Origin: Streptomyces yatensis
GTDB lineage: Bacteria; Actinomycetota; Actinomycetes; Streptomycetales; Streptomycetaceae
Assembly (NCBI RefSeq): GCF_018069625.1
Contig: NZ_CP072941.1
Location: forward strand, 10,292,001-10,356,000
DNA: 64,000 bases
Direction: 5' to 3'
This document shows positions 1 through 64,000 of the stretch, piece by piece (position 1 is the first letter of the stretch; each line of letters opens with the position of its first letter). The translations under genes were made by a program, and so were the position numbers. The notes beneath the pieces are model-generated. The model worked only from the letters and a program-made list of their open reading frames with translations. It did no database searches and was not told where the DNA came from.

Positions 1-148
1 CGAGGAGGCAGCCGTAGTACGCAAGGGGTGAGACGCCCAGGTCGAGGGCCAATCGGGCCAGGCGGCCGAGGCGGCGCGGGCGCGCGGGTGCCGACGGCCG
101 GGCCGGCCGCGGTACTGAAGGCGAAGAGGTCGGCTCCGACGGGTCCAT
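1..148 (-). CDS. Start of a probable membrane protein, cut by window edge
   Basis: Only the first 49 codons are present. The ATG (positions 146-148 on the complement) has a good AGGAG ribosome binding site just upstream. The visible part is a Pro/Ala/Arg-rich cytoplasmic-type leader followed by a segment reading LALDLGVSPLAYYG, which resembles the start of the first helix in actinobacterial VC0807-type membrane proteins; that family assignment is weak because the rest is missing. It is divergent from the TetR gene and shares the operator-rich 195-240 region, so the TetR protein probably controls it. Confidence 0.5.
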   Translation of the reverse strand, partial: MDPSEPTSSPSVPRPARPSAPARPRRLGRLARLALDLGVSPLAYYGCLL

Positions 149-194
149 GGTTTCTCCTGATCCTGGTCACCGGGACGGCGGGCTGAGCGTCAGC

Positions 195-240
195 TTTTTT
201 AGCATCTCCGTGCTAAAAAAATGGTAGCACGGTCGTGCTA
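195..240. promoter_or_regulatory. Two palindromic operators between tetR and the divergent gene
   Basis: Two adjacent inverted repeats are visible. One is an AT-rich palindrome built on AGCAT-N5-TGCTA flanked by T and A runs (195-221). The second is a perfect TAGCAC-GGTC-GTGCTA palindrome (225-240). Both carry the TAGCA/TGCTA core, so they are likely two binding sites for the same TetR dimer. The second site ends 10 bases before the chosen tetR ATG at 251, which fits autoregulation and control of the divergent gene. Confidence 0.7.
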
Positions 241-250
241 TAAAAGTCGG

Positions 251-859
251 ATGCCGAAGATAGTGGATCCTGAGCAGCGCCGCCGCGACGTCGTGGACGC
301 CGTCTTCCGGGTCGTGGCCCGCGGCGGCATCCAGCAGGCCACACTCCGGAACGTCGCCGCCGAGGCCGGCCTCGCCGTCGGGTCCGTACGGCACTACTTC
401 GCCAGCCACCGTGAGCTCCTGATGGCCGCGGCCCGCGAGATGGTGCGCCGGGTGGACGTCCGAGTGGCGGCCCAGCGGGAGCGGCGGCACCCCGGGGACG
501 ACCCGTACCTGGTGGCGCAGGAGGTGGCGGGTCAGTTCCTGCCGCTCGACGCGGCGCGCGCCGACGAGACCGCGGTCTGGCTGGACTTCGTCGCGGCTGC
601 CCGCACCGACCCCGCCCTGGGCGAGATCGCCGCCGAACTTCACGACGGGCTGCGGGCCGTCGCCGGGCGTCTGCTGCACCGTCTGGGCGTGGACGATCCG
701 GTGGCGGCGGAGCATCTCGCCGCAGTACTCGATGGACTCACCCTCGGCGCGACGCTCCACCCCGACCGCCTGACTCCGGACACCATTCAGGCCGTCCTGT
801 ACCGGCACCTGACCCAACTGCTCGGCGCGGCAAACGAATCCGAGCATCCCGACATCTAG
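251..859 (+). CDS. TetR/AcrR family transcriptional regulator
   Basis: A 202-residue protein with an N-terminal TetR helix-turn-helix: residues about 10-55 read QRRRDVVDAVFRVVARGG, then ATLRNVAAEAGLAVGSVRHYFASH, which is the family's recognition helix and the following YF motif. The C-terminal half is an all-helical ligand-binding and dimerisation domain of the TetR_C type (AVWLDFVAAARTDPAL). The start at 251 (MPKIVDPEQ) was preferred over 221, because the upstream in-frame codons lie inside the operator palindromes. The ligand cannot be read from sequence. It most likely represses itself and the divergent membrane-protein gene. Confidence 0.85.
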   Translation: MPKIVDPEQRRRDVVDAVFRVVARGGIQQATLRNVAAEAGLAVGSVRHYFASHRELLMAAAREMVRRVDVRVAAQRERRHPGDDPYLVAQEVAGQFLPLDAARADETAVWLDFVAAARTDPALGEIAAELHDGLRAVAGRLLHRLGVDDPVAAEHLAAVLDGLTLGATLHPDRLTPDTIQAVLYRHLTQLLGAANESEHPDI

Positions 860-1154
860 GTGCACGCGCGGCAGGCTCCGGGGCCTTCCACGCAGCCCAA
901 GCGCGACGGCGCTCAGGAAGGCCGCACGCCGGGGCCTCGGTGGTGTGGTCCAGCTCGCTCAACCACGCTTCCAGGCGCTGCCGGAGGTTCTCGATGGCGG
1001 CCGCGACGTCCGCACTGACACTCAAACCTCGACCCCGGCCGATCGCGGGCAGCCGCCCTGCTCCAGGTGTGCCGCAAGGCCGTGCACACCGACGCCGCCG
1101 GGCAGGCCCTGCACCGGCTCCTGGAGGCAGGAGGCCTCAAGGGCCGCATCGAGC
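860..1154. other. Gap with remnant coding patches, no intact gene
   Basis: No complete gene was recognised. The complement from about 1020 downward has a short coil-like stretch (VSADVAAAIENLRQRLEAWL) typical of small actinobacterial helper proteins, but it dissolves into low-information arginine-rich sequence. The plus strand near 1070-1160 has another short plausible coding patch. Both look like remnants left by rearrangement between the tetR module and the MmyB-type regulator. Confidence 0.35.
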
Positions 1155-2036
1155 TCATGTTCCAGGTGTGTTGTCCTGAGTTCCCCCGTCTCCGTGTTTC
1201 TGCAGCCGCAGGAACGCGTCGGCATAGGGGGAGTCGGCGGCGAGGGTGTAGGTGACGATGGTCAGGCCGGGGTCGGCGGGGATTTCCAGAGCGTCGTAGT
1301 CGAGGTCGAGGTCGCCGACGGCAGAGTGGTGGAAGAGCTGCCTGCCGCTGCGGTAGTACTCGACGTCGTGTGCGACCCAGCGCCGAGCGAACTCGTCGCT
1401 GTGAGCGGTGAGTTCATCAACGAGGTCGGCGAGGCCGGCGTTGCCGGGGGTGCGGCCGGCTTCGGTGCGCAGGCTGCCGACGGCATCGTGGGCGATGCCG
1501 TCCCAGTCGCGGTAGAAGTGCCGGGCGCGGGGGTCGAGGAAGACGAAGCGTGCCAGGTTGGGCGGCCGCTCGCTGGTGTCGAGAGCGTCCGCGTACAGCG
1601 CGCGGGCGAGCTGGTTGGTGGCGAGGACGTCGAGGTGGGCGTTGCGGACGAAGGCGGCGGCGCCGGTCATGGCGTCGAGGATCTGCTGGAGGCTGTCGCG
1701 CACGTGTGAGGTGCCGCCGTCGCGGTCGGCGGTGTGATGCGGGGTGCCGGCCGCGCGGACGAGTGCGGCCAGGTGGGCGCGTTCGACGTCGTCGAGCTGG
1801 AGGGCTCGGGCGATGCTGTCGAGGATCTCCTCGGAGACGCCGCCGACGTTGCCGCGTTCCAGACGGGTGTAGTACTCGACGCTGATCGACGCGAGCTGGG
1901 CGACCTCCGCGCGGCGCAGGCCGCTGACCTGGCGTCGTCCGCCGAAGTCGGGCAGGCCGGCCTGCTGGGGTGTGATGCGGGCTCGGCGGCTGGTGAGGAA
2001 GCGGCGGATGTCTTCTCGGACGGTGTCGGCTGGCAC
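1155..2036 (-). CDS. XRE-family regulator with MmyB-like ligand-binding domain
   Basis: The protein starts with a helix-turn-helix (about residues 5-75: REDIRRFLTSRRARITPQQAG, then LRRAEVAQLASISVEYYTRLERG), followed by a PAS-like MmyB domain (DAAAFVRN..LDVLATNQLARALY) that in this family binds an unknown small molecule. Length, about 293 residues, is normal. The GTG at 2036 was chosen because family members begin close to the helix-turn-helix; the frame stays open upstream and no clear ribosome binding site marks the start. It is divergent from the DHA2 exporter at 2194, the usual arrangement for members that control efflux pumps or oxidoreductases. Confidence 0.8.
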   Translation of the reverse strand: MPADTVREDIRRFLTSRRARITPQQAGLPDFGGRRQVSGLRRAEVAQLASISVEYYTRLERGNVGGVSEEILDSIARALQLDDVERAHLAALVRAAGTPHHTADRDGGTSHVRDSLQQILDAMTGAAAFVRNAHLDVLATNQLARALYADALDTSERPPNLARFVFLDPRARHFYRDWDGIAHDAVGSLRTEAGRTPGNAGLADLVDELTAHSDEFARRWVAHDVEYYRSGRQLFHHSAVGDLDLDYDALEIPADPGLTIVTYTLAADSPYADAFLRLQKHGDGGTQDNTPGT

Positions 2037-2193
2037 GCGTTCAGCGTAGGCCAGGCCGGGGTCGGGAGGGGTACCGGCAGGACCCCTCCGGGCAAGGCCT
2101 CCCAGGTCAGAGGCGGTGAGTGGTTCCGTGGACGTGTGGCCGGGCCTTCTGGACCGGCGCCTCCCCGTTTCTTCGGAAGGGCCCCCTACCGTC

Positions 2194-3591
2194 ATGCCTC
2201 TCACCGCTTCGCCACCCCGGTCGCCGAAGGCGGGCGTGCCCGAGACGAACCGGCAGGCCACCGCGACGCTGGCCGCTGCCGTCCTCGGCTTCTTCGTGAT
2301 CACCTTGGACGCGACGATCGTGAACGTCACGCTGCCCTCGATCCGTGACGCGCTGGGCGGCCAGATCACCGGCCTGCAGTGGGTCGTCGACGCCTACACG
2401 CTGATGTTCGCGGCGCTGCTGCTGTCGGCAGGATCTCTCTCGGACCGGATCGGGGCGCGCCGCGCGTTCGCCGGGGGTCTGAGCCTGTTCGTCATCGCCT
2501 CGGTGGCCTGCGGTCTGGCTCCGACGCTGCCGATGCTCATCGCCGCGCGCGTCGTGCAGGGCATCGGTGCGGCCGTCACCATGCCGACGTCGATGGCACT
2601 GGTGCGTCAAGCGTTCCCCGACCCGGGCCGCCGGGCACGCGCGGTCGGCGTATGGGCGATGGGCGGCGCCGCAGCCGCTGCCGCGGGCCCGGTGCTCGGG
2701 GGTGTGCTGAGCCTGGTCAACTGGCGGATGATCTTCTGGATCAATGTGCCGGTCGGCGTCCTGACCCTGCTCCTGCTGTCCCGCACCCGGCCGTCGCCGA
2801 CCCGCCCGGCCCCGTTCGACTGGACCGGTCAGATCACCGCCATCCTCGCGATGGGCGGCCTGACGTTCGGGGCGATCGAGGCCGGGGACGCCGGATTCAG
2901 CGCACCCCAGGTCCTGGCCGCGCTCGCGCTCGCTATGGTGGCGCTGGCCGCGTTCGTCGCGGCGCAGGCCAAAGTGGCCCACCCGATGGTGCCGCTCACC
3001 CTGTTCAGGTCACCGACCGTGGTCGTCGCCACAGGCATCGGCTTCGCGTTCATGGTCGGCTTCTACGGGCTGCCGTTCCTCTTCTCCCTGTACTTCCAGC
3101 AGCAGCACGGCCTGTCCGCCCTGGGCGCCGGGATCGCGTTCCTTCCCATGATGCTGCTCAGTGCACTGCTGACGCCGTTCTCCGCGCGAATCGCCGAGCG
3201 CACCGGCCCACGCGTCCCAGTGATCGCGGGCCTGGTCCTGATCGCGGCCGGCTCGATCGCCCTGGCGCTGGTACCGGCCTCGGCGCCGGTGTGGGCGAGC
3301 GCCCTGCTGCTGATCCCCGTGGGCATGGCCGGCCCGCTGGTGATGCCCACGACCACCGCCCTGCTGCTGGACCACGTACCTACCGAGCAGACTGGGACCG
3401 CCGGCGGCGTCTTCAACGCCAGCCGCCAGATCGGCGGCGCGCTCGCCGTCGCCGTCTTCGGCGCCCTGATCACAAGCAGGTCCGGATTCCAGCACGGGCT
3501 GCGTATCAGCCTCGCTCTGGCCGCTGCCATCGCGCTCCTGGCGGCCTTGATCACCAGAAGGCTGGGCGCCGCCCGAGGCCGCGAGCTGTGA
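2194..3591 (+). CDS. MFS drug exporter, DHA2 (14-helix) family
   Basis: A 465-residue integral membrane protein with about 14 predicted hydrophobic segments. Family marks are the segment-1 motif LDATIVNVTLPSI (motif D1 of DHA2 exporters), the loop 2-3 motif GSLSDRIGARR and the motif C stretch in helix 5 (AAAAGPVLGGVL). DHA2 pumps export drugs or toxic metabolites in exchange for protons. The ATG at 2194 gives the usual short N-terminal tail; a longer in-frame start at 2116 would overlap the regulator's promoter region. Control by the divergent MmyB-type regulator is likely. Confidence 0.85.
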   Translation: MPLTASPPRSPKAGVPETNRQATATLAAAVLGFFVITLDATIVNVTLPSIRDALGGQITGLQWVVDAYTLMFAALLLSAGSLSDRIGARRAFAGGLSLFVIASVACGLAPTLPMLIAARVVQGIGAAVTMPTSMALVRQAFPDPGRRARAVGVWAMGGAAAAAAGPVLGGVLSLVNWRMIFWINVPVGVLTLLLLSRTRPSPTRPAPFDWTGQITAILAMGGLTFGAIEAGDAGFSAPQVLAALALAMVALAAFVAAQAKVAHPMVPLTLFRSPTVVVATGIGFAFMVGFYGLPFLFSLYFQQQHGLSALGAGIAFLPMMLLSALLTPFSARIAERTGPRVPVIAGLVLIAAGSIALALVPASAPVWASALLLIPVGMAGPLVMPTTTALLLDHVPTEQTGTAGGVFNASRQIGGALAVAVFGALITSRSGFQHGLRISLALAAAIALLAALITRRLGAARGREL

Positions 3592-3651
3592 CGGGGGGGA
3601 CGCCGCCGCCGACCAACCGGCCGACGCGACGGCCACGCGCCTGGGGCATGC

Positions 3652-3987
3652 TCAGTCCTGCGGCTCGACGATGCTCTTCAGCACGCTCGTCGCTCCCATG
3701 CCGTTGGGCCAGCCGGAGTAGAACGCCAAGTGCAGCAGGGCCTCCTGCAGCTCCTCGTCGGTGACACCGTTCTGGCGGGCGAAGCCGAGGTGGAACTGCA
3801 GCTGGTCCATCTTCCCGAGCGCGGTCAGCGCGGCAACGGTGACAAGGCTGCGGTCACGCTTGGACAGGCCCGCACGCTCCCAGACCTCGTCGAAGAGGAC
3901 CCGGTCGGTGTAATGGACCATCCCCGGGGCGAAGTCGCCGAAGGCATTCTTCCCGCCGCTCCAGCCGGTGCTCGCGTTCTCAGCCAT
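3652..3987 (-). CDS. Carboxymuconolactone decarboxylase-like (AhpD fold) protein
   Basis: A 111-residue protein of the CMD family. The core reads RDRSLVTVAALTALGKMDQLQFHLGFARQ (split here only by wording), with the HLGFARQNGVTDEELQEALLHLAFYSGWP region that surrounds the active site in gamma-carboxymuconolactone decarboxylases. The CxxC pair of true AhpD peroxidase partners is absent, so a decarboxylase or small-molecule role is more likely than disulfide reduction. It diverges from the MmyB-type regulator at 4162 and sits with aldo/keto reductases and a cupin, a gene set that recurs beside such regulators in actinobacteria. Confidence 0.8.
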   Translation of the reverse strand: MAENASTGWSGGKNAFGDFAPGMVHYTDRVLFDEVWERAGLSKRDRSLVTVAALTALGKMDQLQFHLGFARQNGVTDEELQEALLHLAFYSGWPNGMGATSVLKSIVEPQD

Positions 3988-3998
3988 GAACTTTCCTT

Positions 3999-4042
3999 CT
4001 CTGTGCCGACGTGCGTCGATCTCTGTGCCGACGTGCGTCGAT
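3999..4042. repeat. Perfect tandem 22-bp duplication in a divergent promoter
   Basis: Positions 3999-4020 and 4021-4042 are identical 22-base units containing GCCGACGTGCGTCGAT. Each unit contains the near-palindrome CGACGTGCGTCG, which could bind a dimeric regulator. They sit between the CMD gene (start 3987) and the MmyB-type regulator (start 4162), so they are candidate operators for that regulator. Exact identity implies a recent duplication or selection for two sites. Confidence 0.75.
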
Positions 4043-4161
4043 CGATCTCCAAAGGTGCAATGCCAATGACATCGCCGCACGTGTCGAGCGAGGGAGTCCC
4101 CGGTGAGGGACGTACTGGTAGGGCATCCCTCAATGGCGCTTCGCGCCGTAGCGTGGAACGC

Positions 4162-6044
<1,883 letters not shown>

Positions 6045-6098
6045 GGACGCTGAGCAGCCTCTCCGGCGGGACGCACTGAATCAGACGGAAAGAACGAA

Positions 6099-6533
6099 AT
6101 GACTGTCAACGGATTTGACCAGATCTTCCCGCTCGGGGAGAAGAACGACGCCTTCGCGCAGTACTTCATCGGCCAGAGCTACCTGGCTCCGCTCGCCTCG
6201 GGGAGCGTTCCCGTCAGCAATGTCTCCTTCGAGCCGGGCTGCCGCAATTACTGGCACATCCACCACGGCACGGGCGGCGGCGGTGACCAGATCCTGCTGT
6301 GCACGGCGGGCAGTGGCTGGTACCAGGCCGAGGGCGAGGAGCCTGTCAGCATGGTGCCGGGAACGGTGGTCCGCGTCCCGGCGGGCACGAAGCACTGGCA
6401 CGGCGCGAAGGCCGACTCGTGGTTCTCCCACGTCGCGTTCATCACCCCGGGCGAAGGCGTCAGCAACGAATGGCTCGAGCCCGTCACCGACGAGGTGTAC
6501 GGCGAGCTGCCGAAGAACGGAGCAACCGCATGA
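6099..6533 (+). CDS. Cupin-domain protein
   Basis: A 144-residue single-domain cupin. The two metal-binding motifs are present: the first reads CRNYWHIHHGTGGGGDQILLCTAG in part (H-x-H and a later acidic or Gln position), the second VPAGTKHWHGAK. Such proteins often accompany carboxymuconolactone decarboxylase-like proteins and aldo/keto reductases, as here. A preceding AAAGAACGAA stretch may serve as the ribosome binding site. It overlaps the next gene by four bases (ATGA). Whether it is a dioxygenase, isomerase or binding protein is not visible. Confidence 0.82.
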   Translation: MTVNGFDQIFPLGEKNDAFAQYFIGQSYLAPLASGSVPVSNVSFEPGCRNYWHIHHGTGGGGDQILLCTAGSGWYQAEGEEPVSMVPGTVVRVPAGTKHWHGAKADSWFSHVAFITPGEGVSNEWLEPVTDEVYGELPKNGATA

Positions 6534-7387
6534 CCATCCTGGACGAGACCTACACGCTGTCCCACGGCGTCGAGATCCCCAAGCTGGGGCTCGGCACCTG
6601 GTTCATCGACGACGACAAGGCGGCCGACGCGGTCCGCGCAGCCGTGGAGATCGGCTACCGCAACATCGACACCGCCCAGGCCTACGGCAACGAGCGAGGG
6701 GTCGGCGAGGGGGTGCGCACATCCGGTGTGCCCCGCGGCGAGCTGTTCGTCTCGACCAAACTCGCTGCGGAGATCAAGGACTACGACCAGGCGGTCGACG
6801 CGATCGACGGTTCCATGCGGAAGCTCGGCATCGAGTACATCGACCTGATGCTCATCCACAGCCCGCAGCCGTGGGACGACTTCCGCGGTGGCGACTACGC
6901 CGAGGGTAACCGCGCAGCGTGGCGCGCGCTCGAAGAAGCGCATCAGGCCGGCAAGATCCGCTCCATCGGGGTGTCCAACTTCCAGCAGCAGGACGTGGAG
7001 AACATCCTGCAGGGCGCGACCGTCGTGCCGCATGTGAACCAGCTGCTCGTCCACGCCGGCAACACCCCCTCCGAGCTGCTGGCCTATTGCGAGAGCAAGC
7101 AGATCCTCGTCGAGGCGTACTCGCCGATCGCCCACGGCGCGATCCTGCAGAACGCCGAGGTCCAGGCGATGGCGGAGAAGTACGGCGTGTCCGTCCCGCA
7201 GCTGTGCATCCGCTACACCCTGCAGCTGGGCACCGTGTCGCTGCCCAAGACGGCGAACCCGGAACACATGCGCTCCAACGCCGAGGTCGACTTCGAGATC
7301 TCCGGCGAGGACATGGACGCCCTGCGGGGCCTGCGCGACGTGGACTACGGCGAGCACGGCATGTTCCCCGTCTACAGCGGCAAGTGA
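6530..7387 (+). CDS. Aldo/keto reductase (diketogulonate reductase-like, AKR5 group)
   Basis: A 285-residue member of the 2,5-diketo-D-gluconate reductase-like group. Catalytic residues are Asp47 and Tyr52 (NIDTAQAYGNE), Lys77 (VSTKLAAE) and His110 (LMLIHSPQPW). The C-terminal cofactor segment reads SLPKTANPEHMRSNAEVDF. It is translationally coupled to the cupin gene (ATGA overlap) and closes the operon-like block 4162-7387. Two different aldo/keto reductases in one operon suggest sequential carbonyl reductions or broad detoxification; the substrate is unknown. Confidence 0.87.
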   Translation: MTILDETYTLSHGVEIPKLGLGTWFIDDDKAADAVRAAVEIGYRNIDTAQAYGNERGVGEGVRTSGVPRGELFVSTKLAAEIKDYDQAVDAIDGSMRKLGIEYIDLMLIHSPQPWDDFRGGDYAEGNRAAWRALEEAHQAGKIRSIGVSNFQQQDVENILQGATVVPHVNQLLVHAGNTPSELLAYCESKQILVEAYSPIAHGAILQNAEVQAMAEKYGVSVPQLCIRYTLQLGTVSLPKTANPEHMRSNAEVDFEISGEDMDALRGLRDVDYGEHGMFPVYSGK

Positions 7388-7389
7388 CG

Positions 7390-8286
7390 CAGTCGGCAAG
7401 CCAAGCCGAGCTGGACCGGGAGATGGTTGAGTGGTTGGCCTCCCGGGCTCGCGCCGAGGCGCTGAACATGGCCGGGCAACTCCCGCAACGGCACGTCGAA
7501 GAAGGCCGTGCTGACCGATGTAGGGCTGGCCGCACCACGGCCACGATCCGGACGGTCAGGTCCGTGGCCAGGGCACGGAAGGCGTTGCGGGTTGGGGGGT
7601 TCACCAGCGCCCGCCGTGCGGTGACGGTCATGATCTGAAGGTAAGAGCAGAGCCCGGCATCGGGCGCGACAAAGACTCCGTCCGCCTCCACCAGGATGGT
7701 GGCGGGGTCCCCTTCTGTGGTGATCACGCCTTGCACGAAGATCTTGCGCTCGTCGGCTCCTGCGACGCGGGCAGTCACTCGCAGGGGGTTCCAGGGGGAC
7801 CGGGCCTTGGTAGCGCATCTGAAGAGCGATGGTCATGCCCGGTTTGCCGGCGGCGGCGCATGCCCATCCCATCAGTTCGTCCAGGAGCGTGCCGCTGACG
7901 CCGCCATGGCCGTAGCCGGGTGGTCCTTCATGGGCGCTGCCGAGGAGGCACCGTCCCACGACGCCGCCGTCGACAGGAGTCACCCGCATCGGCGGCGCGA
8001 GCGCGCTGCCCGCGCCGGTGACTGGGCTGTACATCCGTACGCCGCCCGGGAACTCGTCCACCTCGGGGATCTCCGTCGGCGCGTGGCGGCGGCCGGTGAG
8101 CTCTCGGGTGAGGGTGCAGACGCCGTCTGCCAGGTGGTGCAGTGTCTCCGGGGAGGCCGCGGTGCGGACGGTGGCGTCGACGAGCAGGCGCAGTTCGTGG
8201 CCCAGGGCGGCGATGGCCTTCCGTTGGCGTCCCAGGCTGCCCTCGGCTGCGGGATCGGGCGGGGCGGTGGTGTGGCGCTTGTTCAT
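7390..8286 (-). pseudogene. PaaI-like thioesterase, frameshifted
   Basis: From the ATG at 8286 the protein has a hot-dog thioesterase core: GYGHGGVSGTLLDELMGWACA is the active-site helix of the PaaI/DUF4442 group. Near residue 165 the frame breaks; reading continues in another frame as RVTARVAGADERKIFVQGVI and ILVEADGVFVAPD, which completes the fold. The break falls at a run of five G (7784-7788); removing one base restores the frame, so it may be a sequencing error. The true 3' end is unclear because the restored frame stays open into the convergent reductase gene. The family hydrolyses acyl-CoA thioesters. Confidence 0.6.
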
Positions 8287-8374
8287 CGGGTTTCTCTGTG
8301 TGCGTGGTAGCGCGAAGCAACGACGTGGTCAGCGCTGGGCCACCCTGACCCGGGCGGCGCTCCCGTCCCACCCG

Positions 8375-8785
8375 CCGCCCGCGAGCTGTACACGAACTGG
8401 GACGAGGTCGCGGAGATCGTCGTGGCCAATCTGCGCCTGGAGGCCGGACGCCACCCCGACGACGCCCTGCTCAACGAACTCATCGGCGAGGCCGTCGTGA
8501 AGGTGCCGGAGTTCAGCGCCTGGTGGGACAGCCACCGCGTGGCCCAGTGCGCCCACGACACGCAGCACCTCCACCACCCCGTGGTCGGCGAGCTCACCCT
8601 GCGCCACGAGACCCTGGCGTTCCCGGCCGACCCGGACCAGGCGGTGTGCGTGTACACCGCCGAACCCGGCTCCGCCTCCGCCGAGGCCCTCGCCCTCCTC
8701 GCCAGCTGGAGCGCCCCGACGCCCAGCGGGACAACAACAACACCTCACCCGCCGCCTGGCCCGACAGCACAGCCCGCCCGGAGTG
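8375..8785 (+). pseudogene. C-terminal fragment of an MmyB-type regulator
   Basis: The reading frame encodes only the last part of an MmyB ligand-binding domain: ARELYTNWDEVAEIVVANLR, EAGRHPDDALLNELIGE and VVGELTLRHETLAFPADPDQ, closely matching the same region of the two intact regulators in this window. The helix-turn-helix half is absent. No stop separates it from the arginase fragment at 8827, so it reads on into it. It is probably the relic of a third regulator lost by deletion. Confidence 0.7.
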
Positions 8786-8826
8786 ACAGACGGGCCGTGC
8801 GGCGGGCCACCCGTGAAAAGTTATCC

Positions 8827-9240
8827 ATGAGTCACGCCACTTCCTCCGACGCCTTCCGCAGCACAGGCGACCACCTGCGTCTCGTCTGGCCTCAGTGGCA
8901 GGGGGCCGGCGCGGCCGTCGTCAAGGAGTTCGCTCCCGAGTTCCCGCTCGACGTCGCCCGCCGTGGCTACACGATCGGCACCGCCGTCCTGGAAGCGGTG
9001 CTGCCGCCGCACGACGGCCCTACCGCAACCGTCCCGGTCACCATGACCGACGACGGCCTGGAGGAACGCGACGGCATCGAAGCCAAGACGGTCGTCCTCC
9101 AGCAGCTGGCCGATGCCCTGCACGTAATCAGCGACCACAACGCTGCGCGGATCACGACGCTCGGTGGCGAGTGCGTGGTCAGGGTGGCCTCGTTCGCCGA
9201 ACTCACCCGCCGCTACGGCGACGACCTGGCCGCGTCCGGC
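8827..9240 (+). pseudogene. N-terminal fragment of an arginase-family hydrolase
   Basis: From an ATG at 8827 the frame reads LRLVWPQWQGAGAAVVKE, LDVARRGYTIGTAVLEAV and ITTLGGECVVRVASFAEL, the N-terminal third of the ureohydrolase (arginase/agmatinase-like) fold found in actinobacteria. The match stops at RYGDDLAA, just before the metal-binding DxHxD segment that is essential for catalysis, and unrelated sequence follows to a stop at 9387. The product cannot be an active hydrolase. Confidence 0.72.
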
Positions 9241-10499
9241 GGGACGAATACGCAGGGCGACGAACCGCGAGTACATGCGTTTGACACCGCTTTGGCCCTT
9301 GCCCGGTCAGTTCGGCACCGGTACGGCCCGGTCTTCCACGACTCGGTCGGCAACGGCACCGACACCCCACGCCTCAAAGTGGCGTAGCAAAGGCGTATGT
9401 GTCGGCGGCGGCTTCCACCCGAGCCACCGCATGGTCTCAGCTGGCGTACGAACTGGAGACCCCGGAGAACTACTGGGACGACGAGAAGGCCGTGTGCCTG
9501 CTGGTCGAGTACTTCACCCGACGACGCTCAAGGAGTGATCTCATTTTTTCCGGCGCGCACTTCGAGCGTGGACCCGCGTGGGGTGGACCACCCCTTCTGG
9601 GCCGCGTCGGCTGAGGCTCTGCGGGCGGACAGGGGCGCCTTCCACGATCAGTTGGTCCCTCTCCGGACAGCACTCCTAGCCAGTCGGCGGGCTACAGCAG
9701 TGCCCCGAGGACGAGGACGAGGTGGAGTGGCCCAGTTCTGCCACGGTCGCGACACGCGTCGCCGAAAAGTGTCATGCCGTTCGGCTGGATGCGGAAGGAC
9801 GGGCCGATTTCCCGGGAGTACCGCTCGGCCAGGGCCAGGCCAGGGCCAGGGCCAGGGCCGCGGCCTTCGGCTCGGCGATCCGCGGCTCGCCGGCCTCGCC
9901 GAGGGTGATCGGCACGAGCCGCAGCTCGGCCGGCCCCTATGGGGGCAGGCGTCGTGCCGTCGAGCACGAGGCTCTGGGCGATCCGGATCGGGGCGATGCC
10001 TGGTCTCGTCGAGGTGGCGTTGGCCCCGGGCGGGAGGGTCGAGCAGAAGCTCTGGACGGCCGGCCTGGTTCCTTCCGCGGTCTCGATGACGACACCCCGG
10101 CGTCGGCCCCGGTGAGCGTGTGCCCGCCCCGGCGTCGGCCGCGTCGAGCGTGTGCCCGCCCCGGCGTCGCGCCCCCCGGCCTGGTCGAGGGCGGAGATCG
10201 TGCTGAGCAGTCCCTCGATGCCGTGGTCGAGTGCATGGTCCGTCGCCGGCGAGACGACGTCGATGCCGATTTTCGCAGGTGCTGCCCGGTGTCGGTGGGT
10301 ACCCGGAGCGTTGTCTGGGCTTCCTGGTCAGAGCGGTGTCGCCTACGAGCACGATCTTCATCGCGTCTCCTTCGCTCGTGTTTGGACGGGCGGCACCGTT
10401 GCGCCGCGGCGGTTGACAGAACCCGCTCACCCCATTCAGGATCTGTCCCATCCTTATGAACAGTCGTTCCGACTACGTGAACGAACGGGAGCGTACTTC
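9241..10499. other. Remnant region without an intact gene
   Basis: About 1.25 kb with no convincing gene. A short plus-strand patch near 9430-9530 (AYELETPENYWDDEKAVCLL) and a minus-strand patch starting MKIVLVGDTALTR near 10,365 look like real but broken coding sequence; the latter frays into arginine- and proline-rich sequence in every frame. A GC-rich direct repeat unit (cccgccccggcgtcg) occurs twice near 10,112-10,165. The region separates the regulator/reductase modules from the acyl-CoA cluster and probably marks old deletions. Confidence 0.4.
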
Positions 10500-11378
10500 A
10501 TGAATTTGGGCCGGACGCTGTTGTTCTCGCCTGGCGACCACGCACGGCGGGTGGAACGTGCCCTGGCGTCGCCGGCGGCCACCGTCGTCCTCGATCTGGA
10601 GGACGGCGTCGCCGAGGGCGCGGCCAAGGAGGCCGCCCGTGCCACGATCGCCCGCGCACTGTCGAGCACGCGCCGTACCGGGCTATTCGTGCGAGTCAAC
10701 GGGACGGGCAGTCCTGAGCAGGCCGCCGACCTCGCCGTGCTCGCTCCGGTCCTCGGCCACGTCACCGGGATCGTCGTCCCCAAGGTCGAGTCCGGTAAAG
10801 AGGTGGCCCAGCTCGGGGAGCGGTTGCACGAGATCGAGCGTGACCTGGGGATCGAGCCCGGCTCGCTCCTTGTCGTGCCGGTGGTCGAGACCTGCGCGGG
10901 CTTGCTCGCCGCGCCAGGTATCGCGGCCGCGCCACGGGTCGCCGCGCTGATTCTCGGCGTCCTCGACCTGGCCGCCGAGCTCGGTGTGTCGCCAGTGGCC
11001 GGCAGTGGCGGCCTGGACCACGTCCGGGTGCACCTCGCGGTGGCCGCTCGGGCGGCCCGGCTCCCGGCGCCGGCCGACGGCCCGCACCCCGATCTTGAAG
11101 ACGACGAGGGACTCAGGCGGAGCAGCCTGGCCTCCCGGGCGCTCGGATTCGGTGGCCGGGTCGTGCTGCATCCCCGCCAGCTCGAAGCGGTGGAGCGGGC
11201 CTATGCCCCGACTGCGGACGAGGTCCTACGGGCGCGCCGTGTCGTTGAGGCGGCCGCGGCGGGGGCGGGCAGCCTCCGTCTGCCGGACGGGACCTTCGTC
11301 GACGAGCCGGTCATTGCCTGGGCACGTGCGGTGCTCGCCGAGACCGGGGAGGTGACGCGTGAGCACGCTCCCGCTTGA
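10500..11378 (+). CDS. HpcH/HpaI aldolase / citrate lyase beta-like (CitE-like) lyase
   Basis: A 292-residue CitE-like TIM-barrel enzyme. Marks are the N-terminal TLLFSPGDHARRVERAL, the catalytic-face motif VVLDLEDGVAEG, the Arg in GLFVRVNG and the C-terminal metal/CoA segment FGGRVVLHPRQLEAV. Stand-alone CitE-like proteins cleave 3-hydroxyacyl-CoA substrates such as citramalyl-CoA or malyl-CoA. It overlaps the CaiB gene by 20 bases and is followed by a MaoC hydratase, the same trio used for itaconate-type C5 acids (CoA-transferase, hydratase, citramalyl-CoA lyase). A citramalyl-CoA-like substrate is therefore an informed guess, not proven. Confidence 0.82.
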   Translation: MNLGRTLLFSPGDHARRVERALASPAATVVLDLEDGVAEGAAKEAARATIARALSSTRRTGLFVRVNGTGSPEQAADLAVLAPVLGHVTGIVVPKVESGKEVAQLGERLHEIERDLGIEPGSLLVVPVVETCAGLLAAPGIAAAPRVAALILGVLDLAAELGVSPVAGSGGLDHVRVHLAVAARAARLPAPADGPHPDLEDDEGLRRSSLASRALGFGGRVVLHPRQLEAVERAYAPTADEVLRARRVVEAAAAGAGSLRLPDGTFVDEPVIAWARAVLAETGEVTREHAPA

Positions 11379-12519
11379 GGACATCACAGTGGTCGGCCTG
11401 GAGCAGGCCGTGGCCGCGCCGTTGGCCACCCGCCGGCTCGCCGACCTGGGCGCGCGGATCATCAAGGTCGAACATCCCGATGGTGGAGATTTCGCGCGTG
11501 CGTACGACGACGTCGTGGGCGGGCAGTCCAGCGTCTTCGTCTGGCTCAACCGGGGCAAGGAGTCCGTCCAGCTCGATCTGAAGAACGACGCCGACCGGGC
11601 GGCCTTCGAGGAGGTCCTGGCGGCCGCGGACGTCTTCGTCGCGAACCTGTCGCCGCGCGCCCTCGTCGACCTGGGCCTGGACTCCGAGGCACTATGCGCC
11701 CGGCATCCGGGGCTGATCGTCTGCACGATCTCGGGATACGCGCCGGACGGCCCGCAGCCCGGCAAGAAGGCCTATGACGCGCTGATTCAGGCCGAGGTCG
11801 GCCTGATGGCGCTGACGGGATGGCCGGACTCGCCGGCCAAGACCGGGATTTCGGTCGCCGACATCGCCGCCGGCTCGTTCGCCTACAGCGGCGTGCTGGC
11901 CGCGCTTCGGCACCGCGACCGGACCGGCGAGGCGCTCCCGGTGCACGTGCCACTGTTCGGTGCGCTGACCGAGTGGATGGCCTACCCGCTTTACTACACG
12001 GCGCACAGCGGGCGGACCCCGGCGCCGATGGGGACGGCACACCCCACCATCGCCCCGTACGGCGCGGTGCCGACCGCGGAGGGCCGACACGTGATGATCG
12101 CGGTACAGAACGAGGGCGAGTGGCGTCGGCTCTGCACCGAGGTGCTGGACATCCCGGAGCTGCTCGACGACGCTCGGCTGTCCAGCAACGCGCTGCGGGT
12201 GGCGCACCGCGCGAAGCTCGATGAGCTGCTCGAGCGGGCGTTCCGGACGCTGCCGGAGGCGGTGCTGGTCGAGCGGCTGGAGGCGGCCCGGATCGCGTGG
12301 GCCCGGCTGAACCATGTCGCCGACCTGGAGCACCACCCTGAGCTGGCCGTTCCTGCTCGCTGGCTCGACACACGCACTCCAGCCGGCCCGATCCGCACGC
12401 TGACCCCGGTCGCGGCCCCGGGCGGGCGGGTCGCCCGCGGCGGCGCGGTCCCGGCGCTGGGCCAGCACACCGCGTCGGTGCTCGCCGAGCTGGCAGCCCG
12501 ACGGAAGGAGACGGCATGA
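11359..12519 (+). CDS. CaiB/BaiF (class III) CoA-transferase
   Basis: A 386-residue class III CoA-transferase starting at a GTG inside the end of the CitE-like gene. Family marks are the N-terminal VVGLEQAVAAPLATRRLADL, IIKVEHPDGGDFAR, the LNRGKESVQLDL segment and the region after the catalytic aspartate (QAEVGLMALTGWP). The enzyme would move CoA between acids to activate the substrate of this pathway. The overlap with both neighbours implies one transcript. Its closest well-known relatives by pattern are mesaconyl- or succinyl-CoA transferases; exact substrate unknown. Confidence 0.87.
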   Translation: MSTLPLEDITVVGLEQAVAAPLATRRLADLGARIIKVEHPDGGDFARAYDDVVGGQSSVFVWLNRGKESVQLDLKNDADRAAFEEVLAAADVFVANLSPRALVDLGLDSEALCARHPGLIVCTISGYAPDGPQPGKKAYDALIQAEVGLMALTGWPDSPAKTGISVADIAAGSFAYSGVLAALRHRDRTGEALPVHVPLFGALTEWMAYPLYYTAHSGRTPAPMGTAHPTIAPYGAVPTAEGRHVMIAVQNEGEWRRLCTEVLDIPELLDDARLSSNALRVAHRAKLDELLERAFRTLPEAVLVERLEAARIAWARLNHVADLEHHPELAVPARWLDTRTPAGPIRTLTPVAAPGGRVARGGAVPALGQHTASVLAELAARRKETA

Positions 12520-13007
12520 CCACACACGACGGCTGGCAGGGCCGGTTCTTCGAGGACTTCGTGCCCGGCGACGTCTACCGGCACCCCTTGGGCCGCACGA
12601 TCACCACCACCGACAACATCTGGTTCACCCTGCTGACCCAGAACACTGCGCCGCTGCACTTCGACCATGAGTACGCCCGGCGCACCGAGTTCGGCGAGCC
12701 ACTGGTCAACTCGACGTTCACGCTTGCCCTCGTTGCGGGGCAGAGCGTCACCGACGTGTCCCAAAACGTGTTCGCCAACCTCGGCTGGACCGACATCGTG
12801 CTGCCCGCCCCGGTCTTCGAGGGCGACACGATCCGTTCCCGCTCCACCGTGGTGGAGGTCAGGGAGTCGCGATCGCGGCCGACCCTCGGCGTCATCACTG
12901 TGCGGACTGCCGGGGTCAAGCAGACCGGCGAGACGGTGATCGAGTTCAGCAGGACCTTGCTGGTTTACAAGCGCGGGCACGGCCCGCGATCGGAGGACGT
13001 GGTATGA
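12516..13007 (+). CDS. MaoC-like hydratase (hot-dog fold)
   Basis: A 163-residue single hot-dog MaoC-type enoyl-CoA hydratase/dehydratase. The Asp-His pair region reads TQNTAPLHFDHEYARRTEFGEP, and VNSTFTLALVAGQSVTD follows. The length and the FFEDFVPGDVYRHPLGRTI opening match the mesaconyl/itaconyl-CoA hydratase-like subgroup. It overlaps its neighbours by four bases at both ends, strongly suggesting translational coupling with the CoA-transferase and the dehydrogenase. Inferred role: hydration of the unsaturated acyl-CoA before cleavage by the CitE-like lyase. Confidence 0.86.
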   Translation: MTTHDGWQGRFFEDFVPGDVYRHPLGRTITTTDNIWFTLLTQNTAPLHFDHEYARRTEFGEPLVNSTFTLALVAGQSVTDVSQNVFANLGWTDIVLPAPVFEGDTIRSRSTVVEVRESRSRPTLGVITVRTAGVKQTGETVIEFSRTLLVYKRGHGPRSEDVV

Positions 13008-14182
13008 CAACCGCCGCGACAGCTGCCCGCAGCGACCGCACCGAGCTGCGCCGTGACCTGCGGCAGCTCATCGACACCATCTGCGCGGACTACCCGGACG
13101 CCTACTGGCGGGAGGTCGACGAAGCGCGCCACTACCCGGAGGAGTTCGTCAACGCCCTGACCGGAACCGGATGCCTCGGCGCCCTGGTGCCCGAGGAGTA
13201 CGGCGGCCTGGGCCTTGGCGTCGGTGACGCGTCGGTACTGCTGGAGGGGATCAACGCCAACGGCGGCAACGCCGGGCCGGTCCACGCTCAGCTCTACACG
13301 ATGGGCTCGGTGCTGCGACATGGCAGCGAGGAGCAGAAGCGGCGCTACCTTCCCGACATCGCGGCGGGGAAGGTTCGGCTGCAGGCATTCGGCGTGACAG
13401 AGCCGACTGCGGGGACCGACACCACCCGGATCCGGACCACGGCGACGCGCACGGACGACGGGTACGTGATCGACGGCCAGAAGGTCTTCATCTCCCGCGT
13501 CCAGCACTCCGACCTGATGCTGCTGCTCGCCCGCACCGCCCGCCGCGAGGACGTGGCGCGCAAGTCCGACGGCATGTCGCTGTTCCTGATCGACCTGCGC
13601 GAGGTTGAAGGCGTCGAGCTGCGGCCGATCCGGACCATGGTCAACCACGAGACCAACGAGGTCTTCTTCAACAGCGTGCGTATCCCCGCCGACGCCCTGA
13701 TCGGCGAGGAGGGCGAGGGCTTTCGCTACGTCCTGGACGGGATGAACGCAGAGCGCATCCTCATCGCCTCCGAGTGCGTCGGCGACGGGCGCTGGTTCGT
13801 GCAGCGCGCCTCCCGGTACGCGACCGAACGCGAGGTGTTCGAGCGGCCCATCGGCCGTAACCAGGGCGTGCAGTTCCCGATCGCGCAGGCCCACGTGCAC
13901 ATCGAGGCAGCCGATCTCATGCGCTGGAAGGCCGCGGACCTGTTCGACGCCGGGCTGCCCTGTGCGGCCGAGGCGAACATGGCGAAGCTGCTGGCGTCGA
14001 ACGCCTCCTGGGAGGCCGCCGACGTCGCACTGCAGACCCACGGCGGCTATGGCATGACGGCGGAGTACGACATCGAGCGGAAGTTCCGGGAGACCCGGCT
14101 GTACCGGATCGCGCCGATCTCGTCGAACCTGATCCTCTCCTACATCGGGGAGCACGTCCTCGGCATGCCCCGGTCCTTCTGA
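13004..14182 (+). CDS. Acyl-CoA dehydrogenase
   Basis: A 392-residue FAD-dependent dehydrogenase with the three usual domains: helical N-terminus (GALVPEEYGGLGLGVGDAS), beta domain with the substrate/FAD motif QAFGVTEPTAGTDTTRIRT, and C-terminal helices ending with THGGYGMTAEYDIERKFRE. It would introduce the double bond that the MaoC hydratase then hydrates. Co-occurrence of CitE-like lyase, MaoC, CoA-transferase and acyl-CoA dehydrogenase is also known from mycobacterial CitE/FadE gene sets. Substrate chain length cannot be fixed by eye. Confidence 0.9.
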   Translation: MTTAATAARSDRTELRRDLRQLIDTICADYPDAYWREVDEARHYPEEFVNALTGTGCLGALVPEEYGGLGLGVGDASVLLEGINANGGNAGPVHAQLYTMGSVLRHGSEEQKRRYLPDIAAGKVRLQAFGVTEPTAGTDTTRIRTTATRTDDGYVIDGQKVFISRVQHSDLMLLLARTARREDVARKSDGMSLFLIDLREVEGVELRPIRTMVNHETNEVFFNSVRIPADALIGEEGEGFRYVLDGMNAERILIASECVGDGRWFVQRASRYATEREVFERPIGRNQGVQFPIAQAHVHIEAADLMRWKAADLFDAGLPCAAEANMAKLLASNASWEAADVALQTHGGYGMTAEYDIERKFRETRLYRIAPISSNLILSYIGEHVLGMPRSF

Positions 14183-14192
14183 AAGGAGCAGC

Positions 14193-15410
14193 ATGGCCAG
14201 CACGTTCCGCGAGCTCGCGGACTGGGCCGTGGCCTTCGCGCCCACCGAATCGGATCTGCGGCTGGCGCGGACGGCCCTGACCGACACCCTCGCCGTCGCC
14301 CTCGCCGCGGAGCACGAGCCGATCGTGGAGCACACCGCGGGCCTGCCGGCCGCGCTGCGCTGGACGGCGATCGGGCACACCCTCGACTTCGACGACGTCC
14401 ATCTCCCCTCGACCTCCCACATCAGCGTGGTCTGCGCGAGCGCCACCCTCACCGTCGGTGGTGGCGACCGGGAGTTCCTGGCCGCGGCCGGCGTGATGGC
14501 GCGGCTCGGGACCGCGCTGGGATGGGGCCACTACCAGCGGGGCTGGCACGCGACCTGCACGGCCGGGGCGCCGACCGCGGCGGTCGCGGCCGCGCTGGGT
14601 CTGGGGCTCGGCGCGGAGGGCGTGCTGCGGGCGATGGCCTTGGCCGTCCCCGCCGCCGGTGGACTGCAGCGCGCGTTCGGCACTGAGGCCAAACCGCTGC
14701 AGGTCGGCTTCGCGACCGACGCGGGGGTCCGGGCGGCGCGGCTCGCCGCCGGCGGGGCGAGCGCCGATCCCGCCGCCCTCGACCACTGGTTCGATCTGGT
14801 CGGAGGCGAGCACGGGCTCGACCTCTCCGGGCCCGCGGTGCCGGACGGGCTCGCGGTCAAGCCGTTCCCGTGCTGCTACGCCCTGCAGCGCCCGATCGGG
14901 GCCACGCGACTGTTCGGCCCGGTCCCGCTCGACCAGGTCGCTTCGGTCGAGATGCTGGTCGAGGAGTCCACCCTGCAGCCGCTGGTCCACCACCGCCCGC
15001 GCGCCGGTGCGGAGGGCAAATTCTCGCTGCCCTACGCCGTCGCCGCGACCCTGGTCGACGGGTTCCCCACGGCAGCGAGCTTCACTGACGCGGCCGTCGC
15101 CCGGCCGGAGATCGTCGTCCTCCTCGATCGCACCGCCGTACGCACGCGGCCGGGAGGGTCCGGTGTGCTCGCGGGGGACACCACGATTGAAATCGGCCTC
15201 ACGGACGGTTCCACCACCCGCCGCGCTTTGCATTTGCCGCCGGGGCATCCCGCGGCACCCCTCGCCCCCGACGAACTGGTTGCGAAGATCACCGGCTGTG
15301 TGGGCCCGGAGCGCAGCCGGCAGGTCGCCACCGCCGGCTGGGCCGAGGCCGCCCGGATCCTGGCCGGGGCGTTTCCACCCGACACCACAGTCCCCGAACC
15401 GAGAAAGTGA
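14193..15410 (+). CDS. MmgE/PrpD family protein
   Basis: A 405-residue member of the MmgE/PrpD superfamily, which includes 2-methylcitrate dehydratase, iminodisuccinate epimerase and cis-aconitate decarboxylase. Visible marks are the helical N-terminus, LGHYQRGWHATCTAGAPTAA in the form GHYQRGWHATCTAGAP, and the later KPFPCCYALQRPIGA segment. The family also contains itaconate-forming enzymes, which is noteworthy next to an itaconate-type enzyme trio, but dehydratase function is equally possible. An AAAGGAGC ribosome binding site precedes the ATG; the gap to the dehydrogenase is 10 bases. Confidence 0.85.
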   Translation: MASTFRELADWAVAFAPTESDLRLARTALTDTLAVALAAEHEPIVEHTAGLPAALRWTAIGHTLDFDDVHLPSTSHISVVCASATLTVGGGDREFLAAAGVMARLGTALGWGHYQRGWHATCTAGAPTAAVAAALGLGLGAEGVLRAMALAVPAAGGLQRAFGTEAKPLQVGFATDAGVRAARLAAGGASADPAALDHWFDLVGGEHGLDLSGPAVPDGLAVKPFPCCYALQRPIGATRLFGPVPLDQVASVEMLVEESTLQPLVHHRPRAGAEGKFSLPYAVAATLVDGFPTAASFTDAAVARPEIVVLLDRTAVRTRPGGSGVLAGDTTIEIGLTDGSTTRRALHLPPGHPAAPLAPDELVAKITGCVGPERSRQVATAGWAEAARILAGAFPPDTTVPEPRK

Positions 15411-15417
15411 GCTCCCC

Positions 15418-15720
15418 ATGGCCGACTTCCTGGTCACCATCGACACCACCGGCGTCATGGCGCTGCCGGTCGACACCCGCGTTGACGTGATCGAGCGGGA
15501 ACGTGCCGCCGGCCTCGCGCTGATCGAGGCCGGCACGTTGAAGGGAATCTGGCGGCTGCCCGGTGAGAAGGGCAACGTCGGCATCTGGTCCGCCCGGGAC
15601 GCCGACGAGCTGCACGACGTCCTGCAGTCGTTGCCGATCTTCCCGTACGCCAGGTTCGAGGTGCGGGCACTGGCGACCCATCCGCTGATCTCGGGCGACT
15701 ACAACTTCGCCCGAGCCTGA
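15418..15720 (+). CDS. Muconolactone delta-isomerase-like small protein
   Basis: A 100-residue ferredoxin-like protein of the muconolactone isomerase family: MADFLVTIDTTGVMALPVDT, ERERAAGLALIEAGTLKGIW and the tail YARFEVRALATHPL are the family pattern. Classical enzymes isomerise muconolactone in aromatic catabolism, but many homologues act elsewhere, and no other aromatic-ring genes are present here. It lies eight bases after the PrpD-like gene and ends the first transcript-like block (10,500-15,720). Confidence 0.8.
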   Translation: MADFLVTIDTTGVMALPVDTRVDVIERERAAGLALIEAGTLKGIWRLPGEKGNVGIWSARDADELHDVLQSLPIFPYARFEVRALATHPLISGDYNFARA

Positions 15721-15762
15721 ACGATCCGGCCCGGAGGTCTTGGCGCGGACGGACATAAAGCA

Positions 15763-15805
15763 TTGACAGCATCGTTCCACATTGCGGAACGCCGTTCCGA
15801 AATGA
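15763..15805 (+). promoter_or_regulatory. Promoter and IclR-type operator before the M19 gene
   Basis: A TTGACA -35-like box (15,763-15,768) is followed by two overlapping inverted repeats: GTTCC-N7-GGAAC and the tighter CGGAACGCCGTTCCG (15,785-15,799). A closely related GAACGCCCGTTC palindrome lies upstream of the iclR gene at 20,792-20,803, so both are candidate binding sites for that regulator. The AAGGAGGAG ribosome binding site for the downstream GTG start begins about 30 bases later. Confidence 0.65.
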
Positions 15806-15840
15806 GGCACAGAGTGACGTCGCCTCAAGGAGGAGTACAG

Positions 15841-17037
15841 GTGGCAACATCACGCTACGCCGGGTACCGGTCCTTCTCGTACCTGGAGCCGGGACGGGAC
15901 TACGCCGAGTTCACACTGGCGGCGGAGGTGGACCGGCTGCCCCCGCACGATCTCGGGCTGACCATGGACGAGGAGGCCCGTGCGGAACGCCTCCTGGCCG
16001 AGAACATCGCCGTCTCGCTGCACGACCACCCGGTGCGCCTGCCGGAGAGGGCGGAAGCGGAGCTGTTCGCCTGGACCCGCGAGGCCCGCCTCGCCTACGG
16101 CTACGAAGGGCTGAGCCGCTCCGGGCTGGACGCGGTGTTCGACAACCTCGGCTGGGGCGCCTGCGAGTCCCGGAACGGGTGGAAGTGGGACGACGTCATC
16201 ACCGACCTCGGCATGCGCCTGTGCGACTTCGCCCACCAGGACTACGTGATTCGCGCGGAGTCGGTCGACGACATCCGGCGCGCACACGCCGAGGACAGGC
16301 TCGCCGTCGTCGCGGGGCTGGAGGGGGCGGCCCTGATCGAGAACGAGGTCGACCGGCTCGACGTGCTCTACGGCCTTGGCATCCGACAGATGGGCGTCGC
16401 CTACAGCGACGCGAACTCCCTCGGCAGCGGCCTGCGCGAGAAGAGCGACGGCGGCCTGACCGCCTTTGGCAGGCGCGCGGTGCGGCGGATGAACCAGCTC
16501 GGCATCGCGATCGATCTGTCGCACGCCGGGGACCGCACCGCGCTCGACGTGATCGAGGCGAGCGAAAAGCCCGTCCTGATCACCCACGCCGGTGCCCGGG
16601 GGCTCTGGGACACCCCGCGGATGAAGCCCGACGAGGTCATCCGGGCCTGTACCGAGTCCGGCGGCATGATCGGGATCGAGGCGGCCCCGCACACGACGGT
16701 CAGCCCGGACCACCGCCGGCACACCATCGAGTCGGTCATGGACCACTTCCGGTACTGCGTCGACCTGGTCGGAATCGAGCACGTCGGGTTCGGTCCGGAC
16801 ACCTTCTTCGGCGACCACATGGGGCTGCACCACGCGATGAGCGAGAAGCTCGGCGTCGCCGACGCCATCACCTCCGGCCCGCGGTTCGAGCCGGTCGAGC
16901 ACGTGGCGGGGCTGGAGAACCCCGGCGAGTGCTTCCGCAACATCACCCGCTGGCTGGTCAAGCACGGCTACTCCGACGCGGAGATCGCTGCCGTGATCGG
17001 CGGGAACGCCCTGCGGGTGCTCGAGAAGATCTGGTAA
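15841..17037 (+). CDS. Peptidase M19 (renal dipeptidase-like) hydrolase
   Basis: A 398-residue metal-dependent hydrolase of the membrane-dipeptidase (M19) amidohydrolase family, without a signal peptide. Metal-site segments visible are VSLHDHPV (first His/Asp motif), the bridging Glu in VVAGLEGAALIENEVDRL, the IDLSHAGDRTALDVI His and ITHAGARGLWD. Bacterial M19 enzymes cleave L-D dipeptides or small amides. The GTG start has a near-perfect AAGGAGGAG Shine-Dalgarno eight bases ahead. With the M20 hydrolase and the importer downstream it suggests uptake and hydrolysis of an amide-linked substrate. Confidence 0.85.
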   Translation: MATSRYAGYRSFSYLEPGRDYAEFTLAAEVDRLPPHDLGLTMDEEARAERLLAENIAVSLHDHPVRLPERAEAELFAWTREARLAYGYEGLSRSGLDAVFDNLGWGACESRNGWKWDDVITDLGMRLCDFAHQDYVIRAESVDDIRRAHAEDRLAVVAGLEGAALIENEVDRLDVLYGLGIRQMGVAYSDANSLGSGLREKSDGGLTAFGRRAVRRMNQLGIAIDLSHAGDRTALDVIEASEKPVLITHAGARGLWDTPRMKPDEVIRACTESGGMIGIEAAPHTTVSPDHRRHTIESVMDHFRYCVDLVGIEHVGFGPDTFFGDHMGLHHAMSEKLGVADAITSGPRFEPVEHVAGLENPGECFRNITRWLVKHGYSDAEIAAVIGGNALRVLEKIW

Positions 17038-17129
17038 TACCGCATGCCCGCACCGCACCGAAACCCGTGGCACCGAAATCCGGGGCGGCGAAACCCGGGG
17101 CGCTCACTCCTGCCCACATCGGAGTTCTC

Positions 17130-18437
17130 ATGCAGAAGAAAATCCTCGGCGCGGCCATGGTCGGACACATCGTCGAGTCCTTCGACTTCGTCATCTACGG
17201 CTACTCGGCGACGATCATCGCCAAGCACTTCTTCCCCGCCGGAGACTCCACGCTGGCCATCCTGTCCACACTGGCCGTCTACAGCATCGCGTTCGTGGTG
17301 CGGCCACTCGGCGGGGCCGTGTTCGGCAGCATGGGCGACCGTCTCGGCCTCCGCACCGCGCTGTCCACCGTCGTGCTGATCATGGCGGTCTCGACCGCCG
17401 CCATCGGCGTGCTGCCCACTTATGAGGTCGTGGGCATTGCCGCGCCGTTGCTTCTGCTGCTCTGCCGGCTCGCCCAGGGGCTCTCCATGGGCGCCGAGTA
17501 CACCAGCGCGGCCTCCTATGTGATGGAACAGGCGCCCCCGGACCGGCGCGCCCTCTGCACCAGCGCCGTCGGCAGCGCGACCTTCATCGGCGCGGCCCTC
17601 GCGGCGTTCACGTTGCTCGCCCTGCGGCTGTCCTCCGCCTCGGCGTACGCGGACTGGACCTGGCGGCTGCCCTTCCTGCTCGGTGGCGTGATGGCGCTGA
17701 TCGGCCTCTACATGCGCCTGCGTCTGGAGGAGACGAAGACCTTCCGAGCCATCGAGGACCGCGGCGAGACGACGTCGACCCCGGTCCGGGACTCCTTCCG
17801 CGACTGGCGGGTCTTCCTCCTGCTGCTCACGATCTTCTCGCTGCTCGCCGTGGTCGCCCAAAACTTTCTCGGCTACCTGCCCACCTACCTCACGACCACC
17901 GGCGGCCTCCCCGCGGTGACGACGCTCGTCGCCAGCGGCATCGCCCTCGTGCTGTGCGCCGGGCTGTCCATCCTGACGGGCGCGCTCGCCGACCGGATCG
18001 GCCGCAAGCCGCTACTGATCGCCGGCATCGTCGTCGCGGTGCTGGGTTCGGTTCCGGCCTACGTGATCGCGGCAGGCGGATCACTGTTCACTACAGTCGT
18101 CGCGGAGATCCTGCTGGTCATCCCGGCCGCGCTGGTCGGCATGACGGCGACGGTCGTGGCGGTGGAGCTGGTTCCGCCGCAGATCCGCGCGACCAGCACC
18201 GCACTGACCTACAACATCGCCTACGCCGTGCTCGGGGGAACGGCGCCACTGGTCGGCACGCTGTTCACAGCCCGGTTCGGCAGGCTCGCACCCGGTGCCT
18301 ACATCACCGTTCTGGCCGCGCTCGCCCTCGTCGTGGTGATCGTCGCGCTGCCCGAGACCCGCAACCGCGCGGTGACCGTGACCCGGCCCCGCGACGCCGA
18401 CGCCGAGCCCGTCTCCGACGTGCTCTCGAGCACATGA
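17130..18437 (+). CDS. MFS transporter, metabolite:H+ symporter (MHS) group
   Basis: A 435-residue 12-helix transporter. MHS-group marks are the first helix (VGHIVESFDFVIYGYSA), the loop GSMGDRLGLRTALS and the helix 4-5 region QGLSMGAEYTSAASYVMEQ. Relatives import small organic acids such as proline/betaine, citrate, ketoglutarate or shikimate. The ATG at 17,130 follows GGAGTTCT, a fair ribosome binding site; the frame stays open farther upstream. It lies inside the catabolic cluster and overlaps the next gene region, so it probably imports the pathway substrate. Confidence 0.85.
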   Translation: MQKKILGAAMVGHIVESFDFVIYGYSATIIAKHFFPAGDSTLAILSTLAVYSIAFVVRPLGGAVFGSMGDRLGLRTALSTVVLIMAVSTAAIGVLPTYEVVGIAAPLLLLLCRLAQGLSMGAEYTSAASYVMEQAPPDRRALCTSAVGSATFIGAALAAFTLLALRLSSASAYADWTWRLPFLLGGVMALIGLYMRLRLEETKTFRAIEDRGETTSTPVRDSFRDWRVFLLLLTIFSLLAVVAQNFLGYLPTYLTTTGGLPAVTTLVASGIALVLCAGLSILTGALADRIGRKPLLIAGIVVAVLGSVPAYVIAAGGSLFTTVVAEILLVIPAALVGMTATVVAVELVPPQIRATSTALTYNIAYAVLGGTAPLVGTLFTARFGRLAPGAYITVLAALALVVVIVALPETRNRAVTVTRPRDADAEPVSDVLSST

Positions 18438-18460
18438 CCCCGTACCTTGAGGAGGAACCC

Positions 18461-19660
18461 GTGCCGACCACGGTGAAGGAGCGGATCGCCGCCGAGTTTG
18501 GGCGCCACGAGCCCGAGGTTGTCGCGCTGTCGCATCGCATCGGCGAGCATCCAGAGCTCGCCTTCGAGGAGCACAAGACCACCGCGGAGATCATCGACCT
18601 GCTGCGCGCCCACGGCGGGTTCGCGATCGAGGAGGGCGTCGCCGGGCTGGACACGGCGTTCACCGCCACGGTGGGCAGCGGCTCCCTCGCAGTGGGCCTG
18701 TGCGCCGAACTCGACGCGCTCCCCGGCATCGGACACGGCTGCGGGCACAACGTGATCGCGGCGAGCGCGATCGGGGCCGCCCTCGCACTGGCCCCGGTGG
18801 CCGACGAGCTCGGCCTGACAGTGCGGCTCCTCGGCACACCCGCCGAGGAGCGCGGGGCCGGCAAGGCGATCCTGCTGCGGAAGGGGGCCTTCGACGGGCT
18901 GCACGCCGCCTTGATGGTGCACCCGACGCTCAAGGACATGGCCACCCCACACATCCGGGCCCTCGGGCACTGGTCGCTGGAGTACCACGGCCGCACCGGC
19001 CACGCCTCGCGTCCGTTCGACGCGCTCAACGCGGCCGACGCGGTCACCGTCGCCCAGGTCGCGATCGGGCTGCTGCGCCAGCAGCTCAAGGACTCCGACC
19101 GCGTCCACACGGTGATCAAGGAAGCCGGGACCGCGGTCAACGTCATCCCCGGACACGCCGTCGTCGAGGTCATGATCCGCTCCGACACACTCACCGAGGT
19201 TGAGGCCCTGTGGGCGCGGGTGCGGAACTGCTTCGAGGCCGGCGCGCTCGCCGCCGGGGTGCGGTTGACGGTCGGGGAGCCGCTGATGTGGCTTAACGGC
19301 TTCCGCCACGACACGGACTTGGCGGAGCTCTTCCAGAACAACGCCGAGGCGCTGGGCCGGACCTTCCCGGACTACCCCGACCGCTCCCTCGGCTCGACCG
19401 ACATGTCCGAGGTGTCGGTGCACATGCCGGCGATCCATCCGGTGCTCTCATTCGACCGCCCGGCCGAGGAGGGCAACCACACCGCCGCGTTCGCCCGCGC
19501 CGCCCGCGGGCCGGAGGGCGACCGCGCGATCCACGACGGCGGGCTCGCTCTGGCCTGGACGACCGCCGACGCCGCGCAGGACGAGCGCCTCCGACACCGG
19601 CTCACCCACACCGGCCCCTTCAGCTGGGCCGGCTCGACGGAAGAAGAAGGAGAACGATGA
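18461..19660 (+). CDS. M20-family amidohydrolase (aminobenzoyl-glutamate/hippurate hydrolase-like)
   Basis: A 399-residue metal-dependent amidohydrolase. The first metal motif normally seen as ADMDALP reads LCAELDALPGIGHGCGHNV, with the HGCGHN metal His; PAEERGAGKAILLRKG carries the catalytic Glu pair, and GRTGHASRPFDALNAADAV the dimerisation-lid His. Such enzymes remove N-acyl groups from amino acids. The GTG at 18,461 was chosen because of AGGAGG six bases upstream; an in-frame ATG at 18,434 overlapping the transporter stop is an alternative. It overlaps the next gene by four bases. Confidence 0.87.
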   Translation: MPTTVKERIAAEFGRHEPEVVALSHRIGEHPELAFEEHKTTAEIIDLLRAHGGFAIEEGVAGLDTAFTATVGSGSLAVGLCAELDALPGIGHGCGHNVIAASAIGAALALAPVADELGLTVRLLGTPAEERGAGKAILLRKGAFDGLHAALMVHPTLKDMATPHIRALGHWSLEYHGRTGHASRPFDALNAADAVTVAQVAIGLLRQQLKDSDRVHTVIKEAGTAVNVIPGHAVVEVMIRSDTLTEVEALWARVRNCFEAGALAAGVRLTVGEPLMWLNGFRHDTDLAELFQNNAEALGRTFPDYPDRSLGSTDMSEVSVHMPAIHPVLSFDRPAEEGNHTAAFARAARGPEGDRAIHDGGLALAWTTADAAQDERLRHRLTHTGPFSWAGSTEEEGER

Positions 19661-20691
19661 GGGCAGCGCGAATCACCGCGTTCGGCGGACCGGAGGTCTT
19701 CGAGGTCACCGACGTACCCGCCCCCGAGCCGGCCGCGGGCGAAGTGCTGGTGCGGCTACACGCCGCCGGGCTGAACCGGGCCGACATCATCGTCAGAGAG
19801 GGCAGGTTTCCAGAGGCACCGAAACCACCGATGATCCTCGGGGTCGAGGGGGCCGGAGAGATCGCCGTCGTCGGCGACGGGGTCACCGGGTTCGCCCCAG
19901 GCGACCGGGTCGCGATCAACCCGATGAAGGTCTGCGACAAGTGCGAAAAGTGCCGGAGCGGCCGGGACAGCGAGTGCCCCCGCCTGCAGATCGTCGGGGA
20001 GCACTTCGACGGCGCCTACGCGGAGTACATCGCGCTGCCCGCCCGCAACGTCGTCCCGGCCCCCGCCGGGCTGGGGTACGACCAGCTCGCCGCCGGCATC
20101 GTCGCCTACATGACGGCCTGGCACATGCTGAAGACCCGCGGTCAGCTCCAGCCCGGCGAGACCGTGCTCGTCGTCGGCGCGGGCAGCGGTGTCGCGAGCG
20201 CCGCGGTGCAGGTCGCGAAGGCGCTGGGCGCCACGGTGATCGCCACGACCAGCACCGAGCGCAAGGAGGAGCAGGTCCGCGCGCTCGGCGCCGACGAGGT
20301 GGTCAACTACCATGCGGAGTCGAACTTCCACGAATCGGTGCGCAAGCTGACCGGCGGACTGGGCGTCGACGTGGTGCACGAGACCGTTGGGCGCGCGACG
20401 GTGCAGAAGTCCGTCCTGTCCGCGCGACACGGTGGCCGGCTGGTCGGCATGGGCTCGCACACCGGCAAGACCGCCGAACTGGACCTCTGGAGCCTCTACC
20501 GGCGCGAGATCACCTTCATCGGCTGCCACACCTCGAACCGCGCCGAGATCGCCGAGTTCCTGCCGCTGCTGGCCGACGGCTCGCTCAGCCCCGTCGTCGA
20601 CTCGGTCTTCCCGCTGGGCGCCGCGCCCGAGGCCCAGGCCCGGCTCGACGCACCCGACCGCTTCGGCAAGGTCGTGCTCTCGATCGGCTGA
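19657..20691 (+). CDS. Zinc-containing medium-chain dehydrogenase/reductase
   Basis: A 344-residue MDR-family oxidoreductase. The N-terminal GroES-like domain includes a structural-zinc lobe with four Cys (KVCDKCEKCRSGRDSECPR), and the Rossmann segment reads VLVVGAGSGVASAAVQVAKALGA split around the GxGxxA motif, followed by ATTSTERKEEQVRALGADEVV. Overall it resembles quinone oxidoreductase/crotonyl-CoA reductase-like proteins. It is the last gene of the plus-strand block before iclR. Whether it reduces a quinone, an enone or an enoyl-CoA is not visible. Confidence 0.85.
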   Translation: MRAARITAFGGPEVFEVTDVPAPEPAAGEVLVRLHAAGLNRADIIVREGRFPEAPKPPMILGVEGAGEIAVVGDGVTGFAPGDRVAINPMKVCDKCEKCRSGRDSECPRLQIVGEHFDGAYAEYIALPARNVVPAPAGLGYDQLAAGIVAYMTAWHMLKTRGQLQPGETVLVVGAGSGVASAAVQVAKALGATVIATTSTERKEEQVRALGADEVVNYHAESNFHESVRKLTGGLGVDVVHETVGRATVQKSVLSARHGGRLVGMGSHTGKTAELDLWSLYRREITFIGCHTSNRAEIAEFLPLLADGSLSPVVDSVFPLGAAPEAQARLDAPDRFGKVVLSIG

Positions 20692-20787
20692 GGCCCGCGT
20701 CCCTACCACCGGGAATGACCGCGGGGCGGCGCGGGGCGGGCTGATGCCAGGACCGAAGAGCCCAGATCCTGCTAGCCTGTCCCACGG

Positions 20788-20806
20788 TGCGGAACGCCCG
20801 TTCATG
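20788..20806. promoter_or_regulatory. IclR-type operator upstream of iclR
   Basis: A GAACG-CC-CGTTC palindrome (20,792-20,803) sits 44 bases before the iclR start. Its GCGGAACG core also occurs in the 15,785-15,799 operator. A shared element before the regulator gene and before the M19/importer block supports autoregulation and pathway control by the same protein. Confidence 0.6.
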
Positions 20807-20846
20807 CATGGTGGCGTTCCTTTGCGTTGGAGAGCGGGAGTCGGCG

Positions 20847-21620
20847 ATGGGACAGCTGGAAACGAGCAAGGGCATCAGCAGCGTCCTGAGCACCCTGCAG
20901 GTGCTGGAGGTCGTCGCGCAGCGCCAGCCGATCGGGGTGTCCGAATTGGCGCGCGCCACCGGCATGCCGAAAAGCAGCGTCCACCGGTGCCTGGTCACCC
21001 TCCGAGAGGCGGGGTGGCTGAAGATCGTGGACCCGAACCGGGTGCTCTGGGGAGTGACCAGCAAACCCCTCGACATCGGACTCAGCAGCTCCGGGGAGCA
21101 AAGCCTGCGCGACGTCGCGCACCCCCATCTTGAGGCCCTGCGCGACTCCATCAACGAGACCGTCCACCTCGTCATCCGAGACGGCAACTCACTTACGATC
21201 ATCATGCGGGAGGACAGCCGGCAGGCCGTGCGGACGTTTGTCGAGATCGGGACCCGGGCCCCGCTGCACGCCACCTCGTGTGGCCTGGCCGTGCTCGCGA
21301 AGCTCGGCGACGACGAGATCAACGGCCTGCTGGCCTGCGGTCTCAACCGCTACACCGACACCACACCTACCTCGCTGGAGCGGGTCCGGGAGGAGATCGA
21401 GCGGACCCGCACCCGGGGGTTCTCGACCAACGACGAGTCCTGGTGGCGGCCGGGGGTCAGCGCCATCGGCGCCGCCATCATGAACTCGGCCGGGCGTCCG
21501 GTGGCCGCGCTCGCCGTATCGGTGCCGTCCAGCCGTTTCGAACGCGACAAGATCGCGGCCTACGGCGAGTGCGCGGTGAAGACGGCGGCGGCGATCTCGG
21601 AGTCGCTGGCGGACCGCTGA
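20847..21620 (+). CDS. IclR-family transcriptional regulator
   Basis: A 257-residue regulator with the IclR winged helix-turn-helix at residues about 8-70 (SVLSTLQVLEVVAQRQPIG, then VSELARATGMPKSSVHRCLV) and a C-terminal GAF-like effector domain (GTRAPLHATSCGLAVLAKLG, FSTNDESWWRPGVSAIGAAI). The ATG at 20,847 puts the DNA-binding domain at the N-terminus. Location at the end of the catabolic cluster and the shared palindromes at 15,785 and 20,792 mark it as the likely pathway regulator, responding to the substrate or an intermediate. Confidence 0.88.
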   Translation: MGQLETSKGISSVLSTLQVLEVVAQRQPIGVSELARATGMPKSSVHRCLVTLREAGWLKIVDPNRVLWGVTSKPLDIGLSSSGEQSLRDVAHPHLEALRDSINETVHLVIRDGNSLTIIMREDSRQAVRTFVEIGTRAPLHATSCGLAVLAKLGDDEINGLLACGLNRYTDTTPTSLERVREEIERTRTRGFSTNDESWWRPGVSAIGAAIMNSAGRPVAALAVSVPSSRFERDKIAAYGECAVKTAAAISESLADR

Positions 21621-21788
21621 TCCCCCAGCCCTCTTACGGACGCGGACTTCGCTTGTTCGGTCCGAGGACTCAAGCACCGCCCCGCTGCGCCGGCGCGCCC
21701 TGGGCGTCGGCCTGGACGCGCACATGGTCGCCGGAAACGACGTCCTGGCCGTGCACGCCGTCACGCGGGCCGCGGCCGGGCAGACCGG

Positions 21789-22849
21789 TCATGCGTCGAG
21801 CGTGGCATGCGCTGCCCGTGCGGCATCAAGAGCACCCCGGGATTTCCCGCACGCATCCCGTTGGGGGAGGTCCTGTTCGGACCAGATGCATTTGCCATCG
21901 TCGAGGTAGCGCGCACGCCAGCGCCGGGAAAGGGCGGAGACCAGTAGCAAGCCGCGGCCACCTTCGTCGGTGTAGCTGGGGTGGCGGATGCGCGGGGTAC
22001 TGAGACTGCCGTCGAAGACCGCGCAGATCAGAGAGCGGCTCCGCAGCAGGAGTAGGCACAGCGGGCCTCTGGCGTGCCGGATGGCGTTGCCGACGAGTTC
22101 GCTGACCAGGAGCTCGGTGGTCGTGATGAGCTCGTCCAGTCCCCAAGCGGCCAGTTGTTCGCGGACATGCCGGCGGGCCTGTCCGGCGGCCTGGGGATTC
22201 TCCGGAAGAGGACAGGAAACGACATCACCGGCTGCAGTGCACCGGGTATGAGCGATCAACAGGGCCGCGTCGTCGTTGGTCTGCCCACGGTCGGGTTGCC
22301 ATGCCGAGACGATCCCGTCACACAGGTCATCGAGGTGCCGGACGTCATCGTCCTGGTGTTCTGCCCGGAAGTACGGTGCCCGGGTCGCGGCCTCGGTCAG
22401 GAGCCGCTGGAGCTGGGCCAGTCCCTGTTCAATGTCCTGCGTGGCGGATTCGACCAGCCCGTCGGTACACAGGACGAGAAGGCTCTCGTCGGGTAGGTGC
22501 AGCTCGTGTGTTTTGAACGGTGGTTCGGCGGCGCCCAGCGGCGGGTCGGCGACCAGGTCGGGCATGTGGACGGCGCCGTCGGGATGGACGACGACCGGCG
22601 GGGGATGACCGGCCAGGGAGAACGTGCAGCTTCGGGCGACCGGGTCGAACACGGCGTACAGGCAGGTGGCGTATAAGTCTTCGCCGAGGTCGTTGACCAG
22701 GTCGTTGAGGCGGCCGAACAGTTCTGCGGGGGGCATCTCCAGATCGCCGAGGGTGCGCACGGCGGTGCGCAACCGGCCCATGGTGGCCGCCTCGGCGATG
22801 CCGTGGCCCATCACGTCGCCGATCACCAGCGCGACCCGGTCGCCGACCA
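21789..22849 (-). pseudogene. 5'-truncated PP2C (SpoIIE) phosphatase with anti-sigma-type ATPase domain
   Basis: The complement encodes the end of a PP2C/SpoIIE phosphatase (VIGDVMGHGIAEAATMGRL, FSLAGHPPPVVVHPDG, LVLCTDGLVESATQDIEQGL) joined to a HATPase_c domain of the RsbW type (TTTELLVSELVGNAIRHARG, DEGGRGLLLVSAL). These fusions are abundant in Streptomyces and act in sigma-factor partner switching. The match stops abruptly near 22,849, so the sensor part and the first phosphatase motif are missing. The beginning was probably removed when the 22,857-24,460 segment with the ISL3 element arrived. Confidence 0.8.
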
Positions 22850-22856
22850 GCTACGC

Positions 22857-23135
22857 ATGAGCGACGACTATGCCGCGATCGTCGCGAGTATCAGCCTCGC
22901 CGTGCTGCTCATCGGTGTTGTCGATAGCCACTTCGACCTGAGCAACGCGAAAGCCCTCGCAGCAGCCGCCCAGCCGCCGACAGCAGTCGCCAGAAGAACG
23001 CGTCGCGGCGACCACACCTATGGGCTCATCAAGAGCTGCCTGGAGACCCTGCACATCTGGTTCTACACCTGCACCTACTTGATCACCTCGCTGGGGCGTG
23101 TACGGAACTTGGCTCTGATCCGTAGTCGTTGGTGA
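22857..23135 (+). CDS. Small putative membrane protein, 92 residues
   Basis: An ATG at 22,857, right at the junction with the truncated PP2C gene, opens a frame reading MSDDYAAIVASISLAVLLIG, which contains a single hydrophobic segment. The remainder is polar and ends with a basic tail. A domain family was not recognised. It may be a real short gene or the 5' part of a larger one cut by the adjacent ISL3 insertion. The start has no strong ribosome binding site. Confidence 0.45.
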   Translation: MSDDYAAIVASISLAVLLIGVVDSHFDLSNAKALAAAAQPPTAVARRTRRGDHTYGLIKSCLETLHIWFYTCTYLITSLGRVRNLALIRSRW

Positions 23136-23148
23136 CGCTGGGTACCTG

Positions 23149-24368
23149 TCAGGGCAGGAGGATGCGGTGGCGGAGAAGGTCGAATGCGGCGCGCCCGTGC
23201 ATCTGTCTCATGATCCTCTTGGGGCGGGTGTTGACGCCTTCGGTGCGGCCGTTCTGGTAGGGCAGGGTGAGGCCGGCGTCCGCGGCGGGCCGGTCAATTT
23301 CGAGGCCGTTGGTGAGACTGCGCAGGTGGGGCAGGTCGACTGCGCGGGCCGCTGCGATCCACTCGGTGAGTTTCACGTCGTTGCCCGCAGCCGGTTTCAG
23401 CAGGACGGCGAAGCCGCGTACCAGATCGGCGAATGCGGTCATCTCCGGGCAGGCTGCGGCGATCTTTTCCAGCAGGGTCGTTTCCTTCGGGCGCAGGTTT
23501 TCGGGCTTGGTGAGCAGGAGGCGGCCGGCGTGACGGGGGGTTGTGACGGGGCGGTCGCCTTCAGCGCGGCCCTGGTTGAGGTACCGGACCAGCAGGTTGG
23601 CGCGCTGCCGGTGTAGCCCAACTCCCGGATTCCCTGAGCAGGTGGGTGACAGAGGCTGCGGGGGTCAGCCGCGCGACGGGCGCGCAGATGGTCGCGGTAG
23701 GGGTCGACGAGGGTCGGGCGGTAGAGGGGGGCGATGCGCAGGGCCTGGGTTCGGGCATGCGGGCATAGCGTTTGACCGTGTTCAGGGCCACGTCGAGGCG
23801 GCGGGAACAGTCGAGCAGGCCGACGCCCTGGCCGAGGAGATCGTGGACCTTGTTCCAGCGTCCGCGGGTGGTCTGCTCGCGTACTCCGCCGGGGCGGGGC
23901 GGGTTGATGGTGGCCCAGCATCCGGCGTGCGCGCGGACTTCGAGCAGGACTTTGTCGCAGAGATTTCGCCAGAGGTGCCATCGATCGCTGACCTGCACCG
24001 CGTCGGGCAGGACACGGCGGACAGCCTCGGCGTAGGTGGCCGAGCCGTCCCGGCACACGACCTCGACACCAGGGTGTTCGCGCAGCCAGGACTCCAGGGT
24101 GGCCGCGTCGCGGTCGGGCAGGACCGCGACGCGTCGGCCGGTCTCGGCATCCGTGATGATCGTGGCGTAGCGGTGGCGGCGGCGCAGAGCGAAATCGTCC
24201 ACCCCGATCACCCGTGGGACCGTTTGCTGGGGCAGCGGCGCCGTAGATGGCGCAACGCTGGTGCTGCGGGACACGGGCACGGCGAGGACGCCGGCCAGGC
24301 GTGCGGCCGCCCGGCCGCATAACTCCCGGCTGATCGGGGCCGTCCCACGGCGACCGTGCGACTTTCAA
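23149..24368 (-). pseudogene. ISL3-family transposase, frameshifted
   Basis: The complement encodes an ISL3 DDE transposase in several frames. The first Asp lies in VIGVDDFALRRRHRYATII, the second region is VQVSDRWHLWRNLCDKVL, and the third acidic residue is in NGRTEGVNTRPKRI, followed by the family tail MHGRAAFDLLRHRILLP. The N-terminal zinc-ribbon part is missing or divergent. At least two frame changes occur in the middle. Just beyond the 5' side are two copies of TGATG-C/G-TTGACAGT (24,423-24,462), possibly related to the IS end. Whether the element is dead or mis-sequenced is open. Confidence 0.75.
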
Positions 24369-24577
24369 CGGAAGAGAGAAACTGTGAACGCTTCCTCTGA
24401 CCCGAGCGCTGTCCGGTCCCGGGTGATGCTTGACAGTTCGGTCCCAGCTGATGGTTGACAGTGGCCGTGATCGGCTTTTCTGTGCGGGTCGTCACCGGGA
24501 GCCGATCGCGCGCCCATCCGCGGACGCGAGATCCCGGTCGGGTCGGGACGCCGCGACCGGGATCCACGCAACCACCG

Positions 24578-25747
24578 CTATGCGTCCTTCGCCACGCGGT
24601 GCGTCGGGCGCACGCCGAGCCAGCCCGGCGACGGCTTGCCCTTCGGCTCGCCCACGTACTGAGTCAGCTGGGTCCGGAACCGCTCGGCGGCGGCCCGGTC
24701 GGTCATGAACCGCACATAGCCGTCGAGGCTGGTGTTCGGGTACTCCCACACATGCTTGAAGCCCTTGTGCGGCTGTACGTCCTCGCGCACCGTCCACATG
24801 TAGTGGTTCTGCTGAGTCTTCTTCGACAACCACCAGTTCAGGTAGAGCTTCGCGGTGGCCGGGTGCTTCGCGTCCTTGAGGATCGCCGCTCGCTGCGCCC
24901 AGGACATGAACGGTTCCTTCTCCGGCACGACGAAGCGCGACTTCTGGCCGGGGAAGAGGGCGATCGGCGTCTCCGCGCCGAGCGCGACCTGCTTCTTGCC
25001 CGACTCGACCTCGTCGTACGGCGCCTGGGCACCGCGTACCCACTTCACGTCCTGCGCCGCGAACCGCTTCAGCCAGTCCCAGCCGTAGGTGTCGACCATC
25101 TTCTTGTAGAGGAAGAGCACCGCGTCGTCGTCGTTCGGATACGTCGAGATGATCTTCCCCTTCCACTTAGGGTCGAGGAGGTCCTTGGCGGAGGCAGGCG
25201 CCGCCGAGCCAGTGCGGTCCTTGTTGTAGATGAGCCCGAAGCTGTCGGCGAAGATCGAGGTCCAGGCGCCGTCGGGGTCCTTGAACCCGTCGTGCACCTT
25301 GCCGAACCCGGCGGGCTTGTACGGCATCAGGGCGCCGGCCTTCTTCCAGCGCGGGAAGTCCTGGACGGTCTGCAGCTGGACGACGTCGGGCACCAGCGTA
25401 TTCGTCGCGAGCTGGTGGTCGATCCGCGCGTCATGGAACTTGCTGTAGTCCACGATCATGTTGACCTTGATGCGGGGGAACGCCTTCTCGAACGCGGCCT
25501 TGTTCTCGTCCTGCTGGGTCGCCACGTCGCCGCCCGCGTAGACGGTCAGCGTGCCGCCCTCGGCGCGCGCGTCCTTGTAGAGCTGGTCCAGGCTCCTGGT
25601 CTCCTCGCGGACCGAGGCGGCCGCGGCGTTCTTCGTCGACTTCCCCTTCGAGTCGTCGCCCGAGCCGCCGCCGCACGCGGTGACCAGAGTGAGTCCGGCG
25701 GCGGCCAGCGAGCAGCCGATCGAAGATGTACGACGGGAGGGCGCCAT
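24578..25747 (-). CDS. Extracellular solute-binding lipoprotein (ABC importer, ferric/organic type)
   Basis: A 389-residue secreted lipoprotein: positively charged start (MAPSRRTS), hydrophobic segment and lipobox LVTACGGG with the lipidated Cys. The mature part is a type II periplasmic-binding fold of the AfuA/FbpA-like group (TLTVYAGGDVATQQDENKAA, FADSFGLIYNKDRTG, LLDPKWKGKIISTYPNDDDA). It binds a solute, ferric iron or a small organic molecule, for an ABC importer. No permease or ATPase genes follow, so it is an orphan. It may belong functionally to the enolase/ACS-transporter cluster to its right. Confidence 0.85.
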   Translation of the reverse strand: MAPSRRTSSIGCSLAAAGLTLVTACGGGSGDDSKGKSTKNAAAASVREETRSLDQLYKDARAEGGTLTVYAGGDVATQQDENKAAFEKAFPRIKVNMIVDYSKFHDARIDHQLATNTLVPDVVQLQTVQDFPRWKKAGALMPYKPAGFGKVHDGFKDPDGAWTSIFADSFGLIYNKDRTGSAAPASAKDLLDPKWKGKIISTYPNDDDAVLFLYKKMVDTYGWDWLKRFAAQDVKWVRGAQAPYDEVESGKKQVALGAETPIALFPGQKSRFVVPEKEPFMSWAQRAAILKDAKHPATAKLYLNWWLSKKTQQNHYMWTVREDVQPHKGFKHVWEYPNTSLDGYVRFMTDRAAAERFRTQLTQYVGEPKGKPSPGWLGVRPTHRVAKDA

Positions 25748-26396
25748 GGCGTCCGTCTCCTTGGGTGCGAGGGGGGTGGGCGAACGGACCACGAAGCTAC
25801 TGGGGCGACTTACTGATGTTCAAATTGGAACTGCATTGCCATGGCGAGGCTTACCGGTCCGCTTGCCAGTGCTCTGAGCTGCTGGGATGCCACCATCAGA
25901 GCGGATGGTCGTGTCCGGAAAGGCGTCATGTGATCGCGCGCACACCGCCGTCCGTGACCGCGGGCCGAAGTGATGGGCGACCCGTAGGAGCGCTCGGCGG
26001 AGTTCCTGGGCGTGGTGATCGCCGGGGCCTGGGGAGTGCCGGCTCTCACGCCGCCCGACGCCCTCAAGGGCCTGGCGGTGCAGGACGACTTGGAGGGCAC
26101 GCCGCGGCGTCACCGCGCTCGCCGCGGACGTCGAACTCCCCGTCGGCCTGCGGGCGATGGTCGCGCTCAACGTCGGTCGGCGCGCGGCGACCGGGCCCGG
26201 ACGGCGCAAAGCTCGGCGGCGGCATCGTCCTGGTCATCCTGTGGTGGTGGCAGACCCGCCAGGAAGAGGCCATGCGTGCGGTGCTCACTTTGCGGCCTGG
26301 CGGCAACAAGGGTGCGCTGGGGCCGGTTCACCGTGCGCATGGCGACCTGTCAGGCTTGGTCGGCCTTCGTGGCGCGGCGGCTGCCGGGAGGGGCAG
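25748..26396. other. Gap with remnants, no intact gene
   Basis: About 650 bases between the lipoprotein start and the enolase-superfamily gene end. Plus-strand patches (ADVELPVGLRAMVALNVG near 26,130; LGGGIVLVILWWWQTRQEEA near 26,210) look like pieces of former genes in different frames. A promoter for the minus-strand lipoprotein should lie in 25,750-25,850, where an AT-richer stretch occurs, but no clear -35/-10 pair was recognised. Confidence 0.35.
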
Positions 26397-27521
26397 TCAG
26401 TGCCGGGTTGGGATGACCTCGAACGCCTCTGCGGCCTTGTGCCGTTCGATCGCCGATTCGTCGAAGACGACACCGTGACCGGGCCGTCCCGATGGCGTTG
26501 CGCGGCCGTCGACGATCTGGACCGGCTCGGTTGCCAGGCCGAGTTCGAAGAGGGTTCCGCCCTCGATGTCCTCGAGGATGTACGCGTTCTCGATCGCGCA
26601 GAGGAGGTGCACGGAGAGTTCGCTCATGTAGTGCGGGGCCATCTGGAGGTTGAACGAGCTCGCGAGGTGGGCGATCTTGAGCCATTCGGTGAATCCTCCG
26701 ACTCGCGCCACGTCCGCTTGCACGATGTCGACGGCTCCGGCGTGGATGTAGTCGGCGAACTGCATGCGTGTGAAGAGGCTTTCGCCGAGCGCGACGGGGG
26801 TCGACAGCGCTGACCGCACGTGCACGTTGCCGCGCAGGTCCTCCGCCAGCACGGGCTCCTCGATCCAGGCGGGTGCGAAGCGCTCAAGGGCGCTCACCCG
26901 GCGGATCGCCTCGCCCGCGCGCCATTTCTGATTGGCGTCGACGAAGACGGCGACCTTGTTGCCGACGGTGGCCCGCGCGGTGGCGAGCCGCTCGACGTCC
27001 TCTTCGAGGTCGTCGCGGCCTATCTTCACCTTGACGGCGGTGTTGCCCTTGTCCAGGTATCCCGTCAGCTGCTCTGCCAGCTCATCCCCCTGCAGGTGCA
27101 GGTTGAGCCCGGAAGCGTACGCCGGCGTGCTCTCTTGGTACGCACCCCACAGGCGGTAGAGCGGTAGTTCCAGGGACTTGCCGACGGCGTCCCAGACCGC
27201 GATGTCCACCGCGGCGATCGCCAACGAACTGACCCCCGCGTTCCCGACGGCGTGCAACTCAGCTGCGCAGCGTTGCCAGATGCGCTCGGCGTTCCGGGGG
27301 TCCGCTCCGATGAGTAGCGGTCGGAGGTAGACGTCGATCAACTCGCGCACGGCGGCCCCTCCCATCCCCAGTGAGTAGGACCATCCCCGCGCTGTCACAC
27401 CGGTGTCCGTCCTGAGGGTGACGAGGACGAATTCCCAGGTCGTGATCGATTGGATCGCGTCCTGGAGCTGGATGGTCGGGGGGACCCGGAGCAGGTCGAC
27501 GTGCAGTTCGGTGATCTTCAT
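26397..27521 (-). CDS. Mandelate racemase/muconate lactonizing enzyme family protein (enolase superfamily)
   Basis: A 374-residue enolase-superfamily enzyme: N-terminal capping domain (MKITELHVDLLRVPPTIQLQ), barrel Lys motif VKVKIGRDDLEEDVERLA, first metal Asp in VAVFVDANQKW, second metal Glu in WIEEPVLAEDL, third in STPVALGESLF, and the His region MAPHYMSELSVHLLCAIE. The K-x-K motif with DAN, IEEP and GES indicates an MR/MLE-like acid-sugar dehydratase or racemase. It overlaps the transporter gene by four bases, so the pair likely handles one imported sugar acid or related compound. Confidence 0.88.
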   Translation of the reverse strand: MKITELHVDLLRVPPTIQLQDAIQSITTWEFVLVTLRTDTGVTARGWSYSLGMGGAAVRELIDVYLRPLLIGADPRNAERIWQRCAAELHAVGNAGVSSLAIAAVDIAVWDAVGKSLELPLYRLWGAYQESTPAYASGLNLHLQGDELAEQLTGYLDKGNTAVKVKIGRDDLEEDVERLATARATVGNKVAVFVDANQKWRAGEAIRRVSALERFAPAWIEEPVLAEDLRGNVHVRSALSTPVALGESLFTRMQFADYIHAGAVDIVQADVARVGGFTEWLKIAHLASSFNLQMAPHYMSELSVHLLCAIENAYILEDIEGGTLFELGLATEPVQIVDGRATPSGRPGHGVVFDESAIERHKAAEAFEVIPTRH

Positions 27522-28885
27522 GCGGCGATGTCTCCATGGGACGTGGTGGTCGGGGTCAGGGCGGCCGAGGCCGGCCTGGACGAGGTGCCCAGCCGGTTGC
27601 GGATGGCGATCACGAGCACGGCGGCCGCCAGCAGCACAATGCTCATGACGATCATGGGTGGGCGGTAGGAGCCGCCCGAGGCGTCGGCGATCGCACCGGT
27701 CGCGTACGGCGCGGCGAATCCCGCGATGTTGCCCAGCGAGTTGATCAGGGCGAGGCCACCCGCTGCCGCGGTGCCGGTCAGGAACTCGGTGGGCAGCTGC
27801 CACAGGCTCGGATAGGCGCCGAAGAGACCGGCGGCACCGACACTGAGGGCGAGGAGCGCGGCGATCGGCGATCCGAAGAACAGGGCGCCCGCGAAGGCGA
27901 CCGCTGAGACGAGCACGGGTATGGCGACGTGCAGCGGGCGTTCGCCGGTGCGGTCCGAGTGCCGGCCGACGACGAGGAGGGCCGCGGCGGCGAAGAGGTA
28001 GGGGACTGCTGAGATCAGCCCGACCTCGACGAGGGAGAAGTGCGTGCCGGCCCGCTCTCCGAGGGAGTCGACGATCGTGGGGAGAAAGAAGGTGAGGGCG
28101 TACTGGCCGAAGACGAGACAGAAGTAGATCACGCACAGCACCAGCACCCGGGAGTTGAACAGGGAAGTCCTGAGGGAACTGAGGCCGTGGGCGTCGGCGG
28201 TGTCCCGCTCCTCCTCGGCAAGCTTGGCCGTCAGCCACTCGCGTTCCTCGGCCGAGAGCCACTTCGCCTGACCGGGGCGGTCGGTGAGGGCGAACCACAC
28301 GACGAAGGCGAGGACGACGGCCGGCAGACCCTCGATGACGAACATCCACCGCCAGCCCGCAAGGATCCCGTGCCCGTCGAAGGCCGACATGAGCCAGGTG
28401 GACAGCGGCGAGCCGAGCACGGAGGCGAGCGGAATGGCCAGCAGGAACAGTGCGGTCACGCGTGCGCGTTGTTCACGGGGGATCCAATACGTCAGGTAGA
28501 GGAGTATGCCCGGGTAGAGGCCCGCCTCGGCGATGCCGAGGAGGAAACGGCCGATGGAGAATATCGTCACATTGGGTACGAAGCCCATCAGGGAGGAGAT
28601 CACGCCCCAAGTGATCATGATGCGGGCGATCCACTTTCGCGCGCCGAATCTGTGCAGGGCCAGATTGCTCGGCACTTCGACCACGACATAGCCGATGAAG
28701 AAGATGCCGGAGGTCAGACCGAAGGTCGTCGCCGTCATGGACAGGTCGTCGGACATCTGCAGCTTCGCAAAACTGATGTTGGACCGGTCCAGGTAGCTGA
28801 CGAAGTAGATCGCGACCAGCAACGGCACCAGGCGGCGGCTCACCTTGGCCGTGGTGCGCTTTTGCAGGTCGGTGTCGAGGTCCAT
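27518..28885 (-). CDS. MFS transporter, anion:cation symporter (ACS) family
   Basis: A 455-residue 12-helix transporter with ACS marks: first helix AIYFVSYLDRSNISFAKLQM in part, the helix 2 stretch GIFFIGYVVVEVPSNLALHR and helix 4-5 GIAEAGLYPGILLYLTYWIP. Relatives import tartrate, galactonate, glucarate, phthalate and similar organic anions. Coupling to the enolase-superfamily gene (four-base overlap) supports uptake of the dehydratase substrate. The chosen ATG (28,885) starts MDLDTDLQKRTTAKVSRRLV; the open frame upstream looks non-coding. Confidence 0.87.
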   Translation of the reverse strand: MDLDTDLQKRTTAKVSRRLVPLLVAIYFVSYLDRSNISFAKLQMSDDLSMTATTFGLTSGIFFIGYVVVEVPSNLALHRFGARKWIARIMITWGVISSLMGFVPNVTIFSIGRFLLGIAEAGLYPGILLYLTYWIPREQRARVTALFLLAIPLASVLGSPLSTWLMSAFDGHGILAGWRWMFVIEGLPAVVLAFVVWFALTDRPGQAKWLSAEEREWLTAKLAEEERDTADAHGLSSLRTSLFNSRVLVLCVIYFCLVFGQYALTFFLPTIVDSLGERAGTHFSLVEVGLISAVPYLFAAAALLVVGRHSDRTGERPLHVAIPVLVSAVAFAGALFFGSPIAALLALSVGAAGLFGAYPSLWQLPTEFLTGTAAAGGLALINSLGNIAGFAAPYATGAIADASGGSYRPPMIVMSIVLLAAAVLVIAIRNRLGTSSRPASAALTPTTTSHGDIAA

Positions 28886-29178
28886 GCAGGCGTTCCTCTC
28901 GGGCTTGGGGCAGGCGTCACTGGTCTGGAGGGGCGGGTGTTCGGCCGGCCGTGCCGGCTGTCCGGTGTCGGTGCCGCGAACCGCATGGTCGATGAAGTCG
29001 GGCGCCGGTTCAGCCGGCGGTCCGGCACTGTCTCCGACGGTGTTCCGCAGGGCGAAGACACTCGCCGAGTGCTTGCGCGCCCGTCGGGACGCGGTCATGG
29101 GACGGGGCTCCCGCGACGTAGCCGTATGTGTCGCGCCTTTGGCGATCGACTGCGCTGCGTCCCGGCGTCCGGAGCAAT
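28886..29178. other. Gap before the transporter start, likely promoter region
   Basis: About 290 bases separate the ACS transporter start from the end of the GntR gene, both on the complement. No gene was recognised. The region should carry the promoter of the transporter/enolase pair, but no palindrome matching the GntR operators at 29,916-29,958 was seen here. Confidence 0.3.
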
Positions 29179-29838
29179 TCAGCGGAACGATCGCTCGATC
29201 CGGCGCTGACCGCGCCTGAGGTGGTTCTTCATGGCGGCACGAGCCGCACGCGCGTCGCCGGCCGCGATCGCCTCGACGATCTCCGCGTGTTCTTCGAGAG
29301 CGTCCGTGGTCACGGTCGTGCGGTACTGCAACCGGAACAAGTGCAGGTGCGGGTGCAGGCGGGTGATCGAGTCCTCCAGCCACGCATTCCCTGTCGCGCC
29401 GGCGATGCGATGGTGCAGCTGGCCGTCGCCCTGGGCGAAGAGCGCGTACGGCAGTGCGCCGTCCCGGACCGCCTGGCCGGTCATCTCGTCCTGCAGCGCC
29501 TTCAGCGCGACGACCTCCTCGTCCGAACGTTGCTCGGCGGCCAATGCCGCGGCCTGCGGCTCCAGCAGGATGCGTACCGCGAAGAGGTCGTCGAATTCCT
29601 TACGGCTCAACAACTCGCTGGCGCGGTACCCGACGAGGTGGGTCTTGCTGACCAGCCCCTCTGCCTCCAGCGTGACCAGCGCCTGCCGGACGGGCGTCTG
29701 CGAGACCCCCAGTCTGCGCACCAACTGGTCGACGGCGATCCGCCCGCCCGGCTCGATCTCGCCCGACAGCAGCAGGCCGTAGATCAGCTGGTACGCGTCG
29801 GCGGCGGCTGCGGTGGCGCCTGCCTCGGACGACCTCAT
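29179..29838 (-). CDS. GntR-family regulator, FadR/FCD subgroup
   Basis: A 219-residue regulator: winged helix-turn-helix with GGRIAVDQLVRRLGVSQTPV followed by RQALVTLEAEGLV, then an all-helical FCD effector domain (FDDLFAVRILLEPQAAALAA, HHRIAGATGNAWLEDSITRL, EEHAEIVEAIAAGDARAARA). The metal-binding Asp/His pattern of FCD proteins can be followed. The ATG at 29,838 has a GGGAGGT ribosome binding site. It is divergent from the dehydrogenase operon at 30,020, and the palindromes between them are its probable operators. FCD regulators of this type usually sense organic acids. Confidence 0.88.
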   Translation of the reverse strand: MRSSEAGATAAAADAYQLIYGLLLSGEIEPGGRIAVDQLVRRLGVSQTPVRQALVTLEAEGLVSKTHLVGYRASELLSRKEFDDLFAVRILLEPQAAALAAEQRSDEEVVALKALQDEMTGQAVRDGALPYALFAQGDGQLHHRIAGATGNAWLEDSITRLHPHLHLFRLQYRTTVTTDALEEHAEIVEAIAAGDARAARAAMKNHLRRGQRRIERSFR

Positions 29839-29915
29839 CGATACCTCCCGTGCGGGGCACCCGGACGGTGCCCTTGACGCGGAACTGTTGCACAGGCGAC
29901 GGTAAGTGGCAAGGA

Positions 29916-29958
29916 ATCCGATCGGATCCGATTCGGGATTCGATCGGATACGATCCGA
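29916..29958. promoter_or_regulatory. Palindromic GntR operators in the divergent promoter
   Basis: A perfect palindrome ATCCGATCGGAT (29,916-29,927) is followed by further ATCCGA/TCGGAT half-sites up to 29,958, giving at least three spaced copies of the GATCGGAT-type core. They lie between gntR (start 29,838) and the dehydrogenase operon. Their density suggests cooperative binding by the GntR dimer. Confidence 0.7.
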
Positions 29959-30019
29959 GTCACCCACCGTTATCGCATGTCAACGGAGACCCCATGACAT
30001 TCACATCCCCCCGGGTTCG

Positions 30020-31036
30020 ATGATCGCCGGGCCCGATCGGCGCGATTCCGCGCAGCTCACCGCACTCGCCTGCCGCATCCTGACCGCACAGGGAGTACCG
30101 CCCGCTGCCGCCATGTGGCAGGCCGGACTGCTCGTAGACGCTGAGCTGAAAGGGCAACGCTCGCACGGCCTCCTCCGTCTGCCGCGCCTGGTCAACCGGA
30201 TCCGCAACGGCGTCGCGGACCCCACGGCGACCGGGGTCCACACCTGGCGCACGTCGGCTTTCCTCGCCGTCGACGGCGGACAGGGCCTCGGCCCGGTCAT
30301 CGCGCGGACCGCGCTCGACGCCGCGATCCCACGGGTCGCGGACACCGGCGTGGTCTGCGTGACCGTATCGGCGGCCAACCATCTGGGCATGCTCGCCTGG
30401 TACGCCGAGTACCTCGCCGGACGGGGCCTGATCTGCGTCGCGTTGACCACCAGCGAGGCGCTCGTGCACCCGTATGGCGGGCGCGGCGCGCTGCTGGGCA
30501 CGAACCCGATCGCGATCGGTGTCCCGGCCGTCCCCGAACCCTTCGTACTCGACATGGCCACCAGCGAGATCTCCATGGGCAAGATCCATGCGCACGCCCT
30601 CGCCGGAACCCCGCTGGAGCCGGGCTGGGCACTCGACGCCGCAGGCAATCCCACCACCGACGCCGAAGCGGCGAAGGCCGGTGCCATCGCGCCGTTCGGA
30701 GGAGCGAAGGGCTACGGGCTCGGTCTCGGTATCGAGCTGCTCGTCGCCGCACTCACCGCCAGCGCCACCGGCACGGATGTCCACGGCACGCTCGACGAGA
30801 CGAAGCCCGCGACCAAGGGCGACGTCTTCCTCCTGCTCGACCCCGTTGCCGCCCCGGATCAGCTGACGGGCTACCTCGACCAAATCCGTGCCAGCGGGTA
30901 CGACCAGCCCGTACTGGTCCCCGGCGACCGGGCCCGGGCACGGCGCAACGCCGCCCTGCGGGAAGGCATCGAGCTTCCACAGGCGCTGCTCGACCAGCTC
31001 GACGAACTTGACCCGAACCGAAAGGCGACCCCATGA
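30020..31036 (+). CDS. Malate/L-lactate/ureidoglycolate dehydrogenase (Ldh2) family oxidoreductase
   Basis: A 338-residue NAD(P)-dependent oxidoreductase of the Ldh2/YlbC fold: QRSHGLLRLPRLVNRIRNG, VSAANHLGMLAWYAEYLAGR, VHPYGGRGALLGTNPIAIGV and IAPFGGAKGYGLGLGIELLV are family blocks. It oxidises 2-hydroxy acids or reduces 2-keto acids or imines. The good ribosome binding site (CGGAGAC) actually precedes an ATG at 29,994 that is out of frame; one extra C in the C-run 30,007-30,012 would bring it into frame as MTFTSPPGS, so the true start is probably 29,994 with a sequencing error. Overlaps the next gene by four bases. Confidence 0.84.
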   Translation: MIAGPDRRDSAQLTALACRILTAQGVPPAAAMWQAGLLVDAELKGQRSHGLLRLPRLVNRIRNGVADPTATGVHTWRTSAFLAVDGGQGLGPVIARTALDAAIPRVADTGVVCVTVSAANHLGMLAWYAEYLAGRGLICVALTTSEALVHPYGGRGALLGTNPIAIGVPAVPEPFVLDMATSEISMGKIHAHALAGTPLEPGWALDAAGNPTTDAEAAKAGAIAPFGGAKGYGLGLGIELLVAALTASATGTDVHGTLDETKPATKGDVFLLLDPVAAPDQLTGYLDQIRASGYDQPVLVPGDRARARRNAALREGIELPQALLDQLDELDPNRKATP

Positions 31037-32286
31037 CCACGAGCGCAGCCGGCCAGAGCCCACGTCGAGCGGCGGCGGCAGAGCCCTTCGGTCTGCTACG
31101 CCAGCCCCGGGAAGTCCTCTTCGGCACCGGGCAGCGCGCCGCCGTCCCCTCGATTGTCGCCTCCCTCGGCAAGCGGGTCTCGATCGTGACCGACGAACGC
31201 ATGACGCAGGACGCGTTCTACCACGAGCTGCGCGAAGGGCTCGTCGCTGCCGGGGTCACCGATGTGTCCGTCTTCGACCGCACCGAGCCCGATCTGCCGC
31301 TCCGTACGATCGACGCCGCGGTGGGTCGGATCCGCGCCCAACGACCGGACGTCCTGATCGGGCTGGGCGGCGGAAGCTGTATGGATCTCGCGAAGGTCGT
31401 GGCCGTACTGCTGACCCACGGAGGCAGTACGCGCGACTACTACGGTGAATTCGCGGTGCCCGGCCCCACACTGCCGGTCGTCGCGATACCGACTACTGCC
31501 GGCACCGGATCCGAGGTGACGCCCGTCGCCGTGTTGAGCGACCCGGACCTCACCATGAAGGTCGGGATTTCGTCACCGCACCTGATCCCCTACGCCGCGG
31601 TCGTTGACCCGGCACTGACCCACAGCTGCCCGCCTGGGCTGACCGCTAGCGTCGGCGCCGACGCCCTGGCCCACGTCGTGGAGTCCTTCACCGCGATTCG
31701 GCACCCCGCCACTCCAGGGCTCAGCCGTGAGCGGGTGTTCGTCGGCAAGGGCGAACTGACCGATCAGTACGCCCTTCACGGGATCGAGCTGATCGGACGC
31801 AGCCTGCGGGCCGCAGTCGACGGCGGCCCCGGTGCGGACACCGCGCGCAGCGAGATGATGATGGCGGCGCTGTGCGGCGGTTTCGCCCTCGGCACGGCGG
31901 GAACCGCGGCCGCTCACGCCTTTCAGTACCCCGTCGGTGCGATGACCCACACCCCGCATGGTGTGGGGGTCGGCGTCCTGCTGCCCTACGTCATGGCCTT
32001 CAACGGGTCTCGACGTCCCCAGGAGATGGCCCGAATCGCGGAGCTGCTGGGTGTGGACGCGGGCGCGAACCCCACAGCTGCGGCCGTGCGCGCGGTCGCG
32101 GACCTGCTCGCCGCAGTGAAGATTCCGGCGACCCTGAAGGATCTCGGCGTCCGCCGGGACGACCTCGACACCGTGGCCGAACAGGGCCTGCGCGCGAAGC
32201 GGCTGGTCGAGAACAACCCGGTCCACCTCGGTCCGGAGGAAGCCCGCGAGCTCGTCGAGAACGCCTTCACCGGCCGTCTGCTCTGA
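31033..32286 (+). CDS. Iron-containing (group III) alcohol dehydrogenase
   Basis: A 417-residue group III dehydrogenase. The NAD-binding loop reads VLIGLGGGSCMDLAKVVAVL, the middle block AIPTTAGTGSEVTPVAVLSD, and the metal-site region includes SVGADALAHVVES and MTHTPHGVGVGVLLPYVMAF with the iron-binding His residues. It is coupled to the Ldh2-like gene (ATGA). It probably oxidises a hydroxy-acid or alcohol to an aldehyde for the aldehyde dehydrogenase downstream; relatives include 4-hydroxybutyrate and lactaldehyde dehydrogenases. Confidence 0.88.
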   Translation: MTTSAAGQSPRRAAAAEPFGLLRQPREVLFGTGQRAAVPSIVASLGKRVSIVTDERMTQDAFYHELREGLVAAGVTDVSVFDRTEPDLPLRTIDAAVGRIRAQRPDVLIGLGGGSCMDLAKVVAVLLTHGGSTRDYYGEFAVPGPTLPVVAIPTTAGTGSEVTPVAVLSDPDLTMKVGISSPHLIPYAAVVDPALTHSCPPGLTASVGADALAHVVESFTAIRHPATPGLSRERVFVGKGELTDQYALHGIELIGRSLRAAVDGGPGADTARSEMMMAALCGGFALGTAGTAAAHAFQYPVGAMTHTPHGVGVGVLLPYVMAFNGSRRPQEMARIAELLGVDAGANPTAAAVRAVADLLAAVKIPATLKDLGVRRDDLDTVAEQGLRAKRLVENNPVHLGPEEARELVENAFTGRLL

Positions 32287-32328
32287 CCACCCACGCCATC
32301 CACGCCCCAGAAGATTCGGAGCACCTCC

Positions 32329-33792
32329 ATGACCGTGAAACCCGAAATCGTCCTGCCCTTCCCGAACCTCACCACCGATCTGATCGTCGGCCCCGCACGC
32401 CTGCCCGGTAGCGGTGAGCGGATCGTGGTGCTCGACCCGTCGACCGAGCAGGCACTCGCCACCGTCGCCGATGCCTCGGTCGAGGAAGCCCTCGCCGCCG
32501 TGGAGGCGGCGAAGGCCGCGGCTGCGGACTGGCGCGCTCGTTCGCCCCGGGACCGCGCGGAAATCCTGCGCCGATGCTGGGAGCTGATGACCGAGCGTGC
32601 GGAGGATATCGCCCTGCTCATCTCCTTGGAGAACGGAAAGTCCCTGGACGACGCGCGGGGTGAGGTGGCCTATGCCGCCGAGTTCTTCCGCTGGTATTCG
32701 GAGGAAGCGGTCCGGGTGATCGGAGAGATCTCCCGTTCGCCCGCGGGTAACAACCGCATCGTCGTCCAGCACGAGCCGATCGGCGTCTCGGTACTCATCA
32801 CACCGTGGAACTTCCCCGCGGCGATGGCGACCCGCAAGATAGCCCCCGCGCTCGCCGCCGGCTGCACCGTAGTGCTCAAGCCCGCCACCCTCACCCCGCT
32901 GACCGCCTACGCGGTCGCGGACATCTTGCGTGCCGCCGGTGTCCCGGACGGCGTCGTCAATGTCGTCACCACCCGTAGCACCGGGCCCGTCGTCTCCGCG
33001 ATGCTGCACCATCCGGCCGTGCGCGCGATGTCGTTCACCGGGTCCACCGAGGTCGGCCGGACACTGCTGCGCGAATCGGCCGACCAGGTGCTCAAGTGCT
33101 CGATGGAGCTGGGCGGCAACGCACCGTTCATCGTGCTCGAGGACGCCGAGATCGAGAGCACGGTGGACGCGCTGATGATCGCCAAGATGCGCAACGGCGG
33201 CCAGGCTTGCACCGCGGCCAACCGCATCCTGGTGCACCGGAACCTCATGCAGCCGCTCGCCGACGCACTCGGCGCCCGGATGAGTGCTCTCCGGGTCGGC
33301 CCCGCCTGCCGTGAGGACATCGAACTCGGCCCGCTCATCAGCCCGCAGGCTGTGGCCAAGGTGACCGAACTCGTCGACGACGCGGTGCATCAGGGCGCGA
33401 AGGCGAGCACGGTGGGGGACCGCCCCGCAGGCCCCGGCTACTACTACCCGCCGACCGTGCTCGTCGACGTCCCCCTGGACGCGGCCATCGTGGCCGAGGA
33501 AATCTTCGGCCCCGTCGCGTCGCTGATCCCGTTCGACAATGACGCCGAAGCGATCGAGCTGGCCAACGATACCCAGTACGGCCTCGCCGCCTACGTCTAC
33601 GGCGGCGACCTGCGCCGTGCCATGCAGGTGGCCGAACGGATCGAAGCCGGCATGGTCGGCGTCAACCGCGGTCTCGTCTCCGACCCGGCCGCGCCGTTCG
33701 GCGGTGTCAAGCAGAGCGGTCTCGGCCGCGAAGGCAGCAGGGAAGGGCTGCTGGAGTTCAGCGAAACCAAGTACATCGCCGTCCAATGGTGA
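32329..33792 (+). CDS. Aldehyde dehydrogenase (succinate-semialdehyde dehydrogenase-like)
   Basis: A 487-residue NAD(P)-dependent aldehyde dehydrogenase: N-terminal [19 protein letters not shown], cofactor block [20 protein letters not shown], catalytic Glu in [19 protein letters not shown] in part, and catalytic Cys in [14 protein letters not shown]. The C-terminal [19 protein letters not shown] matches the succinate-semialdehyde/glutarate-semialdehyde group. It follows the alcohol dehydrogenase by 42 bases and ends with a strong hairpin, so the three enzymes form one operon converting a hydroxy compound to an acid. Confidence 0.9.
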
Positions 33793-33917
33793 CCTCCCGA
33801 GCCCCGCGAAACCGAGACAGAGGTGGCAAGAGCGCGTTCCGGGCGCCGCGAGGCCGCGGAGAACCGCCAGAAGCACTCTGACGGTCACAACCGCGCCAGT
33901 GGCGGCGTGAGCGTCTG

Positions 33918-33947
33918 CTCCGCGCCGGGGCCGACCCCGGCGCGGAG
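33918..33947 (+). terminator. Perfect 13-bp stem hairpin after the dehydrogenase operon
   Basis: Positions 33,918-33,930 and 33,935-33,947 form a perfect 13-base GC-rich stem around a four-base CCGA loop, followed by CTT. It lies about 125 bases after the aldehyde dehydrogenase stop. A strong stem without a long T-run is usual for Streptomyces terminators. Confidence 0.75.
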
Positions 33948-34150
33948 CTTCCCCGGCACTCGCCCTGGTGCGGCGATCAGCCGGTGGCACTGGCCGCGGG
34001 CTAGATGAATGGGCTGTCAACTGACCATGTAGGACACGGTCTTAGGCCAGGGCGTGTATCGGACTTGGAGAAACCCGCCTCCTACCCACGGCTTCTGGAT
34101 AGAACTTCTTCCTTCCGCTCACGAGAGCTGCTGCTGGGCGTCGGAGGCGG

Positions 34151-34720
34151 TCACACGTGTTCGATGAGGGAGACGGCGGTGGTACCGGGGGAAAGCGCCT
34201 GGAAGGTGTGCGGGTGGTCGCCCGGGTAGGCGATGTAGTCGCCAGGGCAGAGTGTGACGGGGGCGTCGGGGTGGCCGACCAGGGCGCGGCCGGTGCCGAG
34301 CCAGACGTGTTCCATGGTGCCGGGCATGTGGGGGTCGGAGTTGCGTGCGGAGCCGGGCTCGGCGCGGATTACGTACATGTCCCGGCGGGCGTTCGGCGGG
34401 CAGGCAGCGAGCAGGGTGGCGCTGTAGTTGGCCCGTTCGGAGTGGACCACCGGGCCCTCGCCGGCCCGGATCACGGTGACGCTCGGCTTCGGCGGGTCGA
34501 CCAGGCGGCTCAGCGGGACGCCGAGGGCGACGGCGAGCGCCCAGAGGGTTTCCACGCTGGGGTTTCCGCTGCCGGATTCCAGCTGGGACAGCGTGGACTT
34601 GGCGATCCCGGCGCGTTTGGCCAGGTCCGTCAGGGACAGCCCGGTGGCGCCCCGCTCCCGGCGCAGGGCTCGGGCGATGATGTCCAGCGGGGCGGATCGT
34701 GAGGGTTCGGCCATGGCCAT
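34151..34720 (-). CDS. XRE-family regulator with C-terminal cupin domain
   Basis: A 189-residue regulator: XRE helix-turn-helix at residues about 12-70 (LSLTDLAKRAGIAKSTLSQL, ESGSGNPSVETLWALAVALG) and a C-terminal cupin (HMPGTMEHVWLGTGRALVGH, LCPGDYIAYPGDHPHTFQAL). Such regulators typically sense amino acids or sulfur compounds. The ATG at 34,720 (MAMAEPSRS) gives the family's normal N-terminus. It diverges from a cysteine-synthase-like gene, and two identical-core inverted repeats lie between them. Confidence 0.88.
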   Translation of the reverse strand: MAMAEPSRSAPLDIIARALRRERGATGLSLTDLAKRAGIAKSTLSQLESGSGNPSVETLWALAVALGVPLSRLVDPPKPSVTVIRAGEGPVVHSERANYSATLLAACPPNARRDMYVIRAEPGSARNSDPHMPGTMEHVWLGTGRALVGHPDAPVTLCPGDYIAYPGDHPHTFQALSPGTTAVSLIEHV

Positions 34721-34802
34721 GTGGTCGCTCCTGGATGGTCCGGTGGAGTGGTCGCCGCGCAGTGTGGCTGACGCACAGCCCGTTCGGTAGAGGAGTCTGA
34801 TC

Positions 34803-34867
34803 GTTCGGATTGACGAACACAAATCGGTGTGTTCATTATTGCAGGTGTCACGTTCGGTCTGTCGAAC
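34803..34867. promoter_or_regulatory. Pair of GTTCGG-N5-CGAAC operators
   Basis: Two inverted repeats, GTTCGG-ATTGA-CGAAC (34,803-34,818) and GTTCGG-TCTGT-CGAAC (34,852-34,867), share the same arms and differ only in the spacer. Their centres are 49 bases apart, close to five helical turns, so one regulator dimer pair could loop or bind cooperatively. They lie between the XRE-cupin gene and the cysteine-synthase-like gene and are the likely sites of the former. Confidence 0.75.
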
Positions 34868-34973
34868 GATGTGGGCTCCAGGTGAGGCTCACGTGCCCGG
34901 ATTGAGGCTGGGAACCGCGGCCTCAGCGAGAACACATCCGTCCCGATTCACGGCGATCAGCGAAGGATTGAAG

Positions 34974-35936
34974 ATGAACACTGTTTTGCCGTCTGCCGTG
35001 GAAGCCATCGGCGCGACACCGTTGGTTCGGCTCGATCGGATCACGAGGGGGCTGGACGGGACCATCCTGGCCAAGCTGGACTACCTGAATCCAGGCGGAT
35101 CCAAGAAGGACCGCGTGGCAAAAGGGATCATTGAGGAAGCTGAGGGCTCCGGGCACCTCAAGCCCGGACAACCGGTAGTCGAGCTTACGAGCGGCAACAC
35201 GGGAACCGGGCTGGCGATCGTATGCGGCGTCAAGGGCTATCCGTTCATCGCGGTCATGTCCAAGGGGAACTCGCTGGAGCGAGCCCGGATGATGGCAGCG
35301 CTCGGCGCCGAGGTGGTGCTGGTCGACCAGCTGCCCGGCTCCGTACCCGGGCAGGTTTCCGGTGGAGACCTGGAGCTGGTCGAAGCCAGAACGAAGGAGA
35401 TCACCCAAGCCCGCGGTGCGTTTCGGCCCAACCAGTTTCATCATGACGGCAACTGGCTCGCCCACTATCGCGGCACAGGCCAGGAGCTGTGGCAGCAGAC
35501 GGGCGGTGCGGTCGACGGATTCGCAGACTTCATCGGCTCAGGCGGAACGTACGCAGGCGTGACCAGGGCCCTCAAGGAACACAACCCCGCTGTGCGCTGC
35601 TTCGCCGTCGAACCCGCGGGCGCCGCGGTCGTGGCCGGCCAGCCGCTCACCAACCCTGATCATCCGATCCAGGGAGGCGGCTACGCCATGGACGACTTGA
35701 CCTATCTCAAGGGCGTGCCGGTCGACGGCTTCGTCCAGGTCACTGGCGACGAGGCGAAGCAGGCCGCCCGCCGGCTAGCGACCACGGAAGGCATCTTCGG
35801 CGGCTTCTCCTCCGGCGCCAACCTCGCCGCGGCCCTGAACCTGCTGGACGGCGAGATGCGAGGCAAGACCTTGGCCATCATGATCTGTGATAGCGGCCTC
35901 AAGTACCTGTCCACGGACCTGTGGCCCGACGCCTGA
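34974..35936 (+). CDS. PLP-dependent cysteine synthase/cystathionine beta-synthase-like enzyme
   Basis: A 320-residue fold-type II PLP enzyme. The PLP lysine lies in YLNPGGSKKDRVAKGIIEEA, the substrate loop in VELTSGNTGTGLAIVCG and the phosphate loop in FIGSGGTYAGVTRAL. Compared with ordinary cysteine synthases it has an insertion around GSVPGQVSGGDLELVEART and HHDGNWLAHYRGTGQELWQ, a pattern seen in specialised relatives. The XRE-cupin regulator and the dual operator upstream suggest control by a sulfur or amino-acid signal. Product identity (cysteine, a cysteine analogue or a diamino acid) is open. Confidence 0.85.
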   Translation: MNTVLPSAVEAIGATPLVRLDRITRGLDGTILAKLDYLNPGGSKKDRVAKGIIEEAEGSGHLKPGQPVVELTSGNTGTGLAIVCGVKGYPFIAVMSKGNSLERARMMAALGAEVVLVDQLPGSVPGQVSGGDLELVEARTKEITQARGAFRPNQFHHDGNWLAHYRGTGQELWQQTGGAVDGFADFIGSGGTYAGVTRALKEHNPAVRCFAVEPAGAAVVAGQPLTNPDHPIQGGGYAMDDLTYLKGVPVDGFVQVTGDEAKQAARRLATTEGIFGGFSSGANLAAALNLLDGEMRGKTLAIMICDSGLKYLSTDLWPDA

Positions 35937-35989
35937 GGGACCAGCACACCCCGCTCGGCAGCCCTGCGCTTGCCGAAAATTTCATCCGC

Positions 35990-36342
35990 TCTGGTCGGAG
36001 GCCTGCGCCCGGGCCGGCGGTGCCTTCGCGCCCAACCACAAGGGCATGGAGATGCCCGGCCCGGCGGGGGAGCGGTGGGGCCATCTGCGCCGCCAAGTCC
36101 TGACCTCGCGTAACGTGCGGGGCGGGCCGGTCACGGACTGGCTTCTGGGCGGGCTGAACTACCAGATCGAGCACCACCTGTTCCTGAATATGCCCAGGTG
36201 TCACCTGGAGCTCGTGCAGCCTCTGGTCCGGGAACATTGCCGCAGCCTCGGCCTCCCGTATGCCGAGACCGGACTGCTCGACTCCTACCGGCAAGGGCTG
36301 CGGCACATGCACACGGTCGGCGGTGCGGCCCGGCCCGAATGA
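35990..36342 (+). pseudogene. C-terminal fragment of a fatty acid desaturase
   Basis: The frame encodes only the end of a membrane-bound acyl desaturase: GGAFAPNHKGMEMPG, RRQVLTSRNVRGGPVTDWLL and the third histidine box in LNYQIEHHLFLNMPR (Q-x-x-H-H). The first two histidine boxes and the membrane helices are missing, so the protein cannot be active. Upstream sequence at 35,940-35,990 belongs to neither this gene nor the PLP enzyme. Confidence 0.8.
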
Positions 36343-37172
36343 GCGCGCAGACGGCTGCGGAGCCACGGACCGGACGCGTGGCGGTCGCGCGGGGTGACCG
36401 GGGCGACCCAGCACGGCGCCCGTCCTCGCCCGTCTCGACGTGGTCGGCGAGCTGAGCGATGACCTGTCCGGGCCGGAGACCCTTCGGGCCGCGATGCCAC
36501 GCACCCATGCGGCGGCTGGTGTCGGCGGACAGCCGGACCCGCGCCCGCAATCCGTCTTTCACATCCCGCTGCGCCGCACCCTCGCGGACGGAGCGGAAGG
36601 TGTTCACCCGGCCTGCGCCGGAATCCGCGCAGGCTCAGGTGATATTTCCTCAGTCCGGGCCGGGCGTGGCGGGGTTCGCGTTGCGGTGCCCGCGCCTACC
36701 GTCCCCCTGGACGGAGGCCGGCCCGGCACCGTGGACCACGCACGGCGACGGGTCGATGCCGCGTGGCACCATGCTCGACCACCGCACTGGTTCATCCCGG
36801 GCCGTGATGACCAGGACCCCAGACCCGGCTCGGACACGTCCACCTCGTCGATACTGTCCATGCCTTACGCGACGGCGTCGGCACCAGGCCGGTTCACCGG
36901 CGGTATGCACACCAACCGGACGAGCACCCCCGTGCGAGTCCGGACTTACAGCCCCGAACGGCTTCGGCTTGCGAGGGTCTCGCGACAGAGTCGCGGACGG
37001 CCACACCACAGGTCGCCGCGGGGGGCGTAGCCCGTACGCGGTGGGCTGGCCACCGTGCGCCGCAGCGGCTGTGCGAGCGAGTGGGTGACCCGTCGCCGGG
37101 ACCTGCGGGCCCTCTTCACCCGGGGGCTACGGCCCCCTTTGGGCCCGAAGTCCCGACCCGCCGTCCGGAGGG
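36343..37172. other. Gap with no recognisable gene; one hairpin
   Basis: About 830 bases. All frames are rich in Arg, Pro and Thr with no family signature. A GGGGGC-TACG-GCCCCC hairpin followed by TTT lies at 37,122-37,137, just beyond the 3' end of the convergent secreted-protein gene, and could act as a terminator. The rest looks like non-coding or decayed sequence. Confidence 0.4.
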
Positions 37173-37985
37173 CTATGTGCGGGGGAGCGAGGTGTTGGTG
37201 ATCGGGAGCGGCTGGTCGGCGCCCGCCACGTAGAGGTCGGTTGGGGCCGTGCGCAGCCGGAACGTGTCGTCCTCGCGCGAGACGCGTACGGACAGCACGA
37301 AGAAACCGTCGTCCTCGGCGGTGGTCTTCACGTGGTACTCGCTCTCCCAGTAGGTCTGCAGGAAGACTTCGGTGCCCGCGGGCTCGACCCCTTCGGGGAG
37401 GGTGACCTTGCCCTGGACGGTGAGGATGTCGCCTGCCTTCACCTTCTTCTTGTTGACCTGGTAACTGACGGAGCTGGGTTTGGCGTTGGCGGCCACGGTG
37501 GTGTCCGCGTAGTAGCCGTCCTGTGGGGTGTTGGGGTCGCCGTCCTCGTCGTAGAGGGCCGTGATCTGCACTTCGTGCTGGGCGTTGAGCAGGCTGCTGC
37601 CGGTCACGTGGTCGATGTCGACGTCGGGGATGGTGAACTTCCCGTTGGTATCGGTGACCGGCGTGCCCAGCTCGCGCGGCTCGTAGTAGGTGGGGTCGAT
37701 GGGGTCGCCCCACGGATTCCAGGTGGTGAAGAGGACGACCTCCTGGACGGTGACGGGGATGTTGGGGGCCGGGGTGCCGTCGGCCTTGGTGACGGTGCCG
37801 GTGACGTCGACGTGGCGGTTGTCGTAGTCGGTCCTGGGCGGATTGGTGCTCACCGTCAGCACGTAGGCGTCGCCTGGGGAGGCGTCCGAGGGCTTCGCCG
37901 AGGCGGCCGGCGCGGACAGGGCGCCTGCGGCGAGCAGGAGCGCGGCGGTGGCGGCGAGCCGCGTCGGCAGGGACTTTCTGGGCAC
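37173..37985 (-). CDS. Secreted protein with Ig-like repeats
   Basis: A 270-residue protein with a clear Sec signal peptide (MPRKSLPTRLAATAALLLAA, cleavage near APAASA-KP). The mature part appears to contain two beta-sandwich modules: one with VDVTGTVTKADGTPAPNIPV and one with VKAGDILTVQGKVTLPEGV, patterns typical of actinobacterial Ig-like or calcium-binding-like secreted proteins. A stretch of acidic residues (DVDIDHV, YDEDGDPNTPQDG) could bind metal. Function unknown; the modules suggest a surface or matrix role rather than an enzyme. Confidence 0.8.
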   Translation of the reverse strand: MPRKSLPTRLAATAALLLAAGALSAPAASAKPSDASPGDAYVLTVSTNPPRTDYDNRHVDVTGTVTKADGTPAPNIPVTVQEVVLFTTWNPWGDPIDPTYYEPRELGTPVTDTNGKFTIPDVDIDHVTGSSLLNAQHEVQITALYDEDGDPNTPQDGYYADTTVAANAKPSSVSYQVNKKKVKAGDILTVQGKVTLPEGVEPAGTEVFLQTYWESEYHVKTTAEDDGFFVLSVRVSREDDTFRLRTAPTDLYVAGADQPLPITNTSLPRT

Positions 37986-38450
37986 GGGGCAACTCCAACT
38001 TCGGTCGGGACTGGAGGAGTCGCGCCGGGCGGCACCGGTTCCGCCGCGGCGCGGGTGTGCGACGCACCAGGTTCGACCGGTGGGGTGGGGCGGGAGTTGT
38101 CCCCTGCGCGGCCGCTGTTACGCGGCTGTGGCAGGAGGCGGGTTTGTCCGGGTTCCGTGTTCACCTGGGCGTCGGCCGCAGGTCGCCCCGCATTGCCCTG
38201 GGCGGATGGATGATGGGGATGCGGGGGGAGTGGAGAGAGAACCGGGAACGGGCTGTCCTGGCGACGGCGCGCGGCCCGCGGGGCGCGGCCTCGGCGTGGC
38301 GGCCTACCTGCAGGCGCACGGCCGGCAACTGCGCGGCGGGCTCGCGGATGGGAACGGTCTGATCGTGGCCGTTGAACTGACCTGTCGAAGAGCCACAGCT
38401 GGGGACGAAGCGGACGGGGGTTGGTTGGCGGCACGGGACATGCTGGTGTG
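37986..38450. other. Promoter-containing gap
   Basis: About 465 bases upstream of the secreted-protein gene and beyond. No gene was recognised. The region near 37,990-38,010 contains GGGGCAACTCC just before the start codon but no clear promoter boxes could be assigned by eye. Confidence 0.3.
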
Positions 38451-38605
38451 TCAGCTGATCCAGATGCCCTCGGGTGAGATCCGGTGTGCGAGGCGTCGGC
38501 CGGCCTCACTGATCGGGGTCGACCAGGACACATCGGCGATCTGGCACCCGAAGTCGTCGGCGAGTGCCTCTACGAGCGTGGCGCCGACGCCTTTGCGGCG
38601 GTAGG
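38451..38605 (-). pseudogene. C-terminal fragment of an acetyltransferase-like protein
   Basis: The complement encodes about 50 residues starting in DAYRRKGVGATLVEALADDF, a GNAT acetyl-CoA loop (R/Q-x-x-G-x-G/A), and ending with AHRISPEGIWIS. The front half of the acetyltransferase is missing, and upstream frames are unrelated. It is probably a deletion relic. Confidence 0.55.
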
Positions 38606-39260
38606 CGTCCGCCACCCGGCGCCCTGCCACGCCAGGAAGCCGACGAGACGAGCGATGAAACTGCGGTAGAACGCACTGAACTCGCTTGCTATGCTCGCTC
38701 AACGAAGCCCCCGTTCTCCGAGCGGCTTGGTCGTCTGCGCGTACTCCTGGTGTTTCCGCCACAACAAACGCAGATACTGGCCCACCAAGGCCAGACGCCG
38801 TACACCTGGGCGGGTGGTGAAAACCACCCTTGAACTGATCGCCGTATCCATCGCCACCCCCTCGATCGCGGCCGTTGAACGCGGCCTTCATCAGGGAAGT
38901 GGCGTAAATGGTCCGCAGCGTGAACTGCCTACTCAAAACGGTCTGCGAAGGTGACGGCCGTCACATAGACAGCTTCAGCAACCGTTCACCATTCCCCTCC
39001 CTCCACGGGGTCGTGCTTGGTCAGGCTGTGCATATGGAGGCGGCGCTGGTGTGGCAGCGCTCGGCCCGTCTCCGGCACGCGATTCGAGAACCTCCCGAAG
39101 ACTGTGAGGTGCTGGGACTGCGGGCCCCGTAACCCGCTGCGCGATCCTGGCCCGGAGTAGACGAGCGCTCGACTGTCGGTCCCTCTCCGTACTCTTGGCG
39201 CTCAGCCGCTTGGGCTACGGCCCGTGCTGGGCCTTGGATCAAGGGAAGCGGGACCGCACA
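38606..39260. other. Gap without a recognisable gene
   Basis: About 650 bases. Some stretches between 38,690 and 38,900 are AT-richer than average and could be remnants of an insertion sequence, but no transposase motif or terminal repeat could be assigned. No supported gene. Confidence 0.3.
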
Positions 39261-39975
39261 GTGACATCGATCTACCTCTCTTCCGACAACCCCAGGTGGA
39301 TACCGAAGACCGAGGCCGACCTCCAGGCCGCTGTCGACGGCGGCCTGTTCGAGGAGAGCCATCACCTGGACCTGAAGAAGGCCCCGAACAGCAAGGGCGA
39401 CAACAAGGAACTGGCGCGAGATCTGTCCTCGTTCGCCGTCGACGGCGGCACCCTGATCATCGGTGTGCAGGAGAACAAGGAGAGCCTCACCTTCGAACTC
39501 GCCCCCCAGCCCCTAAACGGGCTGCCGGAGAAAATCGAGCAGGTGGCACGAACGATCCCCGACCCGCCGCTGGCCATCCTCACCGAGGAGATCAGCGCTG
39601 CGGCCGACGACGGGACCGGCTATCTCATCGTGCACATCCCTGCCAGCCCCGTCGCACCGCACATGGTCGACAACCGCTACTTCGGCCGCGGCGACAAGAC
39701 GAAGTACCAGATGGGCGATGCCGAAGTCGTCAGCCTGCACGCGCGGCGGCGCAACACCGAGGCCGATACCCTCGCCCTACTGCGCAAGGAGATGGACGAA
39801 GACCCGCTGCGCGACGTCGGAGCCCAGTCCCACCTCTTCCTGGTCGCCCGGCCCACCGCCGGGCGACGGGACATGTGCCTGTCCATCACCGGTGCACAGG
39901 ACTGGAACATGCGCCTGCACACCCTGGTCCGCCGTGTCCACGAGAACCGGTTCTGGCACAGCTTCCGTGCAGCGG
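39261..39975 (+). pseudogene. AlbA_2 (Schlafen-like) domain protein, 3'-truncated and fused in frame
   Basis: From a GTG at 39,261 the frame encodes an AlbA_2 putative nucleic-acid-binding domain: EESHHLDLKKAPNSKGDNKE, LARDLSSFAVDGGTLIIGVQ and the later GTGYLIVHIPASPVAPHMVD with YFGRGDKTKYQM. These blocks are the normal N-terminal half of the family. After about residue 235 the match ends and the frame runs on, without a stop, into the GNAT gene at 40,053. The carboxy half was probably lost by deletion, making an accidental 440-codon open frame; a real fusion protein is less likely but possible. Confidence 0.65.
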
Positions 39976-40052
39976 CTACTCTGCGTAGTTGCTGCGGCTA
40001 CTCGGCCGTAATTCCCGGGCGGTCATGGTGGCGGGTCTCGTGCGGTGCCGAG

Positions 40053-40583
40053 ATGTTGACTGTACGAGCTATGACGGAAGCTGATGTCCCGGCTGTATCA
40101 GCGATACGTGTGACCGGCTGGCAGACCGCGTATGCCGGAATCGTGCCCCAGCCCTACCTCGATGAAATGACGGTTGAGGTCGATGTCCAGCAGCGCCGCC
40201 GGCACTTCGAAAGGTCGAACGAGGGCACGACCAACCTGGTAGCGGTCGACGCACTTGGACGAGTCGTGGGGTGGGCGTGCCTCGGACGCTTTCGCGGCAA
40301 TAGCACGAGTACGGCTATGGGTGAGCTCTACGCCCTATACGTTCAGCCCTCACTCATTGGGTCCGGAATCGGTCGCATGCTCCTCGACGCCGTGCACGCT
40401 CACGCTCAGGCGGACGGCTTCAGCCTGATGCTGTTGTGGGTCCTCACCGACAACACTCGGGCACGTCACTTCTATGAGCGAGCGGGCTATATCGCTGACG
40501 GCGCTGTCCAGGCTTACGACTACGACGGAGTATCCGTACCGAAGTTCGTTACCGGCGCACCCTGTAGGAAACGTACTGAGTGA
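40053..40583 (+). CDS. GNAT-family N-acetyltransferase
   Basis: A 176-residue acetyltransferase starting at an ATG (MLTVRAMTEADVPAVSAIRV). The acetyl-CoA-binding block is ALYVQPSLIGSGIGRMLLDA with the G-x-G motif, followed by LLWVLTDNTRARHFYERAGY, the conserved last strand and helix of the family. The same frame is open upstream into the AlbA_2 fragment, but the GNAT domain is complete from this ATG. It resembles general small-molecule or ribosomal-type acetyltransferases; substrate unknown. Confidence 0.85.
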   Translation: MLTVRAMTEADVPAVSAIRVTGWQTAYAGIVPQPYLDEMTVEVDVQQRRRHFERSNEGTTNLVAVDALGRVVGWACLGRFRGNSTSTAMGELYALYVQPSLIGSGIGRMLLDAVHAHAQADGFSLMLLWVLTDNTRARHFYERAGYIADGAVQAYDYDGVSVPKFVTGAPCRKRTE

Positions 40584-40595
40584 GTTCGCCGGAAG

Positions 40596-40667
40596 TCAGG
40601 CGAGGAGAACCCGTTTCCGCAGAAGAGGAAAGCCCGCGCGGCCGAACATCTGCCGTTTGAGCATCTT
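40596..40667 (-). pseudogene. C-terminal piece of a split ISL3 transposase
   Basis: The complement encodes the last 23 residues of an ISL3 transposase (KMLKRQMFGRAGFPLLRKRV, then LLA and stop). The preceding part of the same gene, ending ...VVEGHVNRI, lies at 44,659-45,650. Joining position 40,667 to 44,659 restores the conserved VEGHVNRIKMLKRQMFGRAG exactly, showing that the 40,668-44,658 segment was inserted into this gene. Confidence 0.88.
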
Positions 40668-40722
40668 AAAAGTTACGTGGAATCTGCCGGGGTGATCATG
40701 TCTCTCCGGTGCAACCACGGAC

Positions 40723-41806
40723 TTGGGGAATGTGTTGAGCGGCACGACGGTGCTGATGGAGAAGTGGCCGGTGCTCGGCCGGCATGAGCAGGCGGCGACC
40801 TGGCTGACGATCTGGACGGATCTCGGACGTGCGCCCCGCACGATCGATACCTACGCCCGCGGGCTGGCCGAGTACTTGCTGATGTGCGAACGGGAGAACG
40901 TCGACCCGGTCACCGCGAACCGCGCACATACAGCCGTCTACGTAAGGGAGTTGACCTCACGGCCTCACCGTCGAGGAGCCAATGTGGTCACGATCGACTC
41001 GGGGTCGGGGCTAGCGAATGCCACGATCCAACAGCGGCTGGTGCCGGTCCGCCTGTTCTACGACTTCCTCATGGAGGAAGGCATGCGGGAGTCGAACCCG
41101 GTCGGCCGGGGCCGCTTCACCCCAGGGCGCCAGAGGGGCGGGCAGCAGCGCGGGCTGGTGCCGCGGCTGACGAAGCTGCCGTGGATCCCCAGTGAACAGC
41201 AGTGGCTCGGGATCCTGCAGGTCGCGCGGGAGGAGCCGGTCCGCAACCGAGTGATGCTGGCCCTGGCCTACGATGCCGCGCTGCGACGAGAGGAACTGTG
41301 CTCACTTCGGACCGATGACCTCGATCCGGCCCACCGGACGCTGAGGGTGCGGGCGGAGACGACGAAGAACCGATTGGAGCGGGTGGTGCCGTACTCGCCG
41401 TCGACCGGCGTGCTGATGTCGGCCTACCTCGCCCACCGGGCCACGGTCAGCCGGGCCAGGGGGCCGCTGTTCCTTTCGGAGTCCCGGCGCAACCACGGGC
41501 AGCCGCTGACCCTGTGGACCTGGTCGAAGGTGGTCCGCCGGATCGCCCTGGAGGCCGGTGTCCCGCGGTTCTCGACCCACACCACCCGGCACCTGTGTCT
41601 GACCGATCTGGCCCGGACGGGCTGGGAGTTGCACGCGATCGCGACCTTCGCCGGCCACCGCAACACCGATTTCCACGCTCCAGTACATCCACCTGTCCGG
41701 CCGGGACCTGGCCGACAAGCTGGCCCGCGGCATGGAGCACATCCATGCCTGGCGAATACAGATGCTCACGTCTGCGGACGGCACAACGGCGGAGGTGTCG
41801 AGGTGA
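40723..41806 (+). CDS. tnpA: Tyrosine recombinase (Tn554 TnpA-like), one apparent frameshift
   Basis: About 360 residues. The N-terminal core-binding domain (TIDTYARGLAEYLLMCEREN) is followed by the catalytic domain: Arg in YDAALRREELCSLRTDDL, the H-x-x-R box in THTTRHLCLTDLA, GH in FAGHRNTD and the Tyr in STLQYIHLSGRDL. One extra T at 41,670-41,672 breaks the frame just before the catalytic Tyr; removing it restores the family sequence to a stop at 41,804-41,806 that overlaps the tnpB GTG. The start is uncertain (TTG 40,723 or ATG 40,756). It cooperates with TnpB for integration and excision. Confidence 0.8.
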
Positions 41807-44142
41807 CCGCACCACCACCGGCCATCGCCGCCGAGGACGGGGCCGGACGCTGGTCCTGGCCGATCTCCCCGCCCCGCGACAACGCCGCGGTGGCAGTGCG
41901 ATCTGCTGAAGCCAGGGCCGTGGCCGACCTGGGCGTGCGTAATCTGCGGCGACTGCAGTACCACGACCCGTCCGCGCAGGGCTGGCGGGTGATCGGTCGG
42001 CTGCTGGGTCCGCTCGAGGCGGTCAACGCCGCACTGGACTCCCCACTCACCCCGCACCGTCGGCGGGCCATGCTCGACGTGGTCGCTGTGCTGCTGACGC
42101 GGTGCGCGGAGACCGGCAGGACCTTCTGGGGCTGGAGCGAGGAGGAATGGTTCCACCTGCTCGGCCGCACTCAGGCCGAGTTCCGCCAGCACGCGCCGAG
42201 CTGGGCAGGCGACGAGGTCCGCCCTTATCTCGCGGCGCACGCTTACCTGCTCGGTGGCTTCAACGAGTTCCACCGACTCGGTAGTTTCCAACGACTCACC
42301 CTGGCCTGGCGGATCTTCGGACGCGACCGCGTCAACGGCGAGATCGCACGACTTCGTACGGTCCTGGGCGCTTGGGGCTACCGGCTCGGCCGGGACGAGG
42401 ACACGCTGCTGCCGATGGTGGTCTGCCAGCTGTTCCTGCTCAACCGCAGCCCGCATCTTGAGGATCTGGACACTGCGCTGTTCGACCGGGTTCGCCGCGA
42501 CGGGCTGCTGGAGGGCAGTCGTCTGAACACCCTGCACGCGATGCAGCGGGCGGTCGCCGAGCTCGGATTCTGTGATCCTCCGCGTCCCGGCACCGGCCGC
42601 CACTCGGCTCGGGCGACCGGTGGCGCGCAGATCTGGGAACAGTGGGCCGACCGCTGGCACACCACCTCGACACTGACGCCGCGTGTCCGCGGCAGCGTCC
42701 GCTCGAACCTGCTCAAGGTCGGCCGGTGGATCGCCGCCGAACAGCCCGACGCCGCCGATCCGGCCGACTGGACGCGTCAGACCTGCGCTTCGTGGATCGC
42801 CGCGCTGGACCGGATGAAGGTCGGCGACTACGTCCAGCGCACGATCGGGCTGGGCGACCGTCTCGGCAAGCCACTGGAAGCGCCCAGCAAGGCTGGGCAG
42901 ATCACCGCGCTGCGGACGTTCTTCCGGGACTGCCAGGAATGGGAGTGGCTGCCCCGTCGCTTCGATCAACTGCGCGCGCTGGCCATCCCCCGCAGCATCA
43001 CGGCCCTCCTCGGGCCCGATCCCAGAGTGATCGCCGACGAGATCTGGGCGAAGCTGTTGTGGGCGGGCCTGAACCTGGAGCTCGCGGATCTGCCGCAGAC
43101 CCGATCCGGGCATTTCTACCCCTTCGAACTGGTCCGCGCCGTCACGCTGACCTGGCTGTTCTCCGGCCAACGCAGTGACGAGATCGCCCGGTTGAGGGTG
43201 GGCTGCATCCGCTGGCAGCACGACGGGGCACCGATTGTCGGCGACTCGCAGCAGGTCCTGGCCCGCGACGCCGTCTGCCTGCTCGACGTCCCGACCCATA
43301 AAACCAGCTCCTCGTTCACCAAACCGGTCGATCCGATCCTGGGCCAGGCCATCGACGCTTGGCAGAGCATCCGCCCGGATCAGCCGAAGTTCACCGACCG
43401 CCGCACCAGCGAGGTGGTCGACCCGCTGTTCGCCGTCCGGGCCCGCCGCGTCTCCACCAGCTACATCAACAACACGATCATCCCGATGCTCTGCCGCAAG
43501 GCCGGAGTCCCGGCCGCCGACGTCCGCGGCAACATCACCAGCCACCGGGCCCGGTCCACCATCGCCAGCCAGCTCTACAACGCCAAGGAGCCGATGACGC
43601 TGTTCGAGCTGCAAGCATGGCTCGGACACCGCTCACCGCAATCCACCCAGTACTACGCGAAGATCACGCCCAACACCCTCACGAAGGCATACACCGAGGC
43701 CGGGTACTTCGAGCGCAACGTCCGCACGGTCGAGGTCCTGCTCGATCGCGACGCCATCACCTCCGGGGCCGCGGCCACCGGTGAACCCTGGCAGTACTAC
43801 GATCTCGGTCACGGGTTGTGCTCCTACTCGTTCTTCGAACAGTGCCAGCACCGGATGGCCTGCGCTCGCTGCGACTTCTACACGCCCAAGGAATCGACGA
43901 AATCCCAACTCGTCGAAGCCAAGGCGAACTTGCAGCGCATGCTCGTGAGCATTCCGCTCACCGAAGAGGAACGCGCCGCCGTCGACGACGGCCAGAGCGC
44001 CCTCGACCGCCTTCTCCAGCGCCTCGCAGAGGTGGCCACCCCAGCCGGCCCGACCCCGAGCGAGCTCCGCGCCGAACCCGGCCGGCCCCTGCCACTGACC
44101 GTCCGATCACCACCTGACCCCATCGACCGAAAGTGCTGCTGA
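41803..44142 (+). CDS. tnpB: Large tyrosine recombinase (Tn554 TnpB-like)
   Basis: A 779-residue recombinase with a long N-terminal helical region and a C-terminal catalytic domain. Catalytic marks are Arg in FSGQRSDEIARLRVGCIRWQ, Lys/His region around DVPTHKTSSSFTKPVD, H-x-x-R in ITSHRARSTIASQLYN, GH in WLGHRSPQSTQYYAKITPN with the nucleophilic Tyr. A Cys/His cluster follows (FFEQCQHRMACARCDFYTP), a possible zinc-binding tail known from TnpB-like proteins. Translation is coupled to tnpA (GTGA) and the phosphatase gene starts two bases after its stop. Confidence 0.87.
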   Translation: MTAPPPAIAAEDGAGRWSWPISPPRDNAAVAVRSAEARAVADLGVRNLRRLQYHDPSAQGWRVIGRLLGPLEAVNAALDSPLTPHRRRAMLDVVAVLLTRCAETGRTFWGWSEEEWFHLLGRTQAEFRQHAPSWAGDEVRPYLAAHAYLLGGFNEFHRLGSFQRLTLAWRIFGRDRVNGEIARLRTVLGAWGYRLGRDEDTLLPMVVCQLFLLNRSPHLEDLDTALFDRVRRDGLLEGSRLNTLHAMQRAVAELGFCDPPRPGTGRHSARATGGAQIWEQWADRWHTTSTLTPRVRGSVRSNLLKVGRWIAAEQPDAADPADWTRQTCASWIAALDRMKVGDYVQRTIGLGDRLGKPLEAPSKAGQITALRTFFRDCQEWEWLPRRFDQLRALAIPRSITALLGPDPRVIADEIWAKLLWAGLNLELADLPQTRSGHFYPFELVRAVTLTWLFSGQRSDEIARLRVGCIRWQHDGAPIVGDSQQVLARDAVCLLDVPTHKTSSSFTKPVDPILGQAIDAWQSIRPDQPKFTDRRTSEVVDPLFAVRARRVSTSYINNTIIPMLCRKAGVPAADVRGNITSHRARSTIASQLYNAKEPMTLFELQAWLGHRSPQSTQYYAKITPNTLTKAYTEAGYFERNVRTVEVLLDRDAITSGAAATGEPWQYYDLGHGLCSYSFFEQCQHRMACARCDFYTPKESTKSQLVEAKANLQRMLVSIPLTEEERAAVDDGQSALDRLLQRLAEVATPAGPTPSELRAEPGRPLPLTVRSPPDPIDRKCC

Positions 44143-44143
44143 C

Positions 44144-44626
44144 ATGCGACGCGACCTCTTCACCATCGACTTCCCCGGCCCGGGACGACTGAGCACCATG
44201 GCCAGACCCCGTGGCAATGACTGGCTCGAAGACGAGATGGCCGCACTGAAGACCTGCGGCGTCGACGTCCTGGTCTGCGCGCTCCCCGGCCCCGAACTCG
44301 ACGAACTCGGCCTCGCAGACGAACCCCGGACAGCCGTCACGGCTGGGCTGCAGTTCGTCGCCATACCCATCCCCGACCGCACCGTCCCCGACCTCACCAC
44401 GATCCGGCCTACCCTGCACAGACTCGCCGAACAGCTACACGAAGGCGCACACGTAGTCGCCCACTGCCGAGCCGGCATCGGACGCTCATCCCTCCTCGCG
44501 GCCGCACTCCTCATCCTCAACAATGTCGATCCCGACACTGCCTGGAACCAGATCGAACGAGCTCGCGGGCTCGCCGTCCCAGACACCGCCGAGCAGCGAG
44601 AGTGGACGATGGAACTGCGCAAATAG
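44144..44626 (+). CDS. Dual-specificity protein phosphatase carried by the Tn554-like element
   Basis: A 160-residue cysteine phosphatase. The active-site loop is HCRAGIGRSS with Cys108 and Arg114 (C-x5-R), and the general-acid Asp is in IPIPDRTVPDL at about residue 78. The fold matches DUSP/atypical phosphatases. It starts one base after tnpB and replaces the TnpC-like gene of classical Tn554 elements. A role in transposition control, for example by countering a host kinase, is possible but unproven; it could also be cargo. Confidence 0.85.
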   Translation: MRRDLFTIDFPGPGRLSTMARPRGNDWLEDEMAALKTCGVDVLVCALPGPELDELGLADEPRTAVTAGLQFVAIPIPDRTVPDLTTIRPTLHRLAEQLHEGAHVVAHCRAGIGRSSLLAAALLILNNVDPDTAWNQIERARGLAVPDTAEQREWTMELRK

Positions 44627-44658
44627 GCATGATGTTGACAAATCAGATTCCATAGAAT

Positions 44659-45650
44659 GATCCGATTGACATGACCTTCGACGACGCCCGAATTCCAGGG
44701 CAGCGTGAGTCCGGCGATGACGGCGTCGCGGTCGCGGTCGATGCCGGCGGCGAGCGTGTGGAGGCTGGGCAGGTCGTCCTGACGGACGGCATCGAGCCAG
44801 TCCGGCAGACGCTCGCCCTTGCGGCCGGTGACCATGGCCGCGAAGGCACGGACGTGCCGGGTCAGAGCGTCGAGTTCGGGGCAGTGAGCCCGGACGACCT
44901 TGAGCTGGAGATGCTCGGATTCGGTGAGGGTTTCCGGATTCCGGAGGATCCATCCGGCGACGGCTCGGGGCGACGGCGGCCGAGCAGTCACCGGACCTGG
45001 TGAAGTGCGCTTGTCGTGCAGGTAGGCGCGAACGCGCTGGTAGCTGCCCTTGTAGCCGAGGGGGACGATTCCTCCCACAGCTTCCACGCGTTTGTGCAGC
45101 CCTCGTTCCAGCGGTCGTCCAGGTAGGGCTTGTAGTCATCGAGGACCGAAGGCCGGTTCTGCCATTGACCGGTGAACAGCTCCTCCGGCGTCGCGACGTC
45201 GGCGAACTGCTTGACGGTTCGCCAGCTCATCCCGAGCTGGCGCTGGACCGAGCGTCGACTGTGCCCTGCGTTCAGCAGGGCGTGGACGGCAGTGTGCCGG
45301 GCCCGTGTCCGGTCGGCGAAGCGGTGTCCTCGTGGCCAAGGCGAAGCCGACGGGTCCGCGGCCGGGACTGCCTCGGGTTCGGGCTGAGGTGCTGCGGGCG
45401 TCAGAACCTGCAGACATCGGCGGTGCTGAGCGACGCTCCGCTCGGCGGCCTCGCTCAGGTTGTGCCAGAGATGCCACCTGTCCGCGACCTGGACCGCTTG
45501 CGGCGCTCCGGCCGCAGCGCCTTCAGCGAAGAACGGCGCGCGGTCCCGGCAGACGACCTCGACGCCGGGCCGCTCGGCGAGCCATGCAGCCAGGCTGGAT
45601 GCCTCCCGGTCCGGGAGCAAGTCGACCGGACGGCGGGTTTCGACGTCTGC
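44659..45650 (-). pseudogene. Main piece of the split ISL3 transposase, 5'-truncated
   Basis: The complement encodes the middle of an ISL3 DDE transposase from DVETRRPVDLLPDREA near 45,650, through GVEVVCRDRAPFFAEGAAAG, VQVADRWHLWHNLSEAAERS and LLNAGHSRRSVQRQLGMSWR, to GVVEGHVNRI at 44,659, with one frame change near 45,070. The N-terminal zinc-ribbon part (about 150 residues expected) is missing: homology stops near 45,650, at the left boundary proposed for the CRISPR-transposase element. Its C-terminal piece is at 40,596-40,667. Confidence 0.82.
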
Positions 45651-45753
45651 TGAGTCTCATTTCAATGTCCATTCATATTTCTCGTTGTGATGTCACTGGT
45701 ACGGGAGCTTAGGCAGGTAGCTGACCTGGTGTCACCGCAAGTACATCCCTTTT

Positions 45754-45832
45754 GTGAGACGACAGCGGGTGAGAAAAATGGCTGTCACGTTGTGAGAATT
45801 GCCAGGACATTTTCGTGAGAATTGCTATAGCG
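45754..45832 (+). repeat. Four direct GTGAGA repeats, possible transposase-binding end sites
   Basis: GTGAGACGACAG starts at 45,754, GTGAGAAAAATGGCTGT at 45,769, GTGAGAATTGCCAGG at 45,792 and GTGAGAATTGCTATAG at 45,815. The last three are spaced exactly 23 bases apart and point the same way, the arrangement of TnsB-type binding sites at the ends of Tn7-like elements. They lie between the ISL3 truncation point and the CRISPR array. The surrounding 45,651-45,946 stretch is AT-richer than its neighbours and holds no gene. Binding is inferred only from pattern. Confidence 0.55.
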
Positions 45833-45946
45833 AGTCCCGTCTGACCTGTGGTTTCTCGGTGGTCGATGCTGTCATGCCTGCAGGATCGACGGCCGCGCCC
45901 CCGCCTACCGCGAATGGCTCCAACCGCTTGACCAGTATCAACACAG

Positions 45947-46330
45947 GCAATCCATCTTGCTTGCGCGGCGCTTACGGCGCGGAGGTTCCTTAGCTCGTGC
46001 CCATCCCTGCTTGCGCGGGACTTACGCGAGAGCACCCTCCATGACGCGCGGGTACTTCGAGCCATCCCTGCTTGCGCGGGGCTCACGTCGGCGGCCTGCT
46101 GGGCTCGAGACCTGATGCCGAGCCATCCCTGCTTGCGCGGGGCTGGCTGTCGCCTCTACATGACCGCGACTCCACGCATCGATCCAGTCCCGCTTCCGCA
46201 GGACCTGTCGTCGCCTCTACATGACCGCGACCCCACGGCTCGATCCATCCCTGCTGACGCGGAGCTTGTCCCGAGAAGGTGCGCGTGGACCGCGGTAAGG
46301 GCGATTCATTCCTGCTTGCGCGGGGCTTGT
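45947..46330 (-). CRISPR. Type I-E CRISPR array, seven degenerate 29-bp repeats, six spacers
   Basis: Repeats start at 45,947, 45,997, 46,058, 46,119, 46,180, 46,241 and 46,302, each 29 bases; from the second onward the period is exactly 61 (32-base spacers), while the first spacer is only 21 bases. Read on the complement the best repeat (46,086 down to 46,058) begins GTGAGCCCCGCGCAAGCAGG and aligns with the E. coli I-E repeat, with a CCCCGC/GCAGGG-type hairpin, so transcription runs leftward from a leader next to cas3. Repeats differ from each other at many positions. Spacers 46,148-46,179 and 46,209-46,240 are 28/32 identical. Confidence 0.9.
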
Positions 46331-46503
46331 CTCTTCGTGGCCTGATGTTCTCGGGTGAGTTTAGCAGCGTTTGTGTGTCATCGGTGGTCGTGTGGCGGAC
46401 GGTTGCTTCCGGCCGGGGTGGGTGACGTGGTGTGGGCTGTAAGGGGGGCTGGTGCGTGGGAGGGTTGTGGTTTCTCGGCGGACCGGTGGTGGGGGTGGCG
46501 GTG
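46331..46503. promoter_or_regulatory. Leader and divergent promoter between CRISPR array and cas3
   Basis: The 173 bases between the last repeat and the cas3 start should contain the array leader (complement) and the cas operon promoter (plus strand). The part next to the repeats is AT-richer (GTTCTCGGGTGAGTTTAGC). No firm -35/-10 pair could be assigned. A further GTGAG at 46,354 resembles the first half of the end repeats but lacks the rest. Confidence 0.5.
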
Positions 46504-49367
46504 ATGGGGGCTGTTGAGGACGCCCGGCTGGGGGGTATCGATCTGGGGCCGTGGACGGAGTTCGATGCGGCTTCGAATACGGTGTATCCGCTGTTGTTCG
46601 GGATGCTCGACAGTGCGGTGATGGCGTTCGAGGTGTGGGAACGTGTGGTGACCGTTTCCCAGCGGGATATGCTGAGCGAGGGTATGGGGCTGCCTGCGGC
46701 GCAGGCGCGGTCGGTGGTGGCGTTCCTGGCCGGGCTTCAGGATCTGGGACGCATGGTTCCCCGATTCCAGCGCGCGCACCATGCCGCCTGGGCGCGGCTC
46801 GATGACACGCTGGTGGAGCAGGCGGGCGGCGATACCGGGTGGACACCGACCGCGCGCAGTTCGATGCATGTGGCGCTGGGGGTGCTGACCATGAGCGGCT
46901 ACGCGTGCGCCGGCAACGCCAGTCCCGCGGTGCGGGCGGCCCAGGTGGTCGGTGGCTGCAGGGGATTCTTCCTCCAGGCTGATATCGAGGGTGCGGCGTC
47001 CGCGCGCCGGGTGTCTGTTGCGGCCGGGGGAGAGGCATGGGACAGGCTGCGTCACCGTTACGCGGCCGTGGTGCGGCATCTGACGGGAGCCGTACACGTT
47101 CCCGAACGGCTGTCCGTCCCCGCGGCGGTACTCGCGGCCGGTGTGGGGACGGTGGCCGGCCAGCTGGCGAGGCAGCGGTCCTACTGGCTGCCGAAGGCGC
47201 ACATGCCGGCCTTCGGGGCGGCCGAACACTTCACTCTGGCAAGCGGGGAGGCGCGGGACGTTCTGGATGCGGCATGGCTGGAGAAGCTGGAGTGGCAGGA
47301 CGTGCCGTTCGCGGTGGCGCATCCGCGCGCCAGGCGCCCCAACAGGTTCCAGGAGTCGCTGATGACCCAACTGCCCTCCCTGGTCGGGAAGTCGGGCAGC
47401 GGTATCCTGGTGGCGGCGGATGCGACCGGGACGGGCAAGAGTGTCGGCGCGCTGCAGGCGTCGCGGATCTTCAACGCGGCCTGCGGGAGTAGGGGAGTGG
47501 CGTGGCTGTCGCCCAGCACCGCCACCGCGGATGCCTCCTGGGAACTGCTCGAGGACTACGTGCGCCGGCACGATCCCTACCGGGCACCGGTCGCTCTCGC
47601 GCACAGCCACAGCTGGCTCAACGCCGCCTACAGCGACCGCCGGCTCGCCGCGGTGGAACTCGCCCCGGTCCCGGTGGCCGCAGGGGAGAGGGTGCCGCCG
47701 ACGGGGGACGCCGCTGGCGCGGGTGATGACGATCCGGTGACGGAGCCCCCCAGGCTGCTGCGGGGGCACGACGCGGCCTTGCTGGCCCCGTTCTGCGCCG
47801 CGACGGTCGATCAGGCGCAGATGGCTGTCCTGCCCGTCCACTCCAACGCGGTACGGCTGCTGGGCCTGTCCGGCAAGACGGTCGTCGTCGACGAGGCGCA
47901 CGCCCTGTCTGCCTTCAGCCACCTGCAACTGCTGCGCCTGCTGGGCTGGTTCGGGTCCCTGCGCACCCCCGTGGTGCTGCTGTCGGCGACTCTGCCCGCC
48001 TCCACTGCCGACGCATTCGTGCGCGCCTACCTGACAGGTGCCGGCCACAGGGCCTCCGCTCTGCCGCAGGGTGCCTTCAGCCCGTCGTATCCGGGCTGGC
48101 TGTTCGCCGATGCCGCGACCGCGACCGCCACCGTCATGGACGAGACCGCACGCCTTCGTCACGCCGCAGGCCAGCACCGTCAGGCCCGTATCCGCGTCCA
48201 CGACGTGCGGCGCACACGGCTCGGCCCGCAGCCGCGCACCGTCGGGAGCACAGAGCGCCTCGCGGTGATCGGTGACGTGCTCACGCCCGTCATCAGCCAC
48301 GGCGGATGCGCCGCGGTGACCTGCGCGACTGTCCCGGACGCCCAGGACACCTACCGGCACCTGAAGCACACCTGGCCCGGCGACCCGGCCGACCTCGTCC
48401 TGCTGCACGCCCGCTTCCCCGGCCACCACCGTGAACGTCTCCTGCGCACCCTGAGCCGCCGGCTGGGACCCACCGGCGAGCGCCCGGAGCGGCTCGTCGT
48501 TGTCACCACGAGCCTGCTCGACACGAGCCTGGACATCGACGTCGACCTGATGGTCAGCGACCTGGCCTCCGTCGCCCGCCTGCTGCAGCGTCTGGGACGC
48601 CTCGCACGCTTCGCCCTACGCTGGCAGAACGATGATGCCTCCCGCCGCCCGGTGTGGTGGGGCGACGGCCACATCCCGGACTTCCACGTCCTCGAACCCG
48701 TCTCGGCCGCCGGCGCCACTTCGATCCCGGCCGGCTGGCGCACCCTGGAATCCCCCTTCGTCCTGCGCGCCACTGCCGACCTGCTGCGCACCCGCTCACT
48801 GATCAGCCTGCCCGGCGATGTGCAGGACCTGGTCGAGCAGATCCACGGCCCGCACTCGCCCTTCGCCGGGGCCACCGAAGCCCTCAGATACGACGCGGCC
48901 CGCCTGCGGACAAAGGACACCATCGAACGGCACCTCAGCGCCCAGCATCTCCTCCCGCCGCCGGGCCGTGTCTCCTCCCTGGCCGACCTCCACCGCCAGC
49001 GCCTGACCACCGCGCAGGCCGCCACCCGGCTGGGCACGCTGCCCGTGCGGCTGCTGCCCTGCTACCGCACCGCCTCCGGCGGCCTCGCCCTCGACCGGGC
49101 CGGCCGCCACCCCCTTCCCACCGGGCCGCGTCTGGAGACCGCCGGCATCCGCCGCGTCCTGCAGCACACCCTGCCCGTCCCCGCCGCCTGGGTCGCCCGC
49201 CGCGGCCCCCAGCACCGTCCCCCGAGGCCTGGAGCACCCACCCCCTGCTCGCGGACCTGGTCCTGCTGCCCGCACCGGCCCACCACACCGGACACACCGA
49301 ACAGTACGGCCGCTACCTGCTGCGCATGGACGACGAACTCGGCCTTGTCCACACCACAGCCCGCTGA
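46504..49367 (+). CDS. cas3: Cas3 helicase with inactivated HD nuclease domain, one frameshift near the end
   Basis: About 950 residues. Helicase motifs are intact: motif I ADATGTGKSVGA (Lys312), motif II VVVDEAHALSAF (463-466), motif III LLSATLPAS and motif VI LLQRLGRLARF. The N-terminal HD nuclease is not: the H-L-x-D motif reads GMLD (Gly33), the HD pair of HDIGK reads QDLGR (Gln79-Asp80) and the GGHHG pair reads GGCRG (Cys152-Arg153). These His residues bind the two catalytic metals in active Cas3, so DNA cleavage should be lost while DNA translocation may remain. ATG 46,504 was chosen; GTG 46,432 is in frame. One C missing from the run at 49,219-49,223 shifts the frame; the restored end is GRYLLRMDDELGLVHTTAR. 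Confidence 0.87.
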
Positions 49368-49663
49368 CCGGCAGGAGAACACCTCCCCGCCGCCGGGTAT
49401 TCGTATGACTTATCTCGCCGTTTGTACACGCGGGGTCACTCTGTGATTATCTGAATGTGTGCCCGGTCGAAGATTCCACCGAGGCAAACGCCCCTGTGCC
49501 ACAAGCACTCTGACGGGCCGCATGCACCATGTCCCGCCCGTTCCCGGCCGAGTGACGCCCAGGCCGCGGCCCCGCCGCCCTCCCCGCCGTCCCGGGACAG
49601 GGAAGCCCCGCACTCTCATCCCCCTCGCCCTTCTTCTCCTGCTGCCTCTGTGGAGCACCACCG
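49368..49663. other. Gap between cas3 and cas8e, possible internal promoter
   Basis: 296 bases without a supported gene, unusually long inside a cas operon. The segment 49,400-49,470 is AT-richer than its surroundings (TGATTATCTGAATGTG) and could hold a separate promoter, so that Cascade and the transposition genes might be expressed apart from Cas3. The cas8e TTG start is preceded by TGGAG at the usual distance. Confidence 0.45.
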
Positions 49664-51811
49664 TTGACACCGCCCGACCGCTTCAGCGCGGCCGACGACC
49701 CCTGGATCGACGTCCGTGACCAGCACGGCTACCACCGCACCGGCCTGCGCGGCCTGATCCTTGACGCCCACACCATCGAAGACCTCGCCGTGGCCGCCGC
49801 CCCGGCCGCATCGGCCATCCTGCGCATCGCGACCGTCCTGGCCGCCCGCATCACCGGCCTCGACGACCCCGAACTGAACGCCGACACCTGGAACCGGCAC
49901 CGCAGTGAACTCCTCGGCCGTACCGACGGGTTCGACACCGACGCCGTCAACACCTACTTCGCGAAGTACTCCTTCGACGTGTTCGACCCGTTACGGCCCT
50001 GGATGCAGGACCCCCGGCTGCGCGAGCAGTGCGCGATACCCTCCGGCATCAACACGCTCGTCTTCGGACGCCCCGCAGGCAACAACCTGGCCTGGCTCAG
50101 CCCCCACCACGACCAAGCAGCGATGCCCCTGCCCACCGGCGAGGCACTCCAGCACCTCCTCATCCACCACTACTACGGAGCATCCGGCGGCTGCACCTCC
50201 CGCACAGCCGGCACACTCACATGCCCCCGCGCCGCCGCCGGCCCCCTGCGCGGCACCGTCTCCTTCCACCCCCTGGGCCGCACCCTGTACGAAACGCTCC
50301 TGGCAGGCATCCCGAAATTCACCGCCGACGAACAGAGCGAACCAGACCACTGCCCATGGGAAGAGCCCCAACTCCCCGACCCGCAAGCCCCCTTACCGCC
50401 CGCCACCTGGCCGGGACGGCGCCTGACAGGCATGAACCGGCACTCCGTGCTCCTCGTGCCCGGCGACGACGCGAGCACCGTCACCAACGCCTACCTGACC
50501 TGGTCCACCCAGCAGCCCCGGCTCGCGGTGACCGACCCCTACCTCGTCGTCCGCACCGGCACCGGCCGCCCGCCCCAAGCCCGTCCCCGCCGCGCGGACG
50601 CCGACCGCGCCTGGTGGCGCGAGCTGGACTCCCTGGTCCTGGCTCCCGACGAACAGCATGCGACACGCCGCCCGGAAGTCTTCGACACCCTCAACGACCT
50701 CCCACCCCCAGTACGCAAGAGCCTGCGCGTACGGGTCCACGGCTTCGACCAGGACACCAAAACCATCCAGCGCCGCTGGTACACGGCCATCACCCCGCCC
50801 CTGCTCGCCTGGAGTCAGGAACACGACCCCGCACGCGCCAACCGCATCTCCGAATGCTGCACCGCAGCCGAGAGCACCGCCTCCCGCCTGACGTTCCTGA
50901 CCAACCAGGCGTGGAAGGACACCTGCCACGCAGCCCCCTCCTCAAAAGATCCCTCGTGGACCGCCACAGCCCGCAGCCTGTACTGGCAGCAAGCCGAAGC
51001 AGCGTTCTGGCACCTCCTGGACACCGACACCCCCGCACGGATCACGTTCGCCGACACCGCAGCCCGCGCCCTGCGCACCGCGACTGCCAGCGCCCGCTTC
51101 CGCCACCGCGCCGCCGCCCGCGCCATCGCCACAGCAGTCGACGCCCTCTACACCCGCCCCCCGCCGCCCGCGCACGCCAGGACCCTGATGCCCACTGCGA
51201 TTGAGTACCGCCGCCACTACACCGGCTTCACCGCAAAGGTCGAGAAAGCCTGCACCGACCCCAAAGCGCGGCGGACCCTGCGCCAGGGCCGCGGCCGCCC
51301 GGTCGACGACTGCAACGGCATGCACCGCTTCCTGTCCGTGCTCACCCACGGCTACGGGCAACGCCGCGTCCACTACACCGTCGCCTCCCTGATCGCCCAC
51401 GTCGACCCCCTCGATGCCGTACGGGCAGCACACGCCACCAGCACCGAACAACCCACCACCCCCGCAGCCACGAACCCCGACCCTGCCCCCGACCTCGACC
51501 CCTACAGTCCGGCCACCTGGCGGAAACGGCCCAACCTCGGCGCGACCCTCGCCCACGCGGTGCGCACCGCCGACTTCAACGAGACCCGTACCGACGAACT
51601 CCTCGCCGTCCTGGTCCGTCTCAGCGAGAACCAGCTGCACCGCCGCCTGCCCTCCCTGACCGGCCGTCTCATCGACGCAGACCTCACCCCCGACTGGCCG
51701 GTTCTTCTCGACGACCTCGCCCAGCGCGACCACGACCGGGGCCGGGTCGCCACCCGCTGGCAGGACGCCTTCTACCGCACCCTGTACCTGACCTCCAAGG
51801 AAACCCCGTGA
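49664..51811 (+). CDS. cas8e: Cas8e (Cse1) fused to Cas11 (Cse2)
   Basis: A 715-residue protein, much longer than ordinary Cas8e (about 500-560). Residues 1-510 match Cse1: SAADDPWIDVRDQHG, AVNTYFAKYSFDVFDPLRPW, the loop SGINTLVFGR-type region and RWYTAITPPLLAW. From about residue 514 to the end it matches Cse2: EYRRHYTGFTAKVEKACTDP, RVHYTVASLIAHVDP, NLGATLAHAVRTADF and LTPDWPVLLDDLAQRDHDRG ending RWQDAFYRTLY. The two parts are joined by a Pro/Thr-rich linker-like segment inside the Cse2 half. No separate cse2 gene exists, so the fusion supplies both large and small subunits. TTG start; overlaps cas7 by four bases. Confidence 0.88.
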   Translation: MTPPDRFSAADDPWIDVRDQHGYHRTGLRGLILDAHTIEDLAVAAAPAASAILRIATVLAARITGLDDPELNADTWNRHRSELLGRTDGFDTDAVNTYFAKYSFDVFDPLRPWMQDPRLREQCAIPSGINTLVFGRPAGNNLAWLSPHHDQAAMPLPTGEALQHLLIHHYYGASGGCTSRTAGTLTCPRAAAGPLRGTVSFHPLGRTLYETLLAGIPKFTADEQSEPDHCPWEEPQLPDPQAPLPPATWPGRRLTGMNRHSVLLVPGDDASTVTNAYLTWSTQQPRLAVTDPYLVVRTGTGRPPQARPRRADADRAWWRELDSLVLAPDEQHATRRPEVFDTLNDLPPPVRKSLRVRVHGFDQDTKTIQRRWYTAITPPLLAWSQEHDPARANRISECCTAAESTASRLTFLTNQAWKDTCHAAPSSKDPSWTATARSLYWQQAEAAFWHLLDTDTPARITFADTAARALRTATASARFRHRAAARAIATAVDALYTRPPPPAHARTLMPTAIEYRRHYTGFTAKVEKACTDPKARRTLRQGRGRPVDDCNGMHRFLSVLTHGYGQRRVHYTVASLIAHVDPLDAVRAAHATSTEQPTTPAATNPDPAPDLDPYSPATWRKRPNLGATLAHAVRTADFNETRTDELLAVLVRLSENQLHRRLPSLTGRLIDADLTPDWPVLLDDLAQRDHDRGRVATRWQDAFYRTLYLTSKETP

Positions 51812-52962
51812 CTGCTGCCCGCTTCCTCGACATCCACGCCCTCCACCCGAGCACGGCCGCCAATCTGAACAGCGACGAGAGCGGGGAACCCAAAACCCTC
51901 GAACTGGGCGGCGCCATCCGCACGATGATCTCCTCCCAGGCATGGAAACGCCCGATCCGACTGGCCGTCGAAGAAGAACTCGACGAGCACGCCGCCCGCA
52001 CCCGCATGGTCCCTCCGACCGTCACCGACGCGCTGCGCGCCGAGGGCTGGACCGAGGACCTGGCATCGTTCGCCGCGGCCCAGATCGCCGCCAGCGCGAA
52101 GACCGGGGGACTCAAGACCAATCCCCAAGAAGACCACCGCACCCAGGCCATGTTCTTCCTGCCCGCCGACACCGCCCGCCACCTGACACAACTGTGCCGC
52201 ACCCACCGCACCACCCTCGAAGAAGGCCTGGCCAAACAGACCGCCACCAAGAAGCCGGCCCCCGCACTCCTGCCCACCGACGAGATCACCGCCCAGCTCA
52301 CCCGCCGCACCGCCAGCATCAGCCTCTTCGGGCGCATGCTCACCGAAATCCACGACGGCCACATCCAAGCCGCCGTACAGATGGCCCCGGCCTTCACCGT
52401 CCACCGCAGCGAGCCCCAGCCGGACTTCTTCACCGCCGTCGATGACTGGCCCCGCCCTGGCGAAGCAGGCAGCGCCCACCTCAACACCGCCTACCGCTCC
52501 ACCGGACACTTCTACCGCTTCGCGACCGTCAACACCACCACACTCCTGGCCAACCTGAACGGCGACACCACCACCGCCCGCACCCTCATCGACCTGTTCA
52601 CCCAGGCATTCATCATGACCATGCCCCGCGGCGGACAGACCTCCGCAGCCGCGCACACCGTGCCCGACCTCGTCCACTACGTCGTACGTGACCGCCGACC
52701 CGTCTCCTACGGCGCCGCCTTCGAACAACCCGTCCGCTCCCACGGCCAGGGCTACGTCCTGCCCGCCCGCCAGGCCCTCACCACGTACGCCACCACCATC
52801 GACCGCCTCATCGGCACCCGCCACCGCATCACCCACGGCCACGCCACCACCGCCGGCACCCCCATCGGAGAACTGGGCACCCACCACACCGGTTTCGATG
52901 ACCTCGCCGCCACCTGCGCCCGCACGGCCCTGCCCGACACCCCCAGCCAGGCCGCCGCATGA
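51808..52962 (+). CDS. cas7e: Cas7e (Cse4/CasC), Cascade backbone subunit
   Basis: A 384-residue Cas7 protein. Family blocks are FLDIHALHPSTAANLNSDES, LGGAIRTMISSQAWKRPIRL, ISLFGRMLTEIHDGHIQAAV, AHLNTAYRSTGHFYRFATVN and MTMPRGGQTSAAAHTVPDLV. Six copies would coat the crRNA spacer in Cascade. The frame is intact and overlaps cas8e (ATGA-type) and cas5 by four bases each, consistent with a single translated operon. Confidence 0.92.
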   Translation: MTAARFLDIHALHPSTAANLNSDESGEPKTLELGGAIRTMISSQAWKRPIRLAVEEELDEHAARTRMVPPTVTDALRAEGWTEDLASFAAAQIAASAKTGGLKTNPQEDHRTQAMFFLPADTARHLTQLCRTHRTTLEEGLAKQTATKKPAPALLPTDEITAQLTRRTASISLFGRMLTEIHDGHIQAAVQMAPAFTVHRSEPQPDFFTAVDDWPRPGEAGSAHLNTAYRSTGHFYRFATVNTTTLLANLNGDTTTARTLIDLFTQAFIMTMPRGGQTSAAAHTVPDLVHYVVRDRRPVSYGAAFEQPVRSHGQGYVLPARQALTTYATTIDRLIGTRHRITHGHATTAGTPIGELGTHHTGFDDLAATCARTALPDTPSQAAA

Positions 52963-53756
52963 GCCGCGGACTGGTCCTGCGCGCAGCCGGCCTCCTGCAG
53001 TCCTACGGCGAGGCAGGCACCTTTCACCACCGCGACACCACAACCTTCCCCACCCGGTCCGCACTGATCGGCATGTTCGCCGCCGCCCAGGGACGCACCG
53101 CCGAACACGCCCTGGACCCTTACCCCGAACTGCCGGGCACCCCCAGCCACCGCGACCTTGCCCTCACCATCCGCGTCGACTGCCCCGGCACCCCTACCGC
53201 GACTGGCACACCACCGGCGGCGGACGCCCCCACCGCCAAGGCCTGCACACCAGCGACGGGAAATACCGCACCCAAAACAGATCCACGCACATCTCCCAAC
53301 GGGACTATCTGACCGGCGCCGTCTTCACCATCGCCGTCCAAGGCCCCGCCCGCTCCTGGCGCACATCGCCACCACACTCACCACCCCGCGCTTCTCCCCC
53401 TACCTCGGCCGACGCGTCTGCCTGCCCGACGAACCCTCCTCATCCACACCGACATCCCCGACCCCGAAACCGCCCTGCGCGACCGCGTCCCCCTCAGCCT
53501 CGCCCACCCACCCCGCCCCGGCCAGACCCACGTGCCCATCGACTTCTGGGCCGAACACCCCCCACACCCCGGCACCCCACCCGACCGCGAAACCCCGAGC
53601 GAACCAGCCGACTTCACCCACACCCGCCGCCACCACCTGCTCCGCCCCCTGTGGAGAACCACCGAACCACTCCCCACCACCCTCTACGCCGGACCCCGGC
53701 CCATCGACACCCTCACCGACTACATCCTCAAGGACACCCCATGCCGGCAACCCTGA
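52959..53756 (+). CDS. cas5e: Cas5e (CasD), three apparent one-base frameshifts
   Basis: Starts at an ATG overlapping the cas7 stop. The N-terminal ferredoxin-like domain is clear: LVLRAAGLLQSYGEAGTFHH, TTTFPTRSALIGMFAAAQGR. The sequence then moves through three frames; restored it continues DWHTTGGGRPHRQGLHTSDG, DYLTGAVFTIAVQGPA, LLAHIATTLTTPRFSPYLGR and DFTHTRRHHLLRPLW to the stop at 53,756. Each break sits at a C position (53,191-53,194, about 53,353, and 53,434-53,436) and is repaired by adding one C. No nonsense codon occurs in the restored frame. It overlaps the cas6e start by 16 bases. Cas5 caps the 5' crRNA handle. Confidence 0.82.
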
Positions 53757-54379
53757 CCCGCATCATCCTCAACCGCCACCACCGCAGAGCCTGCAACGAC
53801 CTCGCCTACCGACCCGGCCTCCACAAAACCATGATGCGCCTCCTGCCCCACCCCGACGGCCCCCACCCCCGCAAAGCCGGCGGCCTCCTTTTCCGCCTCG
53901 ACCCCGGCCTCGACCCCGTCCTCCTCGTCCAAACCGCCGACACCCCACACCTCGCCGGCCTCCCCGACGGCTACGGAGACATCACCACCCGCGACCTCAC
54001 CCCCATCCTGACCGGCCTCACTCCCCACCTCCCCGTGCGCTACCGCATCACCGCCGCCCCCGTCGTCAGCCGCAGCGCCGACGCCGTACCCCACCCCGTC
54101 ACCGGACGCCTCCGCGGCAAACTCACCCCCCTGACCGGACCGGACGCCATCGCCTGGTGGCAACGCCGCGCCCCGGCCGCCGGCCTGCACCTCACCAGCC
54201 TCCCCGCAGCCACACCCTGCCCCTTCCCCTCTCCCCGCCCAGGACCCTACGAGCGCCTGACCCAGTTCGACGGCACGGCCACCATCAGCGAACCGGCCCT
54301 CCTCGACACCGCGATCCGCGAAGGCATCGGCCGCGGCAAGGCCTACGGAGCCGGCCTGCTCACCCTCACCCCCGGCTGA
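53741..54379 (+). CDS. cas6e: Cas6e (CasE) crRNA-processing endoribonuclease
   Basis: A 212-residue Cas6e. The general catalytic His is His28 in YRPGLHKTMMRLLPHPDG, matching the position of His20 in E. coli Cas6e, and the C-terminal glycine-rich loop reads GIGRGKAYGAGLLTLTPG. It would cut the pre-crRNA at the base of each repeat hairpin and stay bound to the 3' handle. The frame is intact. The transposase gene begins 41 bases after its stop on the same strand. Confidence 0.92.
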   Translation: MPATLTRIILNRHHRRACNDLAYRPGLHKTMMRLLPHPDGPHPRKAGGLLFRLDPGLDPVLLVQTADTPHLAGLPDGYGDITTRDLTPILTGLTPHLPVRYRITAAPVVSRSADAVPHPVTGRLRGKLTPLTGPDAIAWWQRRAPAAGLHLTSLPAATPCPFPSPRPGPYERLTQFDGTATISEPALLDTAIREGIGRGKAYGAGLLTLTPG

Positions 54380-54420
54380 ACCATCCCGCCCTCCACGAAG
54401 CACGAAAGGCACCCCCCGCC

Positions 54421-56004
54421 ATGCAACCGCCCCTGCCCGCTCCCGACGACACCCGGCTGCGAGCCCTGGCAGTCAGCCGCCTGCTACACCACAGCGAACT
54501 CGGCACCCTCGCCCCCGGGCACACCCGCGCCGTATGCGACGCCTTCGGCGTCACCTCCCGTACCGTCCGCCGCTGGATGAAAAACGCCGCGGCCAACAAC
54601 GGCACCTACACCCCACAGGGCCGCCCCGCCTACCAGCTCACCGACCACGCCATCGAAGTCATCGCACGATTGCGGGGCAACGTCACCGCCGCCTACAAGG
54701 AACTCAAAGAAGAACCCTTCAAGGACGAGAAACTCCCTTCCCCGGCCACGTTCCACCGGGCAGCCCAACGCCACTGGAACAAAGGACAGCGCGCCGGCCT
54801 GAGCGGAGGAGAAAGCGCCCGCCGCCGCTACGACATCCACGGAGAACGCGAACACCACCACCGCAACTATGCCTGGGAAACCGACCACGTCGAAGCCAGC
54901 GTCCCCGTCATCCTCGACGGCCACGTCCGCAAACCATGGATCACCTGGTTCATCGACTGCGCCACCAAATGTATCTGCGGCGTCGCCATCACCCCCCAGA
55001 CACCCAGCAGGGAAAGCATCCTCGTCGCCCTGCGCGACGCCATCCTCACCGAAGCGCCGCACAACCCCTATGGCGGGATCCCCGACCGCATCCGCGTCGA
55101 CGGCGGCCGCGACTTCCTCTCCCGCACCGTCGGCCAGGCACTCGGCTCGCTCGGCACTGAAACACATCGTGCTGCCGCCCCGCCGCCCCGACCTGAAAGC
55201 CACCGTCGAAGCAGCCAACGGCGCCATCAAAAAAACCCTCTTCGCCGACTTCCCCGGCTACACCGAAGCCCCCACCCTGTCAGGCGGCAAACCCGTCGAC
55301 CCGACCAGCCCCTCCTGCACTTCGAAGGCTTCGTCGCCCTCGTCCTCGACTGGATCCGCAAACGCAACACCGTCCACACCATGGACAAACTCGACGGAAA
55401 AACCCCCGAGCAGGCATGGACGGACGACCTCACCCCCATCTTCGATGTCCCTGCCGAAGACCTGCACACCCTCACCCTTGAGCGCGCCGGTAAACCCCTG
55501 ACCATCAACAACAGCGGCGTCCGCTGGCGCAAACGCGACTACATCGCCGAATGGATGCACGGCCACGCCGGCGAAAAGGTCCACCTGCGCCACCTCCTGC
55601 ACCACGACCACCGCGTCGAGCTCTACGAGCCCGGCACCCTCCGCCACCTCGGCCCCGCCTTCCTCACCGATCAGGTGACCCCCGCCCAGCGCAGAGCACT
55701 CGACCGAGCCCGCCGCAGCGAGGCCGACCGACTGCGCAACGCACTCAAAAAGGCCGAGAGGAACCGCAACGCACGCTACGAAGCCGTCACCGAAGCACGC
55801 CCACCCCGACGGCTGGACGCCCTCACCCAGGACGAAGCGACCGAACAACTACGCGAACTCAACGCCACCAGCCAGGCATTCGAACCGCTCCCGGACTTCA
55901 TTCCGCTTCCCGAACCCTCCGACGACCTGACCATGCCCCTGGACCACCGCCCCAACCAGCCCGAGGACGAACACCCCGACGACCAGACCGGACTCCGAAC
56001 ATGA
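54421..56004 (+). CDS. tnsB: Mu/TnsB-type DD35E transposase directly downstream of cas6e
   Basis: About 527 residues: N-terminal helix-turn-helix (DAFGVTSRTVRRWMKNAAAN), an rve/RNase H-like core and a Mu-type C-terminal barrel (NNSGVRWRKRDYIAEWMHGH, VELYEPGTLRHLGPAF) with a charged helical tail. Catalytic residues are Asp155 (WETDHVEA), Asp227 (RIRVDGGRDF) and Glu263 (LKATVEAANGAIK); after frame repair the last two are separated by exactly 35 residues. Two opposite one-base shifts (about 55,153 and 55,309-55,312) affect the core; the second is a C-run. The gene is in the cas operon (41-base gap) and overlaps tnsC by ATGA. No tnsA is present, so a copy-in or cointegrate route is expected. Confidence 0.82.
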   Translation: MQPPLPAPDDTRLRALAVSRLLHHSELGTLAPGHTRAVCDAFGVTSRTVRRWMKNAAANNGTYTPQGRPAYQLTDHAIEVIARLRGNVTAAYKELKEEPFKDEKLPSPATFHRAAQRHWNKGQRAGLSGGESARRRYDIHGEREHHHRNYAWETDHVEASVPVILDGHVRKPWITWFIDCATKCICGVAITPQTPSRESILVALRDAILTEAPHNPYGGIPDRIRVDGGRDFLSRTVGQALGSLGTETHRAAAPPPRPESHRRSSQRRHQKNPLRRLPRLHRSPHPVRRQTRRPDQPLLHFEGFVALVLDWIRKRNTVHTMDKLDGKTPEQAWTDDLTPIFDVPAEDLHTLTLERAGKPLTINNSGVRWRKRDYIAEWMHGHAGEKVHLRHLLHHDHRVELYEPGTLRHLGPAFLTDQVTPAQRRALDRARRSEADRLRNALKKAERNRNARYEAVTEARPPRRLDALTQDEATEQLRELNATSQAFEPLPDFIPLPEPSDDLTMPLDHRPNQPEDEHPDDQTGLRT

Positions 56005-56791
56005 CCCAGCCACCCGCCCCCGCCTGCCGGCTTCCCGACCCCATCCACGACCACTACCAGCGCCTCGCCGGAGCCCACACGGTAGGCACCAAGGCAGCCC
56101 GCGAAACGGAACAACTCATCAAGGAGGCCATCGAGCACCACTCCATCATCTGCATCCACGGACAAGTCGGCCTCGGCAAGACCTTCGCCGTCCACCGCGC
56201 CCTGCGTAAATTCGCCCCCACAACACCGTCCGCCTCCGCTTCGACGCCAGCGCCACCAAGACCGAGGTCTACCACGCCTTCTGGCGCGCCCTCGCCCTGC
56301 CGGGCAAGCCCCTCGACAACCTCGCCGCCTGCAAAGGCGACATCCGACAGGCCCTCGCCAGCCAGCCCCACGTCCTGCTCATCGACGAAGTCCAGAACAT
56401 CAACACCTCGCTCATGGAGAGCGCCCGGATCCTGTGGGACGAAGAGACAAACCCCCTCACCGTCATCCTCGTCGGCAGCGGCAACACCCGCCAACGAGTC
56501 CTGCGCCACGCACCCCTGCACTCCCGCCTCTACCAGGCCCAGCAGTTCAGACCACTGAGCCTTGCCGAGGTCTTCAACAACATCCCTCCCTACCACGCCG
56601 TGTGGAACGACGCCGACCAGGACCTCCTGGCCTTCACCGACGACGCAGGCGCACACGGCTACTTCCGTAACTGGGCCAAGATCACCTTCCATGCCCAGGA
56701 AGCCCTGAAGAAGAACCCCGAACTCACGATGAGCAAAGAACTCATCCGCTGGATCCTCGGTCGGCTCGACACCACCACCCGTCACTCCTGA
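56001..56791 (+). CDS. tnsC: MuB/TnsC-type AAA ATPase, one frameshift
   Basis: About 263 residues. Walker A is IHGQVGLGKTF (Lys60), Walker B is PHVLLIDEVQNINTSLMESA (Asp129-Glu130), and a sensor Asn follows in ILVGSGNTRQRVL. Size and pattern fit TnsC/TniB/MuB regulators that bind target DNA and activate the transposase. The frame breaks once at a run of five C (56,215-56,219); one more C gives FAPHNTVRLRFDASATK and an open frame to the stop. Translation is coupled to tnsB. In known CRISPR-associated transposons TniQ links Cascade to TnsC; no TniQ gene was seen, so here contact might be direct. Confidence 0.82.
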
Positions 56792-56833
56792 ACCCGCCGG
56801 AGCGGGCCCGCAGACAGGGGAGGTGAGCAGTCC

Positions 56834-57625
56834 TTGTCGGAGCGAACTTCAGTCGCTGCAACCACCAGGCTCCCACCGACGACCGCGCTGGCACAGGCCG
56901 GTGGATCGCCATCGACGAGTCCGGTTACCACGGCGATCAACTCCACGGCGGCGACCGTTACGTGATCATAGCCTCGGTGGCCATCGACGACGCGGAAGCA
57001 GCCGGATCGTGGACACGCTGCGACGAGAGGCGGGAATCCAGAAGTCCGCGACAGAGGTGAAGCTCCAGAAGATGTTCACCGGCGGGGAAGCCGGTCAGCG
57101 CCGTCGGCTCTTGGGCGAACTGCTGGCACCCGGCGCGCCCTTGCACGACCGTGCTTCGGTGTACGTGATCGACAAGCACTACTTTGTCGCGGCCAAGCTC
57201 GTAGACCTCGTGCTGGAGGATACGCCTACGCTCGCCGCCGCAAGGCCCCCCAGGCGAAGAAGGCGGCAGAGGTCCTGGACATGCTGCGCAAGACCCGCCC
57301 AGAAGCCGATGAGTTCGCCCGTGAGCGTCCGGCCGAGGCCACACCGACCGGAGAGCACGGCCTCCTGGACGACACTACGGACCTCCTCGTCACCGCGGTG
57401 CCCACGGTCATTCTCCACGCGTCGATACGCTACGGCGGCAAGCCCCAGGTCCTCGCGGACGACCAGAGGCTGCTGACTGACGACAAACTCGACGTCCTGG
57501 AACGCGGGGCCACGGCCGTGGGCTTGGTCCACGGCCTCATCAACGGGGCCGTCACCGAAACTGAAGCTCGGACCGCTCACTGCGGAGGACGGCCCGCGGT
57601 GAATACCGGGGCCGACGGGTGCTAG
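56834..57625 (+). pseudogene. DUF3800 protein, several frameshifts
   Basis: Reading through three frames gives a DUF3800 protein: GRWIAIDESGYHGDQLHGGD (the D-E-S-G motif near the N-terminus), YVIIASVAIDDAEAA, VKLQKMFTGGEAGQRRRLLG, VYVIDKHYFVAAKLVDLVLE and VLADDQRLLTDDKLDVLERG. DUF3800 proteins have an RNase H-like fold with acidic residues and are found in mobile and defence contexts; their reaction is unknown. All frame changes are of the minus-one kind and no stop codon occurs, so it may be intact in reality. It begins about 40 bases after tnsC and is the first cargo-like gene. Confidence 0.65.
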
Positions 57626-57891
57626 GGAGCGCCGTCGACTCTGCTTGTTCGTCTTCGGTCACCGCCGCCAGCGGGTGACCGGCCACGCGCCGCTATGCGC
57701 CGCCACGGGCCTGCCCATCTTGTCAGGGACGCGGGTGCCCAGACCGGCTTGCTGTCCGGATGTGTCGGACAGGACCCTAAGCCTGCCCAGCGAGCACTCT
57801 TCTGGCGCTCCCTTGAACCCTGCGGCCAGGATCTCGAACGCCTCCCCTTGACCACCGGCGCTCCGAGTTCGTGCAGGTCAGCCACCAGAAC
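57626..57891. other. Gap without a supported gene
   Basis: About 265 bases between the DUF3800 gene and the convergent DUF2290 fragment. Short plausible frames exist, but none has a recognisable family pattern or a good ribosome binding site. Confidence 0.3.
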
Positions 57892-58299
57892 CTAGCGCCA
57901 CATCAGGTGGGGGCTTGTACGGTCGTCGTCGGTGAGCGTGCGCTCGCCTATGTGACGGGTGGCGCCCTCGGTGAAATAGCTGCGGTGGGCTGCCCACAGG
58001 CCGGCGTAGAAGTGCCGGAAGATGAAGTCCATGAACCGTCCCACGTGCATAGGTGCGGCACAGGCGATTCGGCACTGTATGGAGTTGAGGGTCAGATGTG
58101 AGGCAGGGTGTCCCGGAGCGGCGGATGCCGGGTCGTAGTCGAAGCGTATGGCCGAGTGCAGCACCATACTGGTGGGGGTGTCTGCGGCGTAGATGTTCAC
58201 GACGTCCAGTAGTGGTTCGACACGGACGAGGTCTGGGTCCATGCGGTAGGGCGTGGGTATGTAGGCGAGCCGGTGGCCGGCGGCAGGCCCGTCACCCAC
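57892..58299 (-). pseudogene. DUF2290 protein, 5' end cut by an IS fragment
   Basis: The complement encodes the C-terminal two thirds of a DUF2290 protein: MVLHSAIRFDYDPASAAPGH, PASHLTLNSIQCRIACAAPM and VGRFMDFIFRHFYAGLWAAH are family blocks. The upstream part is replaced at about 58,293 by an IS5-like transposase tail in the opposite direction, so the N-terminus is missing. DUF2290 proteins occur in accessory islands, often next to nuclease-like genes; function unknown. Confidence 0.7.
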
Positions 58300-58464
58300 A
58301 ACCGATCTCTACCGCGACCGCAACACGGTCGAGCGGGCCATCAACAGGATGAAGGACTGGCGAGGCATCGCGACCCGCTACGACAAGACGCCCGAGAGCT
58401 ACCTCGCCGGACTTCATCTCCGCGCAGCGACCATCTGGATCAGCAACATCCTAAAAGCCCAATG
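58293..58464 (+). pseudogene. C-terminal fragment of an IS5-family transposase
   Basis: The frame reads DLYRDRNTVERAINRMKDWR, then GIATRYDKTPESYLAGLHLR and AATIWISNIL before a stop. This is the well-known last block of IS5-group transposases, with the catalytic Glu in TVERAINRMKD. The rest of the transposase and both inverted repeats are absent. It truncates the DUF2290 gene. Confidence 0.85.
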
Positions 58465-59047
58465 ATCACAACTGGAGACAGTCCCTAGTGACCTGTGGGT
58501 TCGAGGCTCGGCGGGCCGTGTTTTGCTCACTTTACCGGAGCCGGATGTTTCGGTGAGGGCGTTGCTGGGTGGGGCGCCCCGGCAGGCTATCTCTGATCCT
58601 GACCTCCGGCCGGGCCGCCGCCGCGACGGCGACCGTTGCTGCTCGGCGTGGCAGGAGCGCGCTGGGGCGACGCTGAGTCCGGGCAGTCCGGGGGGAATGC
58701 CGCCGGCGCGTCCCGGCGGGAGGTCGTCGCGTACGGCGCGGCCGCCCCGCCGTCGGCTTTGCGTCATTCCCGACACGCCCGGTGGTCAAGGCATGCTTGA
58801 CATCGCAGTGAAAGGCCGGGACCGGAACCGTTCGAACGGGTGACCTGAGGCGAGGCTGCGCTGCCCGCTTCGCGTACGCGACTCTCCCCATGCGGCCTAA
58901 TTTATATGTCGTCACGAACTGACCTCTCATTGATTCTCTTGCATGGTTTTCCGTCACATGCGGCTTTTGGGGTTGTGGGCGCGATGACCTCTTTGCACGC
59001 TGATGAGCAGATGTCATCACAACCGTGAGCACGTGCAGGGGGACGCG
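58465..59047. other. Gap without a supported gene
   Basis: About 580 bases. The part 58,890-58,990 is AT-rich for this genome (CTAATTTATATGTCGTCACG) and probably holds the promoter for the ATPase cassette that starts at about 59,048. No reading frame shows family features. I compared this AT-rich stretch with the left-end repeats and found no convincing inverted match. Confidence 0.35.
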
Positions 59048-59496
59048 TTGGACGCCGAAATTGATGTCATGGCCGTGGCAACTCAGAGTGTCGCCGCACT
59101 GGTGACAGAGATGGTCCGCGGAGGATGGGATGCGGTCCGGGGCGCGTTCGCCCGCTTCCTGCACCGCGACGGACAAGCAGCCGACCGGCAGCTGGCCCTG
59201 TTCGACGAGGCGGCACAGACCCTGGCCAGCGGGCGGACACGCCCGACAGCGAGGAGAGGCGACGCCTGGAGAACCGCCTGGTCCTTCAACTGGCTGCCTA
59301 TCTCGACCGCTTTCCCGACATGGCGGACGAACTGCGCGCTCTGCTGCCCGATGACACGCCCGCGTCAGGAGCACAAGGCCCGCCGCTGAGCGCGCAGCAC
59401 AACACCCACAGCCAGGTCGTGCAAGCACTCGGCAACGTGGACGCCGGCAGCGGTGGCATCAACTACGGCGTCTCGCCACGCGCGGCGGACGCGTGA
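59048..59496 (+). CDS. Small helical protein preceding a P-loop ATPase, one frameshift
   Basis: From a TTG preceded by AGGGGG the protein reads LDAEIDVMAVATQSVAALVT, GWDAVRGAFARFLHRDGQAA, and, after a one-base shift near 59,236, DSEERRRLENRLVLQLAAYL and LGNVDAGSGGINYGVS. Helical proteins of this size, ending in a QxxALGNVxAGSGG-like stretch, commonly precede STAND/NACHT-type ATPases in Streptomyces. No enzymatic motif is visible; an adaptor or sensor role is a guess. Confidence 0.6.
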
Positions 59497-59503
59497 CCGG
59501 GCC

Positions 59504-61488
59504 GTGACGTCTCCCACCGCACACTCCACCGGCCTCCCACCCGCCCAGCCCACGATCAGCGCCAGCGACAACTCCTACTCCACCATCTACCAGGCAGCAG
59601 GCGACATCAACCTGCACCAACGCCCGACACTGCCGACATTCCCCGTGACGGACAGCGAGATCAAGGCCGTACGCCGCGCCTGGGTCAAAATCACGCCCGC
59701 CAACACCCCGCTGACAACGGCCGACCAGATCCTGAAGCTGCTGCGCGAAGATGAGCCGATCGTCGTCATCAGCGGCCCGCCCGGTACCGGAAAGACCGCC
59801 GCCGCACTGCGGGCCCTGACCGACTTCGCCTCCAGCGCTCCGCACCGGACTCAGCGCGAGGACGGCTCCACCTCAGGCACGTCCTGCCCGACTGGGACGG
59901 TCCCGACTCCGACCTGCTGCCCGCGAACCAGGCCGCGGCTACATCCTCGACGTGGCGGGAGAAACCTGGAGCGACCCGCCCGCAGCCGCCCGACAAATCC
60001 TTGGACACGCCGACACGCTGCGGCACAGGGGCTCATGCCTCATCGTCATCACCGGTGCAGCCAACTGGCCGAGCGGACACGACCCGCAGATGGGCCGCAT
60101 CGCCATCACAGCCGAAGCCCCCCGCGGAGACCTAGTACTGGAACGCCACCTCAACGTCCTCTACCCGGATCCGGACAAGATCGGCTGGCTCGCCAGCCAT
60201 GACGGCAAGGACAGTGGCGGACTGACGGACCTGCTGCGGCCCGACATGCCGCCGGGAGAGGCTGCCGGCCGCGCTGTCGCACTCAGCCGCATCGACGCCA
60301 CACGACCCGATGCCCTGAGCAGGGCACGGGATGCGATGACCGGATGGCAGCACCTCGTCGCGGCAACCTTCGCCGACACCGAGGGCAGCGCCGACGATCG
60401 GGCCCTGCTGCTCGCGGCCATCGTCCTGGACGGGAACAGCTCAACCGATGTCCTCAAGGCCGCCCGAACGCTACTTCAGCAAGATGAGCACCGCGCCATC
60501 ACCGACATTCTTACTGCGCCCGCCCTCGCCACCCGCCTCGAGAAGGTGCAGGCCAAAGTCGAGGCCAGCGCGTCAGCTTCGACCACCTGCCCGGCTACCC
60601 CGACGCAGTGCTGCGCTACGTCTGGCGTCGCTCAGCGACGCCAGCAGCCGCTGCTGGAACTGGATCCAGAAGCTCACCACCCCCAAGGGCCCTGCCGCAC
60701 CCCGCATCGACGCCCTCGCTGGGCTGCTGGCCGACCTCGCCGTCGCCGAGCACGACCTCAAACCCCTCGACATCACCCAGGCCTGGCCCAAGCCGGCTCA
60801 CCAGGGCAACGGGCCGCCGCCACCATGCTCGCCACCGCTGCCCAACACCCACCCTGGGCTCGGAGGTCCGCGCCCGGCTGCGGACCTGGGCATCGAACCC
60901 CCGGAAGGCACCGCCACGGTCACAGCCGTCGCCTGCCAGGGCGAGTTCGCCTCCCTCTACCCACGCCAGGCCCTGACCTGCCTGCGATGGGTCCTGGACC
61001 GGCCGCGTCACGACCAGGCCGTCACCGAAGCAGCCCAAGCCCTGCGCACCATGGCCTCCAACCTCCACCTCCTGCCGAAGGTCTGGGACGCCGTCACCGC
61101 CTGGAGAAGCGGCCCCGCACAAGGCGAGCGAGGCCACCGGGCCGGACGCAGGGCCTTCATCGCCCTGCTCACCCCCCAGGCCGACCCATCGCCGGCCCCC
61201 CTCCTGCTCGCCAACGCGCTCACCGACCCAGCAACCGCCGACGACCTCGCCGCCGGCTGGTGCGCCGTGCTGGAAGAACCCGCCTTCGACGAGCCAGCCG
61301 AAACACTGCTGACCGACTGGGCCCAGGCCGTCGCCGACGCCGCCCTCGACAGGCAAGCCGTCATCCGCATCCTCGACCGCGTCATCGACCAGCACCTCAT
61401 GACCGGCCCCATGGCAGCCTTCCTCATGGGCCGCGAAGGCCACGCCCACACCCCCGCCGCCGTCATCGACTGCGCAAACACCTCATGA
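59504..61488 (+). CDS. P-loop ATPase (STAND/AAA-like) with helical C-terminus, many frameshifts
   Basis: About 660 residues after frame repair. The N-terminal low-complexity stretch SDNSYSTIYQAAGDINLHQR is a known lead-in of Streptomyces STAND-like ATPases. Walker A is VVISGPPGTGKTAAALRALT; a Walker B-like YILDVAG region and SCLIVITGAANWP follow. The rest is helical, HEAT/TPR-like (LLLAAIVLDGNSSTDVLKAA, LRTMASNLHLLPKVWDAVTA). At least seven frame changes occur, nearly all minus-one, with no nonsense codons. Such genes often belong to defence systems; here it may be cargo of the CRISPR-transposase element. No effector domain is recognisable. Confidence 0.6.
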
Positions 61489-61673
61489 TCAGCTACCGCG
61501 CGCCGGCACCACCCGGCCCGGAGCCGCACGAGCCGATCCACCCGAAACCCCGACCGCGCCGAACCGGCGCCGCGGGCGCCGACTCTCCGCCAGCCGGACC
61601 CCTCGCCACGCACCCACATGCACTCGCCGATGCTGCCCCCTCGCTCAACGGGCTCGGACGGGAGAGCGCATGA
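61485..61673 (+). CDS. Small Pro-rich protein, 62 residues
   Basis: An ATG overlapping the ATPase stop (ATGA) opens a 62-codon frame (MISYRAPAPPGPEPHEPIHP) that ends with a stop overlapping the ATG of the next gene, again by four bases. The double overlap argues for real translation. The composition is Pro/Ala-rich without a family pattern, so it may be a short linker-type protein or the edge of a frameshifted neighbour. Confidence 0.45.
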   Translation: MISYRAPAPPGPEPHEPIHPKPRPRRTGAAGADSPPAGPLATHPHALADAAPSLNGLGRESA

Positions 61674-62414
61674 CCCACACCACCCGGCGAGCTCGCCACC
61701 GCGCGCTGCGGCGAGGCGTCACCGACTTCCCCGCTCTCCTGCGCAGTTCCGCCCGGCATCCACTTCACGCCCTCATCACCGCCACGGTCCTCACCGACCC
61801 CGATAGCGCCAACGACACGGACCTCATCGCCAACCACATCCGGCAGGCCCTGCGATCCGCCGCAGCCGAGGCCCTGCGCGAGCAGGACCCCACCGACCTC
61901 CCTGCCGCCCGCGACGCCTGCAACCGTCACCTGAGCACCCCCGCACCACCGCCACGGCATCAAGGTGACGGCCGCCGCCCGCCTCACTCTGGCCCCGGAC
62001 GACCAGGCCGCAGTAAACGAACTCCTCACCGCGGCCCGCACCCAGGGCATCAAAGACACCCTGGAAAGCCAGCGCACCCAGGCGCTCGCGAACGACTCGC
62101 CCACCCCGCAGCCCTCCTGGCCTGGCTGCTTTCCAACTCCACCACCGACCTGGCCGGCCTGCCGGACGACAAGGCCCTGGCCGACACCGCAGAGCGCCTC
62201 GCCCGCTACCCCGCTCCGAAGGCGAGCCCTTCGAAGTCCAAGTCCTCGCCCTCGTACGGGACTTCTTCGACCAGTTCCCCCGCCAAGAGCAAAGCGCATG
62301 CTCATGCAACTCCTCGCCGACGCCATGCGCGGAGCCCGCCAACCCGCACACGCGGACAAGATCCAAGAACTCTCGAGAACACAACGAACCCCGCCGGCAC
62401 TGTCCCGGCCATGA
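61670..62414 (+). CDS. Conserved-type hypothetical protein, several frameshifts
   Basis: Restored reading gives RRGVTDFPALLRSSARHPLH, HGIKVTAAARLTLAPDDQAA, then VNELLTAARTQGIKDTLESQ, HPAALLAWLLSNSTTDLAGL and MLMQLLADAMRGARQPAHAD to a stop near 62,414. The middle part (ARLTLAPDDQAA followed by a long helix) resembles the stalk of SPFH/band-7-like proteins seen beside Streptomyces ATPase genes, but this is a weak impression. It is coupled to the preceding small gene and closes the cassette that begins at 59,048. Confidence 0.5.
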
Positions 62415-62899
62415 CCCCCACCCTGCTGCGCTGCCTGCTGTCCCCCTCACCAGCTGGTACGCCCTGAGGCTGATGCGCCGAGCCCGCCGCGAAACACACC
62501 GCACTACCCACCTTTGACGCCGCCTGGCGCCGCGCCCGGGTACAACGCCACCCGACGAAGCCCCGTACCTGCTGTACGGGCACGGCGCACCTGACCCTCA
62601 TACCCGCGCTACCCCCACCGAGGACCAGACACGTCCCGACCGGCCGTGACCCCAACCGGCGCCACGGGCAGCAAGTGCCCGAGTCAGTGTCCTGCGCGCT
62701 GCCGACTGGGGGGAAGGCCATCATGACCCGCTACGCCGCCTGACGGCAGCTACGTAAACACGGCGGCGGCCATCTCGAACTCGACCTCGGCGCACAGATC
62801 TTGACGTACATCGAACCCTGACCGGCTCCCGCTCCGCCGTACTCCTCTACAGCGGCGATGGAGGACCCGGCTCCGGACATCTGCCCGCACGCGTCTGTG
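62415..62899. other. Gap between the ATPase cassette and the second CRISPR array
   Basis: About 485 bases. No supported gene. Complement frames between 62,731 and 63,049 look open but are the usual artefact of CRISPR repeats (repeated THVG/ACGG peptides). The region is downstream of the leftward-transcribed second array. Confidence 0.35.
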
Positions 62900-63049
62900 C
62901 GGCAGACTCCCATGAACATAGGGAAGGGCGTAGTTGCCGCACTCGCTCGGCGAGGCCATCGACAGCCCCCCACATGCGTGGGGAGCACTCGGCCCATGAT
63001 GGGGCCGCAGTTTACGCCTCCGACAGACCCCCACATGCGTAGGGAGCAC
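62900..63049 (-). CRISPR. Short type I-E-like array, three repeats, two spacers
   Basis: 29-base repeats lie at 62,900-62,928 (degenerate), 62,960-62,988 and 63,021-63,049, separated by spacers of 31 and 32 bases. On the complement the repeat begins GTGCTCCCCACGCATGTGGG, with a CCCCACGC/GTGTGGGG-like hairpin, the usual I-E form, but it differs from the 45,947-46,330 repeat at most positions outside the hairpin frame. The degenerate repeat at the left and the AT-richer flank at 63,050-63,100 place the leader on the right. No cas genes lie beside it. Confidence 0.85.
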
Positions 63050-63129
63050 GCTTGCTGGCCTGCAGGGTCAGCATCTTACGTGAGTGATTTTGCTCATCCT
63101 CGGGGCCGACCACACCGAAGAACGCTCCT

Positions 63130-63300
63130 ATGGCTCCGCCACCAGCGGCGGTTTCGACGCAAACCGACTTCGCCCGCCGCGTCGACGCTGCCAGCGGCGG
63201 TGTCACCGCGGCCGTACACCAATGGCTGGTGGAGACCAGCCGTATCCGCCCCGACGCCGAGATCATTGACCTTGAGATTCGTACCTGGTGCCCGCGCTGA
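63130..63300 (+). CDS. Small hypothetical protein, 56 residues
   Basis: An ATG at 63,130 opens a frame reading MAPPPAAVSTQTDFARRVDA, then SGGVTAAVHQWLVETSRIRP and ending LEIRTWCPR. It has normal amino-acid composition with a predicted helix, better than competing frames, and a weak purine-rich upstream stretch. It lies just beyond the presumed leader of the second array. No family was recognised; it could also be a remnant. Confidence 0.35.
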   Translation: MAPPPAAVSTQTDFARRVDAASGGVTAAVHQWLVETSRIRPDAEIIDLEIRTWCPR

Positions 63301-64000
63301 CCGAGACCAGGCAAGCGATCTTCACCCGGCACGCAGGCTCCGGAATCCCGACACCAGCTTCTCCGAAGAGGAAGCGGTTCATCACAGCCCACAGCCCGAG
63401 CGGCCTGTCGGGCTGATGACCCTGTCGTCATGCGGCCCCGAGCCCAGGCACGCCATCACCTGCGCCTGCCCGACGACGCCTACGGCACCGAGGAAGCGCA
63501 CCGACACGTCACCGCACGGCCGGCCGCCCACCCGGACCTCCCCCGATACGACGGTCGACTCGAAACTAAGGGGAGGAGCTCATCCCGAGCTGAACGCTGG
63601 CCCTGTCTCTCAGACCCTCGCCTCGACCATCAGCCATATGCCGATGACATGGGTGACAGCGTGGCACCAACGCATGAACGGGCACATGAGTCTGATTTCG
63701 CATATGCCCGGCCGTGATGAAACCGATCGCGCCGTCAGTGAGCCATATGCGGTGGTGATGGGAGAGCGCGCTCTCCATGCAATGCGCGAGTGCGCTCCCG
63801 CGCGCCGGGGTGTGACGTTTTTTCTCTGTTTCACGACCAGAATTGGCCGATCACCGTTCGGAACCTGAGGCCCTGCGAGAAGGGAATAGGGCGGGAACGG
63901 CGAGTGGCTCGATTAACGGACCGTAATGTTGGTGCGCTGTCCGCGTGACCATGTAGCGTCCCAGAACACGAGGGAGCCCCGGACCTGGTTGGCATGCCGT
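63301..64000. other. Right edge: no supported gene, probable promoter region
   Basis: About 700 bases. Frames at 63,430-63,720 have mixed quality and no family pattern. CATATG-containing motifs recur at about 63,638, 63,700 and 63,746. From 63,810 the DNA becomes AT-richer (GTTTTTTCTCTGTTTCACG; GATTAACGGACCGTAATG), suggesting a promoter for a gene beyond the window. No transposon end matching the left repeats was identified. Confidence 0.35.

Follow-up and report, generated by a model that had tools for sequence, protein, structure and literature searches.

The 'alternative adaptation' proposal for Streptomycetaceae reportedly originates with Faure et al. 2019, and Hsieh et al. 2025 (Science 387, eadp1973) is cited in the description of CAST I-E5. 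As retold in sections of two later papers, the 2019 proposal reads Streptomycetaceae loci that combine type I-E genes with tnsB and tnsC as carrying an alternative adaptation module (PMC12231136, PMC8730458); the nuclease state of Cas3 goes undiscussed in those sections. The corresponding section of a 2025 classification applies the name 'CAST I-E5' to telomeric transposons that have no TniQ and an active Cas3 nuclease, and leaves open whether such an effector serves defence and transposition at once (PMC12669027). The initial annotation of the locus described here allowed that its arrangement might be undescribed, but it is already in print in both guises in the sections cited.

Analysis of a 64,000-nucleotide stretch of the Streptomyces yatensis chromosome (the window) points to what is probably a CAST I-E5-like telomeric transposon that carries a Cas3 without its nuclease residues and is predicted to insert near the ends of linear replicons under the direction of guide RNA. 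Pfam and NCBIfam profile searches identify a single-strand operon of I-E cas genes, tnsB and tnsC (Table 1), with matches to Cas3, Cse1, Cse2, Cas7e, Cas5, Cas6e and a Mu-transpos_C/rve transposase; a gap of 41 bp separates the cas6e stop at 54379 from the tnsB start at 54421, and tnsC overlaps the tnsB stop, which together with the profile matches confirms the gene order and coupling initially annotated. The element extends beyond the operon (46504..56791): its transposon end lies at 45648, and from there a shared block continues to the contig end. Its putative cargo includes an AAA/STAND-like gene at about 59401-61695 (weak AAA/nSTAND3 matches), and Rfam returned no match over 45500-64000.

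Table 1. Features of the element and its flank, in window coordinates
Feature	Coordinates	Strand	Evidence and remarks
ISL3-type transposase gene of the right-arm flank, interrupted by the element	44991..45647	-	Pfam DDE_Tnp_ISL3, E 4e-9; shared block starts at 45648
Transposon end, conserved, about 210 bp	45648..45857	+	Inner border of terminal repeat; recurs in relatives
I-E CRISPR array, degenerate	45998..46330	-	6 repeats, 61-bp period
Probable leader, between array and cas3	46331..46503	-	Inferred from position and partial similarity among relatives
cas3	46504..49446	+	HD ligands lost, helicase motifs kept; window frame slips near 3' end relative to left copy
cas8e	49664..51189	+	TIGR02547, PF09481; 3' boundary approximate, taken from left copy
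cas11 (Cse2), probably separate from cas8e	51190..51811	+	PF09485, left copy, L161; 5' boundary approximate
cas7e	51808..52962	+	TIGR01869, E 6e-71
cas5	52959..53756	+	PF09704; frameshifted in window copy, 266 aa open in left copy
cas6e	53741..54379	+	PF08798, E 1e-30
tnsB, DD35E transposase	54421..56004	+	Double frameshift around catalytic E in window; left copy open
tnsC, AAA ATPase	56001..56791	+	One frameshift in window; 263 aa in left copy
Remaining element towards chromosome end, cargo	56792..64000		Shared block to contig end; membership inferred

The element lies near both ends of the linear, Streptomyces-type chromosome, the second copy being on the left arm. The two copies align over 18,402 columns without a mismatch and with 54 single-base gaps, and cas5, tnsB and tnsC, frameshifted in the window, are open in the left copy; the window frameshifts are, on this comparison, probable assembly indels. 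Because the window tnsC is frameshifted, only the left-arm copy gives a clear ATPase match (AAA_22, E 6e-19; TniB, E 3e-4). The single cas8e-cas11 gene of the initial annotation is likewise rejected as a real feature, the left copy having two frames and a plasmid relative (L161) two genes; the apparent fusion is probably an assembly-indel artefact.

A dead Cas3, which the initial annotation had proposed looking for, was found: the HD ligands HHDHHD are replaced by GQDCRG, with loss of five of the six metal ligands, and the helicase motifs GTGKS/DEAH are kept. A full-length homologue (P0118) is 98% identical to the window Cas3, and Cas3s 98, 82 and 75% identical are full length with the same dead HD pattern. 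Among 120 close Cas3 homologues listed, the HD domain is dead in 27, intact in 88 and intermediate in 5; the dead ones group together in a helicase-only tree, on which one or two changes suffice, and most family members have an intact HD domain. The HD-region dN/dS of one pair of relatives (L015/L017) is 0.20, a value that marks purifying selection acting on the dead HD region of relatives.

The locus shares with CAST I-E5, as outlined in the classification, an I-E effector joined to a transposase, the absence of TniQ, a telomeric setting and a possible dual function, and differs from it by the loss of the HD ligands, both here and in a related group (PMC12669027). An I-E cas operon with tnsB and tnsC, a TniQ-free locus and a single detectable transposon end are all present; the active HD nuclease of the described elements is absent, and the element is therefore filed as a variant and not as a typical member. 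Like the Tn7-like CASTs of types I-F3, I-B, I-D and V-K, it pairs TnsB and TnsC with a CRISPR effector, which is predicted from HD ligand loss to be nuclease-deficient, as in those systems; unlike them, it lacks TniQ, has an operon free of TnsA, has yielded a single end and retains the Cas3 helicase. The initial proposal of a type I-E CAST therefore holds in that a CAST-like element is the best reading, but not in the sense of a standard Tn7-like one. Nuclease-dead and nuclease-active variants also coexist among I-D CASTs, whose HD domain, in the passage on these systems, lies in Cas10d and whose elements are Tn7-like (PMC11656645), and the I-A CASTs of Mu-like transposons are also free of TniQ, but belong to another subtype and another element and are likewise described, in the section cited, as functionally uncharacterised (PMC12669027). 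Canonical I-E CRISPR-Cas systems have Cas1-Cas2 and a cutting Cas3, whereas the window's genome gave no Cas1 match and its Cas3 has lost the HD ligands.

The TnsB scan kept 79 loci, 16 of which have cas3, cas8 or cas7 beside tnsB; matches to cas3, cas8, cas7, cas5 and cas6 accompany 15 of these 16 (cas3 being cut by a contig edge in two), and 3 further loci have only cas6, directly upstream. The pairing of cas genes with tnsB is therefore more than chance. Homologues found mostly without cas genes were to have counted against the initial proposal, and 60 of the 79 loci indeed have no cas gene directly upstream; however, the cas-bearing TnsBs sampled (21, plus 3 HD-dead ones and L022 at a contig edge) form one clade with support of 100/100, across which tnsB and tnsC remain within the cas operon. 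The closest solved structure to TnsB is 7svw (E 1e-31), followed by the TnsB of Tn6677; TnsC gave no match to PDB sequences at E 0.1. TniQ (PF06527) has no match in the window's genome; none was found in seven of ten carrier genomes, and in the remaining three it lies outside the element. Related cas-free TnsB/TnsC pairs in Cryobacterium are ordinary two-ended elements, and gene 3 of the cas-free elements has no Pfam match in three examples.

The end at 45648 starts with TGCTGAGTCTCA, carries repeated TGAGA-type TnsB-like sites and forms the inner boundary of the terminal repeat of the chromosome. The same end was found in five relatives (G028, G253, G301, L013 and G118), recurring in G118 even though that genome was held out of the first end model; the G028 contig begins exactly at the transposon end, and the G118 element interrupts an HA helicase gene. 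A second transposon end is rejected: ungapped scoring and nhmmer found no partner above threshold up to 86 kb downstream of tnsC (the positive control, L053, gave 19 of 22). Similarity between close pairs fades about 57-70 bp past the tnsC stop, with no common boundary motif, and in the L010/L014 pair persists about 470 bp beyond it. All seven interpretable copies are oriented towards the nearest replicon end, and the shared block extends to the contig end, where the assembly is incomplete. The other boundary of the element may be the replicon telomere; insertion into subtelomeric genes may be a mere end preference.

The crRNA strand of the array is presumably minus, judging by repeat orientation relative to known I-E repeats. 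On linear Streptomyces plasmids, the genes that guides match are subtelomeric (the HA-domain helicase gene, which is also the one interrupted by the G118 element, and the tnsC of another element). An A adjoins the target in 7 of 8 cases, and 18 of the 29 protospacers listed lie no more than 5 kb from a replicon end, where a uniform distribution would place 2.5. A control with canonical arrays was swamped by array-to-array matches. The L010 array had no phage match at E 0.1, and the 27 mycobacteriophage records that matched the window array at E 0.5 were taken as chance; self-targeting of the host's own helicase (C1:15110-16501, 40% identical) was likewise set aside, there being no own guide match (blastn-short, E 0.01). 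The RNA-guided insertion of the initial annotation stands as a prediction, the window's own guides not rising above shuffle level against the element flanks. Within 300 bp of five ends, none of an element's own guides scored above the shuffle maximum; in wider flanks only a G118 guide reached it (24/33), a suggestive match at the insertion flank, and own guides at the flanks of both copies in the window's genome, G253 and G301 were not above shuffles. At the left copy, guides of G091 and G264 match a TnsC motif about 133 bp from the end (24/33 and 23/33, within shuffle range), and candidate protospacers are inconsistent in distance and side relative to the end.

The 2019 proposal, in which TnsB and TnsC replace Cas1-Cas2 in spacer acquisition and the locus serves immunity with a different adaptation module, concerns loci that share with the present one their gene order, lack of cas1/cas2 and variable spacer length, and for which no transposon ends are reported in the sections cited (PMC12231136, PMC8730458). 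Cas1 is indeed absent from nine of ten carrier genomes (G253 having a partial match and L010's genome being left out of the tally); the L010 and G253 arrays have distal spacers in common and diverge at the leader end, with some internal differences as well; and the constant A beside targets and the varying spacer length (33 nt in 137 of 206 spacers) fit acquisition as well. The proposal nevertheless appears unlikely for this element, which has a transposon end, contrary to the stated ground of the hypothesis, and has two-ended cas-free relatives; the average repeat identity within family arrays, 63-81%, is not what fresh copies would show (in the control, clean registration was obtained for L174 and L176 only, L175 and L177 were not cleanly registered, and L163/L178 have 4 repeats each), and the Cas3 of the window lineage would be unable to cut.

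Nuclease loss with retention of the helicase, together with guides that match conserved plasmid genes, would also suit a lineage that binds competing linear plasmids and silences them without cleavage, TnsB and TnsC only moving the element; nuclease-free silencing is known for plasmid-borne type IV-A systems, according to the passage cited (PMC11656645). We consider this equally improbable, as tnsB and tnsC are held in the cas operon throughout the clade and the targets lie near replicon ends, a placement that silencing does not need. Less probable still is that the window copy is a decaying, functionless remnant: its three frameshifted genes are open in a copy that differs by gaps but no mismatch, its six degenerate repeats are usual for the family, and the dead HD pattern recurs in full-length Cas3s in which this region appears constrained.

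For the preferred reading, a CAST I-E5-kind transposon with a nuclease-dead Cas3, the proposed mechanism comprises several steps: Cascade (Cas8e, Cas11, Cas7, Cas5, Cas6e and crRNA) would bind the target; the non-cutting Cas3 helicase would help to recruit TnsC, a role that TniQ would otherwise fill; and TnsC in turn would activate TnsB, which would join the element's single end to DNA close by. Such one-end joining would exchange the terminus of the target replicon for the element, provided that the element's other boundary is its own telomere. Nuclease loss would spare the target from destruction by the system; in the HD-intact majority, plasmid interference and transposition may go together. 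A more specific version, which we put forward tentatively and rate somewhat below even chances, is that of a cutter-free, RNA-guided end-swapper: an old I-E5 sublineage in which the Cas3 helicase links Cascade to TnsC in place of TniQ, guides are kept on subtelomeric helicase and rival-transposon genes, and the element's own telomere replaces the ends of linear replicons.

The family has been described before, whereas its cutter-less branch appears undescribed: no report of an HD-dead I-E5 lineage was found in the literature searched, the key paper by Hsieh et al. 2025 not being part of it. This stable, nuclease-free sister lineage offers a natural comparison for the question of dual function, with the predictions that insertion can be separated from cutting and that the Cas3 helicase is sufficient. 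It further points to a coupling of Cascade to TnsC without TniQ, as well as to a reason for subtelomeric targets, where an end swap would lose little DNA.

The plus strand of the window carries cas3, cas8e, cas11, cas7, cas5, cas6e, tnsB and tnsC, with 41 bp between cas6e and tnsB, bearing out the single-strand arrangement of type I-E cas genes and tnsB/tnsC described in the initial annotation. The window represents the right arm of one contig of 10,360,357 bases, and the left chromosome arm holds a second copy that aligns over 18,402 columns with 54 single-base gaps and no mismatch; carried to the contig end, the alignment of both arms spans 22,804 columns with 114 gaps, again without mismatch. 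The shared block is the terminal inverted repeat of the chromosome. Because the arms differ by gaps without substitutions, sequencing indels are indicated; the frameshifts in the window's cas5, tnsB and tnsC, all open frames in the left copy, are thus probably artefacts, as is the cas8e-cas11 fusion. STAND NTPases, a gene resembling which is listed in the table, adjoin other derived I-E modules in Streptomyces (available part of PMC8730458).

Coordinates of the element and of related features in the window and relative loci
Feature	Sequence	Position	Details
Transposon end	window	45648	begins TGCTGAGTCTCA; start of the block common to both arms
Degenerate I-E array	window	45998-46330	six recognisable repeats, 61-bp period; upstream of operon
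AAA/STAND-like NTPase gene	window	about 59401-61695	744 aa; weak Pfam matches only
Left copy of NTPase gene	L087	8127-10358, minus	
Two I-E-like repeats	window	62955-63049	61 bp apart, inside the same terminal block; differ in sequence type from main array
Copy in relative genome G118 (L127)	G118:C1	about 4.41-4.45 Mb of 8.41 Mb	mid-contig
Stretch resembling a miniature element	L052	8446-9309	143 bp between two opposite end sequences

Outside the transposon end the two arms are unlike, the right flank being an interrupted ISL3 transposase and the left a TnsC-like ATPase gene (31% over 186 aa, E 3e-19). Similar ends lie upstream of the arrays in the relatives G028, G253, G301 and L013 (twice), the E-values of end sequences inside the model not being independent, and in G118, which was held out of the first model (E 0.0013). 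The first base of the G028 contig is exactly the transposon end, as expected where a repeated element has its edge. Related sites occur at both ends of cas-free Cryobacterium relatives, about 4.3 kb apart, and the two ends of L053 are alike; these compact elements of about 4.3 kb (L036, L053, L080) carry tnsB, tnsC and one more gene, which has no Pfam match. At the cas-bearing loci, no partner end above threshold was found in the 12 to 86 kb of sequence downstream of tnsC. In known telomeric transposons one boundary is the telomere. In all seven copies on interpretable replicons (two arms each of G000, the genome of the window, and G091; G253; the G301 plasmid; NZ_CP134205.1), with the mid-contig G118 copy excluded, tnsB is directed to the nearest replicon end. 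The G118 copy adjoins helicase genes that elsewhere occur near replicon ends, and its contig may represent a linear chromosome in rotated form.

Scanning named genomes for TnsB yielded 279 confirmed loci, of which 79 distinct ones were kept. The co-occurrence of tnsB with cas genes anticipated in the initial annotation was found in part: cas3, cas8 or cas7 lies next to tnsB in 16 of the 79 and cas6 alone directly upstream in three more (two at a contig edge), but 60 have no cas gene directly upstream (among them L022, which begins at a contig edge, and L068, with cas5/cas6-like matches about 8 kb off); nevertheless, in a 42-row TnsB tree that took in 18 of these 60, the cas-bearing rows together with L022 make up a single group (100/100 support), and three rows with HD-dead Cas3 group together (100/98). 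TnsB matches occur at E 1e-60 in 89 of 392 genomes of the genus sample (G000 counted) and, by tblastn at E 1e-40, in 86 plasmid records.

The anticipated dead Cas3 is present: compared with T. fusca Cas3 and family members, the window's protein lacks five of the six HD ligands, with GQDCRG in place of HHDHHD, and keeps its helicase motifs (GTGKS, DEAH, SAT, QRLGR). Among the loci compared, the HD domain is dead in the window, L015 and L017 and intact in 11, L027 and L049 being incomplete; L127, L128, L131 and L133 retain at least the Cas3 motifs detected by the patterns used. Ligands were scored in the 120 listed of 261 Cas3 homologues (E 1e-60): 88 have all six, 27 three or fewer and five a number between, and the 27 keep GxGKS in 26 cases and the DExH box in all. 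A helicase-only tree was built by a quick method from all 30 dead rows and alternate rows of the 96 others; on it the dead rows require two changes, of which starred branches force one or more. For L015/L017, the HD region has a dN/dS of 0.20 and the remainder of the protein one of 0.375 (0.17-0.49 and 0.21-0.42 in other pairs); the dead domain is thus under constraint. Six dead Cas3s lie on contigs identical in size to those of listed TnsBs, consistent with shared loci.

Repeats were found in 17 of 18 upstream regions (none in L009) and spacers obtained from 16, 206 in total, including 137 of 33 nt. Repeat identity within an array averages 63-81% (15 arrays), against 97-98% in two canonical arrays. 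Almost all repeats of one array are unlike in G028, G264, G118, L010 and others, and diverged versions of homologous spacers return there, both inside one genome and from genome to genome. The L010 and G253 arrays have distal spacers in common and differ on the leader side and internally. No Cas1 was found in nine of ten carrier genomes; G253 has one partial match.

The guides match genes of linear Streptomyces plasmids: an HA-domain helicase (PF03457; guides of G000, L010, G118 and L011), a hypothetical gene (G000, G118, G301), the tnsC of a TnsA-B-C element (G264, G028) and an HTH gene (G028). All eight plasmid records examined, seven of them targets, are linear. Target pieces, which were picked because arrays match them, gave 19 matches with real spacers versus four with one shuffle set, own genome's arm excluded. 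Among the 29 target records listed for the L010 array (83 further), the protospacer lies within 5 kb of an end in 18, where 2.5 would be expected if uniform, and within 16 kb in 24. The target-adjacent base in crRNA sense is A at seven of eight sites, and at the eighth, with a 32-nt spacer, A fits after a shift by one. This count excludes one weaker match (23/33, ACC) and partial matches of 14-17 nt.

Own guides gave no match beyond the shuffle range in the 300-bp flanks of five ends; in wider flanks a G118 own guide scored 24/33. The G118 element interrupts an HA helicase gene that has matches to L010 guides (31/33 and 30/33) at 635 bp. Of the G118 own guides, two match, at 24/33 and 22/33 and with GAA. 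In a set of 185 control windows, 73 contain some match of at least 22 and four of at least 24, 12 a match with adjacent A and one two such guides. In G253, about 290 bp separate the element from a tnsC matched 27/33 by dead-lineage guides (shuffle maximum 24). Both sites are compatible with guide targeting, but also with a plain preference for replicon ends.

In the available parts of PMC12231136 and PMC8730458, Streptomycetaceae I-E loci with tnsB/tnsC are a proposed adaptation module whose ends were not detected, whereas the window element has one. PMC11656645, in its available part, includes I-E in its list of CASTs and gives an account of I-D variants; that of PMC10293859 does not mention 'I-E'. 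CAST I-E5 of telomeric transposons is TniQ-free, possibly dual and HD active (available part of PMC12669027), from which the window's Cas3 departs in its lost ligands. The initial reading as a type I-E transposon is partly borne out: the element is, with good support, an I-E5-type telomeric transposon; the apparently new part is the HD-dead sublineage, and guided insertion is predicted.
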